Source of the DNA: a virus
IMG/VR virus record: IMGVR_UViG_3300020159_000995
Coordinates: 1 to 27,417 of that record
Reading direction: 5' to 3' (one strand)
DNA: 27,417 bases
Each line of letters opens with the position of its first letter. Positions within the stretch are counted from its first letter, which is position 1. Shown here piece by piece: positions 1 to 27,417 of this stretch. The position numbers were made by a program, and so were the translations under genes. The notes beneath the pieces were generated by a model that did no database searches, was not told the DNA's origin, and was given only the letters and a program-made list of their open reading frames with translations.

Positions 1-80
1 CCATCGGCAACTAGTTTATTTGTTAGGTTCTGTCCGACTAATCCAGAACCTCCTGTAATTAAAATTTTAGAGTTTTTCAT
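1..80 (-). CDS. NAD-dependent sugar epimerase/dehydratase, N-terminal fragment (runs off the window)
   Basis: Only the first 26 residues are inside the window. They read MKNSKILITGGSGLVGQNLT and continue to the edge. The GGSGLVG stretch is the GxxGxxG nucleotide-binding loop of an extended short-chain dehydrogenase, the fold of nucleotide-sugar epimerases and dehydratases. The ATG overlaps the stop codon of the upstream oxygenase gene by 4 bp (ATGA), so the two are probably translationally coupled. The fold call is solid. The substrate cannot be read from this fragment, but the surrounding genes (RmlC-like and WcaG-like enzymes) favour a nucleotide-sugar role. Confidence 0.8.
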   Translation of the reverse strand, partial: MKNSKILITGGSGLVGQNLTNKLVAD

Positions 81-796
81 TTATATCCTTGTGGTCTAAT
101 ATTTTCTGGCATTTTATCTGTGTTCCATACAAACGTCAAATAACAATGCCTAATAAAATCTGGCTTAACTGGCAATACTCCATGAAATGGATTGTGATTA
201 ATAAAATCTAGTATAGCAACTTTGCCTCTTACTGGTTTTACAGGAACGGAAACGTTATCGGCAGTTTGCTCATCCCCTATTATAATTAAATCGCCTGAGT
301 TATTATATTCTTCTTCAGGAGTCAGGTACATTAATATTGCACATAAACGTCCTTGGTTCTGGCCGTCTCTATGAACTTCTGTATGATCTCCATCTAAGTA
401 TACTGTAACAGCATCTTGATGGTGTACATTTGAAAAAGTTTCATTGACCTCTGGATAAAAGTTCCTAATAAACTTATAAACAACTTGTTGGAATTCTTTT
501 TTTAGATTTTTACGATCGCTTGTTGATTCATACCATCGCTGTGTGTCATGAAAGCCCGATTCTGCTATCATTTTTAATCTAGATTCGCGATCAGAAGCTA
601 GAACTTTAAATGGCCAGTTTGGGTCATTATGGAATCCCTTAACTGAAAGAGTATAATGATAATTTTCATCTGTTATAGGTACCCGTTGTGCATCATCTGA
701 TAATTTATTAAATTTAACAATATCTTCAGGTAACAAAAGATCCTCTAAGTTATACACTCCGTAACCATCCCTGTGAAATTTTTCATAGTCGATCAT
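77..796 (-). CDS. 2-oxoglutarate/Fe(II)-dependent oxygenase
   Basis: A 239-aa protein with the Fe(II) and 2-oxoglutarate binding signature of the double-stranded beta-helix dioxygenases. His142 and Asp144 form the HxD pair (EVHRDG), His205 is the distal iron ligand (NPFHGV), and Arg216 (FIRHCY) is well placed for the 2-oxoglutarate carboxylate. The family couples 2OG decarboxylation to oxidation of a substrate, usually hydroxylation. Such enzymes are common in aquatic myoviruses, often beside sugar-modification genes. The substrate here is not visible; a sugar, a glycan or a protein side chain are all possible. The gene has 4-bp ATGA overlaps on both sides, with the epimerase downstream and the WcaG-like gene upstream, so it is part of the same operon. 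Confidence 0.85.
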   Translation of the reverse strand: MIDYEKFHRDGYGVYNLEDLLLPEDIVKFNKLSDDAQRVPITDENYHYTLSVKGFHNDPNWPFKVLASDRESRLKMIAESGFHDTQRWYESTSDRKNLKKEFQQVVYKFIRNFYPEVNETFSNVHHQDAVTVYLDGDHTEVHRDGQNQGRLCAILMYLTPEEEYNNSGDLIIIGDEQTADNVSVPVKPVRGKVAILDFINHNPFHGVLPVKPDFIRHCYLTFVWNTDKMPENIRPQGYK

Positions 797-1770
797 TGTC
801 TTGTTCCATAAGTTGTAATTACTTTCCTAAGACCGTCTCGTAGAGATGTTGTTGGAAGTATTCCGTATTTCTCTTGTTTGTCATAGCTTAGACAACGTAA
901 TAGGTCTCCGTTGGGCTTTGTTTCATCCCAGACAATGTTTTTGTTATCGCCTGTCTGTTCTTTGTATAATTCTACAATAGTTTCAATTGTTTCTTTGATT
1001 GTAACAGCCCGGCCGCATCCAAAGTTGATAACATCATTAACTTCTTTCTTAACCACATCTATACTGGCCTGGGCAACATCGTCACCGAATACAAAGTCTC
1101 TACGAGCAGATCCGTTGCCCCAACAGACCATGTCGCCTTCTGTGTTAAACAATTTCCATACATTGGCACCTATAACTGTTGCATCCTTGGCAAAATTATC
1201 ATTGCAACCATAAATGTTGCTGGGCCTAATAACTGTCCACTTGGTCCAGTTGTGCTGAATCTTAAGAGCATCTAATGCAAGTTCGCCCATACGCTTGGTC
1301 CATCCGGGATGCCAATCGTTTTTACTTGGCATTGTTGTCCATACACTATCTTCGTACATAACGTCCGCCGGTGCGTAAACACCGACTGAAGACATGTAAA
1401 CAAACCAATCAACTTTGGCATCAAAAGATGCTTTGATCATATTTGTATTAAACATCATCATAGGAAATACATAGTCTGCAGGACACTGTGCTGTTCTTGA
1501 CGGTGATCCTTTGACTCCTGCTATATGCAACACAATATTAATATCAGTTCCATTGAATAATTCTTCGCAGTTATCTAGGTATGTTAGATTGGTATAAATG
1601 ATCTCGCAACGATCTGGGTACTGTTTCTCAAGTGCAGTTAGTTCGTCGTTTGGTTTAACATCAACCGCATAAACTTTCTTTGCACCTTCTTCGATGCATT
1701 TACGTACTGTGGGTATTCCTACTAGTCCACTAGCACCTGTTACGATAATATTTTTATTTAAAAATTCCAT
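793..1770 (-). CDS. WcaG-like NAD(P)-dependent nucleotide-sugar epimerase/dehydratase
   Basis: A 325-aa extended short-chain dehydrogenase. It has the Rossmann loop TGASGLVG at residues 11-18, the catalytic-Ser region YMSSVGVY at 125-132, the RPSNIYG segment at 182-188, and RRDFVFGDDVA at 223-233. A C-terminal WDETKPNGDLLRC segment at 281-293 is typical of GDP-fucose-synthase-like enzymes and their relatives. Lys159 of the YxxxK motif is present in the GWTKRMGEL segment, but the position four residues before it is Pro155 instead of Tyr. That may be a subfamily trait or may mean altered chemistry. The exact sugar is unknown. The ATG start lies 2 bp beyond the stop of the upstream glycosyltransferase-like gene, and the end overlaps the oxygenase start by 4 bp. 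Confidence 0.82.
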   Translation of the reverse strand: MEFLNKNIIVTGASGLVGIPTVRKCIEEGAKKVYAVDVKPNDELTALEKQYPDRCEIIYTNLTYLDNCEELFNGTDINIVLHIAGVKGSPSRTAQCPADYVFPMMMFNTNMIKASFDAKVDWFVYMSSVGVYAPADVMYEDSVWTTMPSKNDWHPGWTKRMGELALDALKIQHNWTKWTVIRPSNIYGCNDNFAKDATVIGANVWKLFNTEGDMVCWGNGSARRDFVFGDDVAQASIDVVKKEVNDVINFGCGRAVTIKETIETIVELYKEQTGDNKNIVWDETKPNGDLLRCLSYDKQEKYGILPTTSLRDGLRKVITTYGTRQ

Positions 1771-1772
1771 AG

Positions 1773-3179
1773 TTATAATGTGTTTAAGAAATCCTCAAGA
1801 GGATTATAATTTATATAATCGACAAAAACTTGTTGATTGTGCAAAAGTATATCAGTTAACGAGTAGTACCAGTTGTGTACTTCTTGTAAGGACATATCTG
1901 CAAATTTTTTAATTTCTTTTTCAATTAGGTCAAACCTCTTTTTAGGATCAGGTTCTTGGTCGTAACTTTCGTCTATGAATGGACTAAAAGTTTTGAATCC
2001 TAATCTTCTTATTTCTTCTAATCCTTTGTAATTTCCAAGATATATGAAGGGCTGTAGGTTAAGTATAGGCCTAAAAGTTTTCTCGGACAGGAACGGTGTT
2101 GACACTGTATCAAACTGTGTTTCAGATGTTATGTGCAGGTAACTGTTGGCGTAGATTTCTTTCTTGTTGTTTTCGTTGGTTTGAAAGCCCATCCTGCCTT
2201 CGTCATTTAGTGTTTGAGTATCAACTTCATAGGGCATCATGTTTTCTGCAATTTTTACAAACTCAGCAATTTCTTCATCTGTTCCATCGACTAAAGTTTT
2301 CACTTCTGATACAGGATGGTTAGGTATACTGTGTAAGAAGCTAAAGGTTCCTTGCTCTAACAGATTGTGTTTCAATGCAAGGTGCAAGGTTGCCATCCTG
2401 TGTGCTCGATTCATAGTTCTGTTCCAGCACAGGAATTTTTTTGGTCTAAGCACTGTGGCATCTAGGTCAGCTTCTTTGACGTAGTCACAATAATATCCCA
2501 ATGACGATCTAGGGATTGGATATCTGCTAGCAATTTCTGATTGTTGTTGTAAAGTAGCATGAGCCGTTGCCTGTATTCCTACTCCAAGTTTCCTTTCACG
2601 GAAGTCATTTCTAACATTTCCAAAAACAAATCCAACGCTAGTTCCTGGTATTCCTAGGACTCTTAGGTATTTTTCAATGTTTTGTAAAGTTACATCGCTG
2701 TATGACGGTTCTGTTATCTGCGAAAACACTATTTTAACTTTACCAGTCTTGAGATAATTTTTCATTTTTTCAGACAGCGAATCTGCAAAACGATATGTAT
2801 GTTTTACATTATCTACTAAAAACTCAAACGAATTATATATAAGATCTATATTAGATCCTTCTATTTCAATAGGATAGATGTATACCAAGTTATCGTCATC
2901 AACTATGTCATTTTCGCTGATTATATTTTCTAAAGAGTAATGTTTTTTAAAATAATAGAAAAAATTTGTGTGTTTGAATATGATACCCGAATTTGGAGTT
3001 TGAAACTGTCTTTCAATGAGATCTATTCTATAATACTCTTTGTTAAGATTACACTCCTGTGTTTCTACTAGATTTTTCATCCATTGATTAACAGCAGGGT
3101 GCATTCCGTTAGCAATCGGCACCGCTTCGTTGTTTATCTGTACCCAATTTGAGTATACTAATTTATAAGTCTTGTTCAT
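1773..3179 (-). CDS. Putative glycosyltransferase-like protein, paralog A
   Basis: A 468-aa protein belonging to a three-member family in this window (also 3163-4482 and 5645-7072). The N-terminus (KLVYSNW, then a conserved IANGMHP-type turn) aligns with the next gene. A basic NRTMNRAHR block lies at residues 253-261. The conserved C-terminal core runs from SETQF (352-356) through FLSEKTFRP (363-371) and QPFIYLG (376-382) to GFKTFSPFIDESYD (394-407). The layout of a Ser/Glu block, then SEK, then Pro-hydrophobic-Gly resembles the sugar-nucleotide-binding segment of alpha-1,3-fucosyltransferase (GT10) or exostosin-type GT-B enzymes. That relationship is an inference from motif shape and needs a profile search. 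The start overlaps paralog B by 17 bp. No strong ribosome-binding site is seen, so coupling is likely. Confidence 0.6.
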   Translation of the reverse strand: MNKTYKLVYSNWVQINNEAVPIANGMHPAVNQWMKNLVETQECNLNKEYYRIDLIERQFQTPNSGIIFKHTNFFYYFKKHYSLENIISENDIVDDDNLVYIYPIEIEGSNIDLIYNSFEFLVDNVKHTYRFADSLSEKMKNYLKTGKVKIVFSQITEPSYSDVTLQNIEKYLRVLGIPGTSVGFVFGNVRNDFRERKLGVGIQATAHATLQQQSEIASRYPIPRSSLGYYCDYVKEADLDATVLRPKKFLCWNRTMNRAHRMATLHLALKHNLLEQGTFSFLHSIPNHPVSEVKTLVDGTDEEIAEFVKIAENMMPYEVDTQTLNDEGRMGFQTNENNKKEIYANSYLHITSETQFDTVSTPFLSEKTFRPILNLQPFIYLGNYKGLEEIRRLGFKTFSPFIDESYDQEPDPKKRFDLIEKEIKKFADMSLQEVHNWYYSLTDILLHNQQVFVDYINYNPLEDFLNTL

Positions 3180-4482
3180 TTAATAATTTTTCAATAGGGT
3201 TATAATTTTTGTAAGAGTACAAAAGATTTTGATTGTGAAGCAGTGTGTCTTTTATTGAATAGTACCATTCGTGTATTTTCTCAATTGGCATTTCTGCAAA
3301 TTTTTTAATTTCTTCTTCAATCATAGAAAATCTTTTCTTCGGATCTGGCTCTAAATCATAACTTTCGTCAATAAATGGACTAAAAGTTTTAAAACCCAAC
3401 TTTATGAGTGTATTTAATGCTAGATGATTACCGAGATAGATAAAAGGTTGTAAGTTTAAAATTGGTCTCCAAGTTTTTTCACTTAGAAACGGACTGGTGT
3501 GTTGTTCGAACTGGGTTTCAGTTACCAGGTGTAGATAAGAATCTAGATAAAGTTCTTTTTTATTGTTAGTAACTGTAAAAAATGTGTGTAATTCGTTAGC
3601 TGGAAGATGTTCTGTATCTATTTGGTACGGAATCATTGATTTAATTTGATCTGCATACTCAGTTGGTAAATCCAATCTTTCTAATAGGTCTTTGTAGTCG
3701 TCTTTGTTATTATACAAAAAACTAAAATACCCTTGTTCAAGTAAATTGTACTTTAACGCCAAATGTGCTAGACCTGTTCTATGAGCCCTAGTCATAAAAC
3801 GATTAAAAGAAATAAACTTTTTAGAACGAGCAATGTTGTTTAAATCTTTGTATCTTACAAAATCGCTGACATACCCTAATGCAGTTGGGTAAGGGTATCT
3901 ATCCATTTCGTTAGCAGTTTGATATAATGATAATATAGAATCATACATTTGTATGTTAGGTACAATATTGTGTATAGTGTTTCCTTGAAGCAAAGATATT
4001 TTAAAAATACCTATCTTATTAAAGAACTCTTTAACTTCTTCAATTGTTGAATCTTCTATACTTGGATCAACCATGTTAACCAGCAGTATTGATATTTTTC
4101 CTGCACGAAGATGTTCTAAGATTGTGCTGCCAATACTATCAACAAAACTGTCAGTTAACACATAACCCACTGAATTGCATTCTATTTCTATAGGGAAATA
4201 ACATCGACTATTTGTTATTTGATCTGCATTGACAAATTCTATTCCTAGCTGTTTGCAATGGAAATAGAAATTAGAATTACGAAAGTAAAAATTAGGCTGA
4301 TCGTTGTTGTTAAAAAAATAGTGAGATTCAAATTGAGGTATTCTACCAAATGCGTCTACAGATATTATCCTATGATTTTTTGCCCACTCAACAAATTCAC
4401 TGCTTGTTCCATTTGCATAAGGATATATGTTATCTCCGACAGTAAACCAATTTGAATAAACTAGTTTTAGAATGCTATCCAT
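3163..4482 (-). CDS. Putative glycosyltransferase-like protein, paralog B
   Basis: A 439-aa close relative of the downstream gene, with the same KLVYSNW N-terminus and YANGTSSEF turn. The basic block NRFMTRAHR is at 227-235, followed by an ALKYNLLEQG..SF stretch that is nearly identical between the two. The core contains TETQF (321-325), FLSEKTWRP (332-340), QPFIYLG (345-351) and GFKTFSPFIDESYD (363-376). The C-terminal WYYSIKDTLLHN helix also matches paralog A. The ATG is preceded by an AGGA element with a short spacer and overlaps the TPP-enzyme gene by 16 bp. Paralog A probably arose from this gene or vice versa by tandem duplication, since the two are adjacent and more alike than either is to paralog C. 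A glycosyl-transfer role is inferred from the core motif and from the sugar-enzyme neighbours. Confidence 0.6.
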   Translation of the reverse strand: MDSILKLVYSNWFTVGDNIYPYANGTSSEFVEWAKNHRIISVDAFGRIPQFESHYFFNNNDQPNFYFRNSNFYFHCKQLGIEFVNADQITNSRCYFPIEIECNSVGYVLTDSFVDSIGSTILEHLRAGKISILLVNMVDPSIEDSTIEEVKEFFNKIGIFKISLLQGNTIHNIVPNIQMYDSILSLYQTANEMDRYPYPTALGYVSDFVRYKDLNNIARSKKFISFNRFMTRAHRTGLAHLALKYNLLEQGYFSFLYNNKDDYKDLLERLDLPTEYADQIKSMIPYQIDTEHLPANELHTFFTVTNNKKELYLDSYLHLVTETQFEQHTSPFLSEKTWRPILNLQPFIYLGNHLALNTLIKLGFKTFSPFIDESYDLEPDPKKRFSMIEEEIKKFAEMPIEKIHEWYYSIKDTLLHNQNLLYSYKNYNPIEKLLNEQDL

Positions 4483-5096
4483 TTTCCTGATCCATAATGC
4501 GGGTACTTTGATTTATAATTATAATGTATAACATCGTCAGGAATATCACGTTTCTTGTTCCATGTTGCTTCTGTAGGTGTGTATGTCGATATGCCATTAT
4601 CTTCTACAATAAAATACAATGGAAGATCAAAGTTTCTTGCATACTTGTGAACCTCGTAAAAAGTTCCACCTTCGAAACTCATGTCTCCGATGAAACACCA
4701 TACCTTGTCGTCGCTGCCAGATTTTTTAATTGCCTGTGCTACTCCTAGCGCAATAGGTAGTGTGGCAGACACAATTGCCGACGAATAGAATTTTTCATCT
4801 ATGTTACATAAAGTAATAGACTTGCCTGCAAGTATTTCAGTTTCAATCCAAGCAGGGTCTATGCCTTTAAGCAGTGCGTGATAGTGAGACCGCCACGTAG
4901 AAAATACCCAATCGGTAGTTTTAATGTGTTTGAATATCTCAATTAACTGTTCTTCGTTGCCGTGCGATAAATGCACAGGACCTCGTATCTTTGCAGATTC
5001 CCAATGGCCTACAATAAGTTCTTCAAATTGAATTATTTGTTCTTTTGTAAAAGTTTCATCTCTAACAACAGGGTACTGTTCTAAATTTTTTATCAT
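4467..5096 (-). CDS. Short TPP-dependent dehydrogenase E1-alpha-like protein without a visible beta partner
   Basis: A 209-aa protein resembling the alpha subunit of 2-oxo-acid dehydrogenase E1 enzymes. It shows VHLSHGNEEQ, DWVFSTWRSHYHALLKG, the ATLPIALGVA segment, and the TPP-Mg motif GDM...DN (Gly137-Asp138 to Asp166-Asn167, numbered from the start chosen here). I chose the ATG at 5096 because it overlaps the upstream epimerase stop as ATGA and has GAGAG in front of it. The longer frame to 5135 would begin with TTG and extend the overlap. Family alpha subunits are usually well over 300 aa, so the C-terminal part is missing. The pyrimidine-binding beta subunit with its catalytic Glu is not in the window. 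It may bind TPP and pair with a subunit encoded further downstream, or act in an unusual sugar branch. Confidence 0.78.
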   Translation of the reverse strand: MIKNLEQYPVVRDETFTKEQIIQFEELIVGHWESAKIRGPVHLSHGNEEQLIEIFKHIKTTDWVFSTWRSHYHALLKGIDPAWIETEILAGKSITLCNIDEKFYSSAIVSATLPIALGVAQAIKKSGSDDKVWCFIGDMSFEGGTFYEVHKYARNFDLPLYFIVEDNGISTYTPTEATWNKKRDIPDDVIHYNYKSKYPHYGSGKWIAF

Positions 5097-5638
5097 CTGT
5101 CTCTCGCTTGTAGTGTAGGGGATGTTGTTGGCCAATCTATGTTAAAGTTAGAATCGTTCCACTTTATTACACCCTGCGAGTTTTCGTCAACGTACTCGCC
5201 TTCATAAAACAAATTATAATGAAATATGCAATCAGTTAATGCATAATGTCCATTTGCAAATCCGGGAGGAATTAATACTTGATCTCTAGTCTTTTCAGAA
5301 ATTATGTAAGATTCCCACTTTCCATAAGTTGTTGATCCTTGGCGTACATCGAGAACTACTAGGTATATATCCCCAACCAAGGCCTGTACCAACTTCCAAG
5401 TCTTATTGTCGTAGTGCAGTCCTCTAAGAACTCCTGCATAAGATTTTGAAAATCTTCCATGTACTGATGCCATCGGTGGCAATCTTTTGTTAACAGGGTG
5501 TTCACTTGAGTGATAAGTTGTAAAAATTTCACCGCGGTATTCTCTGTACACAGATGGAGTGTATACAGGAACATCAATTTCAAATGTTTTTAGATAAGAG
5601 ACACCAAAGTCTTTCCAATTTTTGTGTTTATAATTCAT
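5093..5638 (-). CDS. rmlC: dTDP-4-dehydrorhamnose 3,5-epimerase-like (RmlC family) cupin
   Basis: A 181-aa cupin with the family signature in order. It has GVLRGLHYD at 69-77, where His75 is the expected catalytic base. KLVQALVGDIYLVVLDVR follows at 82-99 and TYGKWES at 104-110. IPPGFANGHYAL at 123-134 is next, then an aromatic block containing Tyr141 and Tyr145, one of which should be the catalytic acid. The C-terminus (GVIKWNDSNFNIDWP) is also typical. RmlC enzymes epimerise C3 and C5 of dTDP-4-keto-6-deoxyglucose. No rmlA, rmlB or rmlD homologue is certain in this window, so the substrate may come from the host or be a related keto-sugar. The ATG at 5638 follows paralog C by 6 bp. The stop is coupled to the TPP-enzyme start. 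Confidence 0.88.
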   Translation of the reverse strand: MNYKHKNWKDFGVSYLKTFEIDVPVYTPSVYREYRGEIFTTYHSSEHPVNKRLPPMASVHGRFSKSYAGVLRGLHYDNKTWKLVQALVGDIYLVVLDVRQGSTTYGKWESYIISEKTRDQVLIPPGFANGHYALTDCIFHYNLFYEGEYVDENSQGVIKWNDSNFNIDWPTTSPTLQARDR

Positions 5639-5644
5639 AGGCTT

Positions 5645-7072
5645 TTACCACTGTGTAACACGCTGATGTAACTCTTGCATGAACTTAAGACTAATTGGCT
5701 CATTTTTGTAAATTTCCATCAGGTGCCTGTGATTGTGTATTAAAATATCTTCCATACTCCAATACCAATTATGTATTTCTTCTTTGGACATAGAGCAAAG
5801 TCGGTTAACTTCGGCTGCAATCATATGAAGACGCTTAGATAAGTCATGTTCTTCGTCATAACTTTCATTTATAAAAGGACTAAAAGTTTTAAATCCTAAT
5901 TTTCTTAATTCAACAAGAGCTCCAGGAAATGCCATAAACAGCAGAGGTTGAAAATTTGCAAGAGGTTTAAAAACTTTTTCTGTAAATGACTTGTAAACTC
6001 CGTGAGTATATGTTTCTGAAGCAAGATAGAAGTAAGAACTTTCACTGGGTTTACTATGCATATCACCCCATCCGCTAACACTTAAGAAATGACTTCCTTC
6101 TTCTGCCTCGAGACTATGTGGCAATTGTTCGTGCAATTTATTAATTTTGTCATGGTCCATGTTTACATTTAAATTTCTCGATACAGCAGTACCGTGATCT
6201 ATGGTAATCTTATCTAGGAATGACCAATCTCCCTTTTCTAACAGCCCATCGGTCGCTAATTTATGTAGCATTGCAACTCTATGATCTCTAGCACGACGAT
6301 TAGGAAACACAAAATAGTGTTTTCTTATTCTATTCTTGCTTTCGTAGAAAGATTGTTCAGTCATTCTTCGATCACTGTGTACTGCATAATGCCACGACAT
6401 ATTACACAATAAGAAAGGAAAACTTCTTACTTCTAATTGCCTCTGTTCAGGAGCGAACCAAGACTCGTATACTTCTTGTGCATTGAAACTATTAATTGCA
6501 AGAACTATTTGTTCTTTTGGTATTCCACTATACTTTAATCCATTATGGAAATCTGCAAATTCTGTTTGTTCAATAAAATTTTCATTGACCCAATCTAGAA
6601 AAACTATTGCTTTTCGTTCTCTTAGATCTTGCAATACCTCTGCCGAGATATGTTTCCAAAAGTATTCTCCATTTAACTTGCTACCTACAAAATCAACACC
6701 TATAAATTTATTAAAATGCGGAGTCACTTTGATAGGATAAATGTATCTCTGGAACCCATCTCTGTGCTGGTGCTGTTTTCCAAAATAAACAGAATTTTCG
6801 TAGATGTCTACACGATTGTCAAAGCATCTTGATCGAATATGAGACCCGTTCATTCTAACACTGTTTGGCCAATGTCCAAAGGAATTGCCAAACATCCTTT
6901 CCATAGGATTCTTTTCTAAATCTAGATCTTCGTCAAAGAAACTTTCAGTTTTAAGCCTATTAGAATACATAGTATGTATGTAGTTAACGACCCCCATTTC
7001 TGGAGCAAGCGCATTAGGCATTACTGTATTAGGTAATACATAGTCGTAAAAAAATGGCAATTTGTATTTCAT
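5645..7072 (-). CDS. Putative glycosyltransferase-like protein, paralog C (divergent)
   Basis: A 475-aa third member of the family seen at 1773-3179 and 3163-4482, but much more diverged and with an unrelated-looking N-terminus. The conserved blocks are still in register: NRRARDHR at 258-265 followed by LATDGLLEKGDWSFL, then SETYTHG (352-358), FTEKVFKP (363-370), QPLLFM (375-380), GFKTFSPFINESYD (393-406) and the C-terminal HNWYWSMEDILIHNH helix. Here QPFIYLG of the other two has become QPLLFMA, so the Gly after the hydrophobic strand is not kept. As with the paralogs, a fucosyltransferase or exostosin-like transfer reaction is an inference. The ATG at 7072 overlaps the SGNH gene stop as ATGA. 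Confidence 0.58.
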   Translation of the reverse strand: MKYKLPFFYDYVLPNTVMPNALAPEMGVVNYIHTMYSNRLKTESFFDEDLDLEKNPMERMFGNSFGHWPNSVRMNGSHIRSRCFDNRVDIYENSVYFGKQHQHRDGFQRYIYPIKVTPHFNKFIGVDFVGSKLNGEYFWKHISAEVLQDLRERKAIVFLDWVNENFIEQTEFADFHNGLKYSGIPKEQIVLAINSFNAQEVYESWFAPEQRQLEVRSFPFLLCNMSWHYAVHSDRRMTEQSFYESKNRIRKHYFVFPNRRARDHRVAMLHKLATDGLLEKGDWSFLDKITIDHGTAVSRNLNVNMDHDKINKLHEQLPHSLEAEEGSHFLSVSGWGDMHSKPSESSYFYLASETYTHGVYKSFTEKVFKPLANFQPLLFMAFPGALVELRKLGFKTFSPFINESYDEEHDLSKRLHMIAAEVNRLCSMSKEEIHNWYWSMEDILIHNHRHLMEIYKNEPISLKFMQELHQRVTQW

Positions 7073-7743
7073 AGTCCTAGTTTCTCTATATGTTCTTTAA
7101 TGTTGTTGGCAATAATATTGTGCCCATGTTGACTAAAATGGCAGGTATCTCCGTCTCGGAGATTCATTGACTTGTCACCCGCTGTGTCATCTTTGTATTC
7201 GTAGGGCAGATATCGATCTATAATGTAATTCTGATCTGTGTGCATGGTCCTGGTTGTTGTAAAGAATATGGTATTGATATTATGATTCTTTAACATCTGC
7301 TGAAAGTTGTAATTGTTGACTCTAAAATTTTCTCTAGCAAAATCAATACTGACAAAATATTTTTCGTATTCTTCGAAGAAAGTTACTTCTTCTTTGTTAG
7401 GTTGCCAAGTACTGGCAAAAGGTTTCCAACGAATTATTCTGCCGCTGTTGTAATACAATTCTCCTAAAGGACTTGTATCTGGGCCAGAAGGTGGAGGTAA
7501 TGCACTCCAAAACTCTGTTCTAATTATTTCTGTATATTGGATAATAAGCAAATCGTTTTCAGTGAGATTGCCTTTTAGTACATGATCTGTAATTTTCCGC
7601 CATATGCGATAATTACTGCCTGCACCGGCACCTTCGTGAATATATTCAAAATCCAACGACTCTGCTAGTATTTTTCCATACGGACGATCAACATCGGTAT
7701 AATCGCTGACACTGCATCCTGCTACACACAATTTTCTTTTCAT
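7069..7743 (-). CDS. SGNH/GDSL-type hydrolase or acyltransferase, copy 1
   Basis: A 224-aa protein with the three SGNH landmarks in the right places. Block I is VAGCSVSDY near residues 7-15 (a Ser nucleophile in a GDS-like turn), block II is GAGAGSNYR at 38-46 (oxyanion Gly and Asn), and block V is DTCHFSQHGH at 199-208, where Asp199 and His202 fit DxxH. Family members are esterases, thioesterases, or O-acyl transferases and deacetylases on polysaccharides. In a phage sugar cluster an acetyl group on a glycan is a natural guess, but the substrate is not visible. There is no obvious signal peptide, so it probably acts in the cytoplasm. It is followed 4 bp upstream by a second SGNH-like gene. 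Confidence 0.75.
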   Translation of the reverse strand: MKRKLCVAGCSVSDYTDVDRPYGKILAESLDFEYIHEGAGAGSNYRIWRKITDHVLKGNLTENDLLIIQYTEIIRTEFWSALPPPSGPDTSPLGELYYNSGRIIRWKPFASTWQPNKEEVTFFEEYEKYFVSIDFARENFRVNNYNFQQMLKNHNINTIFFTTTRTMHTDQNYIIDRYLPYEYKDDTAGDKSMNLRDGDTCHFSQHGHNIIANNIKEHIEKLGL

Positions 7744-7747
7744 TTCA

Positions 7748-8500
7748 TTAAGTACCTACATTATATTTATTCACATAAAAGGCATACAGGTCTTCAGAAT
7801 ATAACTTATGTGGTATTTCGTCATGGTGCCAGTACTTTGCTTTTGGGTTGGTGTATCCTGCATTTCGGTATTTCCAATAAAAACAACTATCATTGTCTTT
7901 TAAATTCAAATAGCAACTTTCGTCAATATAACACAAATATGAATCTAGATGTTTATAATTTGTAAACATGTTCATAGTATTGCACATCAAGTACGGAATG
8001 TTCAATGATCTTAAAAAATATTGTATTTGTAAAACTACGTTAGCAGCCTGTATTTCTAGATAACAAAGATTATCTGACATAAACTCTTGGCACCTTGCGA
8101 TAACCCTCTCTTCTTCAGGATATCCACCTTTGTATCCAAAATTAACACGTATAAAATCTCTTGCGGAATTTGATACATAATCCCCGGCAGTATCCCATTG
8201 CTCATACCACGTTTCTCTATCCATTGGCAGCTCTAGTCTAGAGCTTTCTGTCCACGATACTAAAACAGAAAGATCCATGGTACTAGAATTATAATGTTTG
8301 TTGATCCATTCAATTGTAGTTCTTGCTATTGTATGGTTTGCTGAGCCACTTGAAGCAATATTAATTGCTCGGCGACCTAACTTATTTGCCAATAAATTTC
8401 CAAAAGAATGATTCCTATTGTAGGTACTGTCAGTAGTTCCGTCAATTTCTGACCCAGCAGCATTACTACATCCAACTATTAATAATATTTTTTCTTTCAT
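7748..8500 (-). CDS. SGNH/GDSL-like hydrolase, copy 2
   Basis: A 250-aa protein that begins MKEKILLIVGCSNAAGSE, a block I like that of its neighbour (GCS). IASSGSANHTIAR near residues 58-70 resembles block II (G..N), and a late DEIPHKLYSEDLYAFY stretch may hold the Asp/His pair. Similarity to copy 1 is limited to these blocks and to the general layout, so this is an old duplication or two independent acquisitions. I chose the ATG at 8500. The open frame extends to a TTG at 8530, but that adds ten residues before the first beta strand. Neither start has a good ribosome-binding site. There are 38 non-coding bases between this start and the stop of the radical SAM gene upstream. Confidence 0.62.
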   Translation of the reverse strand: MKEKILLIVGCSNAAGSEIDGTTDSTYNRNHSFGNLLANKLGRRAINIASSGSANHTIARTTIEWINKHYNSSTMDLSVLVSWTESSRLELPMDRETWYEQWDTAGDYVSNSARDFIRVNFGYKGGYPEEERVIARCQEFMSDNLCYLEIQAANVVLQIQYFLRSLNIPYLMCNTMNMFTNYKHLDSYLCYIDESCYLNLKDNDSCFYWKYRNAGYTNPKAKYWHHDEIPHKLYSEDLYAFYVNKYNVGT

Positions 8501-8538
8501 TTTAAATTCGTTGAATATGAGTATATGCAAAAAATCTA

Positions 8539-10767
8539 TTATTCATTGTTGATCTTCTTAATGCTTATTATAGGAATAGAAAACATAGTTTCTTTCTCCG
8601 GTATAACAACATCGGACTTGTTAGATACATTGACTACATAATCTGAAAGGTTACTCCAGTCTCCCGAATCTACATAGTGATACTTAAAAGAAAAGTCTAT
8701 AGTTTTATTAAGGCGCTCTTCTTCTAATAGCATTTCCCAAAAATCGGCATCACTACGTCCTGTATCTTCACTCCAGGTTGGCTTGGCAAGTTTACGAGCA
8801 CGTGATGCTGTATTAGTAGTCATTCTACTATAATCTTGTGCGTAGAATGGTCCACGCCGACCTTCTTCTACTGGCCTGTCATCATATGGGTTGTCAATTT
8901 GATTAAACTCAAAATCAAAATCAGCAGACCAGTTTCCGTTATCATTGATTGAAAATTTAAAGGTTGCTGCATACATTCCGGGACCAAACTGACTTCCAAA
9001 TTCTCTAAGATCAATTTCTGGGTTAAATTTAACAACAGCATCGTATCCTCCTCTTGTTTTCCATAGCATACGGAAAAACGGCCACATCTCATTTACCAAT
9101 GCGTCTGCAAATGGATTAATATTAGGTTTAATAATATTATAGTCAAATTTTTCATATTCAACTTCTTTTATTACATTAGGATTGTGAAGTTTAATTTCAT
9201 AGTGTTCTCTTGCCAATGAATATCTAATAGGATAGTCAAAATGCTGGTCTGTGCAACCTTTCATGAAATCAATGAACATATGAAAAGTTTTTACGCGAGT
9301 CATAACATGCGTACCACCTTTTCTAAAGTCCTGTGTTATCCAATGATTCTGATATTTGTGCCAGGCTACATTAAACTTGTGCGGATTTTGTCCAACAATG
9401 GTTTCTGGTCCTAGGCCAAATCCTAGACCTGCACCGACATTGTTAACGTTCATATTCCTAATACGCCATAACAATGTCATACTATCTGCAAAGTCCTGCA
9501 ATTCTTCTGTAGGAAACCCTACTATCCAATTGGTTGCTGCAAAGATGCCTACTTCTTTGCCATCTTTAAAATTCTGCTCCATTTCGGAGACAGTTACACC
9601 TTTAGCCATATCGTCAAGGACACGCTGGCTTCCTGATTCTATTCCGTAGTTTAAAATTATACAGCCGCCTTCTTTTAGATCTTTAAAATAATCTAGATCC
9701 ATCCTTCCATCGCATCTTGCATATCCTGTCCAGTGTATTTTTAATCCTTTGGCGACAACCGCTTTACAAAATGCACGTAGCTCTTTTAGGTTTCCATTAA
9801 CCAAACTATCAATGAACCAAATAACATCCGTTCCTTTGTTATAGTATAGCCATTCTATTTCTTGTACAAGGTCAACTGCCTGTCGCTGACGATATTTCCA
9901 AAAGTGAGTTTCTTCACAGAATGTACACTTTGCCGTGCATCCCCTACTAATTTCGCTGTTAACGCCGTTAGGTATACAGTATTGACTAAAATCAATACTT
10001 TCATAGTCAGGCATTGGAAGATCATTAAGATTTATACGCTGGCCTTCTGGCTGTTTGATATATTTCTGTTCGCTTGTCGGATTACCTGCTTCAATTTCAT
10101 CTAGGATTTCAAGTAAGACCTGTTCGCCTTCACCGTTAACAATATAATCGTAATAAGGATGTAAATTAAACCACGATTTTTGAACGTTGCTACCACCTAC
10201 TGCAATTTTCAGATTGGGCATTCTGCGTTTTAACTCTTGTGCCATCCACTTGGTAGGCTCTTCGTTAGTGTAGTACTGACTGAACCCCACAATCTCTGGC
10301 TGTGACGCTTGTATTTCGTCGCAGGCCTTCATCAACAACGGTTCCAACAAAGGATGTATGTCTTGCATGTAGGTATTGCCTAACCAATGCCATGTTGCAC
10401 TAGGATCCCACAATCTAAATGGCAGCATGTTGTTAGGCTCCCAATTCTGAATGTATTCGTTGTAGGCACGAATATTAAGATCCATAATCGTAGTTTCGTA
10501 GCCAGCACTCTTGGCAATACCGCTGAGTCTAGCCAGATTGAATGGCGGCATTTCAGGAGCCCACTCAGGCAACAACACTAACACTAGTTTTGTGTTGCGA
10601 GTTTTATAATTTATATAAACAGGAGTTACATTGGATTGTTGAGATTTTTTTGCATACGGAGCAATGGCATCCATCATTGCACGATGTCTAGCATCTGCGA
10701 TATCGGGAGCAGGAGCGTCATGCGGCACTGGTGTCTTCTTGGCCAATCCTTTTAAATTAAAATCCAA
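8539..10767 (-). CDS. B12-binding-domain-type radical SAM protein
   Basis: A 742-aa protein with a cobalamin-binding-like Rossmann domain at about 58-225 (LVLVLLPEWAPEMPPFNLARLSGIAKSAG at the start, then IVGFSQYY, IAVGGS and YIVNGEGE). The radical SAM core starts at residue 270, with the 4Fe-4S ligands Cys277, Cys281 and Cys284 (CTAKCTFC). TIM-barrel strands follow (IWFIDS, GYARCDG, LNYGIESGS, NWIVGFPTE). The N-terminal domain has no clear DxHxxG, so base-off B12 binding is not proven and a methyltransferase role is unsettled. The C-terminal ~300 residues are of unknown function and rich in aromatic residues. The start is a TTG with a perfect AAGGAG six bases upstream. It is the last of five radical SAM genes in a row. 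Confidence 0.85.
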   Translation of the reverse strand: MDFNLKGLAKKTPVPHDAPAPDIADARHRAMMDAIAPYAKKSQQSNVTPVYINYKTRNTKLVLVLLPEWAPEMPPFNLARLSGIAKSAGYETTIMDLNIRAYNEYIQNWEPNNMLPFRLWDPSATWHWLGNTYMQDIHPLLEPLLMKACDEIQASQPEIVGFSQYYTNEEPTKWMAQELKRRMPNLKIAVGGSNVQKSWFNLHPYYDYIVNGEGEQVLLEILDEIEAGNPTSEQKYIKQPEGQRINLNDLPMPDYESIDFSQYCIPNGVNSEISRGCTAKCTFCEETHFWKYRQRQAVDLVQEIEWLYYNKGTDVIWFIDSLVNGNLKELRAFCKAVVAKGLKIHWTGYARCDGRMDLDYFKDLKEGGCIILNYGIESGSQRVLDDMAKGVTVSEMEQNFKDGKEVGIFAATNWIVGFPTEELQDFADSMTLLWRIRNMNVNNVGAGLGFGLGPETIVGQNPHKFNVAWHKYQNHWITQDFRKGGTHVMTRVKTFHMFIDFMKGCTDQHFDYPIRYSLAREHYEIKLHNPNVIKEVEYEKFDYNIIKPNINPFADALVNEMWPFFRMLWKTRGGYDAVVKFNPEIDLREFGSQFGPGMYAATFKFSINDNGNWSADFDFEFNQIDNPYDDRPVEEGRRGPFYAQDYSRMTTNTASRARKLAKPTWSEDTGRSDADFWEMLLEEERLNKTIDFSFKYHYVDSGDWSNLSDYVVNVSNKSDVVIPEKETMFSIPIISIKKINNE

Positions 10768-10779
10768 AATTTACTCCTT
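10765..10779 (-). promoter_or_regulatory. Shine-Dalgarno that fixes a TTG start
   Basis: Read on the minus strand, AAGGAG (10779-10774) is followed by the stop codon TAA of the upstream gene, then ATT, then TTG at 10767-10765. The six-base spacing is ideal, and the first in-frame ATG would remove about 30 residues. I therefore take TTG as the real start of the 742-aa radical SAM protein. The site lies inside the last codons of the preceding gene, as expected for translational coupling. Confidence 0.75.
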
Positions 10780-11757
10780 GACCTGCGTTATTTTTATATG
10801 CTTTTTTGGAATCAAAATATCAGTTCCACATGCACAATGATCCTTGCCGCATATGATTTTCTTTGGGCCAACTGTAGTAGTATTGTACAGTATGTTGCCA
10901 AGAACTTCAACCTGTCCACAAGTGCCCATGCTGACCTGTCCAATTTGATTGATCCATATGCTGTCGCCGATGTTGCACTCCCAACCTTTGAAATGATTTC
11001 TACGCTCTACAATTATTTCGTTACTAAAGAGTGCAGTTTTTTCTCCTGTACTCCAATGTGCTTCGCTGTAGAAAGGATTTTTCAAATAAGGTTTAGGGAT
11101 TGTAGTCTGACTATCTACTTTATGTTCTTCTAAAAATTTAGTTTTATCAGTGTCCTTATATTCCCAAGGACTAGCATTAAGACTCATTTCATCGTAGAGT
11201 GGTGTCCATTCAATAAAATAGTTAGGTAATTCTTTTTTTAATTTTTCTCCAAACTCTGCAACTTCCCAAAATCTTTCTTCGTGCATTAACATTTTACAAC
11301 TGAAGTAATTTAATTTGTCGCACATAAATTTAGCGTTATTGAGATAAGTTTCTTTGTCAGAAAATTCAACGTGAAAACTTGCAACTACATCGTCAAATAG
11401 ATGATGATGTTTTTTCCACCACGTTAATGGTCTACTAAAGTTTGTATTAATTGCAATAATAGTATTAGGAAGATTTTCTCGTATCCATTCGCAAATAGGT
11501 ATAAGGTTGCGCCACAACGTAGGCTCTCCACCACTAAAAAAGAATTTAAAATTCTTATAACCTAATGCTAGATACTTGTCTGTGATTAATTTAAGATTAT
11601 CAATATAGGTTATTAGATTGGTATCGTTCCTACTGTCTCCAGAATAGTTTCCAGGATTGCAATAACTACATTTAAAATTACAGAAGTTACTAACTTGCCA
11701 TACTACATCAAGATATTGTTGGTTAGGTTCTATTTTTATAAGTTCTCTAGCAGCCAT
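10771..11757 (-). CDS. Radical SAM protein with C-terminal cysteine cluster
   Basis: A 328-aa enzyme with the SAM-radical cluster ligands Cys26, Cys30 and Cys33 (CNFKCSYC) and the SAM-binding GGEP at 75-78. The C-terminal part has an ECNIGD segment, a GTCGQ, and a tight CGKDHCACGTD run with Cys303, Cys308 and Cys310. That set could hold one extra Fe-S cluster as in SPASM or twitch domains, which are known for peptide or carbohydrate modification, but the spacing is not a textbook SPASM. The ATG has GAGGT in front of it. The gene overlaps the next twitch-type gene slightly and ends 3 bp before the TTG of the 742-aa gene. The substrate is unknown. Confidence 0.85.
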   Translation of the reverse strand: MAARELIKIEPNQQYLDVVWQVSNFCNFKCSYCNPGNYSGDSRNDTNLITYIDNLKLITDKYLALGYKNFKFFFSGGEPTLWRNLIPICEWIRENLPNTIIAINTNFSRPLTWWKKHHHLFDDVVASFHVEFSDKETYLNNAKFMCDKLNYFSCKMLMHEERFWEVAEFGEKLKKELPNYFIEWTPLYDEMSLNASPWEYKDTDKTKFLEEHKVDSQTTIPKPYLKNPFYSEAHWSTGEKTALFSNEIIVERRNHFKGWECNIGDSIWINQIGQVSMGTCGQVEVLGNILYNTTTVGPKKIICGKDHCACGTDILIPKKHIKITQVKE

Positions 11758-12992
11758 TCATGCACCTCTTCTAATTCTGGAATTGCCTTAAACAATTGTT
11801 CTTTTCTCATTTTGTCTGTTTCAAATTGAATGTCAAAAAATTCTTTAAGTCCTTCAATTCTAGTCTCTGATTTAAATGCTTCCTGTACAACGGCGGCAGA
11901 ATTTATAATTGTTCTATGATAATTTTCGTTTTTTCTAATCTTGTCCCATTTTAAATATAACCTGTCCTTGTAAAATTGAGGCAGTATAGCAACACTTGCC
12001 CACCAAGGATGAGTCAGCATATTCAAACGCAGGGAGTTTCCATCTGTGGGATCAATATAACCTTTCTTAACCATGTATTCAAAAAATTCAGGAAAATGGT
12101 ATACATTCCATGTACTGATGGTCGGAGTTATATGGAACTTTACATGGGGTACTTCTTTTTTAATCATTTTTATATTATCTTCAATCTCTTTCCAGTCTGT
12201 ACCAGATCGAAGATATTCTCCAACTTTTCCCATGCCGTCAAGGCTGGCAAATATCTGAACACTTTTAAATTGTTTCCAGTAGTCGATTACGTTTTTATCC
12301 TTGAATTTAAAAACGCTAAAATTTGTTGTATAAGATAAATCAATATCTGTTTTACCTTGTGCAATCCATTCATCTAAAGTTTGATAGTGCTCAGGTGTAA
12401 TTAAACTTTCGCCGCCGGCAAAGTATACTTCTTCTACGTCTTTAAGATATGGTTTTAAATTTTTAAAAAATTTGTTGCCTTTGTTGCTGGTAACAACAAT
12501 ATCATCCATATTGAAATATTGTTTTAGCTTTTCTTTATCTGCTTTTTTATCTAGGTACTCTTTGGCGTGTAAACTACTAAACTCTGGACCGCAACTACGA
12601 CATTTCATATTGCAGATATTACTCCATCTGATGTCCATGTATTCTAATTTAAAATTTTTAATTGAGCCATCATCCTCTGTTGAGTTTACCAGGTCTAAAT
12701 TCTTTTCACCTCGGACTGTATTGTGACTTTGTCGTAGACTCCACTGACCTACTTTTTCAAGATCGTAGCATCTATTACAGGTAGAAGTAGGAATACCATT
12801 AAGCATATTTTTTCGCAGCTCTTTATACTCTTCCGTGTTCATCATTGCAATAATGCTTTCGCTGTCTGTTGTTGATACAGGCAAATTTGATTCAGCCATA
12901 CAGCAAGGCAAAACTTTTTTATTTGGTAATGCATGAAAATGTACCCACGGAAGTATACAAAATACATTATTTTTTGGAATTTCTTTTAACAT
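11736..12992 (-). CDS. Twitch-type radical SAM protein, copy 1
   Basis: A 418-aa protein in which a Cys-rich region comes before the radical SAM core. The N-terminus has FCILPWVHFH (11-20), the pair Cys30-Cys31 (LPCCMAES) and CNRC (Cys72, Cys75). The core has Cys127, Cys131 and Cys134 (CNMKCRSC) and FAGGES at 191-196 as the SAM-binding loop. This order matches the family annotated as twitch domain-containing radical SAM proteins, which is frequent in marine phages and has no settled function. I use the ATG at 12992 because AAAGG lies five bases upstream. The longer frame would start at a TTG at 13013. It is closely related to the next two genes. Confidence 0.83.
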   Translation of the reverse strand: MLKEIPKNNVFCILPWVHFHALPNKKVLPCCMAESNLPVSTTDSESIIAMMNTEEYKELRKNMLNGIPTSTCNRCYDLEKVGQWSLRQSHNTVRGEKNLDLVNSTEDDGSIKNFKLEYMDIRWSNICNMKCRSCGPEFSSLHAKEYLDKKADKEKLKQYFNMDDIVVTSNKGNKFFKNLKPYLKDVEEVYFAGGESLITPEHYQTLDEWIAQGKTDIDLSYTTNFSVFKFKDKNVIDYWKQFKSVQIFASLDGMGKVGEYLRSGTDWKEIEDNIKMIKKEVPHVKFHITPTISTWNVYHFPEFFEYMVKKGYIDPTDGNSLRLNMLTHPWWASVAILPQFYKDRLYLKWDKIRKNENYHRTIINSAAVVQEAFKSETRIEGLKEFFDIQFETDKMRKEQLFKAIPELEEVHEWLLENL

Positions 12993-13005
12993 CGATACCT
13001 TTATA

Positions 13006-14223
13006 TTAATCAAATAACTTAGATAATTCTGGAAATACTTTAATAAAGTTTTCTCCTCTTACTTTATCTATTGTTTGTATTTCTTCTTGAAATTTACTTT
13101 TATAGGTGCCCCACATATTACTTGCGTATACCCACTTTATGTTAGAACTAATAGAACCGGTGTGAGAGCTAGGAAATTTATTAACTGTCATTCTTTCAAT
13201 GAGTTTCTGCAATTCTGCTGTACCAATATTTTTTAAATCAATTGGTAATGCCTGTGCTGTGAAGTGTTCCGGACTAGTCATACTATAAGATCCAAAGACT
13301 GGAGATATGTTAGTAAATATTCCTTTGTCTATAATGTACTGATAAAAATCTGCAAGAGTTACGTAATTAAAAATACTAACAACGGTATTCATTGAAAGTT
13401 TAACATTTGGAACCTTTTTCAATTTAAATAAATTACTTTCAACTTCACCCCAATCTGTTCCGTGTCTTATATATTCGGCACGGGCACCAAAGTGATCAAT
13501 GCTAGCAGAAACTTCTACAGGCTTTTTAAACTTTGACCAAAGATCAATAATGTCTTTGTTTTTAAATTTTAAATTACTTACGTTTGAATTATAAGAAAGG
13601 GCAATGTCCGTTTTACCTAATTTAATCATTTCTTCGAGCAGCAAATAATGCTCTTCAGTAATTAGACTTTCACCTCCGGCAAAATATGCGTACTCCATAT
13701 TAGGAACCTGATCAAGTATTTCCTTTATAAATTTAGGATTATTATTTTTTGGAAGAACCTGTGCGTACTCAACTTTTCTTTTTAAATCTTCTTGTTCCCA
13801 TTGAGAACTAAAATTTGAGTTGCAGGTACGACATTTAAAATTACAGATATTATTAAACCTAATATCAAAATATCTCATTTTAAAGTTATTGACATGTCCA
13901 TCACTATCAGTGTTGCCAATAACCTCATCAAAATCTTTTTCAAATCTTTCTTTAAACTGCGCTCTAAAAGAAGGTATACCTTGCTGCTCGTGTTGGTAAC
14001 ACGACAAACAAGTTGGAATTTGTTTTCCTGCCAACATGTCGACACGCATTGCCTTCATATGATCAGAATTAACTAAATCTTCTAACGATGTATTAATTGA
14101 TGAACCAAAGAAATCCTTTGCGATACAACACGAAAATGCATTACCAACAGGACTGGTATGCATGTGTACCCAAGGAGCCATGCAAAATACCTTACTGTCA
14201 TTTAGTAATGATTTTTTATCCAT
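13006..14223 (-). CDS. Twitch-type radical SAM protein, copy 2
   Basis: A 405-aa paralog of copy 1 with the same residue numbering for most landmarks. FCMAPWVHMH is at 13-22, Cys32-Cys33 in the SCCIAKD segment, TCLSCYQHEQQG with Cys72 and Cys75, the core cluster Cys127, Cys131 and Cys134 (CNFKCRTC), and FAGGES at 181-186. The MRYFDIRFNNICNFKC run is nearly the same as MDIRWSNICNMKC of copy 1, so these two arose by tandem duplication. Downstream of the SAM site the sequences diverge, as expected if the substrates differ. The ATG overlaps the stop of copy 3 by 8 bp. Neither copy has a signal peptide or membrane segment. Confidence 0.84.
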   Translation of the reverse strand: MDKKSLLNDSKVFCMAPWVHMHTSPVGNAFSCCIAKDFFGSSINTSLEDLVNSDHMKAMRVDMLAGKQIPTCLSCYQHEQQGIPSFRAQFKERFEKDFDEVIGNTDSDGHVNNFKMRYFDIRFNNICNFKCRTCNSNFSSQWEQEDLKRKVEYAQVLPKNNNPKFIKEILDQVPNMEYAYFAGGESLITEEHYLLLEEMIKLGKTDIALSYNSNVSNLKFKNKDIIDLWSKFKKPVEVSASIDHFGARAEYIRHGTDWGEVESNLFKLKKVPNVKLSMNTVVSIFNYVTLADFYQYIIDKGIFTNISPVFGSYSMTSPEHFTAQALPIDLKNIGTAELQKLIERMTVNKFPSSHTGSISSNIKWVYASNMWGTYKSKFQEEIQTIDKVRGENFIKVFPELSKLFD

Positions 14224-15607
14224 TTAACATCTCACATTCTACAAAAAAATTATTCAATTCTGGAAAAGTTTTTGTAAAATTAGTATTTCTTCTTCTGTCT
14301 AATTCAGAAAACCAATTATAAAAATCTTTACGACCCTGTTTCAATACTTCTTCAGTGTATTCTGTTGATCTCATATAATCAACTACTCTTCTGAACTTTT
14401 CAAATTCTACAGTTGTAAATTTATCTAGATCTGTATCATCTAAATTATCCTGCATGAATTGTAAACTGTCTTCCATATACATCATAAACTGCTCTTTAGG
14501 CAGGATGTTCATATCGTACTGTAATGGTTCTTTCAAGTACGGAGTATCAAATCTAATCATTTGAGGAGTGTCTGTTTTGTTATATTGGTTGTATGTTTTT
14601 CTCCATTCTAATATTTTTGCCAGTAACAGCTTAAACGTTGTCACAGATAAAATATTAAATGTTATCATAAAACTAATTGGCTGTCCTGTTTGAGTAAGAT
14701 AAGAATCAAGATTCTTTTCCCATACTTCTAAGTCAAGACCGGTTCTAATGTATTCTGCCCTAGGTCCCCAGGTGTCAATACTTGTAAACAATTTAAAACT
14801 TTTTATTTTATTATTATCAATTAAATTATTGACCTTACCAACCATTTTATTGACCAGTGAGTTTTTAATTCCCATATTACTATTGATGTTTATTTCTAAC
14901 CATGGCATAGGATCCTGATCAACGCTGTCTAACAATTTCCAGGTGCTGGTATGCATTAGAGGCTCTCCGCCAGTTATACGTAATATAGTAAGATCCTTAC
15001 GCATTTTTGGCCACCACTCCCACCATGCATCTACATAGGGATTGTCTTCTTCGCGCTCGTAGATTTTAAGATAGTCAATATCACATCTATGATTGACCAC
15101 AGACTCTACAGGACCGTGTTGTTTAATTTCGTTATAAAATCGACTACTTGCCTTAGGGTGACAGTATCCACATTTAAAATTGCATTCGTTGCCAAAGCTA
15201 ATTTCTACATACTCAGGATTAATATTTTGATCCCATTTACCTTTTGCAGCAGTTTCATATCTTTGATCTGTGTAGATTGCCGCGGATCTTAAATGACGAT
15301 CGCTTAGATGATCTTTTCCTAGATTTTCAATATTCCAACAATATTTGCAACCTTTTGTTTGTACACCCCTTAACATATCGTTGCGTTCAATTTTTTTGTG
15401 AAAAGTATTATGCAAGGAGTCAGGAGATTTTTTAATTTCTTCTATTGATATCTTGTGGGGAGCTGGATGGTAACAACTGTGTGTTTCACCTGTTTGCAAA
15501 TATAGATTTGTGTGATACCATTTTGCCAGACAAAAACTAGGACTTACCTTGTTTATAATCGGTATTATCTTTTTAACCCTATCATGAAGGTTTTCATTAT
15601 CAGTCAT
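14216..15607 (-). CDS. Twitch-type radical SAM protein, copy 3 (divergent)
   Basis: A 463-aa member of the same group but clearly further away. The N-terminal region has FCLAKWYHTN (25-34) in place of the FC.xPWVH.H of the others. It has SCYHPAPH (single Cys45) where they have a Cys-Cys pair, and GCKYCWNIENLG with Cys87 and Cys90. The core ligands are Cys142, Cys146 and Cys149 (CNFKCGYC), and the SAM loop is GGEP at 213-216, not GGES. Loss of one Cys of the pair suggests altered auxiliary cluster ligation. The ATG start overlaps the upstream glycosyltransferase gene by 8 bp. Function is unknown; the group is expected to modify a peptide, a sugar or a cofactor by radical chemistry. Confidence 0.82.
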   Translation of the reverse strand: MTDNENLHDRVKKIIPIINKVSPSFCLAKWYHTNLYLQTGETHSCYHPAPHKISIEEIKKSPDSLHNTFHKKIERNDMLRGVQTKGCKYCWNIENLGKDHLSDRHLRSAAIYTDQRYETAAKGKWDQNINPEYVEISFGNECNFKCGYCHPKASSRFYNEIKQHGPVESVVNHRCDIDYLKIYEREEDNPYVDAWWEWWPKMRKDLTILRITGGEPLMHTSTWKLLDSVDQDPMPWLEININSNMGIKNSLVNKMVGKVNNLIDNNKIKSFKLFTSIDTWGPRAEYIRTGLDLEVWEKNLDSYLTQTGQPISFMITFNILSVTTFKLLLAKILEWRKTYNQYNKTDTPQMIRFDTPYLKEPLQYDMNILPKEQFMMYMEDSLQFMQDNLDDTDLDKFTTVEFEKFRRVVDYMRSTEYTEEVLKQGRKDFYNWFSELDRRRNTNFTKTFPELNNFFVECEMLNG

Positions 15608-17645
15608 TATTAATTTTCACTTTATAAGTTTTTTCAAATGTATCTTTTAACCAACTTCTATTGTTAATGTTCATTAACATTAGATGATCATCTATATTCT
15701 TACCAACAAATTCTGTTGCAGCCTCGCAGGCATCTTTTGCGTATTTTCCAAACGTTTCGTTAACATCAACCGACTTCCACTTATCTAATCTTAACTTATG
15801 TTCAGGATTATCAGGATAACGATACATGTTGACAGATAATTTAACGCACTCCCTAAATGCTGTTCTCCAGGTGCTAAAACTGTCTGTGTTAAATTCTGTC
15901 CAATTACTAATTTCACTCGTGACTTTAATTTTTTCTGATATACTTGTAGTCATGTCTAGTGTACGCCACTTTTTAAGTTTTAATAATTTAGATTTAGAAA
16001 ATAGTTTAACACCTCCGTGCCCATAAGTCAAATCAACCAAAGGATTTTTTGCACTCCATATGTATGTACAGTCCCTGTCAAAGATACTAGGTACAAAATC
16101 AAACTTCCATTTTTTAAATAGATATGCATCACCGTCAACAACATAAAACATATCCGTTCTTGATTTTTTAGCCGCAAGTTTGTGTGCCTCTAAAATCCCG
16201 TCAACATTGTCAACTCGCTGTGCCCAAGGTGCCTTTTCTTTAACTCGTTTCCAATTTTTTTCTGCGTTAGGTTCTCCGTAACTTATAAAAATTACATCTA
16301 ATACATCGGGTGTTATTTCATCGGTTATTTCGAGTACTTTAATTCCAATGGGTTCGTTGGTATACGATAACTTTGCAATCCAAATTTTTTCATCTTCTTC
16401 TGTTGCTACCCAAACATGCTGATACGCAAAATCATGGTGTTGAACAATAAAATTATTTAAAAAGTTAATAGGCAATTCTAAATCTTTGTTAATTTCTATT
16501 GTTGGTTGAGGTTCTGCAGTTCCAATAATCTTTGTACCAATAGGATCAGTTGTTGCCATCAATTTAAATGCCCAAATTGGTTCAGTTGCATTTGAACTAT
16601 ACCTTGGATCTAACATCCAAACATGTTCAAACTTTAAATCGTGATAGGGAATATTGTAATCAATTTCTTTGTAATTGATTTTAGGCAGATCTGGGTTGTA
16701 AACAATCGTTGGTTGAGGTTCTGCAATTCCAATAATCTTTGTACCAATAGGATCATTTGTTGCTATCAATTTAAATGCCCAAATTGGTTCAGTTGCGTTC
16801 ACACTATATTGTGGGTCTAGCATCCAAACATGTTCAAATTTTAAATCGTGGTAGGGAATATTGTAATCAATTTCTTTGTAATCAATTTTAGGCAGATCTG
16901 GGTTATAAACAATCTTTACCTCAGGTGAAATTGTGCCGATCCATTTCCAGCCTTTTGATTTCCTCCAACTAGGAGAAAATTTTATAATCCAAAGTTGTTT
17001 GTCTGTTTGGTGTACAGGATCTAATTCATAAACACATTCATTAGATAGTTCCCAGAACGGAGGGCAACAGCTATCAACATCTATATCTATACCGAATTCT
17101 TCTACAAGGTGCTCGTTGATTTCTACTCTGACCGCTGGCATTACATAACCCATATTTTTTGTACCTAGCTGTTTTCCTTCGGCAGGTTCGCAGCTAAATG
17201 CCCAAACCTCATCATCAAGTGGGTTAAATCTTTTATCAATATACCATACTAATTTTCTGTGCTCTTCCCAATCATCAGGTTTGTAGTTTGAATACAAGGA
17301 TTCCTCAAAGGTCATCGACCTATCAAGGTCTGGATTTTTCTTCCAGATAAATGTCGGTTTTTTCAATTCAACTGTTTCATATCCATGATAAGGATACCAA
17401 CCGTCCTTAAACAATTTTGCTATCCATTTTCCATCATACGTCCATACAATACATTTCCTTGTATTAGGAATGTGTTTTGCATATTTTATCACAGATAGGT
17501 TTAACCCTCGCTCAGGATTAAAAACAACAAATTCTTCGTGACCGTCACCTAACGTATAAAGTTGAAGATCATATTCAAGATCTCTACCTTCCCAGGGTAT
17601 TTGAAATGCAAGATTAGACGGGACTGTATATATTTCAGAAAACAT
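15600..17645 (-). CDS. GT-A-like glycosyltransferase with N-terminal repeats
   Basis: A 681-aa two-part protein. The N-terminal 440 residues contain about five divergent copies of a unit built on HVWMLDP...PIWAFKL...PIGTKIIG, at roughly 130-180, 200-245, 265-313, 334-382 and 403-440. The third and fourth copies are nearly identical (period 69 aa). The C-terminal domain starts near 449 with LDVIFISYGEPNAEKNW and carries YVVDGDAYLF at 501-510, a DxD-type metal and nucleotide-sugar site (Asp504, Asp506), then YGHGGVKLF at 541-549. This resembles a phage GT-A family often seen near tail or virion genes; donor and acceptor are unknown. It lies directly behind the 1885-aa protein gene, which could be its target. 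No Shine-Dalgarno is seen, and the start codon lies in a hairpin. Confidence 0.72.
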   Translation of the reverse strand: MFSEIYTVPSNLAFQIPWEGRDLEYDLQLYTLGDGHEEFVVFNPERGLNLSVIKYAKHIPNTRKCIVWTYDGKWIAKLFKDGWYPYHGYETVELKKPTFIWKKNPDLDRSMTFEESLYSNYKPDDWEEHRKLVWYIDKRFNPLDDEVWAFSCEPAEGKQLGTKNMGYVMPAVRVEINEHLVEEFGIDIDVDSCCPPFWELSNECVYELDPVHQTDKQLWIIKFSPSWRKSKGWKWIGTISPEVKIVYNPDLPKIDYKEIDYNIPYHDLKFEHVWMLDPQYSVNATEPIWAFKLIATNDPIGTKIIGIAEPQPTIVYNPDLPKINYKEIDYNIPYHDLKFEHVWMLDPRYSSNATEPIWAFKLMATTDPIGTKIIGTAEPQPTIEINKDLELPINFLNNFIVQHHDFAYQHVWVATEEDEKIWIAKLSYTNEPIGIKVLEITDEITPDVLDVIFISYGEPNAEKNWKRVKEKAPWAQRVDNVDGILEAHKLAAKKSRTDMFYVVDGDAYLFKKWKFDFVPSIFDRDCTYIWSAKNPLVDLTYGHGGVKLFSKSKLLKLKKWRTLDMTTSISEKIKVTSEISNWTEFNTDSFSTWRTAFRECVKLSVNMYRYPDNPEHKLRLDKWKSVDVNETFGKYAKDACEAATEFVGKNIDDHLMLMNINNRSWLKDTFEKTYKVKINND
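16501..16914 (-). repeat. Near-identical 207-bp tandem duplication inside the glycosyltransferase gene
   Basis: Bases 16501-16707 and 16708-16914 are two in-frame copies of a 207-bp (69-codon) unit, differing at only around a tenth of positions by eye. The other repeat units of the same protein are far more diverged, so this duplication is recent. It lengthens the putative repeat stalk by one unit without disturbing the frame. Confidence 0.9.
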
Positions 17646-17667
17646 ATACTAATTTATCTTAGTATAT
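17644..17667 (-). promoter_or_regulatory. AU-rich hairpin covering a start codon
   Basis: Bases 17644-17652 (ATATACTAA) and 17659-17667 (TTAGTATAT) are perfect 9-bp inverted repeats around a 6-base loop. In the minus-strand message the 3' arm runs into the AUG of the 681-aa gene. There is no ribosome-binding site in front of that AUG. The stem could mask or help present the start, or slow the ribosome or polymerase after the giant gene. Confidence 0.5.
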
Positions 17668-17683
17668 AATGACTGATGACTGT

Positions 17684-20600
17684 TTAAGAATTTCTATTTG
17701 GTACAACCAACGTAGTTTCTACTGTTCCATCTTTGTCAAAGGTTTTGAAGTATCTAGTACATCCTTCGTTGGTTAGCTGATTTACAGTTTCTAGCTGTGT
17801 TACTCTAAATGCAGTAGGATCGTAATAGTAAAATGCCTGCGAAAGACCTTTTAATATTTTTGTAGTTACATCATCCTCACCAGGATATCTTAACGAGTTA
17901 AGATATATTTCTATATTTCCATACTTTAAGTTTTTAACAGTTACTATTGAGTTCAATGCCTTACCTGTGCCAAAATTTGAAGCATAGTTTGTTGTTTGCT
18001 TGACAGTATGGTCAGAAGAATAAAGTGTTTCAAATCTATCTTCAATAATTATTCTATACACTTCTGACCAACTGTTAAATGTGTCTATAGTTCCTAGTTC
18101 AGAAAGCAATGGACTATTTGTTCCTACTCCTACAGTCAAGTATCTCTTACCTTCGATGTAATCAAAACTTAATCCTAGGGCGCTTGTTTGATGTCCTAGG
18201 GCACTGAGCCAACGTCCTATATTGTAGCGTTTTACATCAAGATTAATTTCAATAGGAACTTCAAACACTGCAACTTCGTTATTGTTGTCCAAAGGATAAA
18301 CCGTAACTGTGGCAGTAGTAGAGTATAATCCATTTGGTTTTAATGTAGGATTAAATGTTACATTGAATCTATCTACAATTTCAGTTGCAAATGCAAACGG
18401 ATGTTCAACAAAGGTAAATCCATTTCCGCTAGGTTCTAGAACAGCGTCAAATCGTTCATAAGGACCTCCTACTAGATCGACTATAAAATCTTGATTTATA
18501 ATGTCTGTAGTACCTGTTGTTAAAATCAGCGACGGAGGACTTATTGACCCAACCTCAACCTGTGTGAATATTGTAAAATTATTGATGTTAGATTCTATGT
18601 TAACGTAACCTTTATATAACCCTACTGTATTCCCACTGTATTTTAAATTAATATAGGACGAACCGTGCGGCGGTATAGTTAAAGTCGTTGGTGAAACAAT
18701 ACCCTGGGTATAACTTGTTAAAAATATATCTGTTATATTGCATGTCTGAGTTGAGTTGTTACGTAATTCAATGGATCTAGTTTCACTTTCATTGCCAATC
18801 GCAAATGTAAATGGATCAACTGGTCGTGTATCAATACTCAAACAATTGTTAATCAATTGTGTCTGCGGAATAGGTGCCGCAATTCCGCCTGTGTTAGCAT
18901 TTGAATATTCGGTGATAAAGTCAGTATTAATTTGCAGTCTAATTACAATATAATTTGCTTTTTTGCCTTTGCCTTTGCCTTTTTTCTTACCGTTGCCTGC
19001 AACAAATTGAATGCTGGCCAATATTCTGCTGTCAACAATTTGAAATTTAATAATAATACCGTTGGCTGCATAAGTTTTTGTTTTTTTATATTTTACATTT
19101 TTTTTCTTATTATTAGGATCAAAATTCCCAGGACCAGTTATTATGTGTATAAAAGATTTACTAGGACTGTTTAGTGCCGTGTAAAATTCATCTTTAGAAA
19201 ATACAATTTGGTTTGCTTCTTCAACTAACATGTCCCATGCAATCAAATCTCTAATTGTTCCTGCACCTAATGTTATCTTAGGAGTAATAGAACCGCCAAG
19301 GTTGAAAAAATAATTTAATTGTGCAGGCCTAAACCAAGTAAAGCCGGCAGCGGCTATGTATCCGTTTCCAGTTATATCTGTCCATTCAGATGGGTCATCG
19401 TTGTCTGATATCCATTCAGGAGGGCTTGCTTCATTGGTATTAATAGACATTGATGACAACTGTGAAGGATGCACCGTTGACGATGTTGCTAGATGTAATT
19501 GTGCCCAGGTGTAAATTCTATCTTGCACACCATCAAGAACTATTTGATTAGGATCAGCTACCAATAGGTTGTTGGTGGCCGTACCGTATTGATGTATTTT
19601 AACTCTAACAATATCATCGTACATGTAATCCCAATCTTCGTCGCGCACTATCTGTCCATAGTCTACTGGTTTACTGGCTGTATTTGCTCCATAGCCCGTT
19701 ACTGTTGTTCCCATCAGAGAAAATAATTTGTCATAGACAATATTTTGATCGTCGGCATCAATGACATCTAAACGAGATTTAATTTTTAGTTTAAATGTCT
19801 TACTAGATGTTTGTCCAGCCTGATCTGTTGCAGTAATTACATAGGTGTTTGATCTTCCATTAACAGTTGGTGTGCCAGAAATAACTCCGGTACTTGTATT
19901 AAAAGTTAACCCTTGAGGTAATGTGGGACTAATTGATAATGTTAAAACACCGGCACCGCCCGAAACTGACACAGGAGTAAACGGTGTAATTGTAGTTCCA
20001 GGATAGAATAATATCTTTTCTACTTCAACAGTGGTTACCAAAAGAGGTACTAGAATTTTAAAACTAAATGATCTATTACTGGTTTGTCCAGTTTGATCTG
20101 TTACTGTTATCGTATAAGATATCAAAGGACTTTGAACTGTGGGTGTTCCAGAAATGAATCCGTTTGTTGTGTTAAAGGACACACCTTGTGGTAACTGCGG
20201 GTTAATTGCCCAGGTCTTGGTTCCGCTACCTCCCGATGCTGTCACTGGAGCAAATGGAGTTATTGGTTGGAATATTATATTTGTTGCAGTTGAAACATTT
20301 GATGTTAATGTCAATGTAATTGCAGAACTGGATAGATTAAAAGAACCCGTGTTTGATTGCCCTACAGAGTCTGCAAATGTTACCGCGTAGGTATTGGAAA
20401 ATAGCGAATTTGCTGTTCCTGATACAGCTCCGGTTACAGAATTAAATATTAGTCCTGTTGGAAGGGCAGGACTAATTGATCTTGCAATTGTTCCATTTCC
20501 TCCTGACGCCGTTACAGGGATAAATGGTGTAATTGCTATATATGGATTGATAGACGTAGAAGGTACATCCACTGTAACTACCAAAGGAGTAGCATAAACA

Positions 20601-23341
20601 TGTAATCCAAATGTTGCTGTTGCTACTGCCTGTGTAGGAACATTTGAATCTCTAACTGTTACAGCATATGTTGTAGTTGAGAGCAAATTAACTGGTGTGC
20701 CGGATATTACCCCTGTAGAAGTATTATATGTTACTCCAAGAGGCACAGCTGGACTTATATTAAAAACGTAAGGTGTTATGCCGCCGCTGGCCTGTACAGG
20801 AGTAACTGGTGTAATATTGCCAAATGCTGGCACCGATATTGATGGAACTGGATTTGTAAGCACTAAAGGTTGTACAGTACTGACAACTCTTATATCAAAG
20901 GGTTTGTAACTTTGTCTTCCTACAGAATCAGTGGCCGTAATGTTAAACGTTGTAGTATTCAGTAGAGATGTTGGTGTTCCACTAATTACGCCAGTTGATG
21001 TGTTAAAAGTTAGTCCTGATACCAGAGATGGTGCAATTGCCCAAGTGATAGGTGGTGTTCCACCGTTAGCACTAACAGGTGTAACAGGAGTCATTGCCTG
21101 ATCTTTGATCAGTGTCACACTACTAACTAAAGATACTGTAGTTAAAGTTGTAGCAACTGCAACAGAGAAAACTTTATTATATGAACTGGCTGCACTATCT
21201 GTTACTGTAACTGTATAAGAACTCGAACTTAATGTTACTGTCGGTGTTCCACTAATTACGCCAGTTGATGTGTTAAAAGTTAGTCCCGATACCAGAGATG
21301 GTGCAATTGCCCGAGTATAAGGAGTAGTTCCTCCGGCTGCGCTAACAGGCGCAAATGGCGCTATTGGATAGTCTTTGGTTAACTCTATAAAACTTGTAAC
21401 CAATGTTACAGTGAAAGCAGATATAGTACCGCTGATATTGTTGTATAAAACCCTACGGCTAGCACCTTGTAAACTGTTTAGATCACTCCACTGAGTATCG
21501 GTGGCTGTGCTAGGTTCTGGACCTTGATAGAAGGTAGAAGTGGATTGCTCTGTTAATCCATGTAGCCATGTTCTTACATCTTGCCATCCCCAGGTTCTGT
21601 TATACTGTAAGGCAGTAGCAATCATACCTGCTGCTGTAGGACATGCTGAACTAGTGCCGCTAAATCTTCCATCATAAGATGTTAATCCGCTTGTTCGCTG
21701 ATCACGTCTTGGTATTAAAACTCCAAACCCCCAACCTGCGCTGAGTGTGCCATCACCCGGAGTAAACACATCGATCTCATTGCCCATGTCGCTGTAGTTT
21801 ACCTTACGTTCCTTGTCATCAATTTGATAATTGTCGTCCAATGCACCGATATTGATTGCAGGATATACTACAGTAGTTCCTGTAGTGTATTTTCCTAACT
21901 GTTGTGGGAAACCTCTACGGTTAGTTGTATTATAGCAGAAAGAACCAAATTCGTCGTGGATAGCACTGGTCAACGCCGTAGCCGGACTTGAACTCCAATA
22001 GTTATTATAATTAGGATGGCTAGAACTTACCTGCTGTTGATTACTGTTACCTGCGGCCACAACAAATATGACACCAGATGCAATCATTTCGTCGCCGGCT
22101 TCAGTTAAGTTGTTAGTCAGCATTTCCCCTTTGAATCTACCACCGTCACCTGTACTACCAAGATACTGCATGAACGCAGGCTTTGAAGAATATGATACAC
22201 CCCCTGCACCTGTTGTGCCTTGTCGGAAATAGTAGGTTCCACTATTTCCCTGTGTTGATCTAAATCCCCAACTATTGCTAGATATAGTAGGGTTTCTATT
22301 GCCGTGTATAGGATTTATTGGTTTGTTGAGATGAAATATCTTCATCACATCAAAATAGAGATCTACATTGAGTCCAAATCCGTAGCCACCGTAGGCATCG
22401 AGCATCCATTTGTTAGCATTATATGCCCAGCCGTGTGTTCTACCAAAGGTCTGAGCCGTACATGGTGTTCCGTGTTGTCCGTCAGATCCTGAAGGTTTTA
22501 CAGTATTGGATCCAGATGTATTTGTTCTAGTATAAAGAGATGGTACCGCAACAGTTCCTATTCCTGCAAACTGTGGGGAACGAAGACTTGCATTACCCCA
22601 CCAATCTCTGGCCACTGATTCAACTGGCAATACTGAACCGTCCCAGCGGGTAGTCAATCTAGTACCAGGGCTGGCGTTGAACCAAGCAGGGTCTATGTAG
22701 TACGGACCATCTAATACCACATCCAATACATCACATGTGCCCGTGCTTGATAACAGGTTACCCGCATTAGCCCATTTGTAATCTGTTGGGCCATTGCCGG
22801 TGTTGTTGGCAAATTCTACATGCCCTAACCAACAGCCTTCGTCGCCTACAATTACGTCTACATCAACTCCGGTTCCGGTACCGGGTGGCATAGATACTCT
22901 ACTAGAAATCACTGTGGCTGCACTGGTCCAAGAGTTGGTATAATCTACACCACGCAGAATTTGATAGCCTGCTCGGTTAAGGTCTGCATCTGTTGTGGGA
23001 TTAGGATAACCACTAGCACCAAAATCTCTATAATGCTTTGCCGGAGTTGCGTATCGAGTGCCCCAGTGCAGTTCGTTTGGACGAGGTGGGTACAGTTCTG
23101 GGTATTTTGATTGATCTAGGCTAATAAACTTAATATCAGAGTGTTGGCCAAGTTGTTGGGCTTCTTCGTCAGTTAATAGGTAAACTGCTCGGGTTGGACT
23201 GTGTTCTTTTAAATCTACACATTCCACAGGCCGACTTGGTATATTATCGTCAAGAGTACCATCTTGAGTTAGGATAGTGTGTACAAGTTCCCAGGCTTCA
23301 GGGGTAGTGGCACCCACGGCATAATATTTTTTTTCACTCAT
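17684..23341 (-). CDS. Giant subtilase / Ig-repeat protein, probably virion-associated
   Basis: An 1885-aa modular protein. Residues 1-80 look like an inhibitor-type propeptide (ARAVYLL-type strand, then AQQLGQHSDIKFISLD). The subtilisin-family protease spans about 155-600 with a complete triad: Asp167 (IVGDEG), His290 (DGQHGT), Ser564 (SGTSSACPTAAG), plus oxyanion Asn432 (VAAGNSN). Six ~90-aa Ig-like units follow (642-1189), each with GLTFNTSTGVISGTP-like text, the He_PIG pattern. After that comes a YGANTASKPVDYGQIV-type module that resembles cyanophage structural proteins, lysine-rich loops (about 1409-1419 and 1450-1462), and an ASH/Hydin-like unit. There is no signal peptide, which suits a virion component. 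I infer a tail-associated protein that binds host surface polymers and cuts protein, perhaps itself. It is the first gene of the minus-strand run. Confidence 0.82.
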   Translation of the reverse strand: MSEKKYYAVGATTPEAWELVHTILTQDGTLDDNIPSRPVECVDLKEHSPTRAVYLLTDEEAQQLGQHSDIKFISLDQSKYPELYPPRPNELHWGTRYATPAKHYRDFGASGYPNPTTDADLNRAGYQILRGVDYTNSWTSAATVISSRVSMPPGTGTGVDVDVIVGDEGCWLGHVEFANNTGNGPTDYKWANAGNLLSSTGTCDVLDVVLDGPYYIDPAWFNASPGTRLTTRWDGSVLPVESVARDWWGNASLRSPQFAGIGTVAVPSLYTRTNTSGSNTVKPSGSDGQHGTPCTAQTFGRTHGWAYNANKWMLDAYGGYGFGLNVDLYFDVMKIFHLNKPINPIHGNRNPTISSNSWGFRSTQGNSGTYYFRQGTTGAGGVSYSSKPAFMQYLGSTGDGGRFKGEMLTNNLTEAGDEMIASGVIFVVAAGNSNQQQVSSSHPNYNNYWSSSPATALTSAIHDEFGSFCYNTTNRRGFPQQLGKYTTGTTVVYPAINIGALDDNYQIDDKERKVNYSDMGNEIDVFTPGDGTLSAGWGFGVLIPRRDQRTSGLTSYDGRFSGTSSACPTAAGMIATALQYNRTWGWQDVRTWLHGLTEQSTSTFYQGPEPSTATDTQWSDLNSLQGASRRVLYNNISGTISAFTVTLVTSFIELTKDYPIAPFAPVSAAGGTTPYTRAIAPSLVSGLTFNTSTGVISGTPTVTLSSSSYTVTVTDSAASSYNKVFSVAVATTLTTVSLVSSVTLIKDQAMTPVTPVSANGGTPPITWAIAPSLVSGLTFNTSTGVISGTPTSLLNTTTFNITATDSVGRQSYKPFDIRVVSTVQPLVLTNPVPSISVPAFGNITPVTPVQASGGITPYVFNISPAVPLGVTYNTSTGVISGTPVNLLSTTTYAVTVRDSNVPTQAVATATFGLHVYATPLVVTVDVPSTSINPYIAITPFIPVTASGGNGTIARSISPALPTGLIFNSVTGAVSGTANSLFSNTYAVTFADSVGQSNTGSFNLSSSAITLTLTSNVSTATNIIFQPITPFAPVTASGGSGTKTWAINPQLPQGVSFNTTNGFISGTPTVQSPLISYTITVTDQTGQTSNRSFSFKILVPLLVTTVEVEKILFYPGTTITPFTPVSVSGGAGVLTLSISPTLPQGLTFNTSTGVISGTPTVNGRSNTYVITATDQAGQTSSKTFKLKIKSRLDVIDADDQNIVYDKLFSLMGTTVTGYGANTASKPVDYGQIVRDEDWDYMYDDIVRVKIHQYGTATNNLLVADPNQIVLDGVQDRIYTWAQLHLATSSTVHPSQLSSMSINTNEASPPEWISDNDDPSEWTDITGNGYIAAAGFTWFRPAQLNYFFNLGGSITPKITLGAGTIRDLIAWDMLVEEANQIVFSKDEFYTALNSPSKSFIHIITGPGNFDPNNKKKNVKYKKTKTYAANGIIIKFQIVDSRILASIQFVAGNGKKKGKGKGKKANYIVIRLQINTDFITEYSNANTGGIAAPIPQTQLINNCLSIDTRPVDPFTFAIGNESETRSIELRNNSTQTCNITDIFLTSYTQGIVSPTTLTIPPHGSSYINLKYSGNTVGLYKGYVNIESNINNFTIFTQVEVGSISPPSLILTTGTTDIINQDFIVDLVGGPYERFDAVLEPSGNGFTFVEHPFAFATEIVDRFNVTFNPTLKPNGLYSTTATVTVYPLDNNNEVAVFEVPIEINLDVKRYNIGRWLSALGHQTSALGLSFDYIEGKRYLTVGVGTNSPLLSELGTIDTFNSWSEVYRIIIEDRFETLYSSDHTVKQTTNYASNFGTGKALNSIVTVKNLKYGNIEIYLNSLRYPGEDDVTTKILKGLSQAFYYYDPTAFRVTQLETVNQLTNEGCTRYFKTFDKDGTVETTLVVPNRNS
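19775..21415 (-). repeat. Six Ig-like (He_PIG-type) tandem repeats in the subtilase gene
   Basis: Six in-frame units of about 270 bp. Two of them share an almost exact 70-bp stretch (20973-21042 and 21243-21312, one visible mismatch), 270 bp apart. The other units are diverged. The near-identity in two neighbours points to recent unit duplication or gene conversion within the array, which would change the length of the protein between the protease and the C-terminal modules. Confidence 0.85.
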
Positions 23342-23421
23342 GACTTATGGTTTTCCTACAAAAGTTTCCTTAACTCGTATTTAGCCACAATTTTTTAACA
23401 CTGACCTACAAGTAATTAAAT
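23342..23421. promoter_or_regulatory. Divergent intergenic region between the two gene blocks
   Basis: Eighty AT-rich bases separate the minus-strand giant gene from the plus-strand GT9-like gene. On the minus strand GCTAAATAC (23385-23377), about 36 bases before the ATG, resembles the TATAAATA late promoter of T4-type phages with changes. AGGA lies about 12 bases before that ATG. No sigma70-type pair like those further right is visible on either strand, and no clear ribosome-binding site precedes the plus-strand ATG. The late-promoter reading is weak. Confidence 0.35.
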
Positions 23422-24186
23422 ATGTATATTATGAATAGATTCAAACACAGCGGTGCGCTAGGCGACCTCATCTACAGTCTACCCATAGTTCAACACCTGG
23501 GTGGCGGAGAGTTTTACCTACATCTTAATCAAATGGACTGGATCGGGCAGCACTACTATGGCGCCAGACCCGCACCATTCCACCAAGGACGCATGAACCT
23601 GGCAGACTATGAATACATGCGGTCATTCATGGCGGCACAGGAGTACATAGAGAAATTTGACGTCATGCACTCCAGCACCGAAATAACACACAACCTAGAC
23701 CGATTTAGGCCGGCCTTTGTTGGGCACCCCTGTAACTATCTAGATCTATATGCCCAGATACACGGCATAGACCCCGAGAAGATGTACCAACCCTGGCTGT
23801 CAGTGCCTAACCCTAAAATCCTAGAGGGTCGACCCATTGTGGTTAACCGTACCCTACGGTGGATAGGCGCAGAGCCCAGCCCCGTATGGACAGACCTACG
23901 GGCACGGGGGCTAGAAAGCCAAATCGTATTCGTGGGTCTCGCCGATGAATATCAGGCATTCCGGCAGGCCACAGGGCTAGACGTAGAGTACTACCCTACC
24001 CAGACCATGCTAGAGCTCGCTGAAGTCATAGCCGGTGCTAAAACGTTTGTGGGCAACCAAAGTCAGGCCTATGCCCTGGCTGTGGGTCTGGGTGTAGCCG
24101 ACATTGTCCTAGAAGCCCGGGTAGACATGCCCTTGACCCGAAACGAGTGTTATTTTCCCGATTTTCCAAACATACGCTATGTCTAG
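23422..24186 (+). CDS. GT9/heptosyltransferase-like protein, gene 1
   Basis: A 254-aa protein that starts MYIMNRFKHSGALGDLIYSLPIVQHLGG, the N-terminal Rossmann turn (GxLGD) seen in ADP-heptose:LPS heptosyltransferase-like proteins of phages. The C-terminal half has IVFVGLADEYQAFRQATG followed by KTFVGNQSQAYALAVGLGV (207-225), corresponding to the donor-binding helix of GT9 enzymes. It is shorter than cellular heptosyltransferases (over 300 aa), so it is a reduced version and may act on a different donor. Met4 is an alternative start, with no better ribosome-binding site. The gene is much richer in G+C than the minus-strand block, with many CTA and CCC codons. A related gene follows 220 bp downstream. 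Confidence 0.7.
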   Translation: MYIMNRFKHSGALGDLIYSLPIVQHLGGGEFYLHLNQMDWIGQHYYGARPAPFHQGRMNLADYEYMRSFMAAQEYIEKFDVMHSSTEITHNLDRFRPAFVGHPCNYLDLYAQIHGIDPEKMYQPWLSVPNPKILEGRPIVVNRTLRWIGAEPSPVWTDLRARGLESQIVFVGLADEYQAFRQATGLDVEYYPTQTMLELAEVIAGAKTFVGNQSQAYALAVGLGVADIVLEARVDMPLTRNECYFPDFPNIRYV

Positions 24187-24187
24187 G

Positions 24188-24216
24188 TTGACACTTTGGT
24201 AAAACCCAGCTATAAT
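24188..24216 (+). promoter_or_regulatory. Sigma70-type promoter P1
   Basis: TTGACA at 24188-24193, a 17-base spacer, then TATAAT at 24211-24216: a perfect consensus pair. It starts two bases after the stop codon of the preceding gene and drives the 55-aa gene, which has AGGAG at 24231-24235 and ATG at 24244. The spacer contains TGGTAAAACCCAGC, shared with the promoter at 26320. Confidence 0.88.
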
Positions 24217-24243
24217 TACAACAAGTAAACAGGAGAGCACACT

Positions 24244-24411
24244 ATGAACCTATTTGAAGTACGCATTGCACTCAACGGAGACCGCGGTAATACCGCTGTT
24301 GTGCAAATCTGGGCTGCCGACGCCTATGCTTGCCAGCAAATTGCCCAGGCACAGTATGGTCCGGCCAACGTGATCTACTACCGGGATATTACCCCTGGCA
24401 GCTCATGGTAA
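24244..24411 (+). CDS. Small 55-aa protein of unknown function
   Basis: An open frame of 55 codons with ATG at 24244, preceded by AGGAG with an 8-base spacer and by the consensus promoter P1. The protein has an N-terminal strand (FEVRIALNGD), a second strand (TAVVQIW), an Ala-rich helix starting AADAYACQQIAQA, and a last strand (NVIYYRDI): a beta-beta-alpha-beta plan. Small proteins of this plan are found in aquatic phages, but I know of no function. Its stop codon overlaps the ATG of the next glycosyltransferase by 7 bp, so the two are co-transcribed and probably coupled. The strong signals make it a real gene despite its size. Confidence 0.8.
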   Translation: MNLFEVRIALNGDRGNTAVVQIWAADAYACQQIAQAQYGPANVIYYRDITPGSSW

Positions 24412-25124
24412 AACAGCGAACACTGGGTATCATACAAAGCCGCGGGCTAGGAGATCTGGTCATAGCCCTGCCCATAGCGGGTCACTACCACGAAGAGGGC
24501 TACACCATCATATGGCCCATACTGGCGGAGTTTGTACCCAGTATGCAGGCCCTGGCCCCCTGGGTTAAATGGGTACCTTTACCCTATGATGCCCCGGGTC
24601 GTTACTTTTATGACGTACCCATGGAGCGACTGCGAAACTTCCGTTGTGACGAAATACTGCCACTGTATCAGCACCTGAGTAATCACGACTTCTCCAAAGA
24701 AAAGTATTTCCAGTACACATCCTTTGATCAGTACAAATATATACGTGCAGGCGTACCTTTCCTGAAGAAATGGGAATTATCTAAGTATATTACCCGCAAT
24801 CCCGAACGTGAACAAGCCCTATACAACGAAGTAGTAGAAAACCCAGACTATGTGGTCACTCACTTACAGGGCAGTGATCACCGTGCCACCTACGATCCTA
24901 AAATAGTCCCAGAAGGCTGGCAGACCATAGAAATTACGGAACGACCGGGCTATAACCTACAGGATTGGCTACTTGTACTAGAACGAGCACAGAGTCTTAT
25001 ACTAGTAGACAGTGTGTACGCAAACCTAGTGGATCAATTAAACATCGGCGAAGATCGCTACTTTATCCAAAGAAGTCACATAGGACTAACACCCGTACAA
25101 GGACAACACTGGACCTGGCTTTAA
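24405..25124 (+). CDS. GT9/heptosyltransferase-like protein, gene 2
   Basis: A 239-aa protein starting MVKQRTLGIIQSRGLGDLVIALPIAGHY. The GLGDLVIALP turn is equivalent to GALGDLIYSLP in the gene at 23422. The C-terminal half has VVTHLQGSDHRATYDP and LILVDSVYANLVDQL, which sits where GT9 enzymes have the DSG..HLA donor-site helix. I chose the ATG at 24405 because it overlaps the stop of the 55-aa gene; a longer frame to 24330 would run through that gene. The pair with the gene at 23422 looks like an old duplication. There is no membrane segment, so it is a soluble or peripheral enzyme. The sugar and acceptor are unknown. Confidence 0.68.
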   Translation: MVKQRTLGIIQSRGLGDLVIALPIAGHYHEEGYTIIWPILAEFVPSMQALAPWVKWVPLPYDAPGRYFYDVPMERLRNFRCDEILPLYQHLSNHDFSKEKYFQYTSFDQYKYIRAGVPFLKKWELSKYITRNPEREQALYNEVVENPDYVVTHLQGSDHRATYDPKIVPEGWQTIEITERPGYNLQDWLLVLERAQSLILVDSVYANLVDQLNIGEDRYFIQRSHIGLTPVQGQHWTWL

Positions 25125-25140
25125 GCCGGTAAATATAGGG

Positions 25141-25350
25141 ATGAGCACCCGTCATCCTACACGCCAGGAAGAGTTCCAGAGAGAAATCAACGAGATGTTA
25201 GAGAATTCTCCGTATAAAGATGACGTCAGTCTACATAGACTATACTGTATGGGACTACTTAGAGAACTACTGATATATAGTGCAGTAGACATCTTGGAAG
25301 TACGTGAGCGCATAAGATACCTAGCTGAACGTGATAATAGTAGCAGGTAA
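25141..25350 (+). CDS. Small 69-aa protein of unknown function
   Basis: A charged, mostly helical protein (RQEEFQREINEMLEN, then LHRLYCMGLLRELLIYSAVDILEVRERIRYLAER). It has no known motif and no membrane segment. The ATG at 25141 is directly preceded by AGGG with almost no spacer, which is poor. A second ATG at 25195 would give a 51-aa product. The stop is well separated from the next features. Transcription could come from P1 through the glycosyltransferase gene, since there is no terminator between them. The call that it is coding rests on the coherent amphipathic helices and on its place at the end of the gene run. Confidence 0.55.
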   Translation: MSTRHPTRQEEFQREINEMLENSPYKDDVSLHRLYCMGLLRELLIYSAVDILEVRERIRYLAERDNSSR

Positions 25351-25799
25351 GCATAATACACTATATACACTGCAAATACCCCGCTAGAGCTAGTACCCAG
25401 AATACCCCGCTATAAGAGAATAGGAGAGTTCTCCGTAGCGCCAGACAGTGAGCGTAGCGAACGCAGCCGCACCGACAGCACAGAGTACACAGACGCCGTA
25501 TACAGTGAAAACCCCGCTAGAGCATGTACACCGAATACCCCGCTATAAGAGAATCAGGGCCGTGGCTGAACCTGAGCCAGGGTGGCGCCCGGGCAGGAGA
25601 AAAGTGGTGAATGGTGGTGGAACATTTGACTATAGCCTCTCATCCCCACCATGATCTCACAATTTCTACAGTGATTTCACCGTGAAAAAGCCACAGAAAC
25701 GGCGCCAGAATCCCAGAATTTTCACCATTTTCCTGCCAATTTGGACCAAAAATTCCGTGTTTTTTCCGGATTTTTACCACCATTTTACCGGTGTCCAGA
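25351..25799. other. Non-coding region with repeats and a GC-shift
   Basis: About 450 bases with no convincing gene. The first half (25374-25555) holds the spaced repeat pair listed separately and a short hairpin GGAGAGTTCTCC at 25423-25434. The second half (25640-25799) is rich in TTTTC/TTTTACC words. TTTTACCA at 25772-25779 and TTTTACCG at 25783-25790 are 11 bases apart, ending just before the -35 of the tRNA promoter. They match the octamer found in the spacers of three other promoters, so they may be regulatory. Confidence 0.55.
25374..25555 (+). repeat. Pair of two-part direct repeats, 133 bp apart
   Basis: Each copy has two elements 26 bp apart: CCCCGCTAGAG (25379-25389; second copy 25512-25522) and AATACCCCGCTATAAGAGAAT (25401-25421; second copy 25534-25554, identical). 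Both elements share ATACCCCGCTA, so there are four related words in all. The regular 26 and 133 bp distances point to a duplicated protein-binding or structural module. It is not a CRISPR: there are too few units and no uniform spacers. Confidence 0.75.
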
Positions 25800-25828
25800 T
25801 TGACCTAAGCCTAAATATACAGTACAAT
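25800..25828 (+). promoter_or_regulatory. Sigma70-type promoter P2, for the tRNA unit
   Basis: TTGACC at 25800-25805, 17-base spacer, TACAAT at 25823-25828: one change from consensus in each box. It lies 32 bases before the tRNA. The two TTTTACC words just upstream may be operator sites. Confidence 0.72.
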
Positions 25829-25837
25829 ATATGCTTG

Positions 25838-25857
25838 TGCTAGTAGTTGTACTAGCA
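25838..25857 (+). other. Perfect hairpin in front of the tRNA
   Basis: TGCTAGTA (25838-25845), loop GTTG, TACTAGCA (25850-25857): an 8-bp perfect stem three bases before the tRNA. There is no T-run behind it, so it is not a normal terminator. It may protect or position the 5' leader of the tRNA precursor for RNase P cleavage. Confidence 0.55.
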
Positions 25858-25860
25858 TTT

Positions 25861-25939
<79 letters not shown>

Positions 25940-25940
25940 A

Positions 25941-26164
25941 GTTTTAACAGCGTTGAAACCCGAGGATGGGGAGATATATGCAGTGTATGGAGAATCAGGA
26001 ACTAGAAGTCTGGGAGATTCAAGTAAGCACTGTTGAGGAAAGACCTAGTCGGACCGCATACCCGCCGAATCTGTGACCATGGCTTCTAGTGGTAAAGGCT
26101 CGTGTAGTGATAGACAGGAACAAGCAGACGGGGACACTGTGAGGAGACTTGCCTACACTGTGTA
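25941..26164 (+). ncRNA. Candidate structured non-coding RNA between tRNA and terminator
   Basis: No reading frame with a ribosome-binding site fits this 225-base stretch, yet it folds in a nested way. Hairpin 1: 25941-25948 with 25952-25959, directly after the tRNA CCA. Outer stem: 25977-25987 with 26154-26164, 11 bp with two G-U pairs. Inner arm: 26001-26010 with 26081-26090 (10 bp), continued by 26011-26013 with 26077-26079, then 26015-26020 with 26067-26072. The inner and outer stems enclose each other without conflict. The 3' end meets a strong terminator. I do not recognise the family. Confidence 0.5.
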
Positions 26165-26167
26165 CTG

Positions 26168-26205
26168 AAAACCCTATAGCCCGAAAGGTTATAGGGGTTT
26201 TCTTT
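26168..26205 (+). terminator. Rho-independent terminator after the tRNA unit
   Basis: AACCCTATAGCC pairs with GGTTATAGGG and following bases around the loop CGAAA, with flanking A-run and T-run (GGGGTTTTCTTT). The long GC/AT stem with a T tail is a textbook terminator and closes the non-coding unit that begins at P2. Confidence 0.88.
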
Positions 26206-26208
26206 GAG

Positions 26209-26260
26209 TGTGTATAAGCTGTGGATAAGCTGTGGATTGTCTGTGTATAAGTTATCCACA
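26209..26260 (+). other. DnaA-box array, origin-like element
   Basis: Five 9-mers: TGTGTATAA (26209-26217), TGTGGATAA (26220-26228), TGTGGATTG (26231-26239), TGTGTATAA (26242-26250) and, inverted, TTATCCACA (26252-26260). Four of the five fit TTATNCACA or its complement exactly; the third has two changes. The first four start exactly 11 bp apart, close to one helical turn, so bound proteins would line up on one DNA face. Such helical phasing is typical of initiator-binding sites at replication origins. No long AT-rich unwinding stretch is obvious next to it; the flanking terminator and promoter are moderately AT-rich. Confidence 0.72.
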
Positions 26261-26319
26261 GGCGGTAGTGCCAGGATTGTGGCGATTCTACAACAAAGAC
26301 CCTACAGTGAATAGGGTGG

Positions 26320-26348
26320 TTGACATTCTGGTAAAACCCAGCTATAAT
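26320..26348 (+). promoter_or_regulatory. Sigma70-type promoter P3, giving a probably leaderless message
   Basis: TTGACA at 26320-26325, 17-base spacer, TATAAT at 26343-26348. The spacer carries TGGTAAAACCCAGC, identical to that of P1. The ATG of the GIY-YIG-like gene begins seven bases after the -10, at the expected transcription start. A 6-bp hairpin (26299-26304 with 26312-26317) lies just upstream of the -35. Confidence 0.85.
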
Positions 26349-26354
26349 ACACAC

Positions 26355-26693
26355 ATGGAAGCAAAAAACACACCCCGTAAACGGCGAGTAGATCGCAATC
26401 ACATCATATACGAGCTTCGTGTCAACGGGCTTAACTATATAGGCGTGACTGCAAAGACTGAAAGCACCGTACTCAAGTCTGTGCGTGTTCGTGCTAATAA
26501 GCACTTCTATCGCGCCAAAACTGAAGATAAAAACTGGCTCTTGTGTGCAGAACTTCGTAAGCTCGCAGACAAAAACGAGATAGAACTCGTTGTACATGAA
26601 GTCGTGCGTGGCAAAGCAGAAGCGCATCGGAGAGAAGTTGAGATCCGACGTGCAGTTCGCCCAGCTTTGAATACAGATGTGCGTGGTGACTAA
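26355..26693 (+). CDS. Small GIY-YIG-like nuclease
   Basis: A 112-aa protein with the layout of a one-domain GIY-YIG endonuclease. IIYEL (17-21) stands for GIY and NYIGVT (27-32) holds YIG. Arg44, Arg46 and His50 lie in the first helix, Glu94 sits in the AHRREVEIRR segment as the metal ligand, and Asn106 in PALNTDVRGD closes the core. The family cuts DNA in homing enzymes, repair and phage host-takeover. The start was chosen at the ATG that coincides with the P3 start point; the longer frame to 26232 would run through the promoter. The position next to the DnaA-box array is suggestive of a role in replication or in nicking there, but that is a guess. Confidence 0.78.
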   Translation: MEAKNTPRKRRVDRNHIIYELRVNGLNYIGVTAKTESTVLKSVRVRANKHFYRAKTEDKNWLLCAELRKLADKNEIELVVHEVVRGKAEAHRREVEIRRAVRPALNTDVRGD

Positions 26694-26718
26694 TAGCCCG
26701 ACTGGTTGACGGGTTATT
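26692..26718 (+). terminator. Hairpin terminator overlapping the next promoter
   Basis: AATAGCCCG (26692-26700), loop of 9, CGGGTTATT (26710-26718): a 9-bp stem with one G-U pair, followed by GGTTTTA. It starts inside the stop codon of the nuclease gene. The -35 box of P4 (TTGACG) begins in its loop and ends in the 3' arm. Confidence 0.65.
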
Positions 26719-26734
26719 GGTTTTACCATATAAT
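26706..26734 (+). promoter_or_regulatory. Sigma70-type promoter P4
   Basis: TTGACG at 26706-26711, 17-base spacer, TATAAT at 26729-26734. The last 12 bases TATAATTACAAC are the same as in P1. The spacer ends in TTTTACCA, the reverse complement of the TGGTAAAA seen in P1 and P3. The gene behind it has AGGAG at 26752-26756 and ATG at 26762. Confidence 0.83.
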
Positions 26735-26761
26735 TACAACATACACAGACAAGGAGCAGAA

Positions 26762-27043
26762 ATGAAACAGACTTATACACTATACATCTACCGTAGAGAT
26801 CGCCGTTGTAAGACGGGGGAAAGACTATTCTCTACTACGGTTTGGCATGCTCAGGATGCTGAGGGCATCAAGCGCGAGTGCAACGAACTCTACGACTTGT
26901 ACCCTGCTACACAAGGCTGGCGCATGGAGTGTGTGCCCACAATGAAGACTGTTCGCAACTTGATGACCGGGCAAGATGTTGAGATCCCGCACGACACACC
27001 CCGTAGTTGCGACCCATCTAGCGAACTTTATTGGAGCATGTGA
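26762..27043 (+). CDS. Small 93-aa protein of unknown function
   Basis: A 93-aa protein with a basic N-terminal half (YTLYIYRRDRRCKTGERLF) and a helix after WHAQDAEGIKRECNEL, then GWRMECVPT as the last strand and an acidic, proline-rich tail. The layout of strands, helix and strand parallels that of the 55-aa and 66-aa proteins nearby, with a W.A.DA-like start of the helix. The ATG is set by AGGAG and by P4; upstream in-frame codons lie in the promoter. The stop overlaps the next ATG by 1 base (TGATG). No known motif is visible, so no function is assigned. Confidence 0.75.
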   Translation: MKQTYTLYIYRRDRRCKTGERLFSTTVWHAQDAEGIKRECNELYDLYPATQGWRMECVPTMKTVRNLMTGQDVEIPHDTPRSCDPSSELYWSM

Positions 27044-27243
27044 TGTACAGTTATGTATGTCAGATGTTCTACAAAGACAAACTGTATTCCGGACACTATT
27101 GGAAATACAGTCAAGCCAAGGCCCGCAGGGAGATGGTCAAACTATGCGAGCATAGTCCGGGAATGAGATTTGAGTTGACAGACTACAAAACTGGTGTTAT
27201 AATAGATACTGTTGAACACACTATACACAACAAAGGAGCCTGA
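27043..27243 (+). CDS. Small 66-aa protein of unknown function
   Basis: A 66-aa protein (MYSYVCQMFYKDKLYSGHYW, then a helix KYSQAKARREMVKLCEH, then MRFELTDYKTG). It begins in the TGATG overlap with the 93-aa gene, so it is translationally coupled to it. A longer frame from 27031 would only add four residues. The beta-alpha-beta plan and the position of Tyr, Trp and Ala residues resemble those of the preceding protein, which suggests distant paralogy. Its last third contains the P5 promoter for the following gene. No function can be assigned. Confidence 0.7.
   Translation: MYSYVCQMFYKDKLYSGHYWKYSQAKARREMVKLCEHSPGMRFELTDYKTGVIIDTVEHTIHNKGA
27175..27203 (+). promoter_or_regulatory. Sigma70-type promoter P5 inside a coding region
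   Basis: TTGACA at 27175-27180, 17-base spacer, TATAAT at 27198-27203, both perfect. It sits in the 3' end of the 66-aa gene. The gene behind it has AAAGGAG at 27232-27238 and ATG at 27245. It lacks the TGGTAAAA octamer, so it may escape the common control suggested for P1, P3 and P4. Confidence 0.8.
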
Positions 27244-27244
27244 A

Positions 27245-27417
27245 ATGAGCAAGATTACAGTTGAAGTCACCTTCACAGAGAAAGAGCTTAAAGAATTGTT
27301 GATTGATGGGCTCGAGGGGCTCGAAGTCACCGACAAGGTCAAGATGAAAAAGATCTTCAATAGCAAGAGCTTTGCCAAAGGTCTTGCTGAAGACTTGAAG
27401 TATATCTGGACTCAGAA
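27245..27417 (+). CDS. Unknown small protein, N-terminal part (runs off the window)
   Basis: At least 57 residues are visible, beginning MSKITVEVTFTEKELKELLI. The fragment is charged, with a first strand (KITVEVTF), then helices rich in Lys, Glu and Leu, and a VKMKKIFNSKSFAKGLAEDL segment. It is preceded by a strong AAAGGAG and by P5. It reads as a small soluble phage protein; no motif is recognised, and the C-terminus is outside the window. Confidence 0.72.
   Translation, partial: MSKITVEVTFTEKELKELLIDGLEGLEVTDKVKMKKIFNSKSFAKGLAEDLKYIWTQ

Follow-up and report, generated by a model that had tools for sequence, protein, structure and literature searches.

The window, as the whole stretch of 27,417 nucleotides analysed here from IMG/VR virus record IMGVR_UViG_3300020159_000995 is termed, contains five adjacent genes in separate open frames of the minus strand between positions 8539 and 15607, each encoding a CxxxCxxC motif (Table 1) as had been noted in an earlier, sequence-only reading of the DNA. 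The motif was absent from every other window protein tested. In agreement with the same reading, in which the genes were said to overlap or nearly touch, the coordinates revealed overlaps of 8, 8 and 22 bp with the remaining pair separated by 3 bp, and a terminator scan detected no intergenic terminator among the five. Promoter-like sites were no commoner than in shuffled sequences. The phage origin is indicated by the virus record itself and by relatives located on contigs of up to 364 kb, mostly with the T4 Gp23 capsid where tested.

Table 1. Genes of the window discussed in the text, listed in descending order of position.
Feature	Coordinates	Strand	Assignment and characteristics
Large S8/Ig protein	17684..23341	(-)	Subtilase domain PF00082 and six putative Ig repeats PF05345
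GTw	15600..17645	(-)	N-terminal beta-rich repeats and putative C-terminal GT-A glycosyltransferase domain; gene immediately preceding TwC
TwC	14216..15607	(-)	Radical SAM, N-terminal twitch-like Cys set; 463 aa; motifs CNFKCGYC, GGEP
TwB	13006..14223	(-)	N-terminal twitch radical SAM; 405 aa; motif CNFKCRTC
TwA	11736..13013	(-)	N-terminal twitch radical SAM; 425 aa with the called TTG start; motif CNMKCRSC
sSAM	10771..11757	(-)	MoaA-like radical SAM; 328 aa; five invariant C-terminal Cys; motif CNFKCSYC
B12rSAM	8539..10767	(-)	Cobalamin-binding domain and radical SAM; 742 aa; motif CTAKCTFC
SGNH-like / DUF6071 hydrolase 2	7748..8530	(-)	PF19547 over cut-off
SGNH-like / DUF6071 hydrolase 1	7069..7743	(-)	PF19547 E 1e-3, below cut-off
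GT3, GT-B-type glycosyltransferase homolog	5645..7072	(-)	466 bits against the family A4 profile
RmlC-like dTDP-sugar 3,5-epimerase	5093..5638	(-)	PF00908 E 3e-34
E1-like thiamine-diphosphate enzyme	4467..5135	(-)	222 aa, half length; PF00676 E 2e-15
GT2, GT-B-type glycosyltransferase	3163..4482	(-)	AlphaFold2 pLDDT 92; fold matches
GT1, GT-B-type glycosyltransferase homolog	1773..3179	(-)	498 bits against the family A4 profile
NDP-sugar epimerase/dehydratase	793..1770	(-)	PF01370 E 5e-32
2OG-Fe(II) oxygenase	77..796	(-)	PF13640 over cut-off

The profile searches proposed in the sequence-only reading assigned all five proteins to radical SAM families of Pfam or NCBIfam. The E-values against PF04055 (Radical_SAM) were 8e-17 for B12rSAM (62.4 bits), 2e-7 for sSAM (32.0 bits), 2e-6 for TwA, 6e-7 for TwB and 2e-5 for TwC, with B12rSAM, sSAM and TwB over the cut-off and TwA and TwC slightly below. 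TwA, TwB and TwC are members of the N_Twi_rSAM family NF033640, scoring 368.6, 368.2 and 300.9 bits against the curated cut-off of 170 bits, whereas sSAM (33.3 bits) is a non-member and reached the cut-off of no NCBIfam family. Residues 14-76 of TwB matched the SPASM profile PF13186 of Pfam. B12rSAM passed the B12-binding profile PF02310 (39.1 bits, cut-off 32.1), and its closest solved structures were TokK, CysS and 9ccb. It matched none of the named NCBIfam families at cut-off level, including the RiPP C-methyltransferase family rSAM_ocin_1 (TIGR03975; 111.2 bits, cut-off 281.85). These results establish that all five are radical SAM enzymes.

The catalytic and auxiliary Cys of the five enzymes were 99-100% conserved in 83-140 relatives, and the CxxxCxxC motifs were 100% conserved. 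Four or five conserved Cys precede the core in the twitch paralogs: C26, C45, C87 and C90 of TwC, which together with C142, C146 and C149 were conserved at 100%; C14, C32, C33, C72 and C75 of TwB, in which all eight Cys are kept; and C19, C37, C38, C79 and C82 of TwA, in which all eight are 99-100% conserved. The C-terminal Cys of sSAM (C261, C280, C303, C308 and C310) were likewise conserved. Since the pre-core Cys and those at the C-terminus of sSAM were 99-100% conserved when counted in 106-140 relatives, their presence is not due to chance, and the N-terminal Cys of TwA, TwB and TwC are putative ligands of auxiliary Fe-S clusters. Thus, the three twitch-type paralogs, the enzyme with a C-terminal Cys cluster and the enzyme with a B12-domain-like N-terminus were all correctly recognized in the sequence-only reading. 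The start of TwA in relatives is often a few residues further in than the TTG call.

A survey of gene neighbourhoods, also suggested in that reading, revealed that the same genes travel together in other phages and that the set and its order are widespread. All five were found at 45 of 140 non-redundant loci, a count limited to the DNA fetched around each locus. The order TwC-TwB-(TwB2)-TwA-sSAM was kept, with B12rSAM directly after it or up to ~20 kb away, and the radical SAM genes numbered four to nine in a row, so that five is not a fixed number. With sSAM alone as query and a range of 10 kb, TwA was present at 64/67 loci, TwC at 57/67, TwB at 53/67 and B12rSAM at 34/67. Re-examination of ten B12rSAM contigs led, for these contigs, to rejection of B12rSAM as a frequent loner: all ten carry twitch genes a few to ~20 kb away, with a TwC-type gene in nine. 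In the tree, TwC formed one clade across phages with support of 100 and the TwA and TwB groups largely tracked gene position, ruling out a recent duplication as the origin of the three twitch genes. The five enzymes are therefore ancient, distinct and held in fixed order. Hypervariable regions of T4-like phages do collect cargo (PMC7029224), and the genes could be unlinked auxiliary metabolic genes piled up without a joint product; however, the fixed order, position-specific orthologs, fully conserved Cys and tandem fusions make such an accumulation very unlikely.

The carriers are mostly large T4-like aquatic phages, and the module recurs in dozens of aquatic phages. The Gp23 major capsid profile PF07068 was over cut-off in seven of ten large carriers; the window is a fragment without Gp23. 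A search of 50,697 phage records for near-identical DNA returned no match. Among isolated phages, tblastn with TwB and TwC found matches in Vibrio phages K566 and K567 only (~23% identity), that with sSAM a single unrelated match in a transduced bio locus, and that with GT2 none.

The description in the sequence-only reading of five enzymes beside glycosyltransferases and a 2OG oxygenase was accurate, the window containing GTw, GT1-3, the PF13640 oxygenase and the nucleotide-sugar enzymes. The half length of the E1-like enzyme is shared by its relatives. The S8/Ig protein, homologs of which are located upstream of the module in relatives, is likely virion- or tail-associated. GTw was modeled by AlphaFold2 with a mean pLDDT of 91.8, and residues 445-655 of the predicted structure matched many GT-A enzymes with Z of 9-11. 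The consensus contains VVDGDA as a candidate DxD motif, and the fold matches also include nucleotidyltransferases (IspD). The C-terminal domain of GTw is thus predicted to have a GT-A fold with putative glycosyltransferase activity.

The family profiles of the glycosyltransferases matched no PDB sequence and folds were therefore predicted. The model of GT2 matched the alpha-1,3-fucosyltransferase 2nzw (Z 11.3) and T4 beta-glucosyltransferase (Z 11.1), effectively tied, and the GT-B fold also matched T4 alpha-glucosyltransferase (Z 10.0). The GT1/2/3 consensus carries FLTEKTF, a TEK-type motif for comparison with GT10 fucosyltransferases. The likeness to the T4 enzymes would fit a pathway that uses tailored glycans to hypermodify the bases of phage DNA. 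The module is located among tail genes and not replication genes, however, and thymidylate-synthase-type enzymes (PF00303), from which dCMP and dUMP hydroxymethylases derive, were found in four of ten carriers, the records of which may be incomplete, and far from the module. Modification of DNA is accordingly an extremely improbable function.

The link between the radical SAM enzymes and tail-associated glycosyltransferases was evident in relatives. GTw was at most two genes upstream of TwC at 72/89 loci, and structural or tail families were within 8 kb upstream at 44/54. With GTw as an independent query, related radical SAM genes were within 8 kb at 66/80 loci and at 30/31 of those longer than 14 kb. 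Some loci (L383 and L384) contain tail-fibre and glycosyltransferase genes without the radical SAM part, which therefore seems to elaborate on a glycosylation unit linked to the tail. A GT-B protein and a twitch radical SAM enzyme are fused in one ORF in L045, L046 and L153 (GT-TwB in L045); the fusion is confined to one virus lineage and relatives keep two adjacent genes. An apparent GTw-TwB fusion in L234 was an artefact of overlapping profiles. In Bdellovibrionota chromosomes (L275-L277, L280 and L281) GTw adjoins NF033640 genes. A tally of 102 proteins from bacterial neighbourhoods contained 11 more radical SAM proteins and few glycosyltransferases or nucleotidyltransferases among housekeeping genes, and lends weak support to a link with sugars.

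The GT fusion, the adjacency of GTw and of tail genes, and the orthologous groups all count in favour of the five enzymes supplying the radical chemistry of an island for glycan tailoring in the host-recognition region of the phage, a reading to which we assign a probability of roughly 55%. The epimerase/dehydratase and the RmlC-like enzyme would make or alter nucleotide sugars, from which glycosyltransferases may assemble a short glycan that the radical SAM enzymes would then alter at unreactive C-H bonds; their action as a single ordered cascade is an inference. BtrN, NeoN and HygY are SPASM/twitch radical SAM enzymes with auxiliary clusters that dehydrogenate or epimerise sugars, and GenK is a B12 radical SAM enzyme that catalyzes C-methylation. 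On these models, the twitch enzymes could dehydrogenate or epimerise the glycan and B12rSAM could methylate it at carbon, while the SGNH and 2OG enzymes may trim or hydroxylate it. Several observations count against a glycan substrate: the adjacency of tail genes may merely reflect the T4-like hypervariable region, the bacterial neighbours are mixed with radical SAM proteins dominant and glycosyltransferases few, and the fusion occurs in a single virus lineage.

The main rival to glycan tailoring is direct modification of residues in a virion protein (epimerisation, methylation or crosslinks) in the manner of RiPP maturation, with the glycosyltransferases acting on the same protein. The pairing of SPASM/twitch with B12 radical SAM enzymes typifies RiPP maturation, and the substrates of SPASM/twitch enzymes are mostly peptides. 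Furthermore, the best sub-cut-off NCBIfam matches of B12rSAM include RiPP C-methyltransferases, the C-terminal domain of GTw also resembles the glycocin S-glycosyltransferases SunS and ThuS that act on peptides, and tail proteins are encoded next door. On the other hand, Pfam and NCBIfam profiles detected no PqqD-like recognition domain in the five, and the gaps from the S8/Ig gene through B12rSAM (38 bp or less) leave no room for a precursor gene, although a distant precursor is possible. Because neither a precursor gene nor a domain for recognizing peptides was detected, and glycosyltransferases are the constant partners, peptide epimerisation or crosslinking, two of the products suggested in the sequence-only reading, is less likely than glycan tailoring, while the modification of sugars also suggested there is favoured; direct modification of peptides is considered rather unlikely.

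The acceptor of a tailored glycan would most likely be a phage protein encoded next door, either a tail fibre or the S8/Ig adhesin, since neither a flippase nor a membrane ligase is supplied by the phage. The outcome could be decoration of a virion adhesin, or mimicry or shielding in the contest between host and phage. A flippase could be contributed by the host. Alternatively, the island could remodel the O-antigen or capsule during infection and block superinfection, as consistent with its nucleotide-sugar enzymes. Gtr systems for O-antigen conversion use membrane proteins; multi-span membrane proteins were nearly absent here, with at least three spans predicted in 2/1371 neighbouring ORFs, and the position of the module is fixed beside tail-fibre genes. 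Remodeling of this kind, with blocking of superinfection, has been proposed for pelagimyophage glycosyltransferases, which lie in a hypervariable host-recognition region of the same type (PMC7029224). The glycan probably ends on a tail or adhesin protein, the host surface being the less likely destination and remodeling of that surface an unlikely explanation overall. More tentatively, the module could represent a widespread and conserved viral pathway in which radical SAM enzymes, five to nine acting in succession with a cobalamin-dependent one among them, equip the tail adhesin of the phage itself with a glycan that is C-methylated, epimerised or functionalised at C-H bonds in some other way, a radical-tailored virion glycan without known counterpart.

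Although radical SAM enzymes come at a high cost and are usually sensitive to oxygen, many aquatic phages maintain an ordered and strictly conserved set beside tail genes. If the product decorates a virion adhesin, the module would add a new layer to the recognition between phage and host and provide new radical enzymes that act on carbohydrates. The results offer a concrete prediction for the NF033640 family, that of a partner of GT-A and GT-B glycosyltransferases, and the isolated Vibrio phages K566 and K567, which harbor divergent relatives in the form of a set of four NF033640 genes and are the nearest isolates, are a possible laboratory entry point.

The sequence-only reading pointed to an undescribed modification pathway. 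A search of the literature found no paper describing this gene set and no substrate or product for any NF033640 protein, which together with the sugar-enzyme setting favours that view; sets of radical SAM genes in phages nevertheless have precedents. Campylobacter phages CP220 and CPt10 (Firehammervirus), virulent and related to T4, possess an interchangeable block, close to a baseplate gene, that combines five radical SAM genes with two others of nucleotide-diphospho-sugar transferase fold (PMC2853527). This arrangement is similar to that of the window, but an amidinotransferase lies alongside, and CP220 proteins did not match the TwA, TwB, TwC or B12rSAM profiles, while two matched that of sSAM weakly; by these comparisons the two modules are unrelated. 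In pelagimyophages, cassettes of radical SAM genes lie within the host recognition cluster and are mentioned in passing in a report that describes no gene set, order or function for them (PMC7029224); by description they are likened to the window in that radical SAM and glycosyltransferase genes of T4-like phages adjoin tail fibres. Virion proteins of mycobacteriophages are decorated by glycosylation that the phage encodes (Freeman et al. 2023, cited in PMC12619734), with no mention there of radical SAM enzymes. Among characterized enzymes, B12rSAM resembles methylases of the TokK, CysS and GenK type in combining B12-binding and radical SAM domains and differs in a 300-residue C-terminal part without assignment. 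TwA, TwB and TwC differ from BtrN, NeoN and HygY in the N-terminal location of the auxiliary Cys set, and are likened to them as a possible chemical model.

The five CxxxCxxC motifs read from the sequence alone were located in five minus-strand frames spanning 8539-15607 of the window, an IMG/VR virus record of 27,417 bases, and the motif was absent from all other window proteins tested. All five proteins matched Radical_SAM in the Pfam search, and the first, B12rSAM, also contained a B12-binding domain over the cut-off. The twitch paralogs TwA, TwB and TwC scored 369, 368 and 301 bits against NF033640, the NCBIfam twitch-domain radical SAM family (cut-off 170 bits); the small protein sSAM is MoaA-like and reached no named NCBIfam family. 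The gene junctions are overlaps of 8, 8 and 22 bp or a 3-bp gap, and a terminator scan found none between the genes. These results confirm the five enzymes and their overlapping or nearly touching arrangement. In alignments of 106 TwC, 140 TwB, 120 TwA, 106 sSAM and 83 B12rSAM sequences, CxxxCxxC was kept in every sequence of all five groups, and extra cysteines were 99-100% kept: four pre-core in TwC, five pre-core in TwA and TwB, and five C-terminal in sSAM. The conservation indicates that all five are, by every sequence criterion, working radical SAM enzymes; an auxiliary cluster is very probably present in the four that lack a B12 domain.

To collect loci, TwB, sSAM and B12rSAM each served as a query against viral contigs, and the TwC loci came from genomes; overlapping contigs were merged before counting. 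All five genes were present within the fetched DNA at 45/140 loci, a fraction that, like those below, is descriptive and not a probability since the loci are interrelated and were baited with the module's own genes. The commonest orders following TwC were TwB-TwB-TwA-sSAM-B12 and TwB-TwA-sSAM-B12. With sSAM as sole bait, TwA was found at 64, TwC at 57, TwB at 53 and B12rSAM at 34 of 67 loci, which together with the complete loci and recurring order bears out the proposal that the genes travel together. With B12rSAM as bait the remaining genes were apparently missing at 16/59 loci. Ten such or similar contigs searched whole contained twitch genes in every case (a TwC-type gene in nine), a few to ~20 kb from B12rSAM, so that a B12rSAM without the other genes was rejected for these ten. 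In the tree, all TwC proteins formed one clade (support 100) and the TwA- and TwB-type groups separated largely by gene position. The joint recurrence and position-following groups indicate old and distinct enzymes retained as a set. Distant marine loci contain clusters of seven to nine radical SAM genes. In some large phages NF033640 matches number 13-18, a radical SAM load that is unusually high for a virus; G012 (L264-L266), G015 and G016 (L262, L263) are single 158-212-kb phage contigs with such numbers in several clusters. Radical SAM-radical SAM tandem fusions at four loci (L054, L142, L143, L258) suggest consecutive steps.

A link to sugar chemistry was indicated with GTw, the glycosyltransferase-domain protein next to TwC, as independent bait: a related radical SAM gene lay within 8 kb at 66 of 80 loci, and at 30 of the 31 loci longer than 14 kb. 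At L045, L046 and L153 a single 792-residue frame encodes a GT-B protein fused to a twitch radical SAM; in relatives the corresponding two genes are adjacent. Predicted models placed GT2, a glycosyltransferase of the window, in the GT-B fold and the GTw C-terminal domain in a GT-A-like fold at moderate Z scores near 10-11, the GT2 model (pLDDT 92) matching alpha-1,3-fucosyltransferase 2nzw (Z 11.3, 280 residues, 4.9 A) and T4 beta-glucosyltransferase (Z 11.1) in a tie for best and the GTw domain (pLDDT mostly >90) matching B4GALNT1 (Z 11.0), WrtF and SunS/ThuS. NF033640 members over the cut-off were found in 46 of 144 Bdellovibrionota genomes, and GTw homologs directly adjoin them on the chromosome in several cases. 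Large chromosomal NF033640 expansions occur in the Bdellovibrionota genomes G004, G098, G099, G122 and G130 (L257-L259, L299-L310), with up to ~50 first-look candidates in G130; they have GTw- and sSAM-like neighbours, and one cluster contains carbamoyltransferase, aconitase-like, HMGL-like and aminotransferase genes. Some phages (L383, L384) possess the tail-fibre/F9/F2/F2/GTw block but no radical SAM genes, which would fit the latter being an elaboration of an existing glycosylation unit.

T4 Gp23 capsid protein was found in most large carriers tested. In the larger clade, structural genes F14, F11, F12, F7 and F9 are followed downstream by two small, glycosyltransferase-like F2 genes, GTw and the module. 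A structural family lay within 8 kb upstream at 44 of the 54 loci with enough upstream DNA, and GTw was no more than two genes from TwC at 72/89. F7 is Ser/Thr/Gly-rich and tail-fibre-like, F12 weakly matched the Peptidase_G2 autocleavage domain, and both are probably tail fibres. Relatives have additional epimerase/dehydratase genes farther downstream. A branched-chain sugar is a possible product of the RmlC-like/E1-like pair; a partner of the E1 beta type was not seen.

Features of the window and of related loci
Feature	Location	Strand	Observation
Subtilase/Ig-repeat protein			1,885 residues; upstream in window
GTw	15600-17645	-	beta-rich repeats, C-terminal domain
TwC	14216-15607	-	twitch radical SAM
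TwB	13006-14223	-	twitch radical SAM
TwA	11736-13013	-	twitch radical SAM
sSAM	10771-11757	-	small radical SAM
B12rSAM	8539-10767	-	B12-binding radical SAM
RmlC-like epimerase and half-length E1-like thiamine-diphosphate enzyme (222 aa)	4467-5638		downstream; genes overlap; pair and lengths conserved in relatives
SGNH/DUF6071 proteins			downstream
Three same-family glycosyltransferases, NDP-sugar epimerase/dehydratase, 2OG oxygenase			downstream
GC shift, ~35% to 47%	roughly 20-23 kb
Two genes	23422-25124	+	conserved beside module in close relatives; heptosyltransferase-type likeness by eye, no Pfam match
tRNA-Met (CAT)	25861-25939		right-hand flank
153-aa ORF	26232-26693	+	GIY-YIG nuclease-like by eye; neither Pfam nor PHROG match; conserved at L007, L008, L012
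GT-B/twitch fusion	L045:8801-11179
TctA-type tricarboxylate transporter	L148:14512-15849		adjoins module in one marine phage
Vibrio phage K566 radical SAM genes	L268:161548-168284
Distant marine loci	L043, L151		seven to nine radical SAM genes

At least three membrane spans were predicted by a simple hydropathy count in only 2 of 1,371 neighbouring ORFs, one a TctA-type transporter. The constant position next to tail genes, together with the scarcity of membrane genes, favors a cytoplasmic acceptor, which would be, for example, a tail protein. The favored reading is glycan tailoring linked to host recognition (probability roughly 0.55). Conversion of the host surface appears less likely: a lipid-linked surface glycan would require a flippase or ligase, neither of which the phage provides, although one might come from the host. 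Less likely still is direct modification of a peptide. An undescribed modification pathway, as proposed in the sequence-only reading, gains support in outline. In the literature searched, no description of the gene set, its order or product was found. The module is more conserved and more widespread than that reading could know.

Among isolated phages, TwB and TwC searches matched only the records of Vibrio phages K566 and K567. These phages carry a divergent set of four NF033640-type radical SAM genes, and a PagP homolog lies a few kb from it. Pelagimyophages, which are T4-like, also have radical SAM cassettes, located with glycosyltransferases in the tail-fibre host recognition cluster (PMC7029224). 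The Campylobacter phages CP220 and CPt10 encode 11-12 radical SAM proteins, five of them together with an amidinotransferase in a module that is exchangeable (PMC2853527). Two sugar-transferase-fold genes follow this module in CP220. Except for two weak sSAM matches, the profiles made here matched none of the CP220/CPt10 radical SAM proteins; the Campylobacter phage module is therefore a parallel case from a different family.

Follow-up and report, generated by a model that had tools for sequence, protein, structure and literature searches.

Five DnaA-box-like 9-mers lie within 52 bases of a 27.4-kb virus record, raising the question of whether the phage engages the host replication initiator there, and if so whether the array acts as an origin, as a trap for DnaA or as a switch for the promoter beside it. 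We analysed the record over its full 27,417 nucleotides (hereafter the window), together with relatives of the locus and other phages carrying DnaA-box clusters.

The box array is phased and is not a chance cluster

Boxes were located by direct reading and by pattern search of the window, an exact box being TTATNCACA (Table 1). Direct reading confirmed what the sequence-only reading had described, namely four starts 11 bp apart (26209, 26220, 26231 and 26242), an inverted fifth box at 26252, and an exact sequence at four of the five, the exception being the box at 26231. Elsewhere in the window there are only two exact boxes, at 7767 and 19144. When the 600 bp around the array were dinucleotide-shuffled 20,000 times, no 52-bp stretch held more than one exact box, and in 300 shuffles of the whole window the maximum was two (2 of 300), against four observed. 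With one mismatch allowed, the whole window holds 41 boxes where 45.6 are expected, and as this is no excess, the enrichment is strictly a local one. The cluster certainly did not arise by chance, and the earlier claim that so many boxes in 52 bases are improbable by chance is upheld by the local and the whole-window shuffles alike. A role for the array as RNA or single strand was considered and rejected, since folding gave only a hairpin between boxes 2 and 5, as inverted boxes predict.

Table 1. Positions of the array and its neighbouring features in the window, and of the structured RNA in relatives
Feature	Position	Strand	Remarks
tRNA, CAT anticodon	25861..25939	+	5' of the structured RNA
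Conserved structured non-coding RNA	25955..26165	+	Covariation; without Rfam match
Intrinsic terminator of the structured RNA	26172..26196	+	Array begins 12 bp past its stem
DnaA box 1	26209..26217	-	Exact TTATACACA; plus-strand letters TGTGTATAA
DnaA box 2	26220..26228	-	Exact TTATCCACA; plus-strand letters TGTGGATAA
DnaA box 3, degenerate	26231..26239	-	CAATCCACA, two mismatches, in 11-bp phase; plus-strand letters TGTGGATTG
DnaA box 4	26242..26250	-	Exact TTATACACA; plus-strand letters TGTGTATAA
DnaA box 5, inverted	26252..26260	+	Exact TTATCCACA; one base after box 4
Conserved element GGCGGTAGTGCC..TTGTGGC..ACAACA with dyad	26261..26295	.	Between array and promoter
Sigma-70-type promoter	26320..26348	+	12/12 consensus bases, 17-bp spacer
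Gene for 112-aa GIY-YIG-like protein	26355..26693	+	Assigned by motif reading alone
Structured RNA in relatives	L080:4151-4359; L068:4446-4656; L138:3946-4149; others too		

The arrays of Escherichia coli oriC consist of co-oriented 9-mers exactly 2 bp apart that face inverted sites of opposite orientation (PMC4451416), and the phage array resembles them in both respects. Searches for the DnaA AAA+ and DnaA C-terminal families returned nothing over the cut-off in the relatives searched, and the C-terminal domain was found in none of eight large contigs. We infer from the sites that the boxes very probably bind host DnaA. The proposal that the phage uses host DnaA is upheld in part: as host DnaA sites the boxes are well supported by the oriC-like spacing and by the lack of a phage DnaA over the cut-off, while its origin component is weakened (below). 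Candidates for a phage-encoded DnaA amounted to five sub-threshold AAA+ matches, of which the one translated appears MoxR-like, and this possibility was dismissed. If the array binds DnaA, large uncultured phages in which no DnaA of their own was detected would engage the host initiator where their early region begins.

The array lies between an RNA terminator and the first early promoter

The window is divided into two blocks. Left of ~23.4 kb it is mostly ~35% G+C, rising rightwards within this block, and its leftward genes encode radical SAM proteins, nucleotide-sugar enzymes and a 1885-aa subtilase/Ig-domain protein; the right block (23400-27417) is ~47% G+C with rightward genes. Similar shifts in G+C to the one seen here (~35% to 47%), where the leftward (sugar-modification and radical SAM) and rightward blocks meet, are found at about the same place in the related contigs G003 and G007. 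At the head of the rightward early block the order is tRNA, structured RNA, terminator, array, conserved element, sigma-70 promoter and GIY-YIG-like gene, the array occupying the gap with the RNA terminator on one side and the element and promoter on the other. The gene-poor stretch 5' of the tRNA (25370-25560) contains recurring phrases around AATACCCCGCTA(TAA)GAGAAT and ACCCCGCTAGAGC.

Among 58 non-redundant upstream regions, 43 have a GTGCC-type match to the conserved element. In the window copy and upstream regions of relatives, AGTGCC is followed by a dyad that reads TTGT..ACAA or TGTG..CACA depending on the relative. This dyad suggests a putative symmetric binding site or hairpin between array and promoter. 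The ATG of the GIY-YIG-like gene lies 6 nt past the -10 hexamer (TATAAT), a distance kept in 45 of the 58 non-redundant relatives, and a leaderless mRNA is therefore predicted for this gene; the window's genes next to it carry ribosome-binding sites of the ordinary kind. Searches of Pfam and PDB with the GIY-YIG-like protein gave no match above cut-off, and the exact promoter core was found in none of the other viral contigs searched. A near-copy of the promoter is present in the window itself at 24188 (24186-24216 compared with 26319-26349; 31 bp, 94% alike, core TGGTAAAACCCAGCTATAAT), and TGGTAAAACC upstream of the GIY-YIG-like gene is common to many relatives.

A patchy subset of relatives carries box clusters in the same gap

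In IMG/VR we found 240 relatives of the 112-aa protein, with 74-88% identity among those kept. No cultured relative of its gene was found among 50,697 phage records, and none was confirmed in bacterial genomes. The related contig G010 encodes a protein for which the best matches with an annotation bear the name DnaK and which also matches uncultured phages of 480-735 kb, pointing to large phages; the array-bearing family is probably an uncultured large-phage clade.

In the same gap, L105/L110 carry at least seven plus-strand boxes, L138 four boxes on each strand immediately past the RNA terminator, and L134 three boxes ahead of the AGTGCC element; a little further downstream, four other relatives (L078, L087, L095 and L137) have box pairs in 11-bp phase. 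Boxes are lacking in L068 and L070, which stand closest to the window on the protein tree, and in the 159-kb G003 and the 208-kb G007 patterns with up to three mismatches were not clearly above a reversed-pattern control. The 11-bp phase, whose loss in closely related genomes had been put forward as a refutation, is lost in the closest relatives, yet clusters recur at one site in the window, L105/L110, L134 and L138. By this comparison the place is conserved and the array itself is not. Presence of the array is scattered over the tree of the neighbouring protein, with which a single origin is formally still compatible, and the patchiness could come from repeat turnover under weak selection. 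Because arrays are missing from the nearest relatives and not evident in G003 and G007, the array appears not to be required for replication or for the local gene. The contigs of the relatives are partial and could hold a second array elsewhere.

DnaA-box clusters in other phages

The exact two-box motif with 11-bp spacing occurs in 65 viral contigs, where we estimate from the pattern length that fewer than one would be found by chance. Leaving the seeded pair aside, the distance between neighbouring boxes is mainly 11, 22, 19, 23 and 12 bp, the 11-bp count being partly ascertained by the search motif. Genes flanking the motif in these 65 other contigs include terminases and endolysins or lysis genes, with no common replication gene. 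Cultured phages with clusters are the T5-like Epseptimavirus bombadil, the T7-like Berlinvirus P483, Stenotrophomonas phage Salva, Lactococcus phage AM4, Vibrio phage VS1 and Arthrobacter phage Seahorse. In the last five, as in the window, between two and five exact boxes are packed into ~100 bp of DNA that is non-coding or near-terminal, but these are unrelated phages with unrelated contexts and share no neighbouring gene. In several unrelated phages (the L003-L067 set, and P483, Salva, Seahorse and bombadil) box clusters were observed near terminase genes or genome ends.

The clusters of bombadil and P483 lie in early or terminal DNA. Both are lytic phages thought to replicate without DnaA, and we count clusters in such phages in favour of a trap. 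DnaA boxes were already known from the injection stop signal region of T5 (PMC13250531). As in the T5-like clusters, the boxes of the array match the consensus and lie in a non-coding part of the region that a lytic phage expresses first. The array differs in that its boxes are spaced 11 bp and follow an RNA gene, whereas the T5-like pairs are spaced 12 bp, and in that the T5-like region lies near a genome end, whereas the window and its relatives are fragments. If the array binds DnaA, whether the clusters of lytic phages (T5-like, T7-like and this clade) are origins, traps or local regulators becomes testable.

Weighing a trap against an origin, a switch and repeat slippage

Tentatively, and with somewhat less than even confidence, we favour a cooperative DnaA platform serving as an accessory trap, the trap function being held as a working hypothesis. 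DnaA molecules would be lined up along a single helix face by three to four boxes of like orientation, 2 bp apart, and the opposed fifth box would cap the array. The platform would sit past the end of the tRNA/RNA transcript and ahead of the first early promoter. Host DnaA would be captured there, and multiplying phage copies would compete with the host origin and so weaken host initiation; array-bound DnaA may also insulate the early promoter against upstream transcription. The five boxes of one incoming genome cannot titrate DnaA, and many copies would be needed for an effect. The chromosomal locus datA needs IHF and promotes DnaA-ATP hydrolysis. The array is like datA in being a dense cluster of consensus boxes away from any unwinding region, a feature expected of titration. 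Of the functions that the sequence-only reading had offered, titration fits best, and none of the observations conflicts with a trap or accessory DnaA-binding site. A further proposal, which we consider unlikely, is that the clade has assembled DnaA-binding arrays time and again at a single position, behind the new tRNA-linked structured RNA and before the first early promoter, as a device dedicated to capturing the host initiator.

That the array is instead all or part of the phage replication origin, where host DnaA would assemble and helicase would be loaded, is rather unlikely. It is a phased cluster of at least three boxes, as in oriC-type origins, with oriC-like spacing and orientation (PMC4451416). 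The boundary between leftward and rightward gene blocks falls at the array, as does the minimum of the cumulative GC skew in three long contigs; some relatives have DnaB-type helicase genes, but no initiator was found. The other viral arrays found with the motif have an AT-rich 40-mer nearby in 38 of 62 cases, against 34% of random positions. Such a region is absent here, the lowest 40-mer G+C within 300 bp being 0.35 (45th percentile of the window), whereas oriC arrays lie beside an AT-rich unwinding region; oriC arrays are also mostly low-affinity sites anchored by strong ones, while the phage boxes are mostly consensus. A simple scan found no DnaA-trio run near the array; the longest series of trio-like triplets was two, 84 bp away. 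Cumulative GC skew, proposed as a check, does have its minimum at the array site, but the skew tracks gene direction (r 0.57-0.79), the third-position skew of same-strand genes keeps its sign across the site, and an identical minimum occurs in the array-less G003 and G007. The minimum therefore appears to reflect gene direction and not replication strand, and we discarded the skew as proof of an origin. With the array also missing from the nearest relatives, the origin claim is weakened, and we judge the array to be an accessory host-DnaA-binding site, for titration or local control, rather than an oriC-type origin.

Local control could take the form of DnaA on the array repressing, activating or insulating the early promoter at 26320, as a switch or roadblock. 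DnaA is known to act both as a transcription factor and as a roadblock, the array is placed exactly between terminator and promoter, and the conserved element with its dyad adjoins it, so that the switch between terminator and promoter suggested earlier is possible. We nevertheless consider it quite unlikely, as ~60 bp separate the array end (26260) from the -35 box (26320), leaving boxes that neither overlap nor abut the promoter, and as promoter, element and leaderless start are all kept in relatives without boxes, while box number and orientation vary among relatives. Far less probable is an 11-bp tandem repeat that grew by slippage and only resembles DnaA boxes. The GC linkers common to the array units and the differing number of repeats among relatives would suit slippage, but tandem expansion cannot yield the inverted fifth box, and the same-site clusters of L105 and L138 differ in linkers and orientations. 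Unrelated viral contigs also have the same 9-mer at 11-bp spacing with varied linkers (GC, AC, AG and GG), a spacing partly ascertained by the search motif.

A conserved structured RNA precedes the array

The RNA upstream of the array is ~210 nt long and usually lies directly 3' of a tRNA gene. A model built from 13 sequences (R1) was searched against 63 loci and found it in 26, some of them outside the building set (67-134 bits); every match was on the plus strand and 5' of the GIY-YIG-like gene. Compensated changes, in which both sides differ and the pair is kept, occur in 43 of 47 predicted pairs. With the structure of the model itself, 93.9% of cells pair, and sliding the partners lowers this to 32-45%, in an alignment that is fitted to the model and so biased towards it; in the first, unfitted alignment 33 of 43 pairs were already compensated. 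The window RNA alone folds no more stably than its shuffles (z -0.8), so the case for structure rests on covariation. A search of Rfam with the RNA gave no match, and the conserved RNA motif used as a probe returned mostly known relatives, plus three partial chance matches. These comparisons suggest that the RNA is probably a new family of uncultured large phages; it is the most novel thing we met at this locus and a defined new target for functional work. The stable RNAs C and D of T4, which lie beside tRNA genes, offer a loose parallel.
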